This document shows positions 1-64,000 of a DNA stretch of 64,000 nucleotides, piece after piece. The notes beneath the pieces were generated by a model. The model searched no databases and was not told where the DNA came from. It saw nothing but the letters and a program-made list of their open reading frames with translations. Source of the stretch: Parasphingorhabdus marina DSM 22363. GTDB taxonomy: Bacteria > Pseudomonadota > Alphaproteobacteria > Sphingomonadales > Sphingomonadaceae. The stretch's first letter is position 1. Each line of letters opens with the position of its first letter. The translations under genes were made by a program, and so were the position numbers. The DNA lies in the NCBI RefSeq assembly GCF_900128895.1, contig NZ_FSQW01000001.1, positions 1,798,001 through 1,862,000 on the forward strand, given 5' to 3'.

Positions 1-1
1 A

Positions 2-265
2 GACGAGATAGGCGAGAAGGTGGAGCAGTTGACGCGCAAAATCGCCGGATATCCGCCAGATGCCGTGCGGCTGGCCAAACAGTCGGTCAACAATGCTACT
101 GCAGATACCGATGCAGGGCTGTCGGAAGAAGCCTATTTGTTCCAGCAGCTGATCCGTACACCGGACGCCCGGGCGAACATGACCCGGTTCCTCGAAATTG
201 GCGGACAGACAAGAGATGGCGAATTGCGGGTCGATGAGCTGGTGCGCCAGCTGGGTTCGGAATAG
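2..265 (+). CDS. Enoyl-CoA hydratase/isomerase family protein, C-terminal part (truncated by window edge)
   Basis: The frame is already open at base 2 and ends at the TAG at 263-265, giving the last 87 residues of a longer protein. The stretch KIAGYPPDAVRLAKQSVN is the typical crotonase C-terminal helix region (IA...PP.AV...K..VN), followed by a helical tail. Crotonases act on CoA thioesters through an oxyanion hole, but the catalytic part lies outside the window, so hydratase, isomerase or dehydratase cannot be told apart. A GTG at base 20 is in frame but is an internal valine, not the start. The next genes on the same strand (an MDR reductase and an alpha/beta-hydrolase-fold protein) fit a fatty-acid or aromatic-acid CoA pathway, which is inference. 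Confidence 0.75.
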   Translation, partial: DEIGEKVEQLTRKIAGYPPDAVRLAKQSVNNATADTDAGLSEEAYLFQQLIRTPDARANMTRFLEIGGQTRDGELRVDELVRQLGSE

Positions 266-368
266 GCGCGGGTTTTTGCAAATCGGGCTTTCCAATTTGT
301 CCGGACAAATTTAAAGCGGTTGTCAGGATGTGATTCTGCATCGGACATGTGACAACCGGAGGGCAAGC

Positions 369-1379
369 GTGACAGTTTCAGGGAAGATCATTCTGCGACG
401 CGAGATCACCGCAAGCCCGGTGGCGGCGGATTTTGAACTTGCAGAAGAGGTGCTGGCAGATCCCGCAGCCGGTGAACTGCTCGTCCGCGTCATTTATCTT
501 TCGCTCGATCCCTATGTCGGCTCCGCCCTGCGCGGACGGCACATGACACCGCAACCCCTGCCTGGAGACCTGATTCCCGGAAAAGGCATAGGCCAGATCG
601 TCGCTTCTGCCGATCCGGATTTTGCAGTGGGCGATTATGTGACGGGCGAAATGGGATGGCGCGATCATGTGCTGGTCCCGGCTGGCGACATGCGCAAGGT
701 TGATAAGGAAATGGCACCGCTTTCCGCGCAAATCGGGGTGGCGGGCATGCCCGGACTGACGGCCTGGGCGAGCATGCATCATCTGGCGGACGTCCGGCCG
801 GGCGATCAGGTGCTGGTCTCTTCCGCCGCCGGCCCGGTGGGCGGGACCGTGGGCCAGATTGCCCGCATATTGGGCGCCACGCGTGTGGTCGGCATTGCCG
901 GGTCCGAGGAAAAATGCGCACTGGTAACGAACAGCTACGGTTTCGATGCCTGCATCAACTATCGCGATGCGGACTGGAAAGAGCAGCTAGCAAGCGCCAT
1001 GCCGGAAGGCATCAGTGTTTATCATGACAATGTCGGCGGTGAGTTGCTCGACACGGCCTTGCAGAATTTGTCCGACTATGGCCGGGTGGTGCTCTGCGGA
1101 CTGGCGTCGCAATATCAGGCAGATGAGCGTCCAGCTGGACCCAATCCGGCGATATTCATCGTCAAGCGGGCCAAGGTGATGGGGCTAGTTGTCTATGATT
1201 TTCTGGAGGAACAGCCGAATGTTACCCGAAAAATCGGTCAATGGATCGCGGATGGAAAACTGGCTTATGTCGAGGATCGGGTCGAAGGCCTGGATCAGGC
1301 GCCGGTCCTTTTCGAAAAGCTGATGGCGGGCCAGAATATCGGCAAGGCGATCGTGGCGGTTGGCCCGGAGACAATTTGA
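369..1379 (+). CDS. Zinc-independent NADP-dependent MDR oxidoreductase (CurA/leukotriene-B4-dehydrogenase-like)
   Basis: 336 residues from the GTG at 369, which has GGAGGG at 358-363 with 5-bp spacing; an in-frame ATG at 330 has no ribosome site and would add a non-conserved leader. The protein starts with the double-bond-reductase opening (..GKIILRREITASPVAADFEL), lacks the structural-zinc cysteines of alcohol dehydrogenases, and has the nucleotide-binding motif SSAAGPVGGTVGQIA near residues 150-163. Family members reduce alpha,beta-unsaturated ketones or aldehydes with NADPH in the cytosol. Length fits the family (about 330-345). It follows a crotonase gene by about 100 bp and may be co-transcribed with the hydrolase-fold gene 45 bp downstream. 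The exact substrate cannot be read from sequence. Confidence 0.85.
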   Translation: MTVSGKIILRREITASPVAADFELAEEVLADPAAGELLVRVIYLSLDPYVGSALRGRHMTPQPLPGDLIPGKGIGQIVASADPDFAVGDYVTGEMGWRDHVLVPAGDMRKVDKEMAPLSAQIGVAGMPGLTAWASMHHLADVRPGDQVLVSSAAGPVGGTVGQIARILGATRVVGIAGSEEKCALVTNSYGFDACINYRDADWKEQLASAMPEGISVYHDNVGGELLDTALQNLSDYGRVVLCGLASQYQADERPAGPNPAIFIVKRAKVMGLVVYDFLEEQPNVTRKIGQWIADGKLAYVEDRVEGLDQAPVLFEKLMAGQNIGKAIVAVGPETI

Positions 1380-1424
1380 TAGCATTTTCCGGGGTCGCGG
1401 ACCCGAAACCATGGGAATTCAAAG

Positions 1425-3041
1425 ATGCAGCGCAAATATGTAACATTGAGCGACGGCCGCCAGGTGCACTACCGCCACGCCGGGCAGGGACCGGCGATGC
1501 TTTTGCTTCACCCGTCTCCGCAATGTTCCGAAGCGATTGTCCCGGCGCTCATGGCCCTTTCGGAGGTCTGTGAATGCCATGCACTGGACACGCCCGGCTA
1601 CGGTTTGTCGGATGATATCAGCGAAGCGCAACCGGACATGGGCCATTATGCCGACAGCGTCATTGCCACAGCAGATGCGCTGGGCATGGAACAATTCTAT
1701 CTCTATGGCGCGGCGACCGGATCGCAGATCGCGATTGAGCTGGGCAAACGCTATCCCGACCGGGTGAAAATGATCATGCTCGATACCAACGGGCATGTGT
1801 CTGACGAGGATCGCTGCCGTGTGCTGGACGGCTATTTCCCCGATGTCACGCCGCGCAGGGATGGCGGCCATCTGATGACTTACTGGGACATGTGCCGGCA
1901 CCTGTTTGTCAGCTTTCCCTGGCAATCGGAGCGGGTGGAGGACCGGTTGGGCGTCCCGTTGCCGCCGGTGGAGGTGATCCAGACAATATTCCTGCGCTAT
2001 CTGCGGGCGGGATCCGGTTATGCCAGGGCCTACCGTCCGGCGTTTGAAACCGAGAAGCGGGCGCATATGGACGGTCTGAATGTGCCGACGACCATGATGC
2101 GCTGGGAAGGCAGTATTGCGCTGGCGATCACCGATGCGCTGATTGCGGAAGGTGTCCCGGACTGCCTCGAGATCCTCCATGCCGGGCCTGCGCTCGAAGA
2201 TCGTTACCGCGTTCAGGTCGAAGCGTTGCGCAAGGGGATCGCCGCACATGGCGATACTCCGGCCCTGCAGCCGCAACGGAACACCTGCCCGGCCGGGAAA
2301 CTGGAGCGCTGCTATTTCGCTTCCGGAGACATGCAGATCCATGCACAGATCAATCGCGAAGGAGAAGGTCGGCCGCTGATCCTGATTCACGACGCGCTGG
2401 GTTCCAGTGACCAGATCCGTGCGCAGGCAGAAAGGCATGTCGGCAAGCGGCCGGCCATGCTGGTGGACCTGCCCGGCCATGGTGCTTCGACGGAGAATGC
2501 AGAGGCAATACCTGGCTCTGCGAAATCCTTTGCGCAAGCGGTCGCGCCCGCGATCGCGGCGTTCACCGGTACAGCAGCAGATGTTGAGGGGGTCGGACTG
2601 GGCGGCGCCATCGCCGCCGAATTGTCACGACTTGTCCCGGTCCAGAACGTGCAGCTGGTCGACCCAGTCCCCTTCACCGACGCAGAACGAAACGAGGCGG
2701 AATCATCAGCCGTTATCGACCTGAGCCCGGAAATGGATGGCTCCCATTTGAGCAAGGCCTGGGCGATGGTAATTGACAGTGAATTTTACTGGCCCTGGTT
2801 CAACAACACTCCTGCCGGCGTGCGCACGTCCGATGCCTGCCTCAATCCGGAATGGCTGCATCTGCGGGTCAGCGATATGCTGCGCACCGGTTTGGCCTGC
2901 GCAGATCTGATCCGGCTGGGCATGTCCGTTGACTGGCGGCAAGTGTTTGATGGCCTCGAGCGGCCTGCGGACGTGATCCTGAGCGACCGTCATCCCTGTC
3001 CGGATCGGCTGGACAGCTGGCAGGTGCGGACAGCAAACTGA
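1425..3041 (+). CDS. Tandem alpha/beta-hydrolase-fold protein lacking the nucleophile serine in both halves
   Basis: 538 residues, about twice a single alpha/beta-hydrolase domain. Half one (about 1-275) shows HYRHAGQGPAMLLLHPSPQ, DTPGYGLSDD and the nucleophile-elbow position GAATG at residues 95-99. Half two (about 300-530) repeats the pattern with GRPLILIHDALG, VDLPGHGAST and GVGLG at 389-393. The elbow is normally G-x-S-x-G; here the nucleophile position is Ala97 in half one and Gly391 in half two. That is seen directly; loss of classic serine-hydrolase activity is inference. The role may be binding or a non-hydrolytic reaction. The gene follows the MDR reductase at 46 bp on the same strand. 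The two halves are clearly related in fold but strongly diverged. Confidence 0.75.
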   Translation: MQRKYVTLSDGRQVHYRHAGQGPAMLLLHPSPQCSEAIVPALMALSEVCECHALDTPGYGLSDDISEAQPDMGHYADSVIATADALGMEQFYLYGAATGSQIAIELGKRYPDRVKMIMLDTNGHVSDEDRCRVLDGYFPDVTPRRDGGHLMTYWDMCRHLFVSFPWQSERVEDRLGVPLPPVEVIQTIFLRYLRAGSGYARAYRPAFETEKRAHMDGLNVPTTMMRWEGSIALAITDALIAEGVPDCLEILHAGPALEDRYRVQVEALRKGIAAHGDTPALQPQRNTCPAGKLERCYFASGDMQIHAQINREGEGRPLILIHDALGSSDQIRAQAERHVGKRPAMLVDLPGHGASTENAEAIPGSAKSFAQAVAPAIAAFTGTAADVEGVGLGGAIAAELSRLVPVQNVQLVDPVPFTDAERNEAESSAVIDLSPEMDGSHLSKAWAMVIDSEFYWPWFNNTPAGVRTSDACLNPEWLHLRVSDMLRTGLACADLIRLGMSVDWRQVFDGLERPADVILSDRHPCPDRLDSWQVRTAN

Positions 3042-3356
3042 CCACCCGCAAGGTCCGGAGTTATCGGATTTGATGTCAAGGACGGACGATTCCGGGGCCG
3101 AGTGATCCCGGTCAAATGCGCAAGAAACTGTGGTCTGTGGATCACAGTGCGGACTTTTGCGATGAATTGCCGGTACAAATATTCGCGCATTTATCCTGAA
3201 TTAAACACGGTATTTCAGCGTCTTGCGAAATATTCATGCCCCGTTTCGAATTACGAATTTGCGCACAGCTCATCGCGAACGCATTGATGACTCCGGTTTT
3301 CGGCGTAGTTGTGAGCGTGACGGGGATTGCGCGCTCCGTCATGCTTGGGGGTATTT
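3042..3356. other. Intergenic region upstream of the S9 peptidase gene
   Basis: 315 bp with no convincing gene. It contains an inverted repeat ACTGTG-N10-CACAGT at 3127-3132 and 3143-3148 and a fairly AT-rich stretch at 3170-3270 that probably holds the promoter of the 3357 gene. No U-tract hairpin is seen after the hydrolase gene. I cannot assign the dyad to a regulator. Confidence 0.4.
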
Positions 3357-5480
3357 ATGTCTGTACGATACGGGTTTCTCGCGGGGCTTTTGTGTTTTTG
3401 TGCGGTTCCGGCAGCGGCGCAGGAACAGGAAACAGAGGTCGATCCGGGACCGCAAGTCATGTCGCCGGTGGACTTTGTCGAGCTTCCGCGGGTGGGCTAT
3501 ACCGGCCTGTCACCTGATGGCGAGCAACTGATCCTGGCCCTTACCCGGACGGACTGGAAGAAAAACAAAAAGATCCGCGATCTGCAACTGCTCGAAATCG
3601 AGACAGGGGAGGTTCGCGATCTTCCGCGATGGCGGGGATATAGCTCTGATCGCAACCCCGCGTACTGGGCACCGGACGGATCGGGTTTTGTCACCACCTT
3701 GAAGAGGCGGAAAGAGAAGACCAGTCAGGCCTATTTTTACGATGCAGGCAGCGGCAGCCTGTCCCGGCTGACCGATCATCCAACCAGTGTTTCAGATCTG
3801 AAATGGCTGAGGGACAGCACCGGTTTCTTCTTCGTCGCGGGCCGAAATGATGACACCCCGGAAGAGATCAAACAGTGGCAACTGAAACCCTATGATGTCT
3901 CAACGCCACGGGAAATCTGGTGGCACGATCTGAAGGAGAAAGCGTCGGGTCCGGTCATCAGCGGCGCATTTTCGATCCGTGGTTATGCCCTGTCGGATGA
4001 CGGCGCCTCGATCATTCACATTCGCCGCCCGGAAGGGGCCGGCTATGCCAGTCAGGACAATGAGGTCTGGCTTTACCGGCTGGCGGACAACAGCAGCGTA
4101 CGCCTGACCGACAATGACTATCAGGAAGCGGGAGTTCGCCTCTCGCCGGACAACAGCCAGTTTGCCTTCATCGCCACGGTCAATGAGAAGGGCGAACAAT
4201 ATTATGAGGACAATCTGTTCATTCAGGATGTCGGCGCGGCCGAACCGGAGCTGATGCTGCCCGATGTGCCGATGGAAATTGTCGACTTTGAATGGGATGA
4301 AACTGGCGACGGAATTTATCTGCTGGGCAATACGGGCGTGCGGACGGAATTGTACCGGCTGACCATTGAAAACGGGAAACTGGATCGCCTGACTCGCGGC
4401 GATCATGTCGTCGGCAGCTGGACGTTCGACCGGCAAACCGGCACCCATCTGGCGCGGATCACCTCGGCCAGCAATCCTGGAGAGATCCATATCAAGCGGA
4501 GATCTGACAGGAGATTCAGGCAGTTAACCCGGGTATATGAGGACCTGCCACAAAGGATCCGCCTGCCAAAACAGGAAGCCTATAGATGGAAAGGGCGTGA
4601 CGGGACAGATCTCGAAGGGGTTCTCGTCTATCCGGTCGATCATGACGCGAGCGAGGCATTCCCGCTGGTTACTATTACCCATGGCGGCCCGCGATCATCG
4701 TCCCAGTTCGGGTCGTGGAACACGTCCCGTTATGTGTCGGTGCTGGCTGGTCAGGGCTATGGTGTGTTCCTGCCCAATCATCGCGGTGGCACCGGATATG
4801 GTGACGCGTTCATGCGTGACATGGTCGGCGCCTATTTCCGTAATGCCCATCTCGATGTCCTCGACGGCATTGACAGCCTGATCGATGCCGGGCTGGCTGA
4901 TCCGGACAGGCTTGTAAAAATGGGATGGAGCGCCGGCGGACACATGACCAACAAGCTCATAACCTTTACCGACCGGTTCAAGGCCGCGTCTTCGGGAGCA
5001 GGGGCTTCGGACTGGGTTTCGCAATATGCCGAAAGCGACGTCCGCCACAACCGGACGCCCTGGTTCGGCGGTTCGCCCTGGGAGAAGGACGCCCCGCTGG
5101 AAAGCTATATGGAGCAGTCGATGCTCAAGGATGCCTGGCGCGTCACCACCCCGACGCTGTTTTTCAATGGCGCCCGCGATGTGCGAGTGCCGCCGACACA
5201 GGTGATCATGATGTATCGGGGTGTGCGGGAAACCGGCACGCCGACCGCGCTTTATCTCGCGCCTGGCGAACCGCACAATTTCCGCAGGCCTTCCCATCAG
5301 CTGTTCAAGATCAACACCGAGCTGGACTGGTACGCAACCCATGTGAAAGGGGAGCCATATCAGCCGCAACTGCCGGATGTGGAGATGAAGGACGACGTCA
5401 AACCCGAAGAACAACCGCCTGAGATCGTCGAGGACCCGGTCGAAGCCGAGCCAAAACAGGAACAGGTCCCGGGAGCTTGA
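3357..5480 (+). CDS. Exported S9 family prolyl-oligopeptidase-type serine peptidase
   Basis: 707 residues from the ATG at 3357, preceded by GGGGG at 3347-3351; the in-frame ATG at 3327 lacks a ribosome site and would spoil the signal peptide. An N-terminal signal sequence (SVRYGFLAGLLCFCAVPAAAQ) predicts export. Residues about 40-430 form a beta-propeller-like region (TDxxxQEAGVRLSPDNSQFAF repeats) and 430-670 the alpha/beta-hydrolase domain. The catalytic triad is visible as Ser525 in GWSAGG, Asp608 in GARDVRVP and His640 in GEPHNF. The C-terminus is an acidic, proline-rich tail of about 35 residues. Such enzymes cleave short peptides or acyl-peptides in the periplasm. The stop overlaps the ribosome site of the DUF819 gene, so both are likely co-transcribed. 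Confidence 0.88.
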   Translation: MSVRYGFLAGLLCFCAVPAAAQEQETEVDPGPQVMSPVDFVELPRVGYTGLSPDGEQLILALTRTDWKKNKKIRDLQLLEIETGEVRDLPRWRGYSSDRNPAYWAPDGSGFVTTLKRRKEKTSQAYFYDAGSGSLSRLTDHPTSVSDLKWLRDSTGFFFVAGRNDDTPEEIKQWQLKPYDVSTPREIWWHDLKEKASGPVISGAFSIRGYALSDDGASIIHIRRPEGAGYASQDNEVWLYRLADNSSVRLTDNDYQEAGVRLSPDNSQFAFIATVNEKGEQYYEDNLFIQDVGAAEPELMLPDVPMEIVDFEWDETGDGIYLLGNTGVRTELYRLTIENGKLDRLTRGDHVVGSWTFDRQTGTHLARITSASNPGEIHIKRRSDRRFRQLTRVYEDLPQRIRLPKQEAYRWKGRDGTDLEGVLVYPVDHDASEAFPLVTITHGGPRSSSQFGSWNTSRYVSVLAGQGYGVFLPNHRGGTGYGDAFMRDMVGAYFRNAHLDVLDGIDSLIDAGLADPDRLVKMGWSAGGHMTNKLITFTDRFKAASSGAGASDWVSQYAESDVRHNRTPWFGGSPWEKDAPLESYMEQSMLKDAWRVTTPTLFFNGARDVRVPPTQVIMMYRGVRETGTPTALYLAPGEPHNFRRPSHQLFKINTELDWYATHVKGEPYQPQLPDVEMKDDVKPEEQPPEIVEDPVEAEPKQEQVPGA

Positions 5481-5482
5481 GC

Positions 5483-6715
5483 ATGCCACTGATTACCAAT
5501 GACATCGTCACTTTCGGGCTCTTGTCCATCATGCTGGGCGTATTGTTTTATGCCCGCAGTCTCGGTGGCGGATGGACAAAGTTTTTCACTTTCGTTCCGA
5601 TCGTTCTGCTCTGCTACCTCATCCCCTCCCTGCTCAACAGCTTCGGTGTCATATCCTCCGAAGACAGCGGCCTGTGGGACATCGCCAAAAACTATTTCCT
5701 TCCGGCGGCGCTGATCCTGTTGACACTCAGCATTGATCTAAAGGCCGTATGGGGACTGGGACCCAAAGCGCTGATCATGTTCTTCACTGCCACGGTGGGC
5801 ATCATCATCGGCGGTCCGCTGGCGATCATGATTGTCGGATCGTTCAGTCCCGAAACCGTGGGAGGCAGTGGTGCCGATGCGACCTGGCGAGGGCTGGCGA
5901 CGCTCGCCGGAAGCTGGATCGGTGGCGGCGCGAACCAGACCGCCATGCTTGAGGTCTATGGCTATAATCCCGAGCGCTATTCAGCGATGGTGGCGATCGA
6001 TATCGTGGTCGCCAATATCTGGATGGCCTTCCTGCTCTACGGTGCCGGCAATGCGGACAAGATTGATGCCTGGCTGAAGGCCGATTCCAGCGCGATCGCA
6101 ACCCTGCGGGACAAAATGGCGAATTTCAGCCTCGCCGTCGAACGCAAGTCGACGGTGGAGGAACTGATGGTGCTGCTTGCCATTGCCTTTGGCGGGGTGG
6201 GGCTGGCGCATTTCGGAGCGGGTCTGATCGGCCCGGCCTTTGCATCAGCTTTCGGCAGCTCCGAGGGTGTGCTGTCAAGCAGCTTCTTCTGGATTGTGGT
6301 GATCTCGACCACGCTGGGTCTGGGGCTGAGCTTTACGCGGGCGCGGGATCTTGAAGGAGCGGGGGCATCGAAATTCGGAACCGTGATGATTTTCCTTCTG
6401 GTGGCCATTATCGGCACGAAGATGGATATCTTTCGCATGGCGGAACAGCCATTGCTGATGCTGGTCGGGATTATCTGGATGCTGATCCACACGATCCTGC
6501 TGTTCATTGTTGCAAAGATCATCCGCGCGCCGTTTTTCTTTATCGCGGTTGGCAGCAAGGCGAATGTCGGAGGTGCCGCTTCGGCGCCCGTGGTTGCGGG
6601 CGCCTTTCACCCGGCCCTGGCACCGGTGGGCGTTTTGCTTGCCGTTCTGGGATATGCACTCGGGACCTATGGCGCAATCATGACCGCGGAACTGATGCGC
6701 ATGGTCGCTCCGTGA
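5483..6715 (+). CDS. DUF819 family integral membrane protein
   Basis: 410 residues with about ten hydrophobic segments. The signature region AGSWIGGGANQTAMLEVYG (about residues 143-162) and the C-terminal SKANVGGAASAPVVAGAFHP are those of the DUF819 (YjcL-like) family of predicted transporters. The ATG at 5483 follows GGGAG at 5471-5475, which lies inside the last codons of the S9 peptidase; an in-frame TTG at 5477 is less likely. Function is not established for the family. Its place between a secreted peptidase and a D-threonine-aldolase-like PLP enzyme suggests uptake of a peptide or unusual amino acid; this is inference from context only. Confidence 0.85.
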   Translation: MPLITNDIVTFGLLSIMLGVLFYARSLGGGWTKFFTFVPIVLLCYLIPSLLNSFGVISSEDSGLWDIAKNYFLPAALILLTLSIDLKAVWGLGPKALIMFFTATVGIIIGGPLAIMIVGSFSPETVGGSGADATWRGLATLAGSWIGGGANQTAMLEVYGYNPERYSAMVAIDIVVANIWMAFLLYGAGNADKIDAWLKADSSAIATLRDKMANFSLAVERKSTVEELMVLLAIAFGGVGLAHFGAGLIGPAFASAFGSSEGVLSSSFFWIVVISTTLGLGLSFTRARDLEGAGASKFGTVMIFLLVAIIGTKMDIFRMAEQPLLMLVGIIWMLIHTILLFIVAKIIRAPFFFIAVGSKANVGGAASAPVVAGAFHPALAPVGVLLAVLGYALGTYGAIMTAELMRMVAP

Positions 6716-6798
6716 TTGCAAGCGATGGCAGGAATGGGCTAGCTGTTTGACCTGCGGCACTTTATTGTCCGTTTCCGGAGGCCCGTCAGGATCGAGAC

Positions 6799-7965
6799 AT
6801 GCAAAATGAATCCGGTTCCACTGCGTCAGTTCCTCTGTCCGAAATCCAGACACCTGCGCTGCTGCTGGATCTGGCGAAGCTAGACGCCAATAGCGCGCGT
6901 CTGAAAAAGCATCTGGACCAGGTTGCACCCGATATCCTGCATCGCCCGCATCTGAAGACGGCCAAATCTCTGGAGATTGCCGAGCATGTTCTGCGTGGCC
7001 GGGAGCAAGCGATTACCGTTTCAACCTTGCGGGAAGCCGAAATTTTTGCCCGGGCCGGGTTCCGCGATATCCTCTATGCTGTCGGTATCGTCCCGTCCAA
7101 ATTGGCGCGCGTTGCGGCTGTGCGAGAACAGGGAGCGGATCTGAAGATCATTACCGACAATGCGGACGTCGCGCGCCGCATTTCCGAATTCGCGGCACGT
7201 ACCCATATGACCATTCCCGTCCTCATTGAAATCGATTGTGATGGCCACCGGTCTGGCCTTCGACCGGCGCAATCCGATGCCATTGTTGCGGTTGCAAAGG
7301 CGCTGACCGATGGCGCAGAGCTGGCGGGAGTGATGACCCATGCCGGCGGGTCGTATGATGCGGGCAATTCACAGGAAGTCGCAGCGGCAGCTTCTGGTGA
7401 AGTGGCTGCCATTGTGCAGTCGGCACAAATTCTGCGCGATGCAGGATATTCTGTTCCGATTGTTAGCATCGGTTCCACGCCAACCGCTCTCAGTGTAGCT
7501 GACCTCTCCGGAGTGACAGAGATCCGGGCCGGTGTGTACATGTTTTTCGATCTTGTCATGGCCGGGCTGGGGATATGCCGGGTTCGTGATATCGCGCTGT
7601 CGGTTCTGACCACCGTGATCGGCCATCAGCCGGACAAGGGCTGGATCATTGTTGATGCCGGCTGGATGGCGATGTCGCGGGACAGGGGCACAGCCAGCCA
7701 GGACGTTGATCAGGGATATGGCCTGGTATGTGATCCGGACGGCCAGCCGATTCCGGATCTGATCATGGAGAGTGCCAATCAGGAGCACGGCATCATCGCG
7801 ATGATGCCGGGGTCGGCAGGTTCATTGCCCGATTTTCCGGTTGGTAGCCAGCTGCGGATCCTGCCCAACCATGCCTGTTCAACAGCTGCGCAGCACGGTC
7901 ACTATGACGTTCTCGACAGCGAGAATCGGGTCATTGCGAACTGGCAAAGATTTGGTGGCTGGTAA
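6799..7965 (+). CDS. D-threonine aldolase / D-serine dehydratase-like PLP enzyme (fold type III)
   Basis: 388 residues. The N-terminal alanine-racemase-like barrel begins TPALLLDLAKLDAN and carries the PLP-binding lysine Lys53 in RPHLKTAKS. The C-terminal beta domain has the metal-ligand pattern PNHACST with His358 and Cys360, as in the eukaryotic-type D-serine dehydratase and D-threonine aldolase group. These enzymes use PLP plus a divalent metal to cleave or deaminate beta-hydroxy D-amino acids. The gene lies 83 bp after the DUF819 gene on the same strand, and with the upstream S9 peptidase may form a peptide-to-amino-acid utilisation unit (inference). Which of the two reactions it performs cannot be decided from sequence. 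Confidence 0.82.
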   Translation: MQNESGSTASVPLSEIQTPALLLDLAKLDANSARLKKHLDQVAPDILHRPHLKTAKSLEIAEHVLRGREQAITVSTLREAEIFARAGFRDILYAVGIVPSKLARVAAVREQGADLKIITDNADVARRISEFAARTHMTIPVLIEIDCDGHRSGLRPAQSDAIVAVAKALTDGAELAGVMTHAGGSYDAGNSQEVAAAASGEVAAIVQSAQILRDAGYSVPIVSIGSTPTALSVADLSGVTEIRAGVYMFFDLVMAGLGICRVRDIALSVLTTVIGHQPDKGWIIVDAGWMAMSRDRGTASQDVDQGYGLVCDPDGQPIPDLIMESANQEHGIIAMMPGSAGSLPDFPVGSQLRILPNHACSTAAQHGHYDVLDSENRVIANWQRFGGW

Positions 7966-8281
7966 AATCATCAGAACACCCTCATTTCTGAAGATTCAAG
8001 GAAACAGACGGTGATCCTGATCCTTGGGATTCTGGTTAACGGGATATGTGCCAAAACGGGACAAAACTGGCGCTAAGCAAGTAAAATCAGGTAATAGTCT
8101 GCCGTACGGAGTAAATTCTTTCCTTAACAACCAGTTGCGGTTTGATTCTGCGTCCGCTTCTCCTTTAGCAAGAACCCGGGTCGATTTACGGAAGAGATAT
8201 TCTTTCCGGACACCGCTGAGAAAGCGTCCTGGCCCGTTCCAGACAGTTTTCCAGACCTCCGGAAGGAATCGGGGGTATGTA
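7966..8281. other. Long leader/promoter region of a PEP-CTERM gene
   Basis: 316 bp without a convincing gene. It holds TGTGCCAAAACGGGACAAAA at 8047-8066, which resembles a dyad upstream of the second PEP-CTERM gene (22421-22439). A reading frame runs through from 8024 in phase with the downstream gene but has atypical composition and no ribosome site, so I treat it as untranslated leader. Confidence 0.45.
8047..8066. promoter_or_regulatory. Candidate operator shared by the two PEP-CTERM genes (copy 1)
   Basis: TGTGCCAAAACGGGACAAAA lies about 215 bp upstream of the PEP-CTERM start at 8282. It is a degenerate version of the perfect dyad TTGTGTC-AAAAC-GACACAA found upstream of the other PEP-CTERM gene of this window. 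Sharing of the motif is seen; a role as activator site is inference. Confidence 0.4.
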
Positions 8282-8974
8282 ATGAACAAAATGAAAAAGA
8301 TGCTGGCAGTGTCTGCTGCAGCTATTGCCATGGTGGCAATGCCTGCCGCGGCTTCAGCCGAGGTGCTGGTTTACCACGCAACAAACTACACAAGCGGGCC
8401 CGGCAAGCACGGTCTGTGGACCAATACGCTGAACAGCGGTTCCGACCGGTTTTACGAATTCCAGTCAGACATGATTTTTACCGTGGACACGGTGGCCGGA
8501 ACCGGCTCTCTGACCGGGACGGCCATCAATCCATCCAATGCCGTGGCGGAAATCAACATCCTGCTCGGCGGGTTTCTGGAGACGACCAACGGTTCGCCTT
8601 TTCAGTACAAGCAGGAAGGTGGCGGCGCTTATGATCCGCTGACCGATACGCCGGATGTCGATTTCTTCACCACCGCGACGGGCTCGATCACGATTGACGG
8701 CAACCAGTTCAATCTCCGGTCCAATCCTTTTGCCAGCAATTATGCTTTTCAGTGGGGGCAGGGTGCCAATGCCAAAAATAATGATTTTGGCGGTTCGTCC
8801 TGGCTTCTGGTCGAGGATGCCAATGGCCGCAACCTCGCGCACTGGGACGTGAACTTCAATCTCGCTGCGGTACCGGAACCGACAACCTGGGCGATGATGA
8901 TCATCGGCTTTGGTGCGGTTGGTGGTGCGATGCGCCGCAGAAAAAAACCGGCTATGGCATTCGCATACGCCTGA
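8282..8974 (+). CDS. PEPxxWA-CTERM sorting domain-containing exported protein
   Basis: 230 residues from the ATG at 8282, with GGGGG at 8271-8275. A signal peptide (MKKMLAVSAAAIAMVAMPAAASAE) is followed by a beta-rich, Gly/Asn/Thr-rich region that I do not recognise. The C-terminus has VPEPTTWAMMIIGFG, a hydrophobic helix and a basic end RRRKKP, the tripartite PEP-CTERM signal recognised by an exosortase in bacteria that make exopolysaccharide. The protein is therefore probably secreted, sorted at the outer envelope and cleaved at the PEP motif. No exosortase gene lies in the window. The gene is monocistronic, with a strong hairpin terminator just after it. Confidence 0.88.
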   Translation: MNKMKKMLAVSAAAIAMVAMPAAASAEVLVYHATNYTSGPGKHGLWTNTLNSGSDRFYEFQSDMIFTVDTVAGTGSLTGTAINPSNAVAEINILLGGFLETTNGSPFQYKQEGGGAYDPLTDTPDVDFFTTATGSITIDGNQFNLRSNPFASNYAFQWGQGANAKNNDFGGSSWLLVEDANGRNLAHWDVNFNLAAVPEPTTWAMMIIGFGAVGGAMRRRKKPAMAFAYA

Positions 8975-8993
8975 GTATTTCAGTGCTCGCAGA

Positions 8994-9027
8994 AAAGGGG
9001 CTGGCGGTGCGTTCCGCCGGCCCCTTT
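8994..9027 (+). terminator. Intrinsic terminator between convergent genes
   Basis: A 14-bp stem (AAAGGGGCTGGCGG / CCGCCGGCCCCTTT, one G-T pair) with a 6-nt loop follows the PEP-CTERM stop. The A-run on one side and T-run on the other allow it to serve the PEP-CTERM gene and the opposing dioxygenase gene. Confidence 0.8.
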
Positions 9028-9037
9028 GCATTTTGTC

Positions 9038-10210
9038 CTAGCGCAACAGATGCGCGTCCGCTTCGTCGCGGTGTTTTTTCAGATATTTCATGAACGGTGT
9101 TCCGCCGGTGCCGACATCGGACGTGTTGCCGGATCCTCCGCGCGACTGTTTGTTGATGTAACTTGCTGCATATTCCAGATGACGGGTCCGGAAGCGCGTC
9201 AGATTTTCGATACAGTCATTATAGAGCGATTTCAGCGCGGCATTGTCCTGCCTCTGAATATGATTGCGGAGCTGGCTGTTCGCACGGATATCGTCAATGA
9301 AACGCCGGTGTTCGGGCGGACGATAGATATGCAGCTGATCAAGATAGGTGCGCAGCGGATCACCGGCATGATCGACTCCCAGGAAGGCATCCATTGCAGG
9401 GACAATTGAGGACTGGGAGCCGGTCTGACCGCGAAAGCTTTGCGGTTTTCCGTTCAGCCCTGCGACCCCTTCATATATCAGTCCGTCGGGTAGCGCGGGA
9501 TTGTCCTTCCAGCCGTGGATCCAGGGCCGAACCCGATGGAAATAGACATAGGGATCACAGCGTTCGGGCATCCGGTTGAAAATGGCGTTCATGTCATCCC
9601 AGACGGTCGACATGGCGGCGAGGCCGCTTTCCAGAGCGGCGGTATCGTCATTGTCACAGGCAGCGATCAATGCGGGAATGGTCGCCAGCATTGCGCCCGC
9701 GCGGGCTTCAATCGCTACGTGAATCAGTACGAACCAGGCTTCGTCCTGCCCGCCGAGAAACGGCTGATTCATGTAGACGTTGGACAGATCGATCTCTTTG
9801 CCGGAATCAATCCGTCCCCAGTTATCAAGTACATAGGCGGAATAGGTCAGAAGCGGTGGCTGGCCAATCGAATCGCTTAACTGCCAGATCGGGACGGCGA
9901 TGGATGGCGGCAGGGATCGGGGGGCTTGCGGTTCGCCCCAGACATAGGACTGAACAAGGAAGGAGTAATGCACAAAGGCGGCACGCTGTTCGGCGAGACT
10001 GGCACCTTGACAAAAATCACTGAGGTCCAGTGTGGGCAGTGTCGCGATATGCCGACGGACTTCGCCGGACACCAATAGCCGCGGCAGGTCCATTGCCAGG
10101 TTCACGACCGGCGCGAAAAGGTCCGGCAAAACCACATCATGCGCATCGTGCGGAGAGAGAAAACCGCGGTCGCTGGAAATGCCGTAGGCGGCGGGATCAG
10201 AGGATATCAT
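9038..10210 (-). CDS. Indoleamine 2,3-dioxygenase family haem protein
   Basis: 390 residues, the usual IDO length. Diagnostic blocks are FRGQTGSQSSIVPAMDAFLGV (haem-site loop, residues about 260-280), YRPPEHRRFI, the proximal haem ligand His344 in RFRTRHLEYAASYI, and GTGGTPFMKYLKKHRDE near the C-terminus. IDO opens the indole ring of L-tryptophan to N-formylkynurenine with O2 in the cytosol, the first step of the kynurenine route; bacterial IDO homologues may prefer other indoles. GGAG lies 7 bp before the ATG. No kynureninase or formamidase is adjacent. The gene is divergent from an Lrp/AsnC regulator across 100 bp, which suggests tryptophan- or kynurenine-responsive control. Confidence 0.88.
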   Translation of the reverse strand: MISSDPAAYGISSDRGFLSPHDAHDVVLPDLFAPVVNLAMDLPRLLVSGEVRRHIATLPTLDLSDFCQGASLAEQRAAFVHYSFLVQSYVWGEPQAPRSLPPSIAVPIWQLSDSIGQPPLLTYSAYVLDNWGRIDSGKEIDLSNVYMNQPFLGGQDEAWFVLIHVAIEARAGAMLATIPALIAACDNDDTAALESGLAAMSTVWDDMNAIFNRMPERCDPYVYFHRVRPWIHGWKDNPALPDGLIYEGVAGLNGKPQSFRGQTGSQSSIVPAMDAFLGVDHAGDPLRTYLDQLHIYRPPEHRRFIDDIRANSQLRNHIQRQDNAALKSLYNDCIENLTRFRTRHLEYAASYINKQSRGGSGNTSDVGTGGTPFMKYLKKHRDEADAHLLR

Positions 10211-10233
10211 GTCCGGGCTCCATCAGGATTTGA

Positions 10234-10250
10234 CTATTCTGCAATAATAG
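10234..10250. promoter_or_regulatory. Candidate Lrp/AsnC operator between the dioxygenase and regulator genes
   Basis: CTATT-CTGCAAT-AATAG is an inverted repeat in the AT-rich divergent promoter region, 24 bp upstream of the dioxygenase start codon. AsnC-type regulators commonly bind degenerate AT-rich dyads next to their own gene. The dyad is seen; its assignment is inference. Confidence 0.35.
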
Positions 10251-10310
10251 CCGACATTGACCGAAAATATCTTGCTTTTTGATCTATGGAATAGGGATAA
10301 ATATCAATAA

Positions 10311-10763
10311 ATGATGGAAATAGACCTCATAAACCGCAAGATATTGCGTGAGCTGGAGATCAATGCCCGGATCAGTAATTCCGATCTGGCGGGACGTGTC
10401 GGCCTGTCACCTTCGGCCTGTCTGCGCCGGGTACAGGAACTGGAGCGCAGGGACGTGATCAAGGGCTATCGCGCGATTGTCGATCCGGCGGTACGCGGCG
10501 CTGCGATCACGATATTTGTGATGGTCGGCCTGTCCGAACATCTCAAAAAGGATGCCCTGGCTTTCGAGGACGCGATTGCCGAGGCGCCCGAAGTCCGCGA
10601 GTGCCACAACATCACGGGATCGGTCGAATATCTGCTCCGCGTCGAAGTGGCGGATCTTGCCGCCTACAAGGCGTTCCATGCCGATATTCTCGGCGAACTG
10701 CCCCAGGTTGGGAGCATTACCTCCCATATCTGTCTGGGCTCGCCAACCGACAAAAGGGCCTGA
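10311..10763 (+). CDS. Lrp/AsnC family transcriptional regulator
   Basis: 150 residues. Residues 1-60 form the AsnC-type helix-turn-helix (LINRKILRELEINARISNSDLAGRVGLSPSACLRRVQELE), and 65-145 the RAM ligand-binding domain with the IFVMVGLSEHLKKDALAFE...V.ECHNITGSVEYLLRV pattern. Such regulators form octamers and bind amino acids. Divergent pairing with an indoleamine 2,3-dioxygenase resembles the Pseudomonas arrangement in which the AsnC-type KynR controls kynurenine genes, so tryptophan or kynurenine is the likely effector (inference). Two consecutive ATG codons (10311, 10314) could start it. It converges with the VOC gene at 10780 with only 16 bp between stops. Confidence 0.9.
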   Translation: MMEIDLINRKILRELEINARISNSDLAGRVGLSPSACLRRVQELERRDVIKGYRAIVDPAVRGAAITIFVMVGLSEHLKKDALAFEDAIAEAPEVRECHNITGSVEYLLRVEVADLAAYKAFHADILGELPQVGSITSHICLGSPTDKRA

Positions 10764-10779
10764 TTAGCCGGGCAGAATT

Positions 10780-11157
10780 CTATTCCTCGACATGCTGGTC
10801 AAACAGGATCGGATTGCCGTCCGGATCGGTGATCACGAAACTCGCCGGTCCCTTGGAGTCCGGATCTGCTTCCTGATCAAATGCGACACCCGCTTCCTTG
10901 AGCTGCTTCTGGATGTCCCGGACATCGGTGAAATTTTCCAGCGTCTGGGCATTGCTGTCCCAGCCGGGATTGAAGGTCAGCATGTTTTTCGGGAACATCC
11001 CCTGGAACAGGCCGATAACCGTGTCGCCATTTTTCATGATCAGCCAGTTTTGCGCTTCCTCGCCGTGAAATTTCGTGAAGCCGAGTTTCTCGTAAAACGC
11101 GCGCGAGATTTTGAGATCCTTGACGGTGAGGCTGAGTGAAAAGGTTCCGATTTGCAT
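10780..11157 (-). CDS. VOC (glyoxalase/bleomycin-resistance fold) family protein
   Basis: 125 residues, a single VOC module with the two beta-alpha-beta-beta-beta repeats: SLSLTVKDLKISRAFYEKLGF at the start and GPASFVITDPDGNPILFDQH at the end. GGAG lies 6 bp before the ATG. The family includes glyoxalases, dioxygenases and fosfomycin/bleomycin binding proteins; no specific function can be given. It ends the minus-strand run that starts with an S9 peptidase, 34 bp after the DUF4199 gene. Confidence 0.85.
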   Translation of the reverse strand: MQIGTFSLSLTVKDLKISRAFYEKLGFTKFHGEEAQNWLIMKNGDTVIGLFQGMFPKNMLTFNPGWDSNAQTLENFTDVRDIQKQLKEAGVAFDQEADPDSKGPASFVITDPDGNPILFDQHVEE

Positions 11158-11191
11158 TTTGGTCTCCGTTTCTGATGAAAGTCTGGAAGGG

Positions 11192-11722
11192 TCAGCTGCG
11201 CGCAGGCAGAATTTTCGGATTGCGCAGCAAGGCTGCTGAAACCAGCGAAATCAGCAAACCGACAGGGAAAATCTCCAGGAAGGTGATCGGCAAGCGGTAC
11301 CAGGGCTTGCCATAGTTTTCGGTTAGCTGCTGTGTATCCGCGATGACCTTGCCGAGCGCTTCGCCGGTGACTCCGCGCGCCCGGGCATTTTCAATCACAC
11401 CGGCGGCATATTCGTGGATAAACGCATAGTCGGATGACAGCAGATACATTTCCCACACGAACACATACATAAAGGCGGCAATGGCAGAGATCGCGAGGCC
11501 CAGTCCGAGTGCCGGCAGAAACCGGATCACACCGCCCAGTTCCTGATCTCGATGCCGCTTGATTCCGACAAAGATCATCGACAGCGCAATCAGCATGATC
11601 AGATAGCCGAACAGCTCGGAGGCCCAGAAGCCCTGGCCACCGCTGGTGACGATGCCAAGCAGCATCGACAGGATGACAATGGTCCCCGAAATGATTCCGT
11701 AAACAAGTGCCGTTCTTGTCAT
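11192..11722 (-). CDS. DUF4199 domain-containing membrane protein
   Basis: 176 residues from the ATG at 11722, which follows GGAGGGGAAATC; a longer in-frame start at 11806 would add 28 residues without membrane character. Four hydrophobic segments (about 6-26, 36-52, 68-90, 146-168) with a long extracytoplasmic-type loop EYAAGVIENARARGVTGEALGKVIADTQQLTENYGKPW fit DUF4199. Function is unknown. It lies directly after a membrane-anchored LuxR-type regulator, a pairing that suggests joint action in membrane sensing (inference). Confidence 0.82.
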   Translation of the reverse strand: MTRTALVYGIISGTIVILSMLLGIVTSGGQGFWASELFGYLIMLIALSMIFVGIKRHRDQELGGVIRFLPALGLGLAISAIAAFMYVFVWEMYLLSSDYAFIHEYAAGVIENARARGVTGEALGKVIADTQQLTENYGKPWYRLPITFLEIFPVGLLISLVSAALLRNPKILPARS

Positions 11723-11815
11723 GATTTCCCCTCCGCTGATGCGCTGGTTATGACATCGGTCCGGCGGAAATCCAATCACCCGGACGGGTGATCGGGGCCA
11801 TTTCACCCGAATTGC

Positions 11816-12247
11816 TCAGGGTATCAGATGCAGGCTCCGCGCTTCCTCAATCGCCCGTACCCGGCCGTTGACCTGCAGTTTTTCGAACAGATGCGCGATA
11901 TGTGTCTTCACCGTGTTGGGCGAAATTTCCAGCGATCGGGCAATTTCCTTGTTCGACTCCCCCCGGGTCATTGCTTCCAGCACTTCCAGTTCACGCTCCG
12001 AAATGCCGAGTGACCGGAGCGCGGCATCATTGCGTTCAAAGGGCTGCGGCGGCGTTTTGCGCGTCAGCCGCGACCCGACCCAGACCCCCAGCGCCGCAAA
12101 GCCGACCGCGATCAGGGTGATATATATCTCAACCGGATAGAGTTTCAGAAAATACTGAAACTGCAGCCATTCGAGGGCGAAGGCGGCCAGCGCGAGGGCA
12201 ATGGCATAAAACAGGATGGTCTTCATGGTTGAACCCGATAGCCGCAT
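11816..12247 (-). CDS. Membrane-anchored LuxR-type helix-turn-helix regulator
   Basis: 143 residues. Two predicted transmembrane helices (about 8-28 and 37-58) precede a C-terminal LuxR/FixJ-type HTH: SLGISERELEVLEAMTRGESNKEIARSLEISPNTVKTHIAHLFEKLQV. No receiver or ligand domain is present, so any signal must act through the membrane part or partners. The ATG at 12247 starts directly after the DUF2339 stop, with GGAG 9 bp upstream inside that gene; an ATG at 12226 is an alternative. The tight spacing implies translational coupling with the DUF2339 gene. A DNA-binding domain fixed to the inner membrane is the unusual point. Confidence 0.85.
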   Translation of the reverse strand: MRLSGSTMKTILFYAIALALAAFALEWLQFQYFLKLYPVEIYITLIAVGFAALGVWVGSRLTRKTPPQPFERNDAALRSLGISERELEVLEAMTRGESNKEIARSLEISPNTVKTHIAHLFEKLQVNGRVRAIEEARSLHLIP

Positions 12248-14887
12248 TCACGTTTTCTCCGGATCGGGTTCTCCCGATTTCATGACCTTGCCATAGATCC
12301 AGCCGATGCCGATCAGGGCGATGCCGAGTCCAAGGAAGGACAGGATCCGCAACAGGCCGTCCAGCTGGGCCGCATCGAACAGGAATACCTTGAACGTCAC
12401 CACTGTCATCAGCAGCAGACCGGCAATGCGCAGGACGACATTGGTGGTCTGGATTCCCCGGGCCAGCCAGGCAATGGCGAGGATCAGCAGCGCCGCGCTG
12501 TAAAGATAGGTTTCGGTCGACGTGAAGGCCGGAGACGCAATGTCCGAGCCATGCACAGCCTGACGGACTGTCACCATCACTGCAGCCATGGCCGCGACCA
12601 GGCTGGTGATTTCCAGTGCCCGGGGCAGGTTGGGGAGGGCATCGCGCACTGCCGGTGTGCGCGCGAAAACCCACAACCAGATCGCCATGGCGGCATAGTG
12701 CAGGGACCCCAGATTGGCGACCGGTGCGGTTCCCAGATATTGTATCTCCGCCATCGGGCTGAGGAGGAAGATGTCAAACCAGAGGAAGCGGAACAGAGCC
12801 AGTGTGCCCAGCACGGCGCCCAGCATATGCAGCGGCCGGGCGAGATGGTCCGGCCACGGCTGCCGCAACAGCAGCCATCCGGCCAGCGCAAGCAGATGCG
12901 TGAAGACCAGACGCTCCGCAAAGCCATATTGGGCAAAGGCCTGAATGGGCCCGATCGCCAGTGGCTGCTTGGCGAGGTGATAGAGAAATCCGCCGCAGGC
13001 GGTCAGGCCGATGGTGGCAAGGATCTGTGACCCGCGTCTGCCCCAGACATCGCGGTAGAACCAGGCGAGCGCCGTCATGACCACGCCGGGAGCGAAAACC
13101 TGTAACGCGATATCACCAGTTGCGGGAAGAAGGCTGTAAAGATCAGTTTCGCCAGCGAGGGACTGCATCAGCGTTTCAATCAAGGGTGCGCCGAAAACGG
13201 CCATCAACAATCCGCCAAACCCCATGAACAGGCCCGCTTCGATTTTGACAGATCGGCGATTGACGAAACCCGCCCAGGCGATGAGACCGCCCGCTACGGC
13301 GACTGCGACGAGCACGGCTGCATCTTCCGGCAACCAGAGCCACAATGCGAATGCCAGGAACAGCGCAGCGATTCCGCTCGCCAGAGGCTGTGGAAGGCCG
13401 GTTTCGTGAATCCGGACCCGCCAGGACAGCAATGCCGCATTGGCCGCGACAAGGGCACAGAGCAGCGCCCAGATATTCTCGCTCCAGTCGAGATTGCCGG
13501 CGGCGGCGGCAACCATGGCCCAGGCAGCCGGCGCCAGGACACCAATGACCGCCCAGATCCACCCGTCCTGCTGGCGCGCATGAAACAGATGACCCGCAAC
13601 CATGAAGAGTGCGATCAAACCGGCGGACGCCGTCAGCGTCATCTGGCCGGCTCCGTCACTCCAGAAGGAGATGGCCGTCATCGTCAGCGACAATCCCAGG
13701 GCACCTGCCACTGCCGGAGTCAGACTGTGATCTTTCCAGGCCAGAGCAATGCTGAAGACCGACAGCACTCCAAAAAAGGCCCAGCTCAATAGTGAAAACT
13801 CAATCAGCGGCGCGAGGAGTATCAGTTGCAGCAAGCCAACCACCAGAGGGACGGACTGCATGACCGGGCGTGCGATTGCAAAGCTGGTGCCGGTCCGGGC
13901 GAGGGTCAGGACGCCGCCAATGGCAAGCAGCACAATGAATGCACCGATGAAGGGCGCGGTGCTGCTGACTTCAAGAAACAGCAGCAAGGTGGTCCAGATA
14001 ACGCTGCCGCCAGTTGCCAGCAGCGCCAGCCACGCCCAGCCGCGATAAATGGCGAGCCCGAACAGCCCGGCCGTGAAAACGGCCAGATAGATCAACAGCG
14101 GCGCAACAGATTCAGCGCCGAGTCCGGCAACATAGGGCGCCGCAAAGCCGCCGATAAGCCCCATGATTGCCGTCGGCGGACCGTGTTTCTGCGACAGCGC
14201 AAAAGCCAGGATGGTGATGACAACCACGCCGGCAAGGGCACCGGTCAGACCCAGCAAACCATAGAGTTCGCTGGCCATGTACAATGTCGCATAGAGTACG
14301 GCGATGCCGGCCCCGGCGAGGGAATGACCAATGCGCGCGTCGTCACGGAATATCTGGCCAAAACGCGGGATGCGATAGCCGAATTCGCTGAGGCTGATCA
14401 GCAGGATTCCGAACAGGGTTGCGGTGATGCAGCGCGCCGTCGGACCGAACAGACCGGCTTCAATCGAAAAGCGCACGAGGAAAAACCCCGCGAAGATCAG
14501 GGCAATTCCGCCAATCCAGATTGGCAGCTTGCCGCCGATCAGCTCCTCAAAGCGCTTGGCGGCACTTGGGCGCGGTTCCGGTTCAATTTCTTCTGGTGGC
14601 GGCGGGCTCTCGCGGACAATGTCGGGCAGCGGTTCGGCCGCTTTTCTTGCGGTGGGAGCCGGTTTTGCAACTTTCGGAACGGCAACAGGGCGAGGCTTTT
14701 CCGTCGGCCGGGGCTGCACTTCGGGCTCCGGTTTCGGCTCGGGCGGTGGAGCGCTGTCGGCTCGGGGCCGGTCCAGCGTCTCGCTTTTCATCCGGATGAT
14801 CTCATCCTTGAGCGCCGCGAGCTTTTGCCGGGTGTCGATGACGAGGATGATGAGAGCAAGCAGCCCGCCAATCAGCAGCAGTTCCAT
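12248..14887 (-). CDS. DUF2339 polytopic membrane protein
   Basis: 879 residues. A short N-terminal transmembrane helix is followed by a proline/acid-rich cytoplasmic or periplasmic segment (about 40-115) and then the DUF2339 opening AAKRFEELIGGKLPIWIGGIALIFAGFFLVRFSIEAG, after which roughly 25 further hydrophobic helices run to the end (GIALIGIGWIYGKVM). The family is large and uncharacterised, often near cell-envelope genes. Its ATG overlaps the stop of the upstream S9 peptidase by one base (TGATG), and its stop directly abuts the next start, so the genes are translationally coupled. Confidence 0.85.
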   Translation of the reverse strand: MELLLIGGLLALIILVIDTRQKLAALKDEIIRMKSETLDRPRADSAPPPEPKPEPEVQPRPTEKPRPVAVPKVAKPAPTARKAAEPLPDIVRESPPPPEEIEPEPRPSAAKRFEELIGGKLPIWIGGIALIFAGFFLVRFSIEAGLFGPTARCITATLFGILLISLSEFGYRIPRFGQIFRDDARIGHSLAGAGIAVLYATLYMASELYGLLGLTGALAGVVVITILAFALSQKHGPPTAIMGLIGGFAAPYVAGLGAESVAPLLIYLAVFTAGLFGLAIYRGWAWLALLATGGSVIWTTLLLFLEVSSTAPFIGAFIVLLAIGGVLTLARTGTSFAIARPVMQSVPLVVGLLQLILLAPLIEFSLLSWAFFGVLSVFSIALAWKDHSLTPAVAGALGLSLTMTAISFWSDGAGQMTLTASAGLIALFMVAGHLFHARQQDGWIWAVIGVLAPAAWAMVAAAAGNLDWSENIWALLCALVAANAALLSWRVRIHETGLPQPLASGIAALFLAFALWLWLPEDAAVLVAVAVAGGLIAWAGFVNRRSVKIEAGLFMGFGGLLMAVFGAPLIETLMQSLAGETDLYSLLPATGDIALQVFAPGVVMTALAWFYRDVWGRRGSQILATIGLTACGGFLYHLAKQPLAIGPIQAFAQYGFAERLVFTHLLALAGWLLLRQPWPDHLARPLHMLGAVLGTLALFRFLWFDIFLLSPMAEIQYLGTAPVANLGSLHYAAMAIWLWVFARTPAVRDALPNLPRALEITSLVAAMAAVMVTVRQAVHGSDIASPAFTSTETYLYSAALLILAIAWLARGIQTTNVVLRIAGLLLMTVVTFKVFLFDAAQLDGLLRILSFLGLGIALIGIGWIYGKVMKSGEPDPEKT

Positions 14888-16842
14888 CAGCGCCCCTTTC
14901 CGTCTGAGTCATTGAGAAGATGCTTTTGCCAGAATAGCAGGCTGGCCCAGAACTGATAATCGGCATTGGCCTTCTTGCGAAAACCGTGCCCCTCATTTTT
15001 TGCGAGCAGATGCCAGGCCGGTCGGCCATTTGCGCGGACCGCTTCAATGAGCTGGTCCGCTTCACTGGCGGGGACCCGCGGATCATTGGCACCGGTCACG
15101 ACCATTAGCGGCAGGTCGATTTCACCGGCGCGGCCCAGCGGGCTGATCTCCTCGAGTTTCGCGCGCTGTTCAGGATCCCGCTCGTCGCCATATTCGCGGC
15201 GGCGCAGGTTCCGGCGATAGGCCTGGGTGTTTTCCAGGAAGGTGACGAAATTGGTGATACCAACGACTTCCAGTCCGGCTTTCAGCTGGTCCCCGTATCG
15301 CAACATCGACGCCAGCGTCATGTAGCCGCCATAGCTGCCGCCGGTGACCGCGATACGCTTCCGGTCAATGCGCCGGTCCTTTTGCAGTCTTTCCAGGAAC
15401 GCGCCGATGTCGAGCACGCTGTTTTCCCGGAGGAACGGCCCGTTGTCGAGTGCCACAAACCGTTTCCCGAACCCGGTCGAACCGCGGACATTGGGATAAA
15501 ATATGGCGACACCCAGCTCGTTGATCAGATAATTGTTCCGGCCAAGAAAGCGGGGCGTGGCCTGTCCCTCCGGACCGCCATGGATGTTGATGATCAGCGG
15601 GCGCCGGCCGGAATGGCGATCCGGATCGGGACGATAGAGATATCCCGACATTTTTTCGCCATCGAAGCTCGTAATCTCAATCAGTTCGGGCGCAACATTG
15701 CGCGCCGCATCCAGCCCGCCCGTTTCGCTCCGCGTCCAGCGGGTGATGTCGAGGGATTTCGGATCGACACTATAGGCATCTGTGCCGGTCCGGTTGGCAT
15801 TGAGCGTGAAACCGAGCTCGCCCCAGGGGGCAAATTTGAGATCGCTGATCACCCCTGCAGGCAGTGCCTTCACGGTCCGGACACGGCCTCTTTTCATGTC
15901 ATAGATTTTGAGCATCGACCGTCCGGCCTGATTGACTTCATAGGCCAGCCAGCGGCCATCCGGGTTGATATCGAAATCGGCGATATCCCATTTTTCCTCA
16001 TCCAGAACCGGTGTGAACGTGCCGGTTTTCTGATCCACCACGCCGACCCGCTGGACATCGCTGCCAAAGTCGGATGCTGCCCAAAGCTGACCATCCGGCG
16101 CAAAGCTGAGGCCATTATAGGCGACAGGTTCGGTGCTGTTGGTCAGCTTGGTCGAGGTGCCGTCAAAAATATTGATGAGATAGAGCTGATTGTCCGTGAT
16201 CGAGACATAATTGAACACCAGCAGCTTCTTGTTGTCGGGGGAAAAATCAATCGGGAACCAGCCGCCACCGGTCGATGCTACCAGCATCACCGCACCTTCC
16301 GGATTTTCCGGGTTCATCAGGTAGATATCGTTGTACAGCCCGGTGCGCTTGTTCGAACCAAAGGCGACAATTTTCCCGTTGCTCGCCCAGGGACCCAGGC
16401 TGTTGCGGCTTTCGCCATCGGTCAACAATTTCGGACGGCCGTCTTTCAGAGCAAAGATCTGGTTGACCTCGTTGCCGCCGCTGTCTTTCTGAAACAGCAG
16501 TGATGAACCGTCAGGCGCATAGCTCGCGGATCGCACCGGTTCGCTGGCAAAAGTCAGCTGTTCGCGCGTGGACATGGGTTTCCGCACCCGGTGCAGCTGA
16601 CGGGTATCGGCAAAGCGGGTGCTGATCAGCATGGATTTTGTCCGCGCGTCCCAGTCGACAAAACTGGCGGTGCGAAACTCCATATAGGGGCGGGTCTTTT
16701 CGACAATATCCATCGGAATGTCCGGCACCTGATCCGCGACCAGCGCCGCGGGCTTGGGTGCAACAGGCTCTGCCGCTGTGCCGGATGCGCTGACCGCAAT
16801 GGCCATGGCGGCGATCAGTGCCGTCAAAAAATTCCTGCGCAT
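14887..16842 (-). CDS. Exported S9 family acylaminoacyl/prolyl-oligopeptidase-type peptidase
   Basis: 651 residues with a signal peptide (MRRNFLTALIAAMAIAVSASGTAAE). Residues about 60-390 are a beta-propeller, 400-650 the catalytic alpha/beta-hydrolase domain. The triad is visible: Ser503 in GGSYGGYM, Asp587 in GANDPRVP and His619 in NEGHGF. The ATG follows an AGGGGGAAGCGCAAA leader. It probably cleaves peptides in the periplasm. It is the first gene of a run with the DUF2339, LuxR-type and DUF4199 genes, and is divergent from the pabBC gene across 83 bp. It is a second S9 enzyme of this window and is not closely similar to the one at 3357. Confidence 0.9.
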   Translation of the reverse strand: MRRNFLTALIAAMAIAVSASGTAAEPVAPKPAALVADQVPDIPMDIVEKTRPYMEFRTASFVDWDARTKSMLISTRFADTRQLHRVRKPMSTREQLTFASEPVRSASYAPDGSSLLFQKDSGGNEVNQIFALKDGRPKLLTDGESRNSLGPWASNGKIVAFGSNKRTGLYNDIYLMNPENPEGAVMLVASTGGGWFPIDFSPDNKKLLVFNYVSITDNQLYLINIFDGTSTKLTNSTEPVAYNGLSFAPDGQLWAASDFGSDVQRVGVVDQKTGTFTPVLDEEKWDIADFDINPDGRWLAYEVNQAGRSMLKIYDMKRGRVRTVKALPAGVISDLKFAPWGELGFTLNANRTGTDAYSVDPKSLDITRWTRSETGGLDAARNVAPELIEITSFDGEKMSGYLYRPDPDRHSGRRPLIINIHGGPEGQATPRFLGRNNYLINELGVAIFYPNVRGSTGFGKRFVALDNGPFLRENSVLDIGAFLERLQKDRRIDRKRIAVTGGSYGGYMTLASMLRYGDQLKAGLEVVGITNFVTFLENTQAYRRNLRRREYGDERDPEQRAKLEEISPLGRAGEIDLPLMVVTGANDPRVPASEADQLIEAVRANGRPAWHLLAKNEGHGFRKKANADYQFWASLLFWQKHLLNDSDGKGR

Positions 16843-16925
16843 TTTGCGCTTCCCCCTGCCTGTCTGTGGTCGCCATGAATCATGCTTGTGGACGAAAGGG
16901 TATAAATGGAATTAGGGGATGTGCA

Positions 16926-18698
16926 ATGTTCTCGGATGGCCCCTTCATTTTGCTCGACGACGCGCGGGCCACCCATGCCGCACCGCCCCGGATATATCGC
17001 CACCCCGTGGAGATCGTAACGGCCTCGTCGCCGGATGAACTTGCGGCCGGTCTCACCCGTATTGCCGAGGCACAAGGGGAGGGGCTGCACGCCGCGGGCT
17101 ATTTGTCCTACGAGGCCGGGCTGGCAATGGAACCCAAACTGGCTCCGCGCCTGCCGGATAACCGCCCATGCCCTTTGCTCTGGTTCGGGCTTTTCGAGGA
17201 TTTCGAGAGCCCCGATCCCGCCAGTCTGGCAGAGGCGTTTCCCGATCCGGCGGGAGCCTGGCTGGGACAGCTTCGACCGCGTTTGTCCCGCGATCAATAT
17301 GACCAGGCTTTTGATGCCGTGCAGGAATATATTGCGGCGGGAGATATCTATCAGAGCAATCTGACTTTCCTCGCCGACGCGCGGTTTCGGGGTCATCCGC
17401 TGGCGCTCTATGCGGCGATCCGGGAGCGGGCCAGGGCCGGATATGGCGGTATTGTCTTTGACGGGACAAACTGGATTTTGTCTTTTTCTCCCGAATTGTT
17501 TTTCGCAAGCAAGGGGAACCGGATCACGGCACGTCCGATGAAGGGAACCGCAGCGCGGGTCGCAGATGAAACAGCCGATGCCGCCGTCCGGGAGGAGCTG
17601 CGGAGCGATCCCAAGCAGCGGGCGGAAAATCTGATGATCGTCGATCTGCTGCGCAACGACCTGTCACGGGTGGCGTCTCCCGGGACGGTTCGGGTGCCGG
17701 ACCTGTTTCATGTCGAGACCTATCCGACCATCCATCAGATGACCTCGACCGTACAGGCAGATCTTCGTCCCGGCCGTTCCGCCGTCGACCTGCTGCGTCA
17801 GATCTTCCCCTGCGGATCGATTACCGGCGCGCCCAAAATCCGGGCGATGGAAGTGATCGATGAGCTGGAGAAAGATCAGCGCGGAATCTATTGCGGTTCG
17901 ATCGGCCGGATCGATGCCAGTGGCGACAGCGCATTCAATGTCGCGATCCGGACCTTCTTCGGGAAACAGGGCGAGGAAAAGCTTTCCATCGGGCTGGGCT
18001 CTGGCATAGTGGCAGACTCTGTTCGCGGTGATGAATGGCGCGAATGTCTGGCCAAGGGGAGATTTGCCAAAGTGGGTATCGGTGCCGAGGAACCCGTTCC
18101 GGTTGACCTGATCGAGACCATGGCATTTGACCCTGCGGAGGGGATCGCCCGGCTGGAAGAGCATCTGACGAGGATGAAGGCCAGTGCAGCGGCGCTGGAA
18201 TATGAATTCGACCGCCACGCCGCGCGCAACAATATCCAGGCGGTGACATTCCACCAGGAGCAACCGGCAATGGTCCGCCTGATGCTGTCACGGTCGGGCA
18301 TGACGTCGATCGAACTGAAACCGCTGCCCGAGCCGATGTCGGAGCCGGTCCGATGCCAGCTCGTGCCGCTAAAGGCCGATGCGGCCGACTACCGCCTCCA
18401 CCACAAGACCAGCGATCGCCGGGTTTACGCAGCGGATGATCTGGACGACGGAGTGCACCCGGTGTTCGTCGATGCGGAAGGCTATGTCACCGAAGGTGCG
18501 ATCTGGAATGTGTTTGTCGAACGCGACGGCCAGCTCCTGACCCCGCCGCTCTCCCGCGGCCTGCTGCCCGGTGTGCTACGGCGAGAATTGGTGGAGCAAG
18601 GCAAGGCGGTTGAAGCGGACCTGCGTGCGAAGGATCTGGCGGACGGCTTCTTGCTCGGCAACAGCGTGCGTGGACTGGTTGGAGCGCAACTCCCCTAA
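16926..18698 (+). CDS. pabB: Aminodeoxychorismate synthase component I fused to 4-amino-4-deoxychorismate lyase
   Basis: 590 residues from the ATG at 16926 with AGGGG at 16914-16918. Residues 1-375 are the chorismate-binding PabB domain, with DIYQSNLTF, MKGTAAR, LMIVDLLRNDLSRV and FPCGSITGAPKIRAM. Residues about 400-590 are a class IV aminotransferase-fold PabC domain, with the PLP lysine in HHKTSDRRVY and TEGAIWNVFV...LSRGLLPGVLRREL. The fusion converts chorismate with amidotransferase help to aminodeoxychorismate and then releases p-aminobenzoate plus pyruvate for folate synthesis. This fused form is common in alphaproteobacteria. The 3' end overlaps the convergent hemN stop by four bases. 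No glutamine amidotransferase gene (pabA) is adjacent. Confidence 0.92.
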   Translation: MFSDGPFILLDDARATHAAPPRIYRHPVEIVTASSPDELAAGLTRIAEAQGEGLHAAGYLSYEAGLAMEPKLAPRLPDNRPCPLLWFGLFEDFESPDPASLAEAFPDPAGAWLGQLRPRLSRDQYDQAFDAVQEYIAAGDIYQSNLTFLADARFRGHPLALYAAIRERARAGYGGIVFDGTNWILSFSPELFFASKGNRITARPMKGTAARVADETADAAVREELRSDPKQRAENLMIVDLLRNDLSRVASPGTVRVPDLFHVETYPTIHQMTSTVQADLRPGRSAVDLLRQIFPCGSITGAPKIRAMEVIDELEKDQRGIYCGSIGRIDASGDSAFNVAIRTFFGKQGEEKLSIGLGSGIVADSVRGDEWRECLAKGRFAKVGIGAEEPVPVDLIETMAFDPAEGIARLEEHLTRMKASAAALEYEFDRHAARNNIQAVTFHQEQPAMVRLMLSRSGMTSIELKPLPEPMSEPVRCQLVPLKADAADYRLHHKTSDRRVYAADDLDDGVHPVFVDAEGYVTEGAIWNVFVERDGQLLTPPLSRGLLPGVLRRELVEQGKAVEADLRAKDLADGFLLGNSVRGLVGAQLP

Positions 18699-20017
18699 AT
18701 CGCGCTGCTGAAGCCGCCTTTGCTGTTGTGCCGATAGGGATCGAATATTGCGGCGATGGTGCGCAGATAGGGGGTGGCGCTGTCGGTGCAGGTGATGTGG
18801 CCATCGTCCCGTTCGATCAGGCCGCGTTGTTCGAAGGAGGCCAGTCGCTCGGCATAGGTTTCGGCACCGTCCAGCCCGCCGATTTCGGCTTCGCCGCGGC
18901 ACAATATGTCTTCGATGATCTGGCGGTGTGCCTCGTCCCGGGATGTGCGATGCACGCCGAGGGAGGCGGTTAGTCGACCGGTTGACACCGCGTTGCGCCA
19001 GGCACCGACATTTTTCTCGTTCTGCAGGATTCGGTCGGGGAACAGGCTGATCGCGGTCGCGCCCATGCCGAGAAGCCATGGGCTCGGGTCATGCGTATAG
19101 CCCTGGAAATTGCGGGAAACTTCGCCCGCCCTGGCGGCAACAGCCATTGGATCATCGGGCAGGGCGAAATGGTCGAAGCCGATCGCCTCATATCCTGCCC
19201 GGACCAGGGTCTGATAGCCCAGCGAGGACATGGCGAACCGCTGCAGCTGATTGGCCATGATGCTGGTGTCCATCCGCCGCTGCCGGGCGATCCGTTGTGG
19301 CAGGTGGGCGTAACCGAACAGCGCGATCCGTTCCGGGCGAAGTTCGATGGTCTTGTCCAGGCTGTCGCTGAGATCCTGACCCGTCTGGCCGGGCAGGCCG
19401 TACATCATGTCGAAATTGATGGACTGCACGCCATGGGCGCGCAGCTGGGACATGGCCGACGCGATGGTCTCATAGGGTTGGACCCGTCCGATCACCTGCT
19501 GGACTTCGGCCGAGAAGGTCTGGACGCCCATGCTGGCATGGGTCACGCCCGATTGTCCGAGCATTGCTGCCCATTCGCCATCAAAATCACGCGGGTCCAG
19601 CTCAACCGAGATTTCCGCGCGGTCTACGTGAAAGCTATCCTTGAGCGCGGCGATCAGATGGGCGAATTCCTGTGTCGAAATGGCATTCGGGCTGCCGCCG
19701 CCAAAGGCAATGCGCTTCACCACATGCTTGCTGGTGAGCAGCTCGCCCATGATCCGGATTTCGGCGAGCAGTGCATCAATATAGGCCTGGAGCCGTTTCT
19801 GCCGGTTGGCCCGACCGGTATTGCAGGCGCAATAGTGGCAGATGGTGTTGCAATAGGGAATATGCAGATAAAGCGAGATTTCGGCGCCCTCCGGAATCGC
19901 CGCCACGGCGTTTTCCAGCACGTGATCCTCTCCCACGGGTCGAAACTCCGCGGCTGTCGGATAACTGGTATAGCGCGGAACGGGGCGCCGGAGCAGGTCG
20001 GGATGATATGGCCACAT
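18695..20017 (-). CDS. hemN: Oxygen-independent coproporphyrinogen III oxidase (radical SAM)
   Basis: 440 residues with the HemN opening PRYTSYPTAAEF and the radical-SAM cluster motif CNTICHYCAC (CX3CX2CXC), SAM-binding GGGSPNAIS, and the HemN blocks VQTFSAEVQQVIGRVQPYE and FDMMYGLPGQT. It oxidatively decarboxylates coproporphyrinogen III to protoporphyrinogen IX without O2 in the cytosol. Upstream of the ATG there is no Shine-Dalgarno sequence, while an FNR-like box lies centred 42.5 bp before the start codon, a spacing that would fit class II activation of a nearly leaderless transcript. It converges with the pabB-pabC gene. Confidence 0.93.
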   Translation of the reverse strand: MWPYHPDLLRRPVPRYTSYPTAAEFRPVGEDHVLENAVAAIPEGAEISLYLHIPYCNTICHYCACNTGRANRQKRLQAYIDALLAEIRIMGELLTSKHVVKRIAFGGGSPNAISTQEFAHLIAALKDSFHVDRAEISVELDPRDFDGEWAAMLGQSGVTHASMGVQTFSAEVQQVIGRVQPYETIASAMSQLRAHGVQSINFDMMYGLPGQTGQDLSDSLDKTIELRPERIALFGYAHLPQRIARQRRMDTSIMANQLQRFAMSSLGYQTLVRAGYEAIGFDHFALPDDPMAVAARAGEVSRNFQGYTHDPSPWLLGMGATAISLFPDRILQNEKNVGAWRNAVSTGRLTASLGVHRTSRDEAHRQIIEDILCRGEAEIGGLDGAETYAERLASFEQRGLIERDDGHITCTDSATPYLRTIAAIFDPYRHNSKGGFSSAI

Positions 20018-20052
20018 GCGGGGCTTGATGACGAAAATTCCGGTGCCTGTCT

Positions 20053-20066
20053 TTGAGCCATATCAA
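20053..20066. promoter_or_regulatory. FNR/FixK-like box in the hemN-metY divergent region
   Basis: TTGAG-CCAT-ATCAA matches the FNR/FixK consensus TTGAT-N4-ATCAA at 9 of 10 conserved positions. It sits upstream of hemN, a gene often controlled by FNR-type regulators because its enzyme works without oxygen. The match is seen; regulation is inference. Confidence 0.6.
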
Positions 20067-20152
20067 AAGCGGGGATGCGCAGCGCAAAAACTTGCGATAA
20101 CAGGATGGCCAAGTGATTCCCGAATTTCGAACCGACAAAAGGACCGAACAGC

Positions 20153-21442
20153 ATGACCGACCAGCCCGCACCCCAGCGTCTTGAAACCCTTGCCGTCCAT
20201 GCCGGGACCGAACCCGACCCCGCGACCAACGCGCGGATCACGCCGATTTACCAGACCGCCTCCTACGTGTTTGATGATGTCGAACATGCGGCGAACCTGT
20301 TCAACCTCGATGCGTTCGGGAATATCTACACCCGGATTATGAACCCGACCAACGGGGCGCTGGAAGGCAAGATCGCGGCGATGGAAGGCGGAGCAGCGGC
20401 ATTGGCCGTGGCGTCCGGCCATGCGGCGCAACTGCTCGTCTTTCATGTGCTGATGGACCCCGGCGCACATATTGTTGCGGCGAAAAAGCTCTATGGCGGC
20501 TCGCTCAACCAGCTGGCGCACAGCGTGAAGAAATTTGGCTGGGACGTGACCTTTGTCGATGCCGATGATCTGGACGAGGTGAAGGACGCAATTACCGACG
20601 CCACACGCTGTGTCTTCATCGAGAGCCTCGCCAATCCCGGCGGCGTGGTCCAGGACATTGCGGGGATCGCCGATATTGCCCATGATGCGGGCATCCCGCT
20701 GATCGTCGACAATACCATGGCCTCGCCGGTACTCTGCCGCCCAATTGAACATGGTGCGGATATTGTCGTGGAAAGCGGTACCAAATTTCTCGGTGGCCAT
20801 GGCAACAGCATTGCCGGCCTGATCGTCGACAGCGGCAGGTTCGACTGGACGCAGAGCGAGAAGTTCGCCTTCCTTAATCAGCCCAACCCGTCTTATCATG
20901 GCAAGGTCTTTACAGACGCCTTTGGCGAAATCGCCTTCATTCTCGCCGCGCGCGCGCTGTCGCTGCGCGATCTGGGTCCGGCACTTGCGCCGCAAAATGC
21001 GTTCCACATCCTGACCGGGATGGAAACTCTGGCCCTGCGCATGGAGCGGCATTGCGACAATGCGCTGGCGCTGGCGAAATGGCTGCAGCGCCGGGACGAA
21101 GTCAGCTGGGTCTCCTATGCCGGACTGCCCGACAGCAAGTATCATGATCTCGCGCAGAAATATCTCGGAGGGAAAGGTGGCGCGGTGTTCACCTTTGGCC
21201 TGAAGGGTGGCTATGACGCCGGCGTCAAACTGGTCAGCGCGGTGCAGATGTTCAGTCATCTCGCCAATATCGGCGACACCCGTTCACTGATCATCCATCC
21301 CGCTTCAACCACGCACAGCCAGCTGTCCGGCGACGAACTCGAAGCCGCCGGCGCCGGTCCCGACGTCGTGCGCGTGTCGGTGGGGATCGAGCATATTGAC
21401 GATATTATCGCCGATATGGAGCAGGCCCTGGCGGCGGTTTAG
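20153..21442 (+). CDS. metY: O-acetylhomoserine sulfhydrylase (aminocarboxypropyltransferase)
   Basis: 429 residues, the MetY length, longer than cystathionine gamma-synthase (about 385). Family blocks: LETLAVHAGTEPDPATNARITPIYQTASYVF, YTRIMNPTNGALEGKIAAMEGG, LYGGSLNQL and the PLP lysine in VESGTKFLGGHGNSIAG, plus HPASTTHSQL near the end. It joins O-acetylhomoserine with sulfide to give homocysteine in methionine synthesis. AGGA lies 6-9 bp before the ATG. It is divergent from hemN and ends before a strong bidirectional terminator. I looked for a SAM-type riboswitch in the 135-bp upstream region and did not recognise one. Confidence 0.93.
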   Translation: MTDQPAPQRLETLAVHAGTEPDPATNARITPIYQTASYVFDDVEHAANLFNLDAFGNIYTRIMNPTNGALEGKIAAMEGGAAALAVASGHAAQLLVFHVLMDPGAHIVAAKKLYGGSLNQLAHSVKKFGWDVTFVDADDLDEVKDAITDATRCVFIESLANPGGVVQDIAGIADIAHDAGIPLIVDNTMASPVLCRPIEHGADIVVESGTKFLGGHGNSIAGLIVDSGRFDWTQSEKFAFLNQPNPSYHGKVFTDAFGEIAFILAARALSLRDLGPALAPQNAFHILTGMETLALRMERHCDNALALAKWLQRRDEVSWVSYAGLPDSKYHDLAQKYLGGKGGAVFTFGLKGGYDAGVKLVSAVQMFSHLANIGDTRSLIIHPASTTHSQLSGDELEAAGAGPDVVRVSVGIEHIDDIIADMEQALAAV

Positions 21443-21586
21443 GGCGGATTTTGTGAACCCAGGAAAGCCGGGGGTAAAACGCGGCTTTTTGCCCCTTTTT
21501 TCGGCGGGTTTGACGCGAGCTTCACCAAGCTGGTGATCGTGATGTAGACTGCTGTGTCCCGAAAGCGGACGTTTGCGTCTTCATAG

Positions 21587-21619
21587 AAAACCTCGCCAGA
21601 TCGCTCTGGCGAGGTTTTT
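21587..21619. terminator. Bidirectional intrinsic terminator after metY
   Basis: AAAACCTCGCCAGA-TCGC-TCTGGCGAGGTTTTT forms a perfect stem of ten G/C-rich pairs flanked by A and T runs. It lies between metY and the convergent PEP-CTERM gene and can serve both strands. Confidence 0.92.
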
Positions 21620-21641
21620 AGGGTAATCTTTTGTTGCGGAC

Positions 21642-22286
21642 TTAAGCGAAGCTGACCTTCACATTCGCCTTGCGCTGACGCCGCATGGCACCGCCAATCG
21701 CACCGAAACCCAGGATCATGAAGGCCCAGGTCGCTGGTTCAGGAACAGCGGCGGCCCCAAACTTTACGTCGTCAAAAGCAAAGCCGTCATCTCGCCCTGC
21801 CAATGCCCGGATTTCCAGAGAGGTAAACGCTGTATCAGATACGAAGCCAAAAAACCCGTCAGCAGGAGCAATCTCTTCACCAGCGACGAACAGGGTCGAT
21901 CTGGCAACACCGTCATTGATCTCGTTGAATGTCGCTCCCCAGGAAGTTATCGCATTTGCAAAGGTGATGAAAATGGAACCACCGTCGCTGATCCGTCCCG
22001 AAACCGAAGGCGTGCCGTTCACATCGAAACCTGTTCCGAACGGCCCTACATAATTTTGGCTGGGATTGTTGGAGGAACCGACCTGGCTGAAGGTTTGGTC
22101 CCCAATCACCAGGGGTGCCAGATCAAATCTTGTTTCGGCTACAAAGGCGTTGAAATCCTCCAGCATTGTCGGCCCGGCAGCCGCATCGAATGCTGTTTCA
22201 TCAGTAAAAATCGTAACGGCGGCGTTGGCAGTTGCAGGCAACATCATTGCGATGGCGGTAGCAGAAGCCAAAATTATTTTTTTCAT
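21642..22286 (-). CDS. PEPxxWA-CTERM sorting domain-containing exported protein
   Basis: 214 residues. A signal peptide (MKKIILASATAIAMMLPATANA) precedes a beta-sandwich-like region with FDDVKFG near the end. The C-terminal tripartite sorting tail is AVPEPATWAFMILGFGAIGGAMRRQRK. The overall look (single domain, FTDETAFDAAAG start) resembles small PEP-CTERM proteins with lectin- or adhesin-like folds, but I do not recognise the exact domain. It is monocistronic; its promoter region carries the dyad at 22421-22439 that is echoed upstream of the other PEP-CTERM gene at 8282. Confidence 0.85.
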   Translation of the reverse strand: MKKIILASATAIAMMLPATANAAVTIFTDETAFDAAAGPTMLEDFNAFVAETRFDLAPLVIGDQTFSQVGSSNNPSQNYVGPFGTGFDVNGTPSVSGRISDGGSIFITFANAITSWGATFNEINDGVARSTLFVAGEEIAPADGFFGFVSDTAFTSLEIRALAGRDDGFAFDDVKFGAAAVPEPATWAFMILGFGAIGGAMRRQRKANVKVSFA

Positions 22287-22420
22287 AGTTAATCACCCAA
22301 TTCCCGGAGGTACCGCAATTCATCCAGTCACTGCAATACCGCTTAGTGTTGCAAACCCAGCTTGAAAGATACCATAAATCTTTGTTCTCAACTACGCATA
22401 TTTCGCGCTGCGATAAAACT

Positions 22421-22439
22421 TTGTGTCAAAACGACACAA
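22421..22439. promoter_or_regulatory. Candidate operator shared by the two PEP-CTERM genes (copy 2)
   Basis: TTGTGTC-AAAAC-GACACAA has perfect 7-bp arms and lies about 135 bp upstream of the PEP-CTERM start codon. PEP-CTERM genes in several bacteria are driven by the PrsK/PrsR system with sigma-54; the distance fits an enhancer-type site. Between it and the gene, TATGGTATCTTTCAAGCT on the minus strand has GG and GC ten bases apart, as in a sigma-54 promoter, but the flanks are weak. Confidence 0.45.
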
Positions 22440-22481
22440 GACCGACGCCCGCTTTTGCGCCCTGAGCAGTCGCCACCCAAC

Positions 22482-23558
22482 CTATGGAAGTCCGCCTTCG
22501 AAAACATTGATGGCTTTGCCAAAGGGAAGATGATTGTCGCTGTTAAATCCTGACTGGGCCGGAACGTCTGCATTCCAAAGAATATCCGCCTGACCATGCG
22601 GTAGCAAGTTCTTGACCGAGTCCTGTTGTGCCGGGGACAAGAGGTTAAACCGCCGGCGCAGCTCTTCCAGGCACCAAACGCGATACTGCGAGACGGCGAT
22701 ATCGCGATAATCGCAGCCTTGTACGGTCATGTCGAACCGCTCTGTATCTTCGGCGAAGGCTGCGGCATTGGCAGCCAGCTGCACCAGATGGGTTTCGCAG
22801 ATTTCCTTTAGTAACGGCTCCGCATCGTCCGGAACTTGCGTGACGAATTCCGGTTTGTGTGTGTTTTTGGCATGCCACATGCGGGCGACCCATTCAAAGA
22901 CGGCGGGCGCGGTGTTACGCATGATTTCCTGCGGCGTGGGATCCTGGCCATAATGCCGGAACATCGGGCCCATCATGCCATAATCCGCCAGCGACGGCGC
23001 ATTGCCTAATAGGAATGGCCGGTTTTCCAGCATGGCCGTCATGCCGGCCAGCGCATTGTGGTAGGACTGTTCGATATGCTGGCGGGTGGTGTCGGTCACC
23101 CCGTCCCGTTTGACATAGTGGCGCACCTGGCGGCGAATGATCATGCGTTGTCGCATCCACCGGGGCATTTTGACATGCCCGGTCAGCTCATCGGTCAGGA
23201 CATTCGAGGCCAGTTGCCGGTCATAATCATACCACCAGCGGTAATACATTGCCGATCGCCACAGCCATTCGTCGCCATAATCCTCAATGAGATGGGCCAT
23301 GAAACCGACTACGGGATCCTGCGGCAGAACGGGATTGTCCGGATGGATCGTCTCCAGATGCATGATGATCGGTGTGGTGTCTGACATCCACTTCCCGTCA
23401 TCATCGACAATCGGCATTTGCACCGCACCGACTTTCTCCTTCAGCATTTCGGCCTTGTCATAGGGCGTCGGCAGCGCGGTGTAGGCGATATTCTTGTACC
23501 GCAGATAGGCTTCTAGTTTGCCGGTATAGTAGGAAATTCGGGATCCGTAGACTTTCAT
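22482..23558 (-). CDS. Glutathione S-transferase family protein with long C-terminal extension
   Basis: 358 residues from the ATG at 23558, which follows AGGAGGGCGTC; an in-frame ATG at 23603 lies inside the upstream gene. Residues 1-80 are a thioredoxin-like GST N-domain (MKVYGSRISYYTGKLEAYLRYKNIAY, VGAVQMPIVDDDG). Residues 90-240 are the all-helical C-domain, with LLGNAPSLADYGMMGPMF. About 110 further residues follow, which standard GSTs (200-230 residues) lack. It is the last gene of the GMC operon. A role in glutathione-dependent breakdown or isomerisation of an aromatic or ether compound is plausible but unproven. The catalytic Ser/Tyr/Cys near residues 5-15 is probably Ser or Tyr of RISYYTG. 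Confidence 0.82.
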   Translation of the reverse strand: MKVYGSRISYYTGKLEAYLRYKNIAYTALPTPYDKAEMLKEKVGAVQMPIVDDDGKWMSDTTPIIMHLETIHPDNPVLPQDPVVGFMAHLIEDYGDEWLWRSAMYYRWWYDYDRQLASNVLTDELTGHVKMPRWMRQRMIIRRQVRHYVKRDGVTDTTRQHIEQSYHNALAGMTAMLENRPFLLGNAPSLADYGMMGPMFRHYGQDPTPQEIMRNTAPAVFEWVARMWHAKNTHKPEFVTQVPDDAEPLLKEICETHLVQLAANAAAFAEDTERFDMTVQGCDYRDIAVSQYRVWCLEELRRRFNLLSPAQQDSVKNLLPHGQADILWNADVPAQSGFNSDNHLPFGKAINVFEGGLP

Positions 23559-23571
23559 GACGCCCTCCTGA

Positions 23572-24366
23572 TCAGAAAATGGAGCTGTGCTGACCACCGT
23601 CAATCACGATATTCTGGCCGACAATGAACCGCGCCAGCGAACTGCACAGAAAGGCGGCCATCGGCGCGAGATCGTCGGCATCTCCCATGAAACCCGCCGG
23701 TATGTGGTTATGCTCGCGGAAATGGGCACCGACAATTTCCGGTTTGGGTTCCAGGCCGAACGCCTCGGCATAGGCACCCATGATTTCCGATGCCCCCTCG
23801 GTGGCAAACATGCCCGGCAGCAGATTGTTCAGGATAACACCATGCGGCGCAATTTCCCGCGAAACACTGGCGGTGTAATTGAGCAGGGCGGACCGCGCCG
23901 GACCGGACATCAGTCGCCAGATCATGGGGTTTTTGGCGGAAAATGTCGCAATATTGACGATCCGGCCCCAGCCTTTTTCCTTCATCACCGGAATATAGTT
24001 CCGCATGATCTCGATCGGTCCGATCAGGGCGGTCTCGACCGAGTCCCGCCACATGTCTGCGGACACTTTCAGAAAGTCTCCGTTGGGATCCGGCGGCTTG
24101 ATTGTAATCGCCAGGATATCTGGGTCAGGGCAGGCGGCGAACAGGGCCTCCCGTCCGGCTTCGGTCGACGAATCTGCAACAACCGGCGTGACAGATACGC
24201 CATGTTTCGCAGCGATTTCATCCGCCGCTTTCTGCAATCGCTCTTCGCCGCGAGCGGTGATGACCAGCTCTGCACCGGCCTCGGCCAGTCGTTCGGCGGT
24301 GGCCCGCCCCATGCCGGCGCTGCCGCCGGCCATGATCGCTTTTTTGCCCTTGATCTGAAGATCCAT
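23572..24366 (-). CDS. Atypical short-chain dehydrogenase/reductase without the YxxxK pair
   Basis: 264 residues from the ATG at 24366 with AGGAGACGGGAA upstream. The Rossmann start KKAIMAGGSAGMGRATAERLAEAGAELVITAR binds NAD(P). In the usual active-site region the sequence reads PMIWRLMSGPARSALLNYT: the catalytic Tyr position is Ser154 and the Lys position is Arg158. The later NNLLPGMFATEG block is as in normal SDRs. So the fold is clear and the canonical Tyr-Lys chemistry is missing. It lies between the HCCA-isomerase-like gene (41 bp upstream) and the GST (13 bp downstream) in one operon. Confidence 0.85.
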   Translation of the reverse strand: MDLQIKGKKAIMAGGSAGMGRATAERLAEAGAELVITARGEERLQKAADEIAAKHGVSVTPVVADSSTEAGREALFAACPDPDILAITIKPPDPNGDFLKVSADMWRDSVETALIGPIEIMRNYIPVMKEKGWGRIVNIATFSAKNPMIWRLMSGPARSALLNYTASVSREIAPHGVILNNLLPGMFATEGASEIMGAYAEAFGLEPKPEIVGAHFREHNHIPAGFMGDADDLAPMAAFLCSSLARFIVGQNIVIDGGQHSSIF

Positions 24367-24407
24367 TTCCCGTCTCCTTTTGTCTGTCACTGGATTTGTT
24401 TTCTGCA

Positions 24408-25061
24408 TCAGCCTGATGGATTTCGGCGCAGCCCGGCTTCGTCGAGCCGCCAGCGCAGCGTGTCGATCCGGTCCTGGCCGAAAAAGGGTTCGCCCTTGAA
24501 GACCATTGTCGGCACGCCCCAGTGACCGGATTGCTCGAGCAGTTGGTGATTTTTCTCGATCTCGGCCCTGGCATCATAATGCGCAAAAGCGTTTTCCATC
24601 TCTGCCAGATCGAATCCCGCTTTTCGGGCAGCAACCGCCAGATGATCTCCTTCGTCCCAGGCTTCGGTTCCACCCCATATCAGCGCCGCGACATGATGAG
24701 CGAAATCGATCCCCTTGCCGCGGCGTTCAGCCTCAACGCCAAGCGTTGACAGACGCCAGATATAGGGTTGTTCTTCGGGAACCTCATAGGTTTCGAGATT
24801 CTGGACGACCGGATCCGGTCGAGGCCAGACAAATGGCAGGCCCAGAAACGCGGCCCGGCGCCGGGAATCCATGACGATATATCTCGGGCGCTTCTTGTCG
24901 GCGGCATCAAAAATCGTTGATTTGGCGCGCAGTGCGATCGGCAAAACCGGGCGCAGGACCACGCTGACCGCATAATCCTCGCGGAGCTTCAGCAGGTCCG
25001 GCGTAACCAGATAGGAATAAGGGCTTCTGAAGGACCAGAAAACGTCGACACTATTGGCCAT
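24408..25061 (-). CDS. 2-hydroxychromene-2-carboxylate isomerase / DsbA-like (GST kappa) family protein
   Basis: 217 residues. The N-terminus VDVFWSFRSPYSYLVTPDLLKL has the HCCA-isomerase/GST-kappa motif with the catalytic serine in SFRSPYSYL, and the C-terminal thioredoxin-like half ends HWGVPTMVFKGEPFFGQDRIDTLRWRL (cis-Pro motif GVPT). An all-helical insert lies between. Family members catalyse glutathione-dependent isomerisation of chromene carboxylates in naphthalene breakdown, but many relatives have other substrates. In this operon it sits 15 bp after the GMC oxidoreductase and before an SDR and a GST, so glutathione-linked aromatic degradation is a reasonable inference. Confidence 0.82.
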   Translation of the reverse strand: MANSVDVFWSFRSPYSYLVTPDLLKLREDYAVSVVLRPVLPIALRAKSTIFDAADKKRPRYIVMDSRRRAAFLGLPFVWPRPDPVVQNLETYEVPEEQPYIWRLSTLGVEAERRGKGIDFAHHVAALIWGGTEAWDEGDHLAVAARKAGFDLAEMENAFAHYDARAEIEKNHQLLEQSGHWGVPTMVFKGEPFFGQDRIDTLRWRLDEAGLRRNPSG

Positions 25062-25076
25062 TTCGATTTTGCCTTT

Positions 25077-26579
25077 CTACTTTTGCAAAGAGTCTTGGTG
25101 ATCAAATTCTGCGGTCATTTTTCGCGCGATACGTTCTGCAATCATCACGCATCCCAGATAGGTGTTGCCCGCCGGGATAGTCGGCATCACCGATGCATCG
25201 ACCACGCGCAGGCCAGCTGTGTTTCTGACCCGGCAGTCGGCATCCAGCACTGGACCCATTGGACAGGTGCTGGTCATGTGCCCATAGCTGACAAGCCCCC
25301 GGTCGAGTGCGATCGAAACCGCGTCTTCGCTGGCAAGATCGCAGGGTATGACCGGCTGGCACCCGGACTGACGGAAGGCTTTGGACGCTTCCCATTCGGC
25401 AATCTTTCGAAACGCTTGGCGCAATTGCTCCCGGCCATTTTTCGGCAGGTCGGGAGCGGTGACGACCGGATCCAACTCTGCGCTGTCTCCCAGTTGTACC
25501 TTGCCATTGCCGGGAGAGTGCATCAGGAAAGCCGCCATGACAAAATGGGTGGAATCCTCGGTTGGCGCGGGCGCGATCGGGAACAGATGATAGTCGACAT
25601 CCCGGCCATTGGACGCGCCGATATAGAGGGATTGCGCAGGTCCGGCAGTCCCGCCACGCGGACCCGGATGCATATAGGGCACGCTTGGGCCCAGATGATC
25701 GGCCATGGTTTCGCCTACGGGTAGGTCGGCCTGAACGGCGATACCATGCTCGGCCAGATGGGCAGCCGGACCTATGCCGGATCGCATAAGCAGCGCTGGC
25801 GTCCACAGGGCCCCGACTGAAACGACCACCTCGTCGGCATCAATCTGTTCACCACTGTCGAGGGTCACTCCGGTCGCTCGTTGTCGGTCTATATGAACGG
25901 TGGACACCTTTGCATCGGTGCGGATCTCCAGATTTTCCCTCTGCCGGACATCGGCTGTCAAATAGGCGAGGCTGGTCGACAGGCGATTGGCGTCCTTGTC
26001 GATCGTCACCGGAAAGATCCCGATGCCAGGCGACTGGCCGGGATTATTGATGTCTTCGACAACAGCATTTCCGGTTTCGGCCATGCCATCAAAAAAGGCG
26101 ATTTGCGCGTGGCTCATTTCGTCACGACGCCAGCGGCGGACGCTCAGGGGGCCAGAATTTCCGTGGATCGGACTGGAGCCGAAGTCCTGATCATTCTCGG
26201 CGGCAATGAAGGTTTCGGCCACGTCGTCCCAGCCCCAGCCGTCCAGGCCGGATGCGGCCCAGCGGTCATAATCTTGCGGCAAACCTCTCAAGGTGGCCAG
26301 TCCATTGGCCGCCGAAGTGCCGCCCAATATCCGGCCCTGCAATATCGGAATCGCGCCATTTTGCGTCTTCATTATCGTGGTGGCGAGGGGGACGGCACCC
26401 TGCCAGGCATCGCCTGCACGCGCCGGATCCAGAATGGCCGAATCATAGCTGCTGTCGTCAGGCCCGGCTTCCAGCAGCGTCACGTGGATATTCGCACTTT
26501 CACTGAGCCGGGCGGCCAGAACCGAGCCGGAAGTTCCACCACCAACAATGAGGATATGATGTTCTTTTTGCACCACCAT
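25077..26579 (-). CDS. GMC family FAD-dependent alcohol/choline-type oxidoreductase
   Basis: 500 residues from the ATG at 26579, which has GGGAGG about 8 bp upstream; a start at 26609 adds ten unlikely residues. FAD-binding motif HHILIVGGGTSGSVLAARLSE at the start, then the GMC blocks GRILGGTSAANGLATLRG and DSGEQIDADEVVVSVGALWTPALLMRSGIGP. The C-terminal active-site region is SYGHMTSTCPMG (His) and TIPAGNTYLGCVMIAERIA (Asn). GMC enzymes oxidise alcohols to aldehydes with O2 or a quinone. It is the first gene of the operon running to 22482 and is divergent from tetR across 119 bp that hold a strong nested palindrome. Confidence 0.88.
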   Translation of the reverse strand: MVVQKEHHILIVGGGTSGSVLAARLSESANIHVTLLEAGPDDSSYDSAILDPARAGDAWQGAVPLATTIMKTQNGAIPILQGRILGGTSAANGLATLRGLPQDYDRWAASGLDGWGWDDVAETFIAAENDQDFGSSPIHGNSGPLSVRRWRRDEMSHAQIAFFDGMAETGNAVVEDINNPGQSPGIGIFPVTIDKDANRLSTSLAYLTADVRQRENLEIRTDAKVSTVHIDRQRATGVTLDSGEQIDADEVVVSVGALWTPALLMRSGIGPAAHLAEHGIAVQADLPVGETMADHLGPSVPYMHPGPRGGTAGPAQSLYIGASNGRDVDYHLFPIAPAPTEDSTHFVMAAFLMHSPGNGKVQLGDSAELDPVVTAPDLPKNGREQLRQAFRKIAEWEASKAFRQSGCQPVIPCDLASEDAVSIALDRGLVSYGHMTSTCPMGPVLDADCRVRNTAGLRVVDASVMPTIPAGNTYLGCVMIAERIARKMTAEFDHQDSLQK

Positions 26580-26619
26580 TGCCCTTGCCTCCCATAACTC
26601 CGGTTTCAAGAATCACTTA

Positions 26620-26657
26620 TTAGGTTGCAATACCTATTAATAGGTAATAAAACCTAA
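26620..26657. promoter_or_regulatory. Nested palindromic operator between the GMC operon and tetR
   Basis: Inner palindrome TACCTATTAATAGGTA at 26631-26646 is perfect. Outer arms TTAGGTT (26620-26626) and AACCTAA (26651-26657) have the same centre, 26638.5. Four (T)AGGT-type half-sites are thus arranged symmetrically over 38 bp, which would suit binding of two TetR dimers and repression of both divergent genes. Confidence 0.8.
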
Positions 26658-26698
26658 TTTAGCAAGTCTGGTTTTTTGAGGAAGAGAAAACGGGGAAG

Positions 26699-27331
26699 AT
26701 GAAGGCGCGTTCTCACACTGCGAAACGGATATTGGAAGCCAGTTGCAAGGCCTTCAATGACAAGGGATATGCGGCAACATCGGTGAACGAAATCGCTACG
26801 TCGCTGAATATGTCGCAGGGGAATTTGACCTATCATTTTCCCACCAAGCGCGACCTCGCGATGGCGATCGAGGACGATGTACTGAAACTGATGAAAGAAC
26901 GGCGCACCGGCAAGAAGCCGGGTTCGCTGGCCGATGATTATATCGATCATCTGTTGTTTGGTATGGAACTGACCTGGCGATATCGCTTCCTGATGCGTGA
27001 CCGGATACACTATGCCGGTGGACCCATTGGCCAACGTCAGGATTCCGAACTGACTGCAGACTTTGAGGGCCTGGTCGCTCTGCTCAAACGAATCGAAAAA
27101 GAAGGCCTGTTTCTTGAAAACAAAGAGCGTAACATTAAGGTGCTGGGCCGATCACTCTGGATCATAAGCCGCTTCTGGGGCGATTATCTGCGCGAATTGG
27201 AAGGGCTTGAAAAGGTCAGCTGGGCCGACCAGAAGCGCTGTGTTGACCACCATCTCGCCGTCCTTTTTCCTTTTTTGAAAACCGCAGCCCAGCGCGCGTT
27301 CGAAGCTGCTCTGGACGAGCGGGACATATAG
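26699..27331 (+). CDS. TetR family transcriptional regulator
   Basis: 210 residues. The N-terminal HTH reads RILEASCKAFNDKGYAATSVNEIATSLNMSQGNLTYHFPTKRDLAMAI; the remaining helical ligand domain is not assignable. A purine-rich GGGGAAG precedes the ATG. It faces the GMC-HCCA isomerase-SDR-GST operon across the nested palindrome and most likely represses it until a pathway substrate binds (inference from layout and operator). It converges with the MFS gene, 104 bp away; no convincing terminator is seen there. Confidence 0.9.
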   Translation: MKARSHTAKRILEASCKAFNDKGYAATSVNEIATSLNMSQGNLTYHFPTKRDLAMAIEDDVLKLMKERRTGKKPGSLADDYIDHLLFGMELTWRYRFLMRDRIHYAGGPIGQRQDSELTADFEGLVALLKRIEKEGLFLENKERNIKVLGRSLWIISRFWGDYLRELEGLEKVSWADQKRCVDHHLAVLFPFLKTAAQRAFEAALDERDI

Positions 27332-27435
27332 AGAGTTCCGGCGTCCAGATCGGCTTTCCCTATGCAGCATTGCCGCTGACATGCGGAAACCCGCTTTTCT
27401 GCTTTCATCCCGCTGGAGGTGCGAAGATGTCCGGC

Positions 27436-28773
27436 TCAATTCATCTTTGGAACAGGCGTTCCAGCTGTGACCGGCTCTTCCTTCTCTATATTTTCCACAA
27501 CCTTCGACGCGCGCATTGGAAAGCGGACACGCCACATGATGAGCGACAGAACGGCGAAAACGCCGGCCAGAACAAAATACATCAAATGGGGGCTACCCAT
27601 TGCGTCGGTTCCGGCTGCCAGCGAGTTGCCGAGCGGTCGTCCCACATTGGATGCGGCCATGTAGAGCGTGAACTGCGTCGCAGCAACGCGCGGGTCGCAC
27701 AGCCGCATTGCGATGGGAATGAAGGCTACGGCCATCATGGTTGCGAAAAACTCAACCTGCCAGAAGTAGAGTGTCAGCAGCACCGGGTTTGACCAATAGT
27801 CGCGGGACAGGCCAAATCCGAGCGCGCACAGGCAAATGAGAACACACATGATGAGCCCTGCGCGCTGGGCGCCCAGTTTGGTTCCCAGCCATCCGCCAAT
27901 TGTCATTGCGAATATTCCGACGACAAACTGGGCGGTTGAGATGGTGTTTGTATATTCCGCCTGCCCCCAGCCACCGATACCGGTCGCCAGGACGGGATGA
28001 TAAGCTTCGGCGACGCCGCTGGGTAGTGTGCGGACGAGAAAGATCACCAGAGCCACGATACTCAAGGGCGCGAGCATTGCCTTCGCGCTGTTTATCAACA
28101 GCGGCGGCCACGCTTCGATCTGGACAGCCATGTTGCGGTGATGGGCCTCGCCACCACTCCACGGAAACCGGCCTTCGCCCTCGCGTTCCCGAACCAGAAT
28201 TCCGAAGATGAGGACACATGTCACCACCATGGCTGCGGCCAGATAACCTGCTGCTGTGCCATAGACCGCAATCAGCTGACCGCCGACAAAGGTGGTTGCG
28301 GAGATGCCCAGAACCTGTGCGCCAAACATGATGCCGGTGGCTTTGGCGCGCTCATCTTGTGGCATGATATCGACAGCCAGGCCGTCAATCGACACATCCT
28401 GAAATGCAGTCCCCGCGTTGGCAAGAAACCCCAGAATGGACAACAGCCAGAGTTCACTGGAACCTGGCGAGAGGATTGCTGCAATCAGAAGCATGGCAAC
28501 GATGGTTGTCTGTGCTCCTATGATCCAGATGCGGCGTCGTCCCATCGGCAGATAGGTGTATCGGTCCATCAGGAATCCAAGGACAAATTTGAGTGTCCAG
28601 GGCAGGATCGAAGCGCTGACCACACCCGCAATAGCAGCCGTTGATGCCCCGTTGGCAGCGAGCCAGGCCGGAATGGCGTAGAAGAACAGCCCAATAGGTA
28701 CACCCTGTGTGAAATAGAACAGGAATACAGTCAGCAGACGCAGTTTTGCGCTTTGTTCCAGAATCATGCTCAT
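27436..28773 (-). CDS. MFS transporter (AmpG-like branch)
   Basis: About 445 residues with 12 predicted membrane helices. The opening LRLLTVFLFYFTQGVPIGLFFYAIPAWLAANGAS and the loop KFVLGFLMDRYTYLPMGRRRIWI are like the AmpG/acetyl-CoA-transporter branch of the major facilitator superfamily, with DVSIDGLAVDIMPQDERAKATGIM in helix five to six. Substrate unknown; muropeptides or other oligo-compounds are possible by family. Start is uncertain: ATG at 28773 or 28767 after TTTGGGA; the longer frame to 28890 has a non-conserved leader. It lies 156 bp after the small exported protein gene on the same strand. Confidence 0.82.
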   Translation of the reverse strand: MSMILEQSAKLRLLTVFLFYFTQGVPIGLFFYAIPAWLAANGASTAAIAGVVSASILPWTLKFVLGFLMDRYTYLPMGRRRIWIIGAQTTIVAMLLIAAILSPGSSELWLLSILGFLANAGTAFQDVSIDGLAVDIMPQDERAKATGIMFGAQVLGISATTFVGGQLIAVYGTAAGYLAAAMVVTCVLIFGILVREREGEGRFPWSGGEAHHRNMAVQIEAWPPLLINSAKAMLAPLSIVALVIFLVRTLPSGVAEAYHPVLATGIGGWGQAEYTNTISTAQFVVGIFAMTIGGWLGTKLGAQRAGLIMCVLICLCALGFGLSRDYWSNPVLLTLYFWQVEFFATMMAVAFIPIAMRLCDPRVAATQFTLYMAASNVGRPLGNSLAAGTDAMGSPHLMYFVLAGVFAVLSLIMWRVRFPMRASKVVENIEKEEPVTAGTPVPKMN

Positions 28774-28929
28774 TCCCAAAATGCTGGCAAAGCTCCGGCA
28801 GGCAGCAGGGTCGCAACGCTCCCCGCCGGAGTCACAAAACCGGTGATATTGCCGGATGTTGGTGTCATGAAGCGGCAAGCTGCAGGACACTGAAAAGGGT
28901 TCTGCAAGCTTGCCACTCCTGGAAAGATC

Positions 28930-29394
28930 CTAGTCGCCGATGAACTTGACCTCGCGCATCACGGTAACGCTCTGAATCTCGCGGATCTTGTTATAGAGCT
29001 CGAGAACAGTCTTGTTCCCCTGATCAATGTTGGCCTTTCCATATGCTTCGAGGAACTTCATGTAACGTTCCTTGTTCGGCTGCAGCATGTCGCCGCTCGG
29101 GAAAGTGACCCGTAGGACCATGTTATATTCTTCCTTGTAGGGAACCATGTAGATGGCATAGCTGTTGACTACGCCCTGCTGCTTCTGGATTTCGTTGGCA
29201 GCGACCCACGTACTTTTCAGCCCTTCCAGATAGGTTTCTTCCCGGCCTTGTTCGACTTTCACGAAAGTCAGTTCGGTCACGGATTCAGCGGGTTCCCAAT
29301 TCTCATAGATTTCCATCTGCGCTGCAGCCGGTGCGGCCATGGGCAGAGCCACTGCCACGGCGGTGGCGGCAAGAATTGTCTTGAATCTGAACAT
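28930..29394 (-). CDS. Small exported protein of unknown function
   Basis: 154 residues with a clear signal peptide (MFRFKTILAATAVAVALPMAAPAAAQ). The mature part is mixed alpha/beta: TELTFVKVEQGREETYLEGLKSTWVAANEIQKQQGVV followed by VLRVTFPSGDMLQPNKERYMKFLEAYG. This spacing of a beta strand, long helix and beta strand resembles a dimeric alpha-beta barrel, but I cannot name a family. No cysteines are present in the mature chain. AAAAGGGGAAAACT precedes the ATG. It lies divergent from a winged-helix/TPR regulator and upstream of the MFS carrier. Confidence 0.7.
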   Translation of the reverse strand: MFRFKTILAATAVAVALPMAAPAAAQMEIYENWEPAESVTELTFVKVEQGREETYLEGLKSTWVAANEIQKQQGVVNSYAIYMVPYKEEYNMVLRVTFPSGDMLQPNKERYMKFLEAYGKANIDQGNKTVLELYNKIREIQSVTVMREVKFIGD

Positions 29395-29560
29395 TAGTTT
29401 TCCCCTTTTTGTTTTAGCGCGAATGGACCTGCCATTTTGCCGCCAGACTCGTCCTGTGGAAAAGGTGAGGGAATTGTGAGGGGATTGAATAATCGAGGAA
29501 ATTCCGTATGATAGTCATACTGATCGCCGTGGCAATCCTGGTGGCAGATAGGGGAATCTG

Positions 29561-31402
29561 GTGGAGGAATTCTTGATTGGACGGTGCCGGGCAATGCCGG
29601 CGCGCAATGTTATCGCTCGCGGTGACAAGAGAATTTCACTTGAACCGAAAGTGATGGCGGTTCTTGAGTGCCTTCGCGAACGACAGGGAGAGGTTGTCGA
29701 GCGGATCACCTTGCTGGATGAAATATGGAACGATGATGAAGCCGCTGATGACAGCCTGACACGCGCCATCTCTCTTTTGCGCAAGGCTTTCAGCAGTCTC
29801 GACAACAATTCCTACATCGAAACCATTCCCAAAAAGGGCTATCGGCTGAAGCCAGCGCTTTCCAGGCCCGGCGGCCCCTCACGTGCAACATCGCCGGTCC
29901 GTTCGATCGCTGTCCTGCCGTTTGTCGATCTGAGTCCGGAAAATAGTCAAGGCCATTTTGCCGATGGCATGACCGAGGAAATCCTCAATACGCTGACGCA
30001 CATGCCCAAGGTCGCCGTTGTCGGCCGGACATCATCTTTCGCAGTGGATACGGACCGGAAAACCGCTCAGCAAATTGGCGCCGCATTGAACGTCGACTAC
30101 CTCCTGGAAGGTTCTCTGCGCACATCTGACAACCGATTGCGGATCACCGCGAGGCTGGTGCAATCAACCGACGGTCATCAATTATGGTCCGAGACATATG
30201 ATGGGGACATCGGTGACATCTTCAACTTCCAGGACCGCATCGCGCGATCAATCTCGAACGAGCTCGCCCGAATTCTCGGATTGGCAAACACGACGCTTCC
30301 CGCCACCAGATTTACGCGCAATCCCGAGGCTTATGCGCTGTTTTTGCAAGGTCGTGAACTGGTTCATCAGTTGAATGGGCAAACAACCATTCCCAGTGGA
30401 ATTCATCTTCTCGAAAAAGCGATCACCGTCGATCCCGAGTTCACCGATGCCTATGCATGGCTGGCACTGGCCCATTTTATATTGCCGGAATTTTCACGCA
30501 CCCCGACCTGGCAGATGCATTTCGACCTGAGTGGCAAGGCGCTTGATCGGGCGCTGGCGCTTGATCCGAACTCGAGCATGGCCTTGTTGGTAAAAGCCTT
30601 GCGGCTGGCCTATCGCGGCGAACTCGACAAATCCCTGATCGTCTACGAGCAGGCTGTTACACTTGACCCGAACAATGTCGAAACCATGGCTGGCTTCGGT
30701 CTCGGGCTGATGTCGATCGGCCTGCATGAACAGGCGCGCCCTTATTGGGAACGGATCATTGAGCAAGACCCGCTGTGCGGCATATGGCACACCACATATG
30801 GCGGTTTGTTATTGTCGGCGGGGGAGTTCGAAAAGGCCGAAGCCGCCTTTCGTCGCTCCTTTGAGCTGGGCTTTGGTGCAGCCGCCTTCGGGGTGTCCCA
30901 TCGCATGGCCGAGCGCGGAGAGGCAGATGCTGCGATCGAATTCATGGAAGCAAATTTTGATGGTCTGGCGCCAATAGAACAGGCCGAGCTGAGATGGTCA
31001 CCGGTGCGACGACTGGTCTATCAGGCCTATCTGAAGAAAAGCCGGTTTGCGAAGATGATTGTCAGAGCCGCACTCAAAAGCAGACTGAATGACCGCAAGG
31101 CGCAGCCTACTGCTGCATCCACAATCGGCTTCCTGTTTCTGGGTGATCCGGAATCCTACATGCGGAATATTCTCGAAAAACCGAACTCCTACATCGGCTA
31201 TACCGTGGCACGCATCTGGGAACCAACGGCAGAGTCCGAAAGCATTCGGACGCACAAGGATTTTCGAAGCTTCGCTGAACGTCTTGGCCTGCCGCGCGCG
31301 TGGAACAAATATGGCTGGCCGGAAAGTGTTTCTCCATGGATATCCCAGGCCCCTGAGCTGAGGAATGACATGCCGGGGCGGGGGCATCTGGTTGGCGTAT
31401 GA
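29561..31402 (+). CDS. Winged-helix (OmpR/CadC-type) regulator with TolB-like and TPR domains
   Basis: 613 residues. Residues about 8-100 are a trans_reg_C winged helix (ISLEPKVMAVLECLRERQGEVVERITLLDEIW...NNSYIETIPKKGYRLKP). Residues 110-230 resemble the TolB amino-terminal/adenylate-cyclase-associated domain (RSIAVLPFVDLSPENSQGHFADGMTEEILNTLTHM...GRTSSFAV...GAALNVDYLLEGSLR). From about 255 on there are TPR repeats (AITVDPEFTDAYAWLALAHF, AVTLDPNNVETMAGFGLGLM). No membrane helix is visible between the DNA-binding and TolB parts, so it is probably a cytosolic regulator unlike CadC itself. Start could be GTG 29561 or TTG 29573 (GGAGGAA at 29563-29569). Divergent from the small exported protein, its possible target. 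Confidence 0.82.
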   Translation: MEEFLIGRCRAMPARNVIARGDKRISLEPKVMAVLECLRERQGEVVERITLLDEIWNDDEAADDSLTRAISLLRKAFSSLDNNSYIETIPKKGYRLKPALSRPGGPSRATSPVRSIAVLPFVDLSPENSQGHFADGMTEEILNTLTHMPKVAVVGRTSSFAVDTDRKTAQQIGAALNVDYLLEGSLRTSDNRLRITARLVQSTDGHQLWSETYDGDIGDIFNFQDRIARSISNELARILGLANTTLPATRFTRNPEAYALFLQGRELVHQLNGQTTIPSGIHLLEKAITVDPEFTDAYAWLALAHFILPEFSRTPTWQMHFDLSGKALDRALALDPNSSMALLVKALRLAYRGELDKSLIVYEQAVTLDPNNVETMAGFGLGLMSIGLHEQARPYWERIIEQDPLCGIWHTTYGGLLLSAGEFEKAEAAFRRSFELGFGAAAFGVSHRMAERGEADAAIEFMEANFDGLAPIEQAELRWSPVRRLVYQAYLKKSRFAKMIVRAALKSRLNDRKAQPTAASTIGFLFLGDPESYMRNILEKPNSYIGYTVARIWEPTAESESIRTHKDFRSFAERLGLPRAWNKYGWPESVSPWISQAPELRNDMPGRGHLVGV

Positions 31403-31454
31403 ACCCGGGGGTTGCCTGCGTACTCGGTGGTCGGAAATTGACTGGTAGCGGAGA

Positions 31455-33461
31455 CTAGTCCACCGGGATTTTCAGTGTGACACAGGTTCCACGTCCGCTG
31501 GTTGACCGGATCTCGAAGGCGTGATCCGCGAGCCCGGCATATTGCTGCACCAGATACAGGCCGAGGCCATGCCCATCGCTGGCCGGGCCCTTTACATTGG
31601 CGGCCTGCATCGCTTCGGCATCAGATTGTTCCATGCCCTGTCCATTGTCGATGACGCGCAACAAAACATGATCCGATCGCTTCTGGACTGCGACCAGCAC
31701 CTTGTTGGCATTGGCATGGTTGAGCGCATTGGCCACCAGATTGCTGAGGGACCGGACAAGGTCTATCGGTTCGGTCCGGACCATCAGGTCGCTGCTCCGC
31801 ACACGGAGCTCCACACCGCGCTGTTCGGCATCCGCGGCAAACATCGCGGCACAGTTGGACAGCACCAGGCTGATCGCAAAGACTTCCATGCCCTGTTCGG
31901 GTTTTTCTCCGGGCAGGATATTGTCAGATCTGGCGATGTCGAGACCGGTTTCCGTGACATTTTCGAGATAATCCAGCGCTGCCTTCAGCCTTTCATCTTC
32001 TTCGGGATTGCGTCCGGTAACTTTGGCAAGACTGTGGCGCAGGGCGAGAAGGGGTTGCTGCAGGTCGTGCGATGTCGATACCAGTTGCGAGCGGAGACCG
32101 TCCGCAAGGTCACGCGCCGCGTCGTATCGGTTGCGGCTGTCCTGCAAGGCTTCGGACAGCGCCAGTTTTTCCTGGGTGGCACTGACTTCTGCGGCAAGTG
32201 ACCGGTTCAATTCTGCCTGAATGGATAGCATGCGCACCAGGATCGCGACCAAAAAAGCCAGACCTTCCAGAATGACGGCAGCGTGAAAATAGTCGAGCGC
32301 CACAGTCAAAGGAAACTGACCGGGAGAAAGCAGCACGGCGGCCATGGTTACGACGGTGAACAATATGGCAACCGACCCGGCCAGGAACGGGATCGCGCCG
32401 AGCACCCGGGCGCGCCAGGCCGACACCGCAATCGTCAGATAGGCGATAGCCACGAGCGGCACGAACAGATACACGGCCCAGCGCATGGCAGCGAGCTGCC
32501 AGAAGAACAGGCTGGAAACCGCCAGAATGCAGAGCAGCAGCTGCAGTCCGATGACGGCGCGATTGAGACGTGCAAAATGTTTTCCGAGATCTGCAAACAA
32601 CCGCGCAAACTGGAGCAGGGCAATCATCATCACTGACAGGAGCAGCAGGTTGGCCGGTTCATATGTGCCCATGGATCCGGGCCAGAAAAAGCGGTGCAGA
32701 TACCCTTCATTATTGGCCACAAAAAGCGCACTGAAACTTGCATAGGCGGCGAATGCCATGACCAGCGGCCAACCGGCCAGACGACCCATGGCAAGGGCGA
32801 TGATAACCAGCGCCACCATGATCCCGTTCAGAATCCAGTTGGTACGCGCTTCCTGCATATGCGCTGTGCGCATGCGTTCTTCGGTGGCGAAGGTCAGGGG
32901 TATCCAGCTTCCCGTGGATGACCGGAGACCGACCAGAATTTCAGCGCGTTCTCCGGCCTCCATCCATAGCGGCGCGACAAGATACTGGCTGATGATCGGT
33001 CGTTCATCGAAATGCGTCTCGCGATCCACATCCAGAAGCGTTTCGACCGGTTTGCCCGGGCCACGCTTTTGCACGATCAGTTCGTCCACAAACGGGCGCT
33101 GGATATCGATGATCCACCGGCCGCCGCGCTCGCTGGCATTCTCTATTGCTACCAGCAGCCAGACGGACCCTTCCTGTTCGCCGAAATCCACCCATGGGCT
33201 TTCGAGCGCCCGGAATTCCTCGCGCCTCGCGATTGCCTTCTCCGGATCAAGCGTGTCGGCGTCGCTGATCAGGTAGCGCAGGCTGCCAAATGGCTGCAAA
33301 TGGTTGTTGCCTTGGGGTAGCGGTACGGGATCGGTCTGACCGGCCTCTGCTTCGGCCTGTGCCATGACCGGCGCAGAGAAGGAGAGTGCAACAACAGACA
33401 GCAACAATGCGACAAGCAAAAACAGCTGGCTGTGATTTGGACAGAAGGACCGCGTGATCAT
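31455..33461 (-). CDS. 7TMR-DISM-type sensor histidine kinase
   Basis: 668 residues. N-terminal signal peptide, then a periplasmic 7TMR-DISM extracellular domain (about 45-205, WVDFGEQEGSVWLLVAIENASERGGRWIIDIQRPFVDELIV), seven membrane helices (about 210-400), a coiled region (410-455), and a kinase core. His465 in STSHDLQQPLLALRHSL is the phospho-acceptor; the ATPase domain shows NLVANALNHANANKVLV, VIDNGQGM and GHGLGLYLVQQYAG. 7TMR-DISM receptors bind carbohydrate-like or other external ligands. It follows the NarL-type regulator gene on the same strand and has the 18-bp dyad 35 bp before its start. Probably senses the cue that switches the MACPF operon (inference). Confidence 0.88.
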   Translation of the reverse strand: MITRSFCPNHSQLFLLVALLLSVVALSFSAPVMAQAEAEAGQTDPVPLPQGNNHLQPFGSLRYLISDADTLDPEKAIARREEFRALESPWVDFGEQEGSVWLLVAIENASERGGRWIIDIQRPFVDELIVQKRGPGKPVETLLDVDRETHFDERPIISQYLVAPLWMEAGERAEILVGLRSSTGSWIPLTFATEERMRTAHMQEARTNWILNGIMVALVIIALAMGRLAGWPLVMAFAAYASFSALFVANNEGYLHRFFWPGSMGTYEPANLLLLSVMMIALLQFARLFADLGKHFARLNRAVIGLQLLLCILAVSSLFFWQLAAMRWAVYLFVPLVAIAYLTIAVSAWRARVLGAIPFLAGSVAILFTVVTMAAVLLSPGQFPLTVALDYFHAAVILEGLAFLVAILVRMLSIQAELNRSLAAEVSATQEKLALSEALQDSRNRYDAARDLADGLRSQLVSTSHDLQQPLLALRHSLAKVTGRNPEEDERLKAALDYLENVTETGLDIARSDNILPGEKPEQGMEVFAISLVLSNCAAMFAADAEQRGVELRVRSSDLMVRTEPIDLVRSLSNLVANALNHANANKVLVAVQKRSDHVLLRVIDNGQGMEQSDAEAMQAANVKGPASDGHGLGLYLVQQYAGLADHAFEIRSTSGRGTCVTLKIPVD

Positions 33462-33495
33462 ATGGCTTCGCTATGCCTGTTCGGTCCCGTGCGAT

Positions 33496-33513
33496 ATGGG
33501 GCCAATCCCCCAT
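33496..33513. promoter_or_regulatory. 18-bp dyad upstream of the sensor kinase gene
   Basis: ATGGGGCCAATCCCCCAT; its reverse complement ATGGGGGATTGGCCCCAT differs from the dyad at 34280-34297 at only two central positions. It lies between the stop of the response regulator gene and the start of the kinase gene. Likely binding site of the NarL-type regulator. Confidence 0.7.
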
Positions 33514-33543
33514 TAGGATGATAGTAAGGTGCTGCCGGAAAAT

Positions 33544-34176
33544 TCATAACTGGCGATGCTCGTCTAGCAGACCTTCGCGAAGCGCGTATGTCAGCAGCCC
33601 GGAGACGGAGTTTACACCCAGCTTGGACATCAGGCTGGCCCGGTGTTTTTCAACGGTTTTCGGGCTGATGAAGAGCTTTTCGCCAATAGCGGCATTCTGG
33701 TGACCCGCCGCGATCAGCGCCAGGACTTCGCGCTCCCGATCGGTCAGATCTTCCCCCTTTGGCGCCGCAGCCAGTTTGTCGGCAACTTCCTCGGAGACAA
33801 ACTTCCCGCCAGCGAGGACCTGGGCAAATCCCTTTTGCATTTCTTCCGGCTGCGCCGATTTGAGGAACAGGCCATCGACACCGGCGGCCAGCCAGTCGGC
33901 GAGCATCGCGGTTGAGGTGAAACCTGTCACGACGATAATGCGTGTCTCCGGTGACCAGCGCCGCGCCTCTCCGTAAACCTGGACCCCCCGCGCCAGCGGC
34001 ATGGCGGCGTCAAGCAGCAGCAGATCCGGGGTGTGCTGCTTGACCAAGGCAATGGTCTCAATTCCGTTCTCGGCTTCGGCCACGACTTCGACGTCACCAA
34101 TTTCGGCGAGTATGCCGGCGAGTGAATTGCGCACGATCGCATGGTCATCGGCAATGATCGCGCGGTATCTGGACAT
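33544..34176 (-). CDS. NarL/LuxR-type response regulator
   Basis: 210 residues from the ATG at 34176, which follows CAGGAAATC; an ATG at 34203 is in frame but poorer. Receiver domain 1-120 with acidic pocket DD (10-11), phospho-acceptor Asp56 in DLLLLDAAMP, Thr in VVTGFT and Lys in LFLKSA. C-terminal LuxR HTH 145-205: LTDREREVLALIAAGHQNAAIGEKLFISPKTVEKHRASLMSKLGV. Cognate of the kinase 82 bp downstream on the same strand. Divergent from the MACPF operon, whose promoter region holds the shared 18-bp dyad. Confidence 0.92.
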   Translation of the reverse strand: MSRYRAIIADDHAIVRNSLAGILAEIGDVEVVAEAENGIETIALVKQHTPDLLLLDAAMPLARGVQVYGEARRWSPETRIIVVTGFTSTAMLADWLAAGVDGLFLKSAQPEEMQKGFAQVLAGGKFVSEEVADKLAAAPKGEDLTDREREVLALIAAGHQNAAIGEKLFISPKTVEKHRASLMSKLGVNSVSGLLTYALREGLLDEHRQL

Positions 34177-34279
34177 GATTTCCTGCACTTCCCCAGAGGA
34201 CATCCCTCATTAGCTTCTTAGGGCGAACCGGATGGTCGTGCAATCGCATGTGCTGTTACCGGAAAAACCGGAATCGCGG

Positions 34280-34297
34280 ATGGGGGATTTACCCCAT
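34280..34297. promoter_or_regulatory. 18-bp dyad between response regulator and MACPF operon
   Basis: ATGGGGGATTTACCCCAT lies 133 bp upstream of the first operon start (34430) and 104 bp from the response regulator start. The match to the kinase-upstream copy is 16 of 18. A half-site, ATGGGGGAT at 34415-34423, overlaps the ribosome site of the 34430 gene. Confidence 0.72.
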
Positions 34298-34429
34298 GGG
34301 GGTTGGTGACAGCTTTGCGTATCAAACTCTCATCCGAGCCTATCGAATCTGGGCATGGGATGCGGGCAACCCGCCATTGTCGCTGATCTGGATTCGTGTA
34401 CAACATATTGGAATATGGGGGATATAATT

Positions 34430-35350
34430 ATGAAGCATACATGGAAATCAACGGTATTCGCAGGACTGTTTGCCGTCGGCGCGCTTGGCGGAACGACAGC
34501 GGCTCAGGCACAAATACCGGCCTTTCTGCCCAAGGTTGAACAGGTCCAGCCTGGCGAAGCGACCGATGCCGATGGCACATATGTCGTTTCCACTATTAAC
34601 AAGCGGATCACCATCGAACGGGGGCGTGCCTATGTTGTTGATCCCTGGAACCATGCTCTGGTGCTGCGTGTACAGCGCGGCATGGTCACGCTGAAGAATT
34701 TCCGCCAGACGGGCCCAAACCAGTTTGAAGCCGACGACCTGCCGATGATGGGCAAGGTCATATTCGATCGCCAGCCGAACGGGACGCTTCAGGGCGTGGT
34801 TCAGGGTGCCGGGGGAGAAGCCAAATATGCACTGGTCCCGACAGAATATGCCGGGGCTCCAGGGATTGATGATCCGGGGTTGGGAGCTCCACCGCCCGCA
34901 CCGGCAAAGCCGCGTATCTACCGGTTGCACGTCAGCGGTTCCAATTGTGCGGGCAAATCCCTCTTGCGCAAGCGTTATCGCGGGGTTGTCCGGATCAGCG
35001 TGGTCGATCGCGAAGGGGATGTGCTGCTATCCAAAAGCCGGAACTTCAGCGTCCGCTGCACGGACAAAGGACCACGCAGTCAGAACTACCGATATTACAA
35101 AGACGGACCGGGCTCGCTGACCATGACCATCCCTCAGGGCGCGGACGGCTTTTCCGATCTGCGGGTCCGCGGCACGCTCAATGATCCTCTGGGCAGGGTG
35201 GATTTCAACAACAACAAAAGCGACTTGCTGGCCCAGGCCCGCGCGCTTGGTCGGGATCTGAACGTCAATGAGAAGGTGAAAGACAAGCTGAAGCTGGTGA
35301 ATGCCAAGGCGGCGTTGCACTTCACCATCACCATGGAGCGGGTGCAGTGA
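34430..35350 (+). CDS. Exported two-domain protein paralogous to the flanks of the MACPF protein
   Basis: 306 residues from the ATG at 34430 with GGGGGA at 34417-34422. Signal peptide cleaved probably at AQA|QIPAFLP. N-domain (28-145) has GRAYVVDPWNHALVLRV and DDLPMMGKV, closely matched in the MACPF protein by GRAYAVDGWIHALVLSV and DDLPLMGRV. A Pro/Ala linker (about 150-162) leads to a C-domain with Cys173 and Cys210, again matching the C-terminal domain of the MACPF protein, whose cysteines are also 37 residues apart. There is no MACPF core. The stop overlaps the next ATG (TGATG), so stoichiometric co-synthesis is likely. It could be an assembly partner, plug or immunity-type protein; this is inference. 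I do not recognise either domain as a named family. Confidence 0.8.
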   Translation: MKHTWKSTVFAGLFAVGALGGTTAAQAQIPAFLPKVEQVQPGEATDADGTYVVSTINKRITIERGRAYVVDPWNHALVLRVQRGMVTLKNFRQTGPNQFEADDLPMMGKVIFDRQPNGTLQGVVQGAGGEAKYALVPTEYAGAPGIDDPGLGAPPPAPAKPRIYRLHVSGSNCAGKSLLRKRYRGVVRISVVDREGDVLLSKSRNFSVRCTDKGPRSQNYRYYKDGPGSLTMTIPQGADGFSDLRVRGTLNDPLGRVDFNNNKSDLLAQARALGRDLNVNEKVKDKLKLVNAKAALHFTITMERVQ

Positions 35351-38016
35351 TGAAACGGACAGGCCTCCTGGCGCTCGCCGCCACCACCTTGGTGGCCGGT
35401 CCCATGCTTGCACCGGCACAGCCGGTGCACGCCCAGATCCCGGCCTTTCTCCCCAGCAAGGACTCGGTTCCAGCCGGTGATCCAATGGACATAGATGGCG
35501 ACTGGCGGGTCGACACGATCGGCAAGGTCATCCGCATCGATCGCGGCAGGGCCTATGCCGTCGATGGCTGGATCCATGCGCTGGTTCTGAGCGTTCGGCC
35601 CAATATGGTCACGATCCGCAATATCCAGCGGGTCAGCGACGGCGTTTATGTCGGCGATGACCTGCCGCTGATGGGGCGCGTGACGATGCGGGTTGTTTCG
35701 CCCGACCGGATCGAAGCGAGCGTGCCGGGCCTGTTCGGTGCCACGCGCTACAATCTCATCCGGGTTACCGGTGCCGGAAATCCGAAAGTGGATGGACCAC
35801 CCATGTTCGTGGGCACACCGCGTACGGATAGCCCGTCCCAAGCTGGCAATATCGGACAAGGTGACCTGCCTCAACCGGCCTTTGCTTCGCTGTCGCAAGC
35901 GTTTGGCGAGCCGCGACCCGTCACCGAAACTTTCCAGGGTTGCGCGATACCGAAATCCGCACGCCGGAATCTGCTGGCCAAAGCCCCCGATGAAGAACCC
36001 CAGGAACCACGCGACCGGATGACAAACCGGCAATTCGCGCCGGTTGCAGACGACAGCAATGACAAAACCACGCCAGATGCTGGCGACCTGTGCTGGACAC
36101 GGCTTGACGGGGTCTGGGTCGAAAATCGCGATGCCGTGTTCGACACCGCGCGCAATGACGGGCGCCAGTGGGATGTTCAGAACAGCCCGCTCGCCGGCCT
36201 GTTGCATGGCAATTATACCACGCCCGAGACGCTGTTTATCGCCCCCGGGGATAGTGAGAACGAATTGTGGGTGATGTCAGGAACCAATGAGCTGCGCTTC
36301 ACCCGTTTTCTGTCGGAAGACCACAAAACCATTGCCGATCTCATCGGTCAGACCGGCGTGTCGAAAATCTATCGGGCCGAGGGCCGTTCCGTCTTTGGCG
36401 GCGAGCTCACAATCGACTACACCGCCGGCGACCAACTGCGCATCCGTTTCGGTCGCCGCCATTTTCTCCGTCCGCCCACTGCGAAGGACAACGACCTGTC
36501 GATGGATGACGTGTTCGTGATCCAGTATCAGACAGATAATTTCGCCGCCAATCTCAAAGGCTATAATGTCCTGACGCAAGATCCGTTCCTGCTGATGAAC
36601 AATGACATGGGTGAGATATTTGCCCGGCGCGATCGTGACGAATATCGGATCCAGGAAAAATATGCCGTACCGTTCGGGTTCTCTTTGAAAAACGAGCTAT
36701 TGCAAGGGAATGTCTTTCGCAGCACCATCGTTTCGAGCGAGCGCGAGATGCAGGAGGCGACCAGCTCCAGTTTTGGTGTGAATGCCACCATCAGCGCTTC
36801 AGGAGCGGTCAATTCCTTTCTCGCCTTCGTGCCCGGCACCGGCCAGATCGCAGATACGGGCTACAGTGTCGGCTATTCCTCCACTCGTTCGGCTATGCAG
36901 ACGATGCGCCAGAATCAATCGGTGGCGCAGGTGGTCGGCTACTCGCGGGCGAAAAGCTACGCGATACTGGTGGATCATGCGCAAACCAGGCTTTCGGCTG
37001 ATTTCCTGACGGCAGTCGGGGATGCGCAGATTGAAGGCGGTTACCGCGAACTGATCGACCGGTTCGGGACCCACTACGCCTATGCCGTGACCTATGGCGC
37101 GAGCGCAAAAATGACGCGCGACATCACGAATGAGGCGTTTTCCGAAACGCTTTCCGAAACCGAAGGCGACCGGCTGGAAGGGGAAGCGCGCCTGCTGGGC
37201 AGTTCCATTGGCGGTTTCACCGAAGGCATGCGCACTGGTGTGAACGGCTCAGGCCGTTCCATTGGCAATGAAGGCGGCCGGTTTGTCGCCGTCGGCGGCA
37301 ACGGTTCCTGGGATTCCTCCGGCTATTCGCGGGGCGACCGGGTGGCGCCGATCCTGCTGGATCTGCGTCCGCTGGACGAATTGCTCAATCCGATCAATTT
37401 CCCGGATCAGCCTGACGTGTATACACGGGTGCGCGCCGAACTGGGACAGGCCATCAACCGCTATCTGGCCAGTCAGGCCCGGCCTCTTTCCAATGATCGC
37501 CTGATTTCCCGCGTCACATACACCGCGCCGCCACCCGAACCGGAGCCGGAACCCGGACCGCAAATCGAGGAATGGCATGTCTATGTCCCTCAGATCAATT
37601 GTCGCAAGGTTGGCGTGGGGACAACCAATGAAGTCGTCGGGACGATCCGGATCACCAGTGCCGGCGGGACGCCTAATGGCTTTGCCCAGAGCAAGGAACT
37701 GCGCACCGATTGCGAGCGTGGTGGCAATGGTGCGAAGAAGAATTACAGCTACCGCGCTTCGGACAATGAACCGGGCCTGATGATCCTGCGCGGCACTCGG
37801 GACCAAATCCGCCGCTATCAGCTGAAATTCAATTTCAGCTGGAAATATCGCGGGGTGACCAACGGCAAGAACCGCACATCGAGCCGCACGCTTGCCAGCA
37901 CACCAATGCAGGGTGGGGGGCTGGAGATCGACAAGTCTCACACCACGACCTGGACGGTAAGTCCGAAGCGTCGTCCGGAGGTGAAGCTGAAACTCCGTGT
38001 GAAACGTATCAAGTGA
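35350..38016 (+). CDS. Exported MACPF/perforin-domain protein
   Basis: 888 residues. Signal peptide with cleavage near VHA|QIPAFLP. N-domain 29-145 shared with the preceding gene; a variable linker and a beta-rich section to about 400; then the MACPF core, with Tyr565, FGTHY at 572-576 (YRELIDRFGTHYAYAVTYGA) and the later GGRFVAVGGNGS region. A PEPEPEPGP linker near 725-735 is followed by a C-domain with Cys751 and Cys788. MACPF proteins oligomerise into rings and insert beta-hairpins into target membranes; bacterial members include toxins and interbacterial or predation factors. The start could also be GTG 35347. The MACPF assignment rests on the signature motif and its surroundings. Confidence 0.85.
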   Translation: MKRTGLLALAATTLVAGPMLAPAQPVHAQIPAFLPSKDSVPAGDPMDIDGDWRVDTIGKVIRIDRGRAYAVDGWIHALVLSVRPNMVTIRNIQRVSDGVYVGDDLPLMGRVTMRVVSPDRIEASVPGLFGATRYNLIRVTGAGNPKVDGPPMFVGTPRTDSPSQAGNIGQGDLPQPAFASLSQAFGEPRPVTETFQGCAIPKSARRNLLAKAPDEEPQEPRDRMTNRQFAPVADDSNDKTTPDAGDLCWTRLDGVWVENRDAVFDTARNDGRQWDVQNSPLAGLLHGNYTTPETLFIAPGDSENELWVMSGTNELRFTRFLSEDHKTIADLIGQTGVSKIYRAEGRSVFGGELTIDYTAGDQLRIRFGRRHFLRPPTAKDNDLSMDDVFVIQYQTDNFAANLKGYNVLTQDPFLLMNNDMGEIFARRDRDEYRIQEKYAVPFGFSLKNELLQGNVFRSTIVSSEREMQEATSSSFGVNATISASGAVNSFLAFVPGTGQIADTGYSVGYSSTRSAMQTMRQNQSVAQVVGYSRAKSYAILVDHAQTRLSADFLTAVGDAQIEGGYRELIDRFGTHYAYAVTYGASAKMTRDITNEAFSETLSETEGDRLEGEARLLGSSIGGFTEGMRTGVNGSGRSIGNEGGRFVAVGGNGSWDSSGYSRGDRVAPILLDLRPLDELLNPINFPDQPDVYTRVRAELGQAINRYLASQARPLSNDRLISRVTYTAPPPEPEPEPGPQIEEWHVYVPQINCRKVGVGTTNEVVGTIRITSAGGTPNGFAQSKELRTDCERGGNGAKKNYSYRASDNEPGLMILRGTRDQIRRYQLKFNFSWKYRGVTNGKNRTSSRTLASTPMQGGGLEIDKSHTTTWTVSPKRRPEVKLKLRVKRIK

Positions 38017-38035
38017 CTGACAGAGGAGTGAACCA

Positions 38036-38716
38036 ATGAAAAAATCCATATCAGCTGCGATCATCGCTTTCGGACTGGCAACATCGCCGACCATGGTTGC
38101 GGCACAGGACTACACGCCCGACGTCATCGAATTGACCGAAACCGGGCCCTTTGCATTCGAACCTGCTGCGCAGCTTGATCTGTCGGGCGGCGGCGCTGTG
38201 GAATTCTGGATCGCGACCGGCTGGATGCAGGACCCGGGTTATGATCCGCCGGTTCTGATCAACATCGGGGGTGAAGGCATATCCTATCTGATATCGGTCA
38301 TGCGTGAGCGGGACGGACTGGTATTCGCAAATGCCGACGACGAAGATGTGTTTCTTGTCGATCTGAGTGATGGCAACCTCCATCACGTCGCGATCAATGT
38401 CATGGATGACGGGATTGAAGTCTATGTCGATGGCGTGGTGATCGGCACCAGTGATCTCCGGCCACTCTCTCTGCCTTCGTCCGGACTCTATGTCGGGGGT
38501 CTGGGCCTCGAGGATGCTGGCAAGTTTACGGGCGCGATCGGTCAGCTGCGGTTCTGGAAAGAGCCCTTGCGGGAACAGGACATCGTGGCGTTCCGCATGC
38601 GCGATGTCCTCGATCCCGACGCGGGTGATCATCCCGATGCCGAGCATCTGTCGGCAATGAGTGATTTTTCCACCGGCCAGATGATGCTGGTGGAATCTGT
38701 GGGAGACGCCCAATGA
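38036..38716 (+). CDS. Exported LamG/concanavalin-A-like domain protein
   Basis: 226 residues with AGGAG upstream. Signal peptide (MKKSISAAIIAFGLATSPTMVAAQ). The mature chain shows the LamG/laminin-G-like jelly-roll pattern: GGAVEFWIATGW, DGNLHHVAINVMDDGIEVYVDGVVIG, LYVGGLGLEDAGKFTGAIGQLRFWKEPLREQDI. Such domains bind glycans or proteins, often with calcium. Directly after the MACPF gene (19 bp), it may provide target binding for the pore protein (inference). The stop overlaps the next start by ATGA. Confidence 0.82.
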   Translation: MKKSISAAIIAFGLATSPTMVAAQDYTPDVIELTETGPFAFEPAAQLDLSGGGAVEFWIATGWMQDPGYDPPVLINIGGEGISYLISVMRERDGLVFANADDEDVFLVDLSDGNLHHVAINVMDDGIEVYVDGVVIGTSDLRPLSLPSSGLYVGGLGLEDAGKFTGAIGQLRFWKEPLREQDIVAFRMRDVLDPDAGDHPDAEHLSAMSDFSTGQMMLVESVGDAQ

Positions 38717-39489
38717 AAGCCTCAGCATTCCTTTGTACCGGAGCAGTCTTGGCGCTCGCCACCAGCGGCCTCGCGCCAGTTCCCCACATGACTTCCGCTG
38801 GATATGCCGCGGGTCTGTCGCAACCGGGTGGAGCCCCGGGGCCAAAAAAGCGTGGAACGCGCGCAAAGAGCAAAAAGGCTGCAGCAGGCAAGGTGTCCGC
38901 TTCCAAAAAGCAGGGCAACCGGAGCAAGAAGTCTTCGCGCAGCCGTTCCGGCAGAAATGCGAAGAGTGGTGTAACAACGGGCGCTACCGCATCGGCACCG
39001 GTCGCTTCGGGACGACCAGGTCAGAGCACATCGCGAACCGGAGCGGATCGCCGTGTGAGCATGACCGCTGTCTCCGGTGTTCCCATCGCCACCCCGTCGG
39101 CCCAGGCAAATACGGGTCCGGGACAGCGCGCCAGTCTTGATGTCAACACGCCACCGCGCTCGCCCCGGTCACGGACGGTTCGTCAGACATCACCAGCCCA
39201 GCGCGGGGCAAACAGCCGGAAACGGACAAATCGGATTGCCAATGGCTATGTCGCAAAGGCCGCCGTCCGGCCATCTCGTCTCAACGGTACAGGAAAAGTG
39301 ACCTTCAACAATACCCCGCAAGTTGCAGTTTTTGACGGCGCACGGCCGGCCAACCAGATCCAGCGACCCACGCCCCGGGATTCGGGCGTGTCATCGGTCA
39401 TCACCCGGCAGCCGATGGAGGCACGCACCAAGGGCCGCGTCAGGACGTTTTTCGGCAAGCTTCAAAAGGCTCTGACCTTCCGCAGGTGA
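38713..39489 (+). CDS. Exported highly basic low-complexity protein
   Basis: 258 residues, starting within the LamG gene (ATGA overlap). An N-terminal hydrophobic segment (MKASAFLCTGAVLALATSGLA) probably directs export. Residues about 40-85 are very rich in Lys, Arg, Ser and Gly (PKKRGTRAKSKKAAAGK, SKKSSRSRSGRNAKSG), and the rest is Arg/Ser/Thr/Pro-rich without globular pattern until a short amphipathic C-terminus RTFFGKLQKALTFRR. No family recognised. A cationic exported protein could bind lipopolysaccharide, anionic membranes or DNA, or be an antimicrobial partner of the MACPF protein; this is inference. Confidence 0.7.
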   Translation: MKASAFLCTGAVLALATSGLAPVPHMTSAGYAAGLSQPGGAPGPKKRGTRAKSKKAAAGKVSASKKQGNRSKKSSRSRSGRNAKSGVTTGATASAPVASGRPGQSTSRTGADRRVSMTAVSGVPIATPSAQANTGPGQRASLDVNTPPRSPRSRTVRQTSPAQRGANSRKRTNRIANGYVAKAAVRPSRLNGTGKVTFNNTPQVAVFDGARPANQIQRPTPRDSGVSSVITRQPMEARTKGRVRTFFGKLQKALTFRR

Positions 39490-39567
39490 GGGCGCCCGGC
39501 TGGGAACGGTCCTTGCTTGCAGCAAGCCAAATGTTTGTCGAATCTGGAGCGAGGCCCCAAAAGACCT

Positions 39568-41673
<2,106 letters not shown>

Positions 41674-41776
41674 CTACCATCATTCAATCTGGCCCGATTG
41701 CCGTAGCAGGGGGTTGCAATATCCCGCTTCCGTCATAACCTGAGATCGTGGCTATTCCGCCAGTGGATTCGCAGAT

Positions 41777-43435
41777 ATGGCAGTACCTCCCCCGGACGTT
41801 AACTTCACTTTTTCCGAAGCCCAGCTCGACGAGCTCAAGGCCTATGGCGAGATTCATCACCATGACGAAGGCACGGTTCTCGTTCGCGAAGGCGACCGGG
41901 ATGTGGATTGTCTGGTCACGCTGTCGGGCCATACCGATATTATTGCAGAGACCCATGAAGGCCAGAAGCGGCTGGGCTGGATGGAGGCCGGACAGTTTGC
42001 CGGGGATATCACGGTCCTGACGGGGCAGGCTTCACTGGTCGAGGTCCGGATGGGGCAGGGCGGTGAAGTCCTCCACATTCCGCATGACAATTTCCGCCGG
42101 ATCCTGGTCGAGAATTCCGCTCTGTCCGATGTTTTTGTGCGCACCTTCACCGCTCGCCGCCAATTTGGTCACGAGTCCGGTTTCGGTGCGGTCGTCGTCA
42201 TTGGCAGCAGCTATGACCGCGACGTGTTCGCGGTGCGCAACCTGCTCTCGGTTCACGGCGTCCCCCATATCTGGCTCGATCCGGACAGCGAGCAGCTCGC
42301 CGAACAGGTGATGCGCGCCCGTGGCCTGGGATCGGGCGATTTGCCTGCTGTCGTCCATGGTTCAGCGCTGGTCTTAAAGCAGCCGACACTGACCGATATT
42401 TCAGAAGCCTTCGGTCTGGACCTCTTGCCGGACGGCGCTTGCGCCGACCTCATCGTCGTCGGCGCGGGGCCTGGCGGTCTGGCGTCGTCGGTTTATGCGG
42501 CTTCGGAGGGGCTGTCCGTGCTGACGCTCGATATCCGGGGCCCCGGAGGACAGGCAGGGACATCCTCCAAAATCGAAAATTATCTGGGGTTCCCGATGGG
42601 TGTTTCCGGTCAGGAGCTCGCCGACCGGGCTTCCATTCAGGCGCAAAAATTCGGTGCCCGGATTGCGGCGCCAGTCAAAGTCGTCTCGCTGGAACGCGAC
42701 GATGACAAATACCGGCTGAGCCTGGAAGACGGCCGCAAACTCAGCAGCCGGGCTGTGGTGATTGCCACGGGTGCGCAATATCGCAAGCTGCCCTTGCCCA
42801 AATTGCAGGAGTTTGAAGGCCGCGGCATCTATTATGGCGCCACGGCGATGGAGTCGCAATTGTGCCGTCAGCAGGAAGTCGCAGTCGTTGGTGCCGGCAA
42901 TTCGGCCGGGCAAGGCGCGGTTTTCCTCGCGAGGTCGGCAAAGGCGGTCCATTTGCTGTACCGGCGAGAGGATATTCGCGAAACCATGTCCGAATATCTG
43001 GTACGGCGGCTCGAAGAGACCGAGAATATCTTTCTCCATCCCGCCAGCGAAATATCCGCTTTGCACGGTGATGACCGCCTGACAGCCATCGACATGAAAA
43101 CGGCAGATGGTACCCAGCGGCTTGATACACCGTTTGTGTTCCTGTTCATCGGCGCGGCCCCATTTACCGAATGGCTGCCCAGGGACATGAGCTGTTCGGA
43201 ATCCGGCTTTGTCAAAACCGGATCCGATCTGGAGAATATAGATCTGGTGAAAGCCGGCTGGCCACTGGAACGGATGCCGACCCGTTTTGAAACGTCCTGG
43301 CCCCGCATCTATGCGGTGGGGGACGCGCGGATCGGATCGGTCAAGCGGGTGGCGTCAGCGGTGGGAGAAGGGTCCGTGGTGGTCAGCGATGTTCACGCGG
43401 CCCTCTCGGAATTGCACTCGGACAGTTTGCCTTAG
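41777..43435 (+). CDS. Cyclic-nucleotide-binding domain fused to a thioredoxin-reductase-like flavoprotein
   Basis: 552 residues. Residues 10-135 are a cNMP-binding (CAP-family) domain (HHHDEGTVLVREGDRDVDCLVTLSG, GQFAGDITVLTGQASLVEVRM). A thioredoxin-like stretch (136-215, VVVIGSSYDRDVFAVRNLLSVHGVPHIWLD) follows, then a TrxB-like FAD/NAD module (ADLIVVGAGPGGLASSVYAASEGLSVLTLD, GGQAGTSSKIENYLGFP, VAVVGAGNSAGQGAVFLARSAK). The usual CxxC redox pair of thioredoxin reductase is replaced by YYGATAMESQLC. Seen: no CxxC. Inference: it does not reduce thioredoxin and may act as a redox-sensing or peroxide-linked flavoprotein controlled by cNMP. Ribosome site weak. Confidence 0.85.
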   Translation: MAVPPPDVNFTFSEAQLDELKAYGEIHHHDEGTVLVREGDRDVDCLVTLSGHTDIIAETHEGQKRLGWMEAGQFAGDITVLTGQASLVEVRMGQGGEVLHIPHDNFRRILVENSALSDVFVRTFTARRQFGHESGFGAVVVIGSSYDRDVFAVRNLLSVHGVPHIWLDPDSEQLAEQVMRARGLGSGDLPAVVHGSALVLKQPTLTDISEAFGLDLLPDGACADLIVVGAGPGGLASSVYAASEGLSVLTLDIRGPGGQAGTSSKIENYLGFPMGVSGQELADRASIQAQKFGARIAAPVKVVSLERDDDKYRLSLEDGRKLSSRAVVIATGAQYRKLPLPKLQEFEGRGIYYGATAMESQLCRQQEVAVVGAGNSAGQGAVFLARSAKAVHLLYRREDIRETMSEYLVRRLEETENIFLHPASEISALHGDDRLTAIDMKTADGTQRLDTPFVFLFIGAAPFTEWLPRDMSCSESGFVKTGSDLENIDLVKAGWPLERMPTRFETSWPRIYAVGDARIGSVKRVASAVGEGSVVVSDVHAALSELHSDSLP

Positions 43436-43455
43436 CCAATGAGCACGGAAAAGCG

Positions 43456-44646
43456 TCAATCGAGACCCGTCTCTTTCAGGGCCGTCACAAAGCCGGGCAA
43501 GTCGGCCAGTGACAGTCCGGACATGTTGATCCTCCCGGTTCCCGGCATGTGAATGGCATGCTCATCGGCCAGTCTGGAAGTTTGATCTTCGCTCAGCGCA
43601 AAGGTCGTGAACAGCCCGGTCTGGGTCGCAACATATCCGATGTCGAGCGACTGTTCTTCCGCTTCGGCAACCAGAGCCGTGCGGATTTCTCCCACGCGTT
43701 CGCGCATCTGTTGCAATTCCGTGGCCCATTGTTCCGTGAGTCCCGCATCGGACAGGATGATCCGTACCAGTTCGGCACCATGAGCCGGCGGATTGGAAAA
43801 ATTCACCCGGGCCAGCGTTTGCAATGCTCCGGTTGTGGCAGTTGCCTGGGCGCTGTTTTCGCAAAGCACCAGCAAGATACCCGTTCTTTCCCGATAGAGC
43901 CCGAAACTTTTGGAACAGGAAGCGGCAATTAGCATTTCCGGCAAGCGTTCGGCCATCATGCGAACACCGGTCGCATCCTCGTGACTGCCTTGGCCAAATC
44001 CCTGATAGGCGAAGTCAAATAGCGGGACGAGTGACCGGGCTTCCACGAGATTCGTCAGGGCTGCCCACTGACTCTGATCGAGATCGGCGCCGGTCGGGTT
44101 GTGGCAGACGCCGTGCAACAGCACCACATCCCCGGCCTTTGCCTCGCCAAGCGCTGACATCATCCTGTCAAATTGCAGCGACTGTGTTGCCAGGTCGAAA
44201 TAGTCATAGGTCCTGATCTCAAACCTGTGGTGTTGCAGCATCGGGATATGATTGGGCCAGGTCGGTGTGCCAACCCAGACAACGGGCGCATTTCCGGCCT
44301 TTTTCAATAGAGCCATGGCCTGATGCAGGGATCCCGTTCCACCAGGGCATTGAGCCGCAGCTACGCGGTGGTCGGCAAGGGCAGGGGCATCGTTTCCGAG
44401 TACCATCTGCCGCATCAAACGCACGAAGTCCTTGTCCCCATCGGCGGGCAAATAGGCCTTGGACATTTGTTGTTCCAGCAGTTTCGCCTCAGCCTGCTTG
44501 ATGGTTTGCAATATGGAGGCGTTTCCATCTGCGTCGCGATAGACTCCGACGCCAAGGTCCAGTTTGTGTTCGCGCGGATCTGCACGAAATCGCTGGGAAA
44601 CGAGCATGAGCGCATCAGGCTTCAACAGCGGGAGATTTTGAAACAT
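43456..44646 (-). CDS. Aromatic amino acid / aspartate aminotransferase (class I)
   Basis: 396 residues with the AspC/TyrB family pattern: LDLGVGVYRDADGN, QCPGGTGSLHQAM, HGVCHNPTGADLDQSQW, PLFDFAYQGFGQGSHEDA and the PLP lysine in ASCSKSFGLYRERTG. It exchanges amino groups between aromatic or acidic amino acids and 2-oxoacids in the cytosol. Aspartate and tyrosine forms cannot be separated by eye. It converges with the cNMP-flavoprotein gene, 20 bp apart. The ribosome site GGAGG lies about 25 bp upstream of the ATG, so translation start is not strongly marked. Confidence 0.9.
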   Translation of the reverse strand: MFQNLPLLKPDALMLVSQRFRADPREHKLDLGVGVYRDADGNASILQTIKQAEAKLLEQQMSKAYLPADGDKDFVRLMRQMVLGNDAPALADHRVAAAQCPGGTGSLHQAMALLKKAGNAPVVWVGTPTWPNHIPMLQHHRFEIRTYDYFDLATQSLQFDRMMSALGEAKAGDVVLLHGVCHNPTGADLDQSQWAALTNLVEARSLVPLFDFAYQGFGQGSHEDATGVRMMAERLPEMLIAASCSKSFGLYRERTGILLVLCENSAQATATTGALQTLARVNFSNPPAHGAELVRIILSDAGLTEQWATELQQMRERVGEIRTALVAEAEEQSLDIGYVATQTGLFTTFALSEDQTSRLADEHAIHMPGTGRINMSGLSLADLPGFVTALKETGLD

Positions 44647-44767
44647 TGTGTTTTCGCCTGACTGGAGGGAGGCATTGGACTTTGACTATCTGGCTGGCAG
44701 GGCAATGGCAATTGCGAGAGTGAATGACCTTGTCTGTTTCAGCGGTGTCGACCTCGAATAGCGTTTG

Positions 44768-45016
44768 TCAGATACACCATTCCCATTCCTGATCCGGCGT
44801 TTGGGCCGCCGGGTTTCTGACCCGGTTCGTGACCATCCGGTCATAGAGTTTCCGCACCAGATTGCTTCCCGTGCGCTCGAACAGGAACGGAAAAATTCCA
44901 TGCAACAGACAGGCAAAACCCGTGATGATCATGGGTATGCCGAAGCTGGATGCCATGACAAAATGTTCGGAATAGGTTTCGCCGACAGAGCGGGGATGTT
45001 CAGTGAAAAGCTTCAT
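44768..45016 (-). CDS. DUF6356-like small membrane protein
   Basis: 82 residues from the ATG at 45016 with AGGACATTCTC upstream. MKLFTEHPRSVGETYSEHFVMASSFG is followed by one hydrophobic segment (GIPMIITGFACLLHGIFPFLF) and a basic helix ERTGSNLVRKLYDRMVTNR. This pattern is common in sphingomonads and rhizobia as DUF6356. Function unknown. A longer frame reaches 45073 but its extra residues are not conserved-looking. Confidence 0.75.
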   Translation of the reverse strand: MKLFTEHPRSVGETYSEHFVMASSFGIPMIITGFACLLHGIFPFLFERTGSNLVRKLYDRMVTNRVRNPAAQTPDQEWEWCI

Positions 45017-45180
45017 GAGAATGTCCTGTAGTGAAAATTTTCTCAAAAATACCCCGTTCAATCCGAAAATCATTGTCAGAGGTTCGGAGGTTTGTTGAAA
45101 AAGTCAAAAAATATTTGACCATAGGGCGCAAAAAGGAAAATAATTTTTCGCAACTTGCCCAAGATGTCCTTCCCGCCTGG

Positions 45181-46251
45181 TCAGAGAAGCTGAACGGCGA
45201 GCAATGACAGTGCGAATGACATGGCAGTCGTCACGGCAATCGGGCCAAAAGATGTCCAGCCGTGCGACAATAAACCGGCGAGGTTCGATTTGATCGCCGC
45301 CGCGATGACCGCGAACAGCAGCAATATGCTGGCGGCCTGGTTGCCGGTGGTGACGATTTGCGCGGGGAGCGCAACAGCGCTGTTCAGCGCCACGAGCAAT
45401 ATGAAGCCGATGATGAACCATGGCAGGCCCTGTCTGAGGCCGACCTTTGCTTCCGGGCCGGTATCACTGCTGCCAAACTTTTGCAGCATCAGCGCCACGA
45501 TGATCAGGATCGGTGCAAGGAGCGTGACGCGGGACAGCTTGACGACTGTGGCCACTTCACCAGCCTGCGGCGAGTAGGAAAAACCGCCGCCAATGGCCTG
45601 CGCGACATCATGAATGGAAGCCCCGATCAAAAATCCGGCCTGCGTGTCATCGAGCCGAAGCAACCCCGCAATCGCCGGATAGAATGTCATCGCGGCAGCG
45701 CTTGCCATGGTGGTGCCGAGAAGGACAATGGTGAAGCGCGACTGGCTGATCCGGTCCTTGCCGATGATGCTCCACAGCGCAAGGGCAGCGGAAGCGCCAC
45801 ATATGGCCGTGGCACCACCGGCGAGCAGCCCGAACATCACATCCTGCTTGAAAAGTCTGGATGCCAGCATTCCCGTAATCATCACGATTGCCATGATGCA
45901 GGCAAGCGCTGCAAAGGGAGTGATACCGAGACTGGAGATCTCCCCAAATGTAATGCGCATGCCGATCAGCACAATGCCTACACGCAGCAATGTCTGGGAG
46001 GCAAAATCCAGACCCGCAGACAGACGGCGGTCGGCACTGGCAAAGTTCAGTGCCAGGCCAATCAGGAGACCCATCAGGATAGCCGGCGGTCCGTAATGTT
46101 CGCTCAGCCACAGAGCTGCCATGGCAACTACTGCGACCAGCGCCAGGCCGGGCAACAGAGTTGCGATGGTTTTCTTCTGCGTCGGTTCGGTGAGCTGCAG
46201 TTCCCCATAGAGATCGGCCACCTGCGGCAGGTCGCGATTTTGGTCTGCCAA
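45181..46251 (-). CDS. YeiH family putative sulfate exporter
   Basis: 356 residues with about ten membrane helices. Family blocks: LLPGLALVAVVAMAALWLSEH, FASQTLLRVGIVLIGMRITFGEI, GLLAGGATAICGASAALALW, GFLIGASIHDVAQAIGGGFSYS and TTAMSFALSLLAVQLL. Members of the YeiH/YadS (UPF0324) family are predicted inner-membrane exporters, some tied to sulfite or taurine metabolism; the substrate is unproven. The N-terminal 30 residues are polar and cytoplasmic. The promoter region to 46357 is short, and it follows the AceE-like gene on the same strand. Confidence 0.88.
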   Translation of the reverse strand: MADQNRDLPQVADLYGELQLTEPTQKKTIATLLPGLALVAVVAMAALWLSEHYGPPAILMGLLIGLALNFASADRRLSAGLDFASQTLLRVGIVLIGMRITFGEISSLGITPFAALACIMAIVMITGMLASRLFKQDVMFGLLAGGATAICGASAALALWSIIGKDRISQSRFTIVLLGTTMASAAAMTFYPAIAGLLRLDDTQAGFLIGASIHDVAQAIGGGFSYSPQAGEVATVVKLSRVTLLAPILIIVALMLQKFGSSDTGPEAKVGLRQGLPWFIIGFILLVALNSAVALPAQIVTTGNQAASILLLFAVIAAAIKSNLAGLLSHGWTSFGPIAVTTAMSFALSLLAVQLL

Positions 46252-46357
46252 TTCTGCCTCCCGCTTCTCACGGCAATACTAGCCTGTTCGTGACGCGCAT
46301 TGTCCCTGTGGTGGAAAATGACTCGATTGGCAATGCTGTTGCGTCGCGAACAGACGA

Positions 46358-48754
46358 TCAGCCGAGAAACAGTTCTGCCGCTGCATCGATAATGGCGTTG
46401 TGATCAACCCGATAGGTGGCATAGAGATCGGGAAGGTCGCCCGTCTGTCCGAAACGGTCGGTCCCGAGAGGACTGACCCGCATCCCGCGCACGCCACCCA
46501 GCCAGGACAGGGCAGAGGGTGAACCATCCAGAACGGTAATCAGTCCGGCATTCGGTGACAGCTCGCCGAGCAATTGTCCGGCATGGCACGGAGCTGCGCC
46601 GCTCCCGGTCCAGCGACCAGCGCACTGGTCTGACCAGCCGCGATGGAGGAGATCGGGAGAGGTCACATTGAGCACCCCGAGCCCCGGGATATCATCCACC
46701 AGACTATCATATGCCCTGAGCACTTCGGGGGCGATGGCACCGGAGAAAATGATCGCGGCTTCGGAACCGGGGGCGGGTTTTTTGAGCCAGTAACCGCCCT
46801 TCAGCGCATCCGCTTCCCAGCCGTCATCCGTGCGTTCGATCTGGGGTATGGCTCTGGTACTCAGCCGCAGATAGACCGAGCTGCCGTTCTTTTGCTGCAT
46901 GTGATCAAAAGCCCAGCGCATCATCAGCGCTACCTCATCTGCCCAGACCGGTTCGAAATAGACGAGGCCCGGCTGACCCATGCCGATGAGGGGCGTATTG
47001 ATCGACTGGTGCGCTCCGCCTTCGGGGCCGAGTGTCAGACCGGAGGGCGTGCCGACCAGCAGAAAACGGGAATCCTGGTAGCAACCATAGTTCAGCGCAT
47101 CGAGCCCGCGGGCGATGAAGGGGTCATAGACTGTACCCACCGGCAGCAATCGGGTGCCGAAATGCGGTGCCGTCAGTCCCATTGATGTCAGCATGAGGAA
47201 GAAGTTGTTCTCTGCAATACCGAGTTCGATATGCTGTCCGGCGGCATGGGCGGCCCATTTCTGGGCGGAAGGAATCCGGGCTTTTTGAAAAACGTCGGTC
47301 ACTTCCTGCCGGCGAAACAGGCCGCGCTGGTTGACAAACGCGCCGAGATTGGTGGTCTGGGTGACATCGGGCGCCGTGGTCACGATCCGGTCGCCGATTT
47401 CTTCACCGGATTTCGCGAGATCGAGCAATATCTTGCCGAAAGCGGCCTGGGTCGACTGTCCTTCGCCCTTCGGAATGGCGAACCGGGCGGGAACCGGAAC
47501 CGGGTCTGCTTCCATTTCCGCTTGCTGCCGTGACATCGCGCTGTCTTCAACAAAGGCTTTTAACTGCGCTGCCGCATTGTCTCCGAGACCGCCATAGGGC
47601 TCCCATTCGGAGCCTTCCGCAATGCCCAGGCTTTTGCGATAGCCATCCATCTGGGATGGATTCATCATGCCCGAGTGATTGTCCTTGTGGCCAGCAAGAG
47701 GCAGACCAAATCCCTTCACCGTATAGGCAATGAACAGGGTTGGCCGGTCGTCATCACAGGCATCGAAGGCATCCGAAAGGGTTTCCACACAATGCCCGCC
47801 GAGATTGGTCATCAGATCGGCCAGAGCGTCATCATCAAAGCTCGCCAGCAGTTTCCGGACATTGGGCTTGTCACCAATATCTGCCAGCAATCGCTCGCGC
47901 CAGGCCGGGCCGCCCTGATAGGTCAGTGCGGCGAAATCCGCGTTGGGGCAGCTTTCTATCCACTGCTCCAGTGTTTTCCCGCCGGGTTTCCGGAATGCTG
48001 CCTGCTGGCGTTTGCCATATTTCAGGGTGACGACCCGCCAGCCACAGGTTTCAAAAATATCATCGAACCGCCGAAACATCCGGTCTGCGGTCGTGCTGTC
48101 GAGGGACTGGCGATTATAGTCCACCACCCACCAGCAATTGCGAATATCATGCTTGTAGGCTTCGATAAGGCATTCGTAGATATTGCCTTCGTCCAGCTCC
48201 GCATCTCCCATAAGGGCGATCATGCGCCCGGCGTCGCTTTCTTCCATCTGGCCATGGGCAATCAGATAATCCTGCATCAGACTGGAAAAGGCGGTGATTG
48301 CGACACCGAGACCAACCGAACCCGTGGAAAAGTCAACCGGGATCGTGTCTTTGGTTCGCGACGGATAGCTTTGCACGCCGCCCAGCCCGCGGAAGCGTTC
48401 CAGTTTTTCCCGGCTTTGATTTCCCAGCAGATAATGAATGGCGTGCAGCACAGGTCCTGCATGCGGCTTGACCGCCACCTTGTCGCCGGGACGCAAGGCG
48501 TGGAAATACAGCGCGGCCATGATCGCGGTCATCGAGGAACAGCTGGCCTGATGGCCTCCGACTTTCAGTCCGTCCCGCTTTTCCCGGATGTGATTGGCGT
48601 TGTGGACGGTCCAGGACGAAAGCCAGCGCAATCTGGATTCCAGCAGTTCCAGCATCTGCATTTCATTTTTGTCTCGCGTCATCGTTTTGTCTGGCATGGC
48701 TGCAGTTATCCCGAATTGATCAAGGTCTGACAATAGGCTTGATACCCGACGCAT
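46358..48754 (-). CDS. AceE-like thiamine-diphosphate dehydrogenase E1 / transketolase-type protein
   Basis: Up to 798 residues, somewhat shorter than E. coli AceE (887). The thiamine-diphosphate motif ALMGDAELDEGNIYECLIEAYKH...DYNRQSLD is clear, with VGGHQASCSSMTAIMAALYFH and PVDFSTGSVGLGVAITAFSS before it and a pyrimidine-binding domain (VTQTTNLGAFVNQRG...QHIELGIAENNFFL) and C-terminal transketolase domain after it. Homodimeric E1 enzymes decarboxylate pyruvate and hand acetyl to an E2 lipoyl protein, but no E2 or E3 gene is nearby. Start could be 48754, 48697 or 48682; AAGG before the first favours 48754. Divergent from an isochorismatase-like gene. Confidence 0.82.
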   Translation of the reverse strand: MRRVSSLLSDLDQFGITAAMPDKTMTRDKNEMQMLELLESRLRWLSSWTVHNANHIREKRDGLKVGGHQASCSSMTAIMAALYFHALRPGDKVAVKPHAGPVLHAIHYLLGNQSREKLERFRGLGGVQSYPSRTKDTIPVDFSTGSVGLGVAITAFSSLMQDYLIAHGQMEESDAGRMIALMGDAELDEGNIYECLIEAYKHDIRNCWWVVDYNRQSLDSTTADRMFRRFDDIFETCGWRVVTLKYGKRQQAAFRKPGGKTLEQWIESCPNADFAALTYQGGPAWRERLLADIGDKPNVRKLLASFDDDALADLMTNLGGHCVETLSDAFDACDDDRPTLFIAYTVKGFGLPLAGHKDNHSGMMNPSQMDGYRKSLGIAEGSEWEPYGGLGDNAAAQLKAFVEDSAMSRQQAEMEADPVPVPARFAIPKGEGQSTQAAFGKILLDLAKSGEEIGDRIVTTAPDVTQTTNLGAFVNQRGLFRRQEVTDVFQKARIPSAQKWAAHAAGQHIELGIAENNFFLMLTSMGLTAPHFGTRLLPVGTVYDPFIARGLDALNYGCYQDSRFLLVGTPSGLTLGPEGGAHQSINTPLIGMGQPGLVYFEPVWADEVALMMRWAFDHMQQKNGSSVYLRLSTRAIPQIERTDDGWEADALKGGYWLKKPAPGSEAAIIFSGAIAPEVLRAYDSLVDDIPGLGVLNVTSPDLLHRGWSDQCAGRWTGSGAAPCHAGQLLGELSPNAGLITVLDGSPSALSWLGGVRGMRVSPLGTDRFGQTGDLPDLYATYRVDHNAIIDAAAELFLG

Positions 48755-48897
48755 GGCTGCCTTGCTAAACGGGAATGTCCATCAGACGGGTATCCGCTGA
48801 TCTTGTGCCTCCCCGGCATGGCAATGCGGTGGCGGCTGCGCTAAGGAAATCGGGACGGCCGTCAGCCGACAATGTTTGAAAGGAGCCTGCCCCGAAT

Positions 48898-49530
48898 ATG
48901 TCCGAACTGACAGACGATTACAGCGCCGCAGGATTTGGCGGAAATCTCGGCTTTGGTTTGAAGCCAGCGGTCATACTGATCGACGTTGCACGTGCCTATA
49001 TTGAGCCGGATGCGCCGCTCTATGTCGGTTCCGAAGATGCGTTTCAGTCCATGCGGAAGCTGGTAGAAATGGCACGGGCAGCAAATGTGCCGATAATCTG
49101 GACACGGGTCGAATACAGGCCAGGAGGTGCTGACGGTGGACTGTTTTACCAGAAAGTGCCGGTGCTTTCTGTTTTTGATGAAGGCAATCCGCTTGGCGAT
49201 TTTGACCCGCGTCTTGAACCGGCAGACGATGAGCTGGTGATCACCAAACAATATCCCAGTGCTTTCTTTGGGACCAGTCTGACATCGACGCTCAACATGC
49301 TGCGGGTCGATACCTGCCTGCTTGCAGGTTTTTCGACTTCGGGTTGCGTCAGGGCGTCCACACTGGATGCCCTGCAGAACGGATTTCGTCCCATCGTGGT
49401 GTCCGAAGCTTGCGGTGACCGGGATCCGCAGGTTCAGTCCGCCAATCTCTTCGACCTCGAGCAAAAATATGCGGACCTCAAGAAACTGGCCGAGATTTCG
49501 GACTATTTTGGCCGCATTGCACCTGCCTGA
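48898..49530 (+). CDS. Isochorismatase-like (N-carbamoylsarcosine amidase type) cysteine hydrolase
   Basis: 210 residues with the family catalytic triad visible: Asp29 in VILIDVARAYI, Lys117 in VITKQYPSAFFGT and Cys150 in AGFSTSGCVRASTLDA. The extended loop VEYRPGGADGGLFYQKVPVL is typical of the N-carbamoylsarcosine amidohydrolase branch, which hydrolyses amide or carbamoyl bonds. Substrate unknown here. AAGGAG lies 12 bp before the ATG. The neighbouring genes do not point to a specific pathway. A nested hairpin follows the stop at 49537-49580. Confidence 0.87.
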   Translation: MSELTDDYSAAGFGGNLGFGLKPAVILIDVARAYIEPDAPLYVGSEDAFQSMRKLVEMARAANVPIIWTRVEYRPGGADGGLFYQKVPVLSVFDEGNPLGDFDPRLEPADDELVITKQYPSAFFGTSLTSTLNMLRVDTCLLAGFSTSGCVRASTLDALQNGFRPIVVSEACGDRDPQVQSANLFDLEQKYADLKKLAEISDYFGRIAPA

Positions 49531-49536
49531 TCACTT

Positions 49537-49580
49537 GCGCCCTAACCGGATGGATTAGCCAAACCATCCTCTGCGGGCGC
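49537..49580 (+). other. Nested hairpin after the isochorismatase-like gene
   Basis: GCGCCC (49537-49542) pairs with GGGCGC (49575-49580), enclosing GGATGG (49548-49553) and CCATCC (49564-49569). No T-run follows, so it may be a weak or Rho-linked terminator, or the leader structure of the downstream adhesin gene. Confidence 0.5.
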
Positions 49581-49604
49581 TTGCATGATGATCTGTGGCA
49601 AAAA

Positions 49605-49625
49605 AATTCGGTAACAAACCGAATT
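49605..49625. promoter_or_regulatory. Perfect 8-bp dyad upstream of the giant adhesin gene
   Basis: AATTCGGT-AACAA-ACCGAATT lies 76 bp before the start codon in an AT-rich stretch that probably holds the promoter. It has the size and place of an operator; the regulator is unknown. Confidence 0.5.
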
Positions 49626-49700
49626 CTTTGCTAAACATGGTGAAGAATCGATTTGTAATACCGTTGTCGGGTCGCGCCGAGAAGAGGGCATGGGGGCCTT

Positions 49701-52700
49701 ATGACAACTGCGCGCGTACCGACAGGACCGCTTTTTTGCGACTCCAATCATAGCAGAACACCTGTAAATCGCGGTGTGCGACGCGGTGGTTTGCGACTGG
49801 GCGGTCTGGCCACCATCGCCTTCATGCTGGCGTGGAACTCCCAGACAGCGCAGGCGCAAGTGGCGCCCGGGCCGGTCGTATCACCTACTCAGGCATTTCA
49901 GGCCAGTCCGACATTTGCCCAGGGCAATGGCATTCACGATACCACTGCAAATCTGGATACTGTGACGCTTTCAACGGCCCAGACCGTCATTAACTGGTCA
50001 ACCCTCGACGTCCAGACACCCCAGCAAACGAGCAATTCGGTCAATGTTCTGGACACGGGTTCCACCTTGCAATTTGTCGGTCCCGCCAATGGCTATACGG
50101 TTCTCAACCGGATTTTGCCGACCGCGGGAACAGGCGGTACTTTTCGCCCTGTTTCCTTGAATGGCACAGTTGACAGCCGCCTGGGTTCGACCGGCGGTGC
50201 GCAAGGGGGCGACATCTGGTTCTACAGTCCCGGCGGGATCATTACCGGGGCGTCCTCGCAGTTCGATGTCGGCAGTCTGGTCCTGTCCGCCAGTACGCTC
50301 GACAATATCGACAATGGCGGAGCAGAGCTCAATTTTACCGGTGTCAGCCAGACCAATGCGACGGTTACCGTTTCGGCGGGCACAGCAATCAATGCCAATG
50401 GCTATGTGGCGATTGTGGCGCCGCGGATCGAGCAGGACGGAAATATCAATGCGGACGGGTCTATTGCCTATGTTGCGGCCGATGAAGCGGTCCTGACAAT
50501 CAACCAGGGCCTCTTCGATATCAGCGTTGGCATAGGGACGAGCGATTCCGCCGGGATCGACCATAGTGGCGTAACAACCGGTCCGGCCCGTTCCGGAGAT
50601 GCGGATAATCAGACGATCTACATGGTTGCGGTTCCCAAAAACCAGGCCCTGACCATGCTGATTGCCGGATCCGCCGGTTACGCAGCCGCGGTCAATGCTC
50701 TTGAGCGGGATGGCAACATCATTCTGAGTGCTGGCGGAGACGTGGCCCAGAACCAGATTGACGAAACCATTGTTTCTGGACGCAATGCCAATATTTCGAT
50801 CAGCGGCGGGAACCTGACCAACAGCACCGACATGTTCGCGGACGACGACCTGTCGATTGTCACCGGGGATTTTGTTGGTGGGCGGTTGTTCGCGGGCGAT
50901 ATTATAACCATTGATGCAACCGGTTCGGCGATCGTCGACACCGTGGTTTCAGATCGGAACACAAGCATTACAGCGGCATCTATCGGATTGAGTTCCGGGA
51001 CGGCCGGAATTGATCTGATTTTGAATGCGACCGCCGGAGACATTGTCGGGTCCGGGACAATCAGCATTGACCGATTCGTCAATTTGGATGCCACCGGCGA
51101 TATCTCCTTCGGTTCCCTTACCGCGGGGAATACTTTCAACGCCGATGCCGGAGGCTCGATAAGTTTTACCGAAGCCAACACGCTCCAGTCCCAGATCATT
51201 TTCAATGCTGGTGGCGATATAAATGGCGGTTCGATGTTTACCACCGATGTTCCGGGGATCACTGACAGCATCACGCTCAACGCCGCTACCGGAAATACGA
51301 CGGTGGGAAACATCACCTCGGCTCAGAGTCTCTTCATCAATGCCATCAACATCGATACGGGTTCGCTTGATGTGGAATCGGTTGCCAATGTTCTTGCAAC
51401 CGGAACAGCGAATGTTGCCGCAGTGAGCACCAATACGGGCGCTGCGACCGTGCGCGGCACGTCTGTGACGCTGGGTACAGCCGACTCACGTAATCTAATT
51501 CTCGATGCCACCAGCACCTCTCTTATGGTCACGGGTGATATTATTTCGGCAGGTCTGATCAACTTGGACGCGGCCACCGACATAAGCTTTGTCAACGCCC
51601 AGGCGAGTAACACGTTCACGGCGGATGCCGGTGGCGATATCCGGTTCACCACGGCCAATACCAGCCAGTCGCAGATTATTTTCGATGCTGGTGGTAATAT
51701 TGTCGGGACCTCCCTGACGAGTGTCGATGTCCCCGGCATAACAGACAGCATCAGTCTGACAGCCGTCGAAGATATTATTCTGGCATCGGTGAATTCCGCC
51801 CAGGATATCAATCTGACTGCGGACAATATCTCCGCAAACCTTCTCGATGCGGCTGTCTTTCTCAATGTCAACGCAGCCCAGGTCGCGGACCTCGGGACCG
51901 TCAACAGCGGGCTTGATGCCCGCATCATTAGCAGCGTGGTCGATCTTGCGGACGGTTCGATTGACCGTGGCTTGACGATCAGTGCGGCCAATGCCAACCT
52001 GAATGTCACAGGCACAGTCGACGTCGGTGGCCTTATCAACCTGGATGCCAGCGGGGATATCACGTTCGGATCGCTGACCGCCGGCAATACTTTTACAGCC
52101 GATGCCGGTGGCTCCATCAACTTCACTGAAGCAAACACCACACAGGCCCAAATCATTTTCAATGCTGGGACTGATATCAATGGCGGCACGATGTTCAGCA
52201 CCGACGTGCCCGGCATTACCGACAGTATCACGCTAAACGCGACCACCGGAAACGTAACAGTGGGTGATATTTCCTCCGCGCAAGCGATCACCATCAACGC
52301 CATCAATATCGATGCCGGTGTTTTGGATGCGGAATCCTTCGCCAGCGCTCTCGGATCCGGCACGGTAGATGTGACCGCGGTGAATACCAATACCGGTACC
52401 GGAACAGTGCGCGGTGCCTCTGTATTGCTTGGCTCGGCAGACGCACGCAATCTGGTTTTGACCGCTATCATCGCCGGACTGACCGTTACCGGAGACATCA
52501 ATTCGGCGGGCCTTATCGATCTGGATGCGGCGACGGATATTGATTTTTTGAATGCGCAGGCCGGAAACACCTTCACCGCCAACGCAGTCGGCGATATCCG
52601 ATTCACCACCGCCAACACCAGTCAGGCACAAATCATATTTGATGCCGGGGCCAATATTACCGGCACCTCGATGATGAGTGTCGATGTCCCGGGAATAACT

Positions 52701-55700
52701 GACAGCATCAGTCTGAATGCCGGCGATGACATCACCCTTGATACCGTGGTCTCCGGACAGGATATCAATCTGACGGGGGATAACATCACGGCGCGCTTGC
52801 TCGACGCCGATGTGTTTCTCACCGTCAACGCTGCCCAGATTGCAGACCTTGGAAGGGTCAACAGCGGGCTGGATACGAGAATCTCGAGCAGCTTCGTGGA
52901 TCTGGCTGACGGTTCCATTGACCGGAATCTGTCAATTGCCGCTTCCAACGCGGATCTCACCGTTGCCGGGACCGTGACAGTCGGCGCTCTTATCAATCTG
53001 GATGCCAGTGGCGATATCACATTCGGCTCCCTGACCGCGGGTAATACGTTTACGGCCGATGCCGGTGGTTCGATCAATTTTACCGAGGCCAACACCACCC
53101 GGTCGCAAATCATCTTCAATGCCGGGACCGATATCAATGGCGGGTCGCTGTTCAGCAGAGATGTGGCCGGTATCACTGACAGTATCTCGCTGAGCGCGCT
53201 CACCGGAAATGTGACAGTGGGAGATATAGATTCGGCTCAAGACATCATCATCCGCGGCATCGATGTCAGTTCCGGCACTCTGGATGCTCAGTCTAATGCC
53301 ACTGTTCTCGCCACGGGGATCGCAGATGTCGGCGCAATCAACACAAATACGGCTATTGCAACCGTCCGCGGAACATCCGTTACCCTGGGCTCGGCCGACA
53401 CCGCAAACATCGTACTCGATGCCACCGACACAAATCTGACGGTCACCGGAGATATTCTTTCGGCTGGAGTGATCAATCTCGATGCGGTCACCGATATCAT
53501 TTTTGCCGGTGCGCAGGCGGGCAATACATTTACCGCCGATGCCGGAGGCGACATCCGTTTCACAACAGCGAATACCCGTCAGTCCCAGATCCTGTTTGAT
53601 GCTGGCGGAAGTATCATTGGTGGGTCACTGATGAGCGAGGATGTTCCGGGAATAACCGACAGTATCAGCCTGGTCGCGGCCAATGATATCGAGATTGATT
53701 CTGCAATATCTGCTCAGGCTCTCAACCTGACGGCGAACAATATTACCGCCAGCTTACTGGACGCGGCAAGCTTTCTCAATGCAACTGCGGTCCAGAGCAC
53801 AGATATCGAGACGGCCAATAGCGGTTTTGATGCAGGGTTGACCGGCGCTTTCGTCACCCTCGACAACGGCACTGTCGGCCGGAGCCTGAACCTGAACGCG
53901 ACAAATGGTGATGTCGACGGAACCGGGATAATTGACGTTGGCGGTCTCATCAATCTGGATGCCACCGGCAACATCACATTTGGTGCGTTGACTGCGGGGA
54001 ATACGTTCACTGCTGATGCGGGAGGATCGATTGACTTCACCGAAGCGAACACCACCCAGTCGCAGATCATTTTCAATGCCGGTACCGATATCAACGGTGG
54101 TTCGATGTTCACGACAGATGTGCCAGGGATTACGGACAGCATAACGCTCAACGCCCTCTCTGGTGATGTGACCACGGGTGATATCTTTTCCGCCCAGAGT
54201 ATTGCGATCAACGCGGTCAATATCGATGCCGGCATTCTGGATGCAGTGTCCGCCGCCACGATACTGGCATCCGGAACCGCAGATATTGGCGCGGTTAACA
54301 CGGATACCGGAAGCGCAACAGTCCGCGGTTCTGGAGTAACGCTGGGGGCCGCAGATGTGCGGAACCTTGCGCTCGAGGCAACGGGTACGTCGCTGACCGT
54401 TAACGGCGACATCATTTCAGCTGGGGTGATCAATCTTGATGCGGTCACCGACATTCGTTTTGCAGATGCTCAGGCAGCCAATACATTCACCGCGGATGCC
54501 GGAGGGAATATCCGCTTCACAGGCGCCAATACCAGTCAGTCACAGATTATTTTCAATGCCGGCACGGATATCAACGGGGGTTCAATGTTCAGCCGGGATG
54601 TGCCCGGCATTACCGACAACATCACGCTGAACGCCGTTAATGGAACAATCGCGGTGGGAGATGTTGTTACGGCACAGGATGTTTTCCTGAACGCAAACAA
54701 TATCCTGTTCGACTCCCTGACCGGTCCCAACCGGATCATCCTCTCCGCACCAAGTGGCACGATTGGTCTGAACAATGGCCCCGGCGACATTACCAGCGGC
54801 GGACTGATTGATCTGGATGCCAACGCCATCAATGTCGGCCGTCTGGAAACGCCCACAACCATTACGCTCGCGGCGACTGGAACAGCCGCCGCCGACGAAC
54901 TGGTCAGCGGCACCACCAGTCAGGTTACGGGTGCTTCGGTTGTCGTCAACAGCGGCAATATCGGCACATCGCTGACGCTCAACGCTACGGCGGGCAATAT
55001 TGACGGCAATGGAACTATCGATGTCGGTACTGTTGTCAATCTCGATGCAACAGGCGATGCAGGTTTTGGCATCATCAATGGCGGCACGGCGACACCGTCC
55101 GCCTTTACGGTCGATGCCGGAGGCGCCATCCGCTTTGCCGGTGCAACCAGCGCCACGTCGATCGATCTGAACGCCGGCGACGCAATTTTGGGCGGCGATC
55201 TCGACGCGCCGGGCAGCCTGAATCTGAACGGTGCAGATATTGCGATTGGTAACGCCACGACCCCGGACATTAACTTCATCAGCGCGGCCAATATCCTGTT
55301 TGACAGTCTGTCATCGGCCAACAGCATCGACCTGACGGCCAATGGTGGACGGATTGGACGCAACATCGGCAGCGGCGATATTTCCAGCAATGGCGACATC
55401 ACGCTGGTCGCGCAGGAAATTGATCTCACCGATCTGCAGGCCGACGGAAATATCAGCGCACAGATTACCCTGGCGGATTCCCGTTTCGGGCGGGTGGAAG
55501 CGGGCGGGGAGGTACTGATAGATGGCGCTGCTGCCGTAGTTGTCGACGATACGCGGTCCGGAACCACGAGCCGAATCAGCGGCACATCGGTTCTGCTGAA
55601 CAATGGCACCATCGGCACGGATCTTTTTGTCACCGCGACCGCCGGAGCGATTTCCGGAACGGGCACGATCACGGTAGACGGCGAGATTGATCTCGATGCC

Positions 55701-57569
55701 CAGACCAATATTGGTTTTGGCAGCCTCAATGCCGCCGGCAGTGATCTGACCATCCTTGCCAATGGCGACATCCTGTTCAACGAAGCGCGCGCTCTGGGGA
55801 ATATTTCGCTGACCAGCACCGGCGGACTGGTCGATGGGGGGACAGTCTCAGCCGATCCCGCGGGACCGGGCCTGATTACGGTTGAAGGTGCCCTCGGGAT
55901 TGAACTGGACAATATTTCCGGTTCAAGCGCCACGTTGACGTCAAGCGGGAACCGGGTTGCGGTCCGCAGCGATATTGATCTGACCGGCACGGTCGATGCT
56001 ACCGGAGCCGATGTCCTTCTGAATTCGGCCAGCGGATTTGATGTGCAGGCTGAAGCCACCGCCGGCAGTATTGATCTCGACAGTGATGGCAATCTCGACA
56101 TTTTGAGCGCCCAGGCCAGTGATGGCATCGCAGCATCGTCCCTGGGGAATGTCACCATATCCGGAGATATCCAGGCCGGCAGTGCGCTGGGTCTGGTCGC
56201 GGGCAATCTGCTTGATATCCAGGCGCTCGCGTCCGGCACGACGATCATCACGTCGTCGGCTGATATCAATATTGCCGGTTCCGGACAGCTGGGCGAATTC
56301 GCTCGCACGAACACGATATTGATCAACAGCGACGGCTCACAGCGGGCGATCCTTGGCGGCACCGGAACCACCGGTGTGTTCAGTCTGTCAAATGCCGAGT
56401 TTTCGCGCATCCAGTCCGGGCTCTCGCTTTCGGTATTTGTGACCGCCACGGGCGGTTCTGATCCGGATCTGGTCATTCAGGATCTGGCTGCCGATACCGG
56501 TGATCTCGGCTCCGGGCGAACCGGGAATATCGGGCAGGCGGGCTTCCTGTTGTTCACCTCTGAACAGTCGGTGCGGGTGGACGGGGAGCTCACGCTGAGC
56601 AACGTGACGGCTGGAACGGGATTACAGCTGGTGGCACTGGAGCAGCTGCGGATCAACGCGGAGGGCGGTCTGATTGAGCTGACCGACGGCGCGGGGGCCT
56701 TTGGTCAGTCCGGCAGTCTGCTGCTCACCGGGGAAGATATCCTGGTGATGACGGATCAGGCACTGACAGATATCGGCCTGTTGACGCTCGCCGACACGGA
56801 TGCCCGGCTGGCAGACAGCGATGGGCTGAATATTCCGGACGGTTTCATTCGTGCCGGCAATGCACAAATCGTCGCCGGAAGCAGTTTTCTGGTTCAAAAC
56901 AGCGTACCCGGCACCGACTTTGATGACCGGAGAGGCGCGACGTTGGCGAGCATTTTCGTTGCCGGTTCCGGACCAGCAGATCTGGATATTGTGTTCAATG
57001 GCCTGGTCGCAGGTCAGACGGGCTTCGATGCCATTCCCGTTTTCACCTTGCTCAGCAGTGCGGCGCCAAATTCCACGGTCAATGGCTGTCTCCTGGCCAA
57101 TCCGGGAGCCTGTCTGCCGCCAACCCCGACGCCCACACCCACACCCACTCCGACGCCGACACCGACCCCAACACCTGCGCCAACACCGACACCAACCCCA
57201 ACACCAACCCCAACCCCAACACCTGCGCCAACGCCAACGCCTACACCAACTCCGGCTCCCGCACCCACGCCAACACCGGTGCCTACACCAACGCCCACTC
57301 CGGAACCCGAACCCATTGATCCGGTGCAGGATATTGTCGAGGAACAGGTGACGCCGGCCGAAACAGACGTCACGATGGATCCGATGCAGACCAGCATCAT
57401 CCAGTTCGGGGAAACAGAGAATCTGGGAGAGACGCTGCTGATCGAGGAACCGGTCACGGGAATGGGCAATGACGACCTGTGGGTCCCGCCCTCCGAATGC
57501 AATGGTCCGGACTGCGAAGGTGGCGGCGAAGAGGACGAACCGGAAGCCGAGCCAGCGGAGACGCCTTGA
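49701..57569 (+). CDS. Giant filamentous-haemagglutinin-like exported adhesin
   Basis: 2622 residues from the ATG at 49701 with GGGGG at 49692-49696. An extended signal region (RRGGLRLGGLATIAFMLAWNSQTAQAQ) is followed by a TPS-type haemagglutination domain (about 65-215) with VINWSTLDVQT, GDIWFYSPGGIITG and FDVGSLVLSAS. A long beta-helix follows, containing eight roughly 159-residue repeats from about residue 460 to 1650, then diverged repeats, a Thr-Pro linker (about 2473-2536) and an acidic tail (ECNGPDCEGGGEEDEPEAE). Such proteins are secreted by a TpsB-type outer-membrane channel (two-partner secretion). No tpsB gene is in the window, and there is no C-terminal beta-barrel. Almost Cys-free, as usual for such proteins. 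Confidence 0.85.
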   Translation: MTTARVPTGPLFCDSNHSRTPVNRGVRRGGLRLGGLATIAFMLAWNSQTAQAQVAPGPVVSPTQAFQASPTFAQGNGIHDTTANLDTVTLSTAQTVINWSTLDVQTPQQTSNSVNVLDTGSTLQFVGPANGYTVLNRILPTAGTGGTFRPVSLNGTVDSRLGSTGGAQGGDIWFYSPGGIITGASSQFDVGSLVLSASTLDNIDNGGAELNFTGVSQTNATVTVSAGTAINANGYVAIVAPRIEQDGNINADGSIAYVAADEAVLTINQGLFDISVGIGTSDSAGIDHSGVTTGPARSGDADNQTIYMVAVPKNQALTMLIAGSAGYAAAVNALERDGNIILSAGGDVAQNQIDETIVSGRNANISISGGNLTNSTDMFADDDLSIVTGDFVGGRLFAGDIITIDATGSAIVDTVVSDRNTSITAASIGLSSGTAGIDLILNATAGDIVGSGTISIDRFVNLDATGDISFGSLTAGNTFNADAGGSISFTEANTLQSQIIFNAGGDINGGSMFTTDVPGITDSITLNAATGNTTVGNITSAQSLFINAINIDTGSLDVESVANVLATGTANVAAVSTNTGAATVRGTSVTLGTADSRNLILDATSTSLMVTGDIISAGLINLDAATDISFVNAQASNTFTADAGGDIRFTTANTSQSQIIFDAGGNIVGTSLTSVDVPGITDSISLTAVEDIILASVNSAQDINLTADNISANLLDAAVFLNVNAAQVADLGTVNSGLDARIISSVVDLADGSIDRGLTISAANANLNVTGTVDVGGLINLDASGDITFGSLTAGNTFTADAGGSINFTEANTTQAQIIFNAGTDINGGTMFSTDVPGITDSITLNATTGNVTVGDISSAQAITINAINIDAGVLDAESFASALGSGTVDVTAVNTNTGTGTVRGASVLLGSADARNLVLTAIIAGLTVTGDINSAGLIDLDAATDIDFLNAQAGNTFTANAVGDIRFTTANTSQAQIIFDAGANITGTSMMSVDVPGITDSISLNAGDDITLDTVVSGQDINLTGDNITARLLDADVFLTVNAAQIADLGRVNSGLDTRISSSFVDLADGSIDRNLSIAASNADLTVAGTVTVGALINLDASGDITFGSLTAGNTFTADAGGSINFTEANTTRSQIIFNAGTDINGGSLFSRDVAGITDSISLSALTGNVTVGDIDSAQDIIIRGIDVSSGTLDAQSNATVLATGIADVGAINTNTAIATVRGTSVTLGSADTANIVLDATDTNLTVTGDILSAGVINLDAVTDIIFAGAQAGNTFTADAGGDIRFTTANTRQSQILFDAGGSIIGGSLMSEDVPGITDSISLVAANDIEIDSAISAQALNLTANNITASLLDAASFLNATAVQSTDIETANSGFDAGLTGAFVTLDNGTVGRSLNLNATNGDVDGTGIIDVGGLINLDATGNITFGALTAGNTFTADAGGSIDFTEANTTQSQIIFNAGTDINGGSMFTTDVPGITDSITLNALSGDVTTGDIFSAQSIAINAVNIDAGILDAVSAATILASGTADIGAVNTDTGSATVRGSGVTLGAADVRNLALEATGTSLTVNGDIISAGVINLDAVTDIRFADAQAANTFTADAGGNIRFTGANTSQSQIIFNAGTDINGGSMFSRDVPGITDNITLNAVNGTIAVGDVVTAQDVFLNANNILFDSLTGPNRIILSAPSGTIGLNNGPGDITSGGLIDLDANAINVGRLETPTTITLAATGTAAADELVSGTTSQVTGASVVVNSGNIGTSLTLNATAGNIDGNGTIDVGTVVNLDATGDAGFGIINGGTATPSAFTVDAGGAIRFAGATSATSIDLNAGDAILGGDLDAPGSLNLNGADIAIGNATTPDINFISAANILFDSLSSANSIDLTANGGRIGRNIGSGDISSNGDITLVAQEIDLTDLQADGNISAQITLADSRFGRVEAGGEVLIDGAAAVVVDDTRSGTTSRISGTSVLLNNGTIGTDLFVTATAGAISGTGTITVDGEIDLDAQTNIGFGSLNAAGSDLTILANGDILFNEARALGNISLTSTGGLVDGGTVSADPAGPGLITVEGALGIELDNISGSSATLTSSGNRVAVRSDIDLTGTVDATGADVLLNSASGFDVQAEATAGSIDLDSDGNLDILSAQASDGIAASSLGNVTISGDIQAGSALGLVAGNLLDIQALASGTTIITSSADINIAGSGQLGEFARTNTILINSDGSQRAILGGTGTTGVFSLSNAEFSRIQSGLSLSVFVTATGGSDPDLVIQDLAADTGDLGSGRTGNIGQAGFLLFTSEQSVRVDGELTLSNVTAGTGLQLVALEQLRINAEGGLIELTDGAGAFGQSGSLLLTGEDILVMTDQALTDIGLLTLADTDARLADSDGLNIPDGFIRAGNAQIVAGSSFLVQNSVPGTDFDDRRGATLASIFVAGSGPADLDIVFNGLVAGQTGFDAIPVFTLLSSAAPNSTVNGCLLANPGACLPPTPTPTPTPTPTPTPTPTPAPTPTPTPTPTPTPTPAPTPTPTPTPAPAPTPTPVPTPTPTPEPEPIDPVQDIVEEQVTPAETDVTMDPMQTSIIQFGETENLGETLLIEEPVTGMGNDDLWVPPSECNGPDCEGGGEEDEPEAEPAETP
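51081..54908 (+). repeat. Four exact-length 957-bp tandem repeats, each made of two related halves
   Basis: Using the NLDA-type codon as marker, A-halves begin at 51081, 52038, 52995 and 53952 and B-halves at 51561, 52518, 53475 and 54432. Every A-to-A and B-to-B step is exactly 957 bp (319 codons), with halves of 480 and 477 bp. A-halves read GSLTAGNTFTADAGGSI.FTEANT, B-halves AQAGNTFTADAGGDIRFTTANT; both continue SQIIF.AG..I.G...DVPGITDSI. The last unit is less regular after about 54650. Synonymous positions differ widely between copies. Confidence 0.9.
57120..57310 (+). repeat. Thr-Pro hexanucleotide repeat tract in the adhesin gene
   Basis: About 60 codons alternate Thr and Pro with a few Ala, Val and Glu, encoded by ACN-CCN hexamers. 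Gain or loss of hexamers would change linker length without a frameshift. It probably spans the cell wall or holds the beta-helix away from the acidic tail. Confidence 0.85.
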
Positions 57570-57628
57570 GGGCATGGCAGTCAGCGCGCCGAATTCACGA
57601 TTGGCAAAAGGCTGCTGGAAGGGAAATC

Positions 57629-57715
57629 TGGTGCCCAGAAGAGGACTCGAACCTCCACGTCCCGAAAGACACCAGCACCTGAAGCTGGCGCGTCTACCAA
57701 TTCCGCCATCTGGGC
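57629..57715 (-). tRNA. tRNA-Leu (anticodon CAG), CCA encoded
   Basis: On the minus strand the acceptor stem GCCCAGA pairs with TCTGGGC, followed by discriminator A and an encoded CCA. The D-arm is GGCGGAATTGGTAGACGC, the anticodon stem-loop CCAGC-TTCAGGT-GCTGG gives anticodon CAG, a long variable arm (class II) follows, and the T-arm is GAGGTTCGAGTCCTC. Length 87 with CCA. Decodes CUG. Confidence 0.95.
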
Positions 57716-57902
57716 ACGGGGTAGGGGGGAGCCTTTAGGCCAGACCATTTGAACATGTCAACCAGTTGCGTCGGCCGGATGGAAGAATGTTTTCTCCGCT
57801 CGCTGGCTTCCCATCGCACACATATCGGGAAAGTCATGGCGGTCCCGCTGCGGACGCGGAAAAGCAGGAGGTGCGAAGGGCAGATTTGCGTCTTTCCGAA
57901 TA

Positions 57903-57926
57903 GGTGTTATATATGAATAATACACC
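57903..57926. promoter_or_regulatory. GGTG-N16-CACC dyad upstream of the CPBP gene
   Basis: Inverted repeat centred at 57914.5, 21 bp before the CPBP start and overlapping a TATATA -10-like element (57908-57913) with TTGCGT at 57886. As far as I recall, GGTG-N16-CACC is the form of operator reported for YtrA-type GntR regulators; no such regulator is in the window. Confidence 0.5.
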
Positions 57927-57946
57927 ATCAATCAGAGAAAGTCCCC

Positions 57947-58662
57947 ATGTCAGAATCAATCCTGGAAACCGAGAGACACGTTCCCGCCCGGCGAGAAAAC
58001 CATGCCGGCGCCTGGCAGGACCTTGCGATCATCATTGCCGTTCTGGTGATCGTCAAGCAGTCGGTGCTTCCGTTCAGCTATTTATATGCCGGTCCGGCAT
58101 CCACGTTCAGCGCGATGATTGTCGGCACCATCCTCTTGCGGCGCAGGGGAAGGGGCTGGTCAGATCTGGGACTGCGCTGGCCGGACAACTGGCTGCGGAT
58201 AGCGGGGCTCACGATCCTCACCATGGCCGCCTTTATATTGGCGACCCAGTTGATGGATTTCGTTGCCGTCCGCTTCTTTCCCGATGTCGGAACCTCTGGC
58301 CGGTTTGACCATGTCGAAGGAAATCTTCCGGCCTATATCGGGATCATGGCACTGGTCTGGACACATGGCTCGTTTTTCGAAGAGCTGCTCTTTCGGGCCT
58401 TTGTCATCGATCGCACCAGCACCGCGCTGGGTGGCGGATGGAAAGCCGATCTGGCGGCCGCGCTGGTTTCATCGGTCTTCTTCGGATATCGGCATTATTA
58501 TTATCAGGGATGCACGGCGCCCTAGTGACTGGTGCCGGCGGACTGGCTTTCGCGCTTCTCTATATCTGGTTTGGCCGGAAGAACATCCTGCCGCTCGTTT
58601 TTGCCCATGGCATATTCAACAGCCTGGGCCAGACATTCCGGTTTTTGGGAATCAGGGACTGA
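57947..58662 (+). pseudogene. CPBP family intramembrane metalloprotease, frameshifted
   Basis: The frame from the ATG at 57947 gives a CPBP (Abi) membrane protease up to FGYRHYYYQG and then runs out of frame to a stop at 58523-58525. The missing remainder (MHGALVTGAGGLAFALLYIWFGRKNILPLVFAHGIFN) is in the -1 frame from about 58510 to 58662. All three CPBP motifs are present across both frames: EELLFR, FGYRH and HGIFN. One lost base in the GGG at 58507-58509 explains the break. It may be a real inactivating mutation, a programmed shift or a sequencing error. About six membrane helices. Family members process prenylated peptides or confer bacteriocin immunity. Confidence 0.8.
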
Positions 58663-58684
58663 CGCACTGGTTCTGCCATATGGA

Positions 58685-58717
58685 TTGACATACTGTAATA
58701 GTGTATTAATACACTAT
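58685..58717 (+). promoter_or_regulatory. Promoter with perfect 20-bp palindrome upstream of the EreA/ChaN-like gene
   Basis: TTGACA (58685-58690) and TAATAC (58707-58712) at 16-bp spacing look like -35 and -10 elements. The perfect palindrome ATAGTGTATTAATACACTAT at 58698-58717 covers the -10, as expected for a repressor operator. It shares GTGT/ACAC arms with the dyad upstream of the CPBP gene but with different spacing. Confidence 0.7.
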
Positions 58718-58746
58718 AGATCATCTTTGATATGCGGGAGGATGCC

Positions 58747-60027
58747 ATGAAGCCTATTGCCAATATTGTATCTGCGACCTTGCTGGCCTGTCTGGCGCCG
58801 ACGGTGCCGGTGATGGCGGAAAGTGCGGAAGACGTTCCGGCTTATGCCAAGAAACTGGCCGAAGCGGGAAAGCTCCACCGGTTGGCCCTCGAATATGACG
58901 GCGAGACCTTTTCCGGTCCGGCCATGGACAAGCTGCTGGAAGAAGGCCGCAAGGCGCAGTTTTTCCTGATCGGCGAAGAACATGGCATCGCCGAGAATCC
59001 CGAGCTGGCAACCGCCCTTTTCAAGCAGTTACAGCCCGCCGGCTATGCAAAACTTGTCATTGAGGTGTCGCCGTATGTGGCGTCCCACATGGACGAAACA
59101 CTGCGAAAGGGCGGCATTGACGGGTTGCGGAATCTGTTTGCCCGGCCGGGTGGTGAACCGGCCTTTTTCGGAATGCGCGAGGAAGCGCAATTTCTGGCCG
59201 ATGTGCGGGCGAGTTCCGGTTCTTCGGAACCCCTGTTGTGGGGCGTGGACTATGAAGTCGCAAGCGAGCGGCTGTTGCTGTCGGCGCTGGAGGAAATGGA
59301 CAAGCCGGAAGCGGCGGTGGTCAAACTCGCAGCACTGCGCAACGCATCGGATGCCTCCTGGGAGAAATATGAAGAGACGCGCGGCCCGCAATATATTTTC
59401 AGCTTCTCCGGTGATCCCGAACTGGTCCAGGCGGTGAAAGACGCCTGGCCGGAACGCAGCGGGCAGGCCGAGCAGTTACTGAACACGCTTCAACAGACAC
59501 TGGAGATCAATCGTCTGTTTGTCGGCCGCCAAATACTGGAATCCAACGCCCAGCGCAGCGCGCTCATCAGGTCCAACTTTCTGAAGCACTGGGCCGCCGA
59601 AAAAGCACGCGGCGAAACCCCCCGGGTCATGGTCAAACTGGGCGCATCGCATCTCGTGCGCGGACGAAACTTCACCGAAGTCTTCGACCTGGGACCGATG
59701 CTCCACGAAATCGCGACACTGGAGGGAGGCAAGGCATTCAGTGTCCTGGTCCTGCCGGGGCTGAACGCGCAGACAGCGGTGTTCGATCCAACGCAATTCA
59801 GCTATCGTCCGGCACCGGCAAAAGACGGTTATGCCAAGGCGGCGAGGCCGCTTTATGACGCAGCCTGGCCGGACAAGTATACGCTGATCGACCTGCGGCC
59901 GCTGCGTTCGATATTGCGGTCCCCCCGATCCGGCGCATCGGCCAGCCTGATGAAGACGGTTCACGGGTTTGACATGGTTCTCATCATGTCAGGTTCCACG
60001 GCTTCTGCCGAATTGACGCATCCCTAG
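58747..60027 (+). CDS. Exported erythromycin-esterase/ChaN-like protein
   Basis: 426 residues from the ATG at 58747 with GGGAGG at 58736-58741; the ATG at 58732 would place the ribosome site inside the gene. Signal peptide (MKPIANIVSATLLACLAPTVPVMA). The EreA/ChaN-like superfamily motifs are FFLIGEEHGIAENPELATALF, LVIEVSPYVASHM, LWGVDYEVA and VMVKLGASHLVRG, with the conserved Glu and His residues of the fold. Members include esterases that open macrolides and haem-binding lipoproteins; activity here is unknown. It follows the frameshifted CPBP gene; both upstream regions have GTGT/ACAC dyads, so they may share a regulator. Confidence 0.75.
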   Translation: MKPIANIVSATLLACLAPTVPVMAESAEDVPAYAKKLAEAGKLHRLALEYDGETFSGPAMDKLLEEGRKAQFFLIGEEHGIAENPELATALFKQLQPAGYAKLVIEVSPYVASHMDETLRKGGIDGLRNLFARPGGEPAFFGMREEAQFLADVRASSGSSEPLLWGVDYEVASERLLLSALEEMDKPEAAVVKLAALRNASDASWEKYEETRGPQYIFSFSGDPELVQAVKDAWPERSGQAEQLLNTLQQTLEINRLFVGRQILESNAQRSALIRSNFLKHWAAEKARGETPRVMVKLGASHLVRGRNFTEVFDLGPMLHEIATLEGGKAFSVLVLPGLNAQTAVFDPTQFSYRPAPAKDGYAKAARPLYDAAWPDKYTLIDLRPLRSILRSPRSGASASLMKTVHGFDMVLIMSGSTASAELTHP

Positions 60028-60086
60028 ATCTGCCTGGATCGCGCCAGGCCGACAGACTCTGATCCATGTGTTGACTCTTGAAAAAT

Positions 60087-60123
60087 AGTTCGTATACGTA
60101 CTTATATTTAGTTCACATACGAA
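60087..60123. promoter_or_regulatory. Candidate MarR operator with direct and inverted repeats
   Basis: AGTTCGTATACG (60087-60098) recurs as AGTTCACATACG (60110-60121), 23 bp apart. TTCGTAT (60089-60095) and ATACGAA (60117-60123) also form an inverted repeat. The block overlaps the likely promoter (TTGACT at 60071) directly upstream of marR, which suggests autorepression. Confidence 0.6.
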
Positions 60124-60130
60124 ATAAATT

Positions 60131-60601
60131 ATGCAGCAACCCAGAATATTCCATCTCATGCAAAAAGCGCATAGCAGCCTGTTTCGGGCCGCGGACCGGT
60201 TCCTCGGCGAGGAAGTCGGTCTGTCGACCTCCCAGCATGCGGTCCTGCTCATATTGATGCAGCATGATGGCGCGCCGATTTCCGCGATCGCCGGGGAGCT
60301 GAAAATGGGCAAGTCCAGCCTTACCGGCCTGATCGATCGCATGGAGAAAAAGGGGCTGGTGTCGCGCCGGCAGAGCGCGGACGATGCGCGCAGTTTTGAA
60401 ATCCATATCCGGGATCACGGGCGCCATCTTGTCCGGTCGACATTGCCCGGAACCAAACGGATCAATCGCAGCATTCTCGAGCCGTTTTCTGCCCAAGAAC
60501 AGGAAGTTATCGCCCGATTTCTCAACCATGTGGCGAGCAATGCCGATGAAATTGTGGCCACCCAGACCTCAAGGAAACACAAGGAAAACCACCCGCAATG
60601 A
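60131..60601 (+). CDS. MarR family transcriptional regulator
   Basis: 156 residues. Winged-helix core: LSTSQHAVLLILMQHDGAPISAIAGELKMGKSSLTGLIDRMEKKGLVSRRQSADDARSFEIHI, with the DDAR wing motif. MarR proteins are dimers that release DNA on binding small aromatic or acyl-CoA ligands. Its stop overlaps the ATG of the crotonase gene (ATGA), so the two are translationally coupled and the ligand may be a CoA ester processed by that enzyme (inference). No clear ribosome site precedes the ATG at 60131. Confidence 0.9.
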   Translation: MQQPRIFHLMQKAHSSLFRAADRFLGEEVGLSTSQHAVLLILMQHDGAPISAIAGELKMGKSSLTGLIDRMEKKGLVSRRQSADDARSFEIHIRDHGRHLVRSTLPGTKRINRSILEPFSAQEQEVIARFLNHVASNADEIVATQTSRKHKENHPQ

Positions 60602-61359
60602 GCAACAATATTGATCTTTCAACCGCCGACCGCGTCACCACATTGACGATCGCGCGCGCCGACAAAAAGAATGCAATCACGCAGGACATGTATGCCGCCA
60701 TGGCCGAGGCGATCACGGACTATGGTCAGGATATGGACGTCCGGGCCTTGGTCATCACGGGCGCGGGCGACATGTTTACCGCCGGGAATGACCTGCAGGA
60801 TTTTTCAACCGGAGGCGCGGATCAGGATGAGATTCCGCCGGTCTCGCGTTTCCTCCATGCGCTTCGGGATTGTCCGAAACCCGTTGTGGCTGCGGTCAAT
60901 GGTCCGGCCATCGGGGTGGGGCTCACCATGTTGCTGCACTGCGATCTGGTCTATGCCGGGCAAAGCGCCACGTTCAATGCACCATTTGTAAAACTCGGCC
61001 TGGTTCCGGAAGCCGCATCGTCGTTATTGCTTCCCGCCGCCGTGGGCATGGCTGTCGCCAATGACATATTACTTGCAGGGCGTACGTTGAATGCTGAGGA
61101 GGCTTTGCGGTTTGGGCTGATTGCCCGGATATTTCCGGACGGGGAGCTACAGGAAGCGGCACGGCAGATTGCACTGCATATTGCCAGTTCGGCGCCCAAT
61201 GCGCTCAGGCAATCCAAATCACTGATCCGGAATCAGCGCGATCAGATTGCCGACCAGATGCAGGCTGAAGGCAGATTGTTCGTGGATCAGTTGCAGTCGC
61301 CCGACTTCCGGGAAAGTGTCGCCGCGATGATGGAAAAGCGCGCACCCAATTACGGCTGA
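60598..61359 (+). CDS. Enoyl-CoA hydratase/isomerase family protein (isomerase-like active site)
   Basis: 253 residues, full crotonase fold. Oxyanion-hole regions: GAGDMFTAGNDLQDF and AAVNGPAIGVGLTMLLHCDLVYA. In the catalytic loop FNAPFVKLGLVPEAASSLLLP only one of the two usual glutamates is present (in PEAASS), the arrangement of enoyl-CoA isomerases and related enzymes rather than classic hydratases. So delta3-delta2 isomerisation is the better guess, stated as inference. Coupled to marR upstream. Confidence 0.85.
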   Translation: MSNNIDLSTADRVTTLTIARADKKNAITQDMYAAMAEAITDYGQDMDVRALVITGAGDMFTAGNDLQDFSTGGADQDEIPPVSRFLHALRDCPKPVVAAVNGPAIGVGLTMLLHCDLVYAGQSATFNAPFVKLGLVPEAASSLLLPAAVGMAVANDILLAGRTLNAEEALRFGLIARIFPDGELQEAARQIALHIASSAPNALRQSKSLIRNQRDQIADQMQAEGRLFVDQLQSPDFRESVAAMMEKRAPNYG

Positions 61360-61486
61360 GGGCGTCGCCCGCATCTTGCGCCGCAAGGCAGCGGCAAACA
61401 GTCGTTAGCGCTATGTAAACTATGTTTTGGTACCAGTCTGTTCCATCGGATCAGACAACGAAGCATGGGGCCGAAACGGACGAAAA

Positions 61487-63688
61487 ATGGCGGTTAAGGG
61501 ACTTCTTAAGGCATTGTCCAGCAATGCCGGTTCTCAGTCAGAAACCAGCGCTGCGAAGGCGACGGCTGTGCCCGGACAGGCGCGCCGTGCGGATATTCTG
61601 GATGATTTCGAACAGGCGGGAATAAGCTGGTTCTGGGCAACAGATGCCGACGACCGCATCATCTATCTCACGGAAAAAGCCGCTGAAAATCTGGGACGGC
61701 CGGTTTCGGACCTGATTTCGGAAAAGTTTACGGCCTTTTTTGAAAATGACCCTGACAATCCGGACGAGAAATCCGATCGTCCGCTGAAATATCAAATTCG
61801 GAAACGCAGCAAGATTAGTGATCTGGTTGTGCGGCAGGTCTCGCTGACGATGCGTCCGGGTGATGAACAGAAATGGTGGCTGATTACCGCCCATCCGAAA
61901 TTTGACGAAGCCGGAAACTTCCAGGGATATCGCGGAAATGCAAAGGATGTTTCGGCAGAATATAAGCGCAAGCTCGAAGATTCCCGGCTTGCCGAATTTG
62001 ACTCGCTGACCGGTCTCGCAAACCGGCACCGGATGGACAATCAACTGAAGAGCCTGCTCGGCGCTTTCAAGGCCGCCAGCCGCAGCTGCGCCATCATGAT
62101 GCTCGATCTCGACCGCTTCAAACAGGTCAATGATACGATGGGGCATCCGGCGGGCGACGAGCTGCTCAAACAGGCCGCCAGGCGGATGCGGGACGTGATC
62201 GGCGACCGGGGGGAAATCGGCCGGCTGGGCGGAGACGAATTTCAGGTCATATTGCCCGATCTCGATGACCGCGGGAAACTGGGCGAAATTGCCGAGAAAA
62301 TCGTCAAACTGATTTCGCAGCCTTATGATATTGAAGACAAGAAAGCCATTATCGGCACATCGATCGGGATTGCCGTGGCGCCTTATGACGGAGTGGACCG
62401 GGAAGAGCTGATCCGCAGTTCTGACCTTGCGCTTTATGCTGCGAAAAATTCGGGACGGGGGCAGTTCCGGTTCTATTCGGCCGACCTCAAGGATGAGGCC
62501 GAGGAACGGCGGTTGCTGGTGGAGGATCTCCGGGAAGCGCTGGCCAATGATCAGCTGGAATTGCATTACCAGCCGGTTGTTCGAACAGACGATCACATGA
62601 TTGTCGGGTTTGAGGGGCTGATGCGCTGGGATCATCCGGAACGTGGTTTTGTGAGCCCGGGCGTTTTCATCCCGATTGCCGAAGAATTGAACCTGATAAA
62701 CCAGCTGGGCGAATGGGCCTTGCGCAAGGCTTGTGAAGACGCGCTGCAATGGCCGCAGTCAGTCCGGATCGCGGTGAACGTCTCGGCAGTGCAGTTCGCC
62801 AGCAACGGTTTCCCCGAAATTGTCATGAATGCTCTTGCCAATAGCGGTCTGGCGCCTGAGCGTCTCGAACTGGAACTCACTGAAAGTGTGTTCATGGGCG
62901 ACAGCGAAACCATCGACACCACATTCCGGATTTTGAAGGAACTCGGTGTGCGGCTGGCGCTGGATGATTTCGGCACCGGTTATTCTTCGCTCAGCTATCT
63001 TCGATCAGCACCGTTTGACAAGATCAAGGTCGACAAGAGCTTTGTCGATTCCTGTACCCAGAAGGATCAGAACAGCGAGAAAATCATCGCGGCTATTGTG
63101 AGCCTGTCTGAAGCTCTGGGAATGGAAACGACGGTGGAAGGTGTGGAAGCCTTTGATCAATTCGACGTGGTTTGCTCCAAAGGCGCGCGTTTCATTCAGG
63201 GGTGGATTTACTCCAAGGCGCTGCGGCTCGAGGAAATCTCGGAAAAAATGGGTGCCGGCGAGTTCAAGATCGAGCCGGACGGTCCGGAACTGTATCGACC
63301 GGATCGCCGTAAGGTTTTCCGCCGGATCGGTGCCATTCATGAAGATCACCGCTATGAGGTGGTGATGCGCGACCTGTCCAGGACCGGCGCGCAGTTTGAA
63401 GGCATGATCGGTGTTCCGGTCGGCACCAATCTGGTGCTTGACCTGGGCGCCGGGCAACTGGTCATTTGCACCGTTGTCCGCTCCGAAGATGCTGTTGTCG
63501 GAACCAAATTCGAAACACCGCTGGTCAGCGACGGGGCAGGGGGTCTGTGCACGCGGCATCGCGTGTCTCCCTATGACCTCGCGGCGGCCGGCATGCCGCT
63601 GGCAGCCTTGCCGGAAGGCAATTATCCGCTGGCACAGGTCTCGACTGCACCGGCGAGCAAGCCCAGGTTCATGCAGGTTGCCATCTAG
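61487..63688 (+). CDS. PAS-GGDEF-EAL-PilZ cyclic-di-GMP protein
   Basis: 733 residues from the ATG at 61487; a TTG-started frame reaches 61427. PAS-like domain (about 40-160, GISWFWATDADDRIIYLTEKAAENLGRPVSDL), GGDEF domain with intact GGDEF at 248-252 (DSLTGLANRHRMD before it), EAL domain with E376-G-L in place of EAL and DDFGTGYSSLSYL, and a C-terminal PilZ-like domain (about 602-690, RRKVFRRIG...RDLSRTGAQFEG). No membrane helix, so cytosolic. Both synthesis and breakdown sites look intact in motif, and PilZ offers a built-in c-di-GMP binding module. Monocistronic, 127 bp after the crotonase gene. Confidence 0.9.
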   Translation: MAVKGLLKALSSNAGSQSETSAAKATAVPGQARRADILDDFEQAGISWFWATDADDRIIYLTEKAAENLGRPVSDLISEKFTAFFENDPDNPDEKSDRPLKYQIRKRSKISDLVVRQVSLTMRPGDEQKWWLITAHPKFDEAGNFQGYRGNAKDVSAEYKRKLEDSRLAEFDSLTGLANRHRMDNQLKSLLGAFKAASRSCAIMMLDLDRFKQVNDTMGHPAGDELLKQAARRMRDVIGDRGEIGRLGGDEFQVILPDLDDRGKLGEIAEKIVKLISQPYDIEDKKAIIGTSIGIAVAPYDGVDREELIRSSDLALYAAKNSGRGQFRFYSADLKDEAEERRLLVEDLREALANDQLELHYQPVVRTDDHMIVGFEGLMRWDHPERGFVSPGVFIPIAEELNLINQLGEWALRKACEDALQWPQSVRIAVNVSAVQFASNGFPEIVMNALANSGLAPERLELELTESVFMGDSETIDTTFRILKELGVRLALDDFGTGYSSLSYLRSAPFDKIKVDKSFVDSCTQKDQNSEKIIAAIVSLSEALGMETTVEGVEAFDQFDVVCSKGARFIQGWIYSKALRLEEISEKMGAGEFKIEPDGPELYRPDRRKVFRRIGAIHEDHRYEVVMRDLSRTGAQFEGMIGVPVGTNLVLDLGAGQLVICTVVRSEDAVVGTKFETPLVSDGAGGLCTRHRVSPYDLAAAGMPLAALPEGNYPLAQVSTAPASKPRFMQVAI

Positions 63689-63706
63689 GACGGGCGTGCA
63701 ATCCGG

Positions 63707-64000
63707 TTACCGGGATTTCGCCCAGTCTTTCCAGGCGACGATATCATAACCCAGATGTTTGCCGCTTATCGATGTGAGCGTCCCGATGATCTGGGATTTC
63801 AGCCAGGGGGGATCATCCGCAAAATCCAGCCTTTTCAGCAGCGCATCAACCGTTTGCCGGTCATTTTGGCCGGAAGCGGCCACGGCGCGCAAAGCGCTCA
63901 GTTCGATTTCGAAATATTTTTCATAACTGTTGGGTGGCGAGGTCCAGGGATCGGTCAGAAGATTGACGGGAACGTCGGCCTGACCGGCTCTCGCCATTCC
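63707..64000 (-). CDS. Unidentified protein, C-terminal part (cut by window edge)
   Basis: The frame is open to the right edge; 98 codons with the stop at 63707-63709 are visible. The visible part is helical (YEKYFEIELSALRAVAASGQNDRQTVDALLKRLDFADDPPWLKSQIIGTLTSI) and ends KDWAKSR, which resembles HEAT-like repeat ends, but I do not recognise a family. An ATG at 63997 could be the start, yet the mid-sentence look of the chain favours a longer gene. It converges with the GGDEF-EAL gene. Confidence 0.5.
   Translation of the reverse strand, partial: GMARAGQADVPVNLLTDPWTSPPNSYEKYFEIELSALRAVAASGQNDRQTVDALLKRLDFADDPPWLKSQIIGTLTSISGKHLGYDIVAWKDWAKSR

Follow-up and report, generated by a model that had tools for sequence, protein, structure and literature searches.

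A conserved multi-gene MACPF cassette of Parasphingorhabdus marina, its candidate operator and its possible use as a secreted pore-forming weapon

Introduction

Lymphocyte perforin carries a disulfide-rich EGF module between its MACPF and C2 domains. The MACPF protein considered here is encoded in a 64,000-nucleotide stretch of Parasphingorhabdus marina DSM 22363 (contig NZ_FSQW01000001.1, positions 1,798,001 to 1,862,000), the whole of which is called the window below. In its predicted model a C2-like domain also follows the MACPF core, as in lymphocyte perforin, but the protein differs from lymphocyte perforin, perforin-2 and complement C9 in having no cysteines from residue 379 to residue 751, and therefore no perforin-type EGF module. 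It further adds two domains, termed the N-domain and the B-domain, and is bacterial, with dedicated partner genes. In comparison with the aegerolysin/pleurotolysin B system (OlyA/PlyB), the partner protein here matches LamG rather than aegerolysin, and we know of no counterpart in that system of the core-less paralogue, the cationic gene or the private sensor described below.

In the CDCL long/short pairs of Elizabethkingia, two related secreted subunits are encoded in one operon and the short one has been proposed to be a scaffold for its partner (PMC7527733). The short CDCL member lacks the C-terminal region, whereas the first product of the present operon (G1) has the flanking domains without the core; both members of a CDCL pair keep the MACPF/CDC core. 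The BSAPs of the Bacteroidales are secreted MACPF proteins in which the core is followed by a C-terminal domain (PMC12853789). They possess a lipidated N-terminal cysteine, an export signal and other flanking domains, whereas the protein of the window has no cysteine before residue 199. Other bacterial MACPF proteins compared were GNIP1Aa, Mpf2Ba1, Plu-MACPF (taken here to be 2qp2) and a Bacteroides MACPF protein (presumably 3kk7), and we know of no such cassette for any of them.

An earlier note, made from the sequence of the window alone, had drawn attention to the four genes and stated that its author knew of no described system of this composition; full-text searches, which covered few subscription papers or preprints, likewise found no description. 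The cassette is a real, conserved multi-gene MACPF set, undescribed within the literature searched.

Organisation of the operon

The four co-directional genes lie on the forward strand between positions 34430 and 39489 (Table 1), at the coordinates first noted. The stop codon of G1 (TGA) and the ATG of the MACPF gene have one base in common (TGATG, 35348-35352); the ATG at 35350 is the likely start, with an upstream GTG alternative at 35347. The LamG gene starts 19 bases past the end of the MACPF gene, behind AGAGGAG, and overlaps the gene of the basic protein by 4 bases. Owing to these overlaps and to the 19-base gap behind AGAGGAG, the four genes are read as one operon. The genes overlap or nearly overlap as described earlier, and signal-peptide-like starts, judged by eye, are present on all four proteins, which are probably exported. 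Three secretin places are found in the genome.

Table 1. Positions of the features of the cassette within the window
Feature	Position	Strand	Description
Sensor histidine kinase	31455..33461	-	7TMR-DISMED2, 7TMR-DISM_7TM and HATPase_c (Pfam)
Operator-like palindrome ATGGGG-N6-CCCCAT	33496..33513		between response regulator and kinase
LuxR-type response regulator	33544..34203	-	Response_reg and GerE (Pfam)
Operator-like palindrome ATGGGG-N6-CCCCAT	34280..34297		upstream of effector operon, before G1
G1	34430..35350	+	306 aa; probably exported core-less paralogue, N-domain and C2-like domain
G1 N-domain	34505..34840	+	about 112 aa; lipocalin-like in model, weak
G1 C2-like domain	34904..35347	+	Cys173/Cys210
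MACPF protein	35347..38016	+	N-domain, low-confidence linker, B-domain, MACPF, C2-like
N-domain of MACPF protein	35428..35766	+	
B-domain ('DGVWVEN' region)	36091..36480	+	alignment A5
MACPF core	36481..37518	+	residues 379-724; Pfam; PLP1/perforin profile matches; VIA
Putative membrane-inserting hairpin 1	36703..36972	+	residues 453-542; two long model strands, low-confidence tip
Putative membrane-inserting hairpin 2	37072..37293	+	residues 576-649; two long model strands, low-confidence tip
C2-like domain of MACPF protein	37564..38013	+	Cys752/Cys789; basic, pI 10.5
LamG / ConA-like protein	38036..38716	+	probably exported; PF13385; strongly acidic, net -26
Cationic low-complexity protein	38713..39489	+	probably exported; net +42

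Several other origins were considered. The G+C content of the cassette (0.574-0.625, against 0.578 for the window) is not distinctive, and an island defined by composition was rejected for that reason. A phage origin was rejected also: the viral_contigs scan gave no relative and the PHROGs matches were weak (best E 0.0023). With regard to anti-phage defence, the four proteins matched no PADLOC family at E<=0.1, and none of them matches NCBIfam at E<=1.

The MACPF protein

The assignment of a MACPF domain, which the earlier note had staked on the predicted fold, holds: the protein scores 32.6 bits on PF01823 against a cut-off of 21.5, being the one place found in the genome with this family, and prediction returns a MACPF fold supported by VIA fold matches, Astrotactin-2 among them (fold families without a VIA listing may match as well). 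The MACPF signature consensus is [YW]G[TS]H[FY]x6GG; the signature here, FGTHY-AYAVTY-GA, is close to it and departs at the first and last position. FGTHY itself (37063-37077) falls at residues 572-576 counting from the ATG, as first reported, or 573-577 from the GTG. Four long model strands (453-483, 505-542, 576-616 and 619-649) make up the two putative hairpins, the tips of which have a pLDDT <50, and a beta-moment scan is weak, rising at 477-483 and 610-616 and elsewhere too. By hhalign the B-domain has no relation to the N-domain, the C-domain or LamG; its alignment excludes L083 (cut) and L087 (split).

Cysteines occur in the MACPF protein only at positions 199, 249, 752 and 789, which bears on a narrower form of the weapon reading set out further below, namely a BSAP-kind antibacterial toxin directed against close competitors, with receptor variation replacing an immunity gene. 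Resistance to BSAPs comes about through receptor variants. The Bacteroidales toxins choose their receptor by the C-terminal domain (PMC12853789), which favours this form; the absence of a lipidated cysteine tells against it, as does the finding that LamG, G1 and the cationic gene have no counterpart in the accessible part of the BSAP account. On this evidence the narrower form is possible, though we would sooner doubt it.

G1 as a core-less paralogue

G1 has only the N-domain and the C2-like domain and is without the MACPF core, so that the earlier idea of a MACPF protein with its pore core removed stands on the comparison of both flanks. The sequence QIPAFLP follows the signal in both proteins, and the landmarks GRAY.VD.W.HALVL.V and DDLP.MG.V are common to the two N-domains, all as previously observed. 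Alignment of the N-domains gives a score of 254, against 28 +/- 5 for shuffled sequences, none of 1000 of which reaches 254.

Both C-domains contain two cysteines spaced 37 residues apart, in agreement with the first description (173/210 in G1, 752/789 in the MACPF protein). Plain pairwise alignment of these domains yields a score of 32, which is not significant, 234 of 1000 shuffles being as good, so the relation is visible only through relatives and profiles: the single pair reaches 99.5% by hhalign (E 2.4e-22), while four other domain pairs used as controls reach 0.2-6.4%, and the G1 C-profile finds the C-domain of the MACPF protein at 8e-17. The C2-like ending of both proteins is assigned on predicted models of moderate confidence, with a mean pLDDT of 68.5 and pTM of 0.44 for the MACPF protein and 65.6 and 0.45 for G1. 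G1 has no Pfam match at E<=1.

The LamG and cationic proteins

The remaining two products also agree with their first description as LamG-like and very basic. The former scores 43 bits on PF13385 (cut-off 27.6), its Pfam matches at E<=1 being three laminin G families and TS_C, whereas the latter, with a pI of 12 and a net charge of +42 beyond residue 25, has no Pfam match at E<=1. In related loci, whose sampling is described in the next section, the net charge of LamG is -16 to -38 in all 25 aligned cases; of 242 gene calls with a length of 150-400 aa, 22 equal this acidity per residue, a background that may itself include LamG proteins. The cationic proteins carry +15 to +49 in all 23 paired loci and have little sequence in common, and the charges of the two partners correlate weakly between loci (r -0.29).

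Distribution of the cassette

Within the order, 11 of 396 genomes match the MACPF core at E<=0.001 and 10 are counted as real; marginal matches in G418 and at a second place in G194 were rejected as MACPF, the regions concerned holding a TonB-type receptor-like ORF (L066) and no MACPF-like ORF by eye (L067). Among 98 relatives, genome G000 included, 16 match the whole MACPF protein, all of them in the genus of the window, and with the exception of G000 they do so via the N-domain only. A further scan, limited to a single genome for each species and possibly not including the window's own, gave 24 MACPF loci, among them loci of Erythrobacter, Pontixanthobacter, Hellea, Marinicaulis, Sneathiellales, several gammaproteobacterial MAGs and a Bugula symbiont. 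Together with the window and L061, L062, L064 and L065 these make up 29 loci (L057-L060 and L063 are taken as L071, L070, L072, L074 and L088 and counted once), in which gene calls are the longest ORFs and the strand is sometimes wrong.

A LamG gene accompanies MACPF in 28 of the 29 loci and adjoins it in 26 (L092 is cut by the contig end); in L089 it lies beyond the kinase and regulator, and the contig of L083 breaks off within MACPF. LamG is fused N-terminally to MACPF in one ORF (L093:242-3394) of a Chromatiales symbiont of Bugula neritina. Next to LamG, 25/29 loci have a gene for a cationic protein whose start is hydrophobic; in L062, L085 and L086 it lies on the other strand. L076 and L093 have none, and L083 and L092 are cut. 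Fixed criteria of pI, hydrophobic start, net charge and few cysteines recover 24 of 27 cationic genes against none of the 397 remaining gene calls from the same loci, with narrow failures in L079 (pI), L080 (cysteine content) and L090 (charge per residue). A separate N-domain gene occurs in 15 loci and is missing from 14, some with cut contigs; in ten of the 15 it includes the C2-like domain, L073 being one of the ten, with its gene split between frames; wherever both exist, G1 lies directly upstream of MACPF. The constant core of the cassette is MACPF, LamG and the cationic protein. The earlier note would have been contradicted by scattered homologues, and what was found is a neighbourhood conserved far beyond this genome.

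Pairwise distances of MACPF and LamG correlate (r 0.80 over 25 loci; none of 2000 permutations in a Mantel test). Two loci from alphaproteobacterial MAGs fall inside a gammaproteobacterial clade of the MACPF tree with a local support of 0.994, a nesting that suggests transfer; the LamG tree, with weak supports, does not repeat this placement. The reading of these genes as a cassette is slightly strengthened by the 0/397 background and slightly weakened by the LamG tree. Unrelated secreted genes that merely came to share a promoter might look as they do here, co-directional and all apparently exported, yet the same set recurs across two classes, with one fusion and with correlated distances, and we give mere coincidence hardly any credence.

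The patchy distribution (10/396 genomes of the order) and the mixed MACPF tree look weapon-like and not like housekeeping, and the model retains the two putative inserting hairpins. These points weigh against a non-lytic surface or matrix system, in which the cassette would build an adhesive or protective layer of the producer, LamG and the cationic protein would cross-link and MACPF would no longer form pores. Such a system would accommodate the beta domains (LamG, C2-like and perhaps lipocalin-like) as well as the pairing of an acidic with a cationic protein, and inspection by eye revealed no immunity gene next to the cassettes. Non-lytic MACPF proteins exist, and Astrotactin-2 is one of the fold matches. 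We regard a matrix of this kind as unlikely.

Other genes recur near the cassettes. L086 has two tandem MACPF genes in one cassette (5882-10386) and four operator-like sites. A secreted accessory protein of about 270 aa lies beside the cassette or G1 (L062:10243-11058, L074:5844-6671, L086:4878-5828, L028:7981-8916), its L062 copy having no Pfam match. Downstream of the kinase several cassettes have a putative lipoprotein (L058:14874-15443, L062:3298-3912, L086:14874-15596), the gene of which has its own operator-like site in L086. Neither was found in the genome of the window, in a search run without a positive control.

Sensor kinase, regulator and palindrome

The first reading missed the regulatory half of the locus: a 7TM sensor kinase and a LuxR-type regulator, upstream on the other strand and divergent from the effector operon, with a palindrome common to both units. 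Relatives of both kinase and regulator (phmmer E<=1e-10) are present in 15/29 loci, the window included, and of the regulator only in 4, while 10 loci, several on short contigs, have neither. By eye, a CadC-like winged-helix regulator gene with a TPR-like region (window 29561-31402) adjoins the kinase, and a similar gene lies near the L024 locus (1401-3521).

The palindrome occurs twice in the window and in none of 100 shuffles, the copy at 34280 being preserved across six aligned upstream regions. In the 3.55 Mb genome it has three places, two of them in the cassette, against none for the reversed control pattern; the third stands at the start of what we take, from a motif, to be a fabZ-like gene and is probably due to chance. 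Of 16 further genomes, 7 have matches, and 11 of the 16 places lie inside the cassette, the extra ones adjoining genes without a recognisable link to it. Five genus members without the MACPF core and two other members of the family lack the palindrome. It is also absent from G194 and G099, in which the cassette is present, and the sole copy of G305 lies outside its cassette.

At the level of loci, sites are seen in 12 of 29 and not in 17. L061 has all four genes, a more distant kinase/regulator pair and no palindrome, while in L089 a LamG-basic pair set apart carries a palindrome of its own. Among ten hand-chosen upstream stretches from loci with the other kinase subtype, no palindrome with identical arms of 6-7 bases and identical spacing was found in two. 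ATGGGG-N6-CCCCAT looks like the private operator of one regulator subtype, which would bind it.

The wider N-domain family

The earlier note had asked whether the N-domain always travels with MACPF, and it does not. Elsewhere in the genus, 14 genomes carry it as a fusion with a Gly/Ala-rich module (9 loci), with a caspase domain (5) or with a ricin-B lectin (2), assignments that rest on a Pfam scan of one of each kind and on similarity for the others. A comparison of 33 N-domains with Pfam gave no match at E<=0.1, and the N-domain profile matches no PDB sequence at E<=5. Outside the genus the domain is rare: 385 genomes of the class yielded two more carriers, of which one is a marginal match. 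Both domains are present in two G1 orthologues (L028:6942-7892 and L024:13408-14379; E about 1e-89, with the C2-like profile at 3.5e-34 and 1.5e-29), which belong to genomes whose only matches to the MACPF protein are to its N-domain, and that of L024 overlaps a Gly/Ala-rich gene of 531 aa.

These data suggest a rival account of G1, compatible with the weapon reading: G1 would be a general docking or export partner, and the N-domain a surface or secretion tag of effectors belonging to the kinase family, placed on MACPF too. The N-domain fusions to three other modules speak for it, with kinase/regulator relatives beside 9/9 Gly/Ala-rich, 0/5 caspase and 2/2 ricin-B fusions, as do the G1 orthologues of genomes in which the search gave no MACPF core. 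Against it, G1 also has the C2-like domain of the MACPF protein, which among the N-domain proteins of the searched genus loci is otherwise found only on the two G1 orthologues, and its position directly upstream of MACPF is invariable where the 29 loci have both. We put this account at somewhat less than an even chance.

Further variants were seen. In the Gly/Ala-rich fusions (L025-L027 and L029-L034, e.g. L025:6786-8555) the module is conserved, C-terminally basic, without a Pfam match in the one copy scanned and beside a kinase/regulator pair; these proteins are possibly a second kind of membrane-active effector. The N-domain sits at the C-terminus of the caspase-domain proteins of L035-L039 (Pfam on L035). 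Both loci with ricin-B fusions (L024:7058-8032 and L041:8166-9170; Pfam on L041) contain Gly/Ala-rich genes without the N-domain (L024:11819-13414, L041:13023-14936). Short N-domain proteins with a similar tail and two cysteines around G.D..TG are encoded in L076, L078, L082 and L098, in the last after a caspase/SUMF1-like gene identified by eye.

Proposed mechanism

We hold it slightly more probable than otherwise that the cassette is a sensor-triggered, secreted, multi-component pore-forming weapon. The events that we infer would begin with the detection of an external signal, perhaps a sugar, by the 7TM kinase through its DISMED2 sensor, a class of domain for which sugar sensing is possible. 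The LuxR-type regulator would then bind the palindromes before the kinase gene and the effector operon, and the four proteins would be exported via their putative signal peptides and perhaps a secretin. Acidic LamG may recognise the target surface and recruit the MACPF protein, as its constant adjacency to MACPF and the one natural fusion suggest. Docked by its basic C2-like domain, the MACPF protein would oligomerise and insert its two predicted beta-hairpins into the target, which might be another cell, be it a bacterium or a microbial eukaryote. G1, which shares the N- and C2-like domains and is without the core, could bind the same surfaces without inserting and so act as a platform, spacer or brake of assembly. 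The cationic protein, whose part is the weakest step, might pair with acidic LamG, given their opposite charges, or loosen a negatively charged envelope.

The layout suggested at the outset, of a pore former with an assembly or regulatory subunit built from its flanks, a target-binding lectin and a cationic helper, is supported as regards the MACPF fold, the core-less paralogue and the conserved neighbourhood. It does not hold in making G1 simply a pore regulator, since the N-domain occurs on other effectors and two G1 orthologues lie in genomes where the search gave no MACPF core.

Significance

More broadly, and only tentatively, the cassette may be a signal-gated bacterial analogue of complement and perforin with division of labour, present in Alpha- and Gammaproteobacteria and part of a wider N-domain effector family. 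The division itself, in which the acidic lectin would target, the MACPF-C2 protein form the pore, the core-less N-C2 paralogue tune or seed and the cationic protein serve as escort, is proposed with equal reserve. If true, this would be a bacterial MACPF-C2 protein in the MACPF-then-C2 order of lymphocyte perforin, and G1 would show in nature how the domains that flank a pore core behave by themselves. With the partners for joint study named, and with a likely operator for the dedicated sensor, target, trigger and assembly would become testable in cultured strains of the Erythrobacter type.
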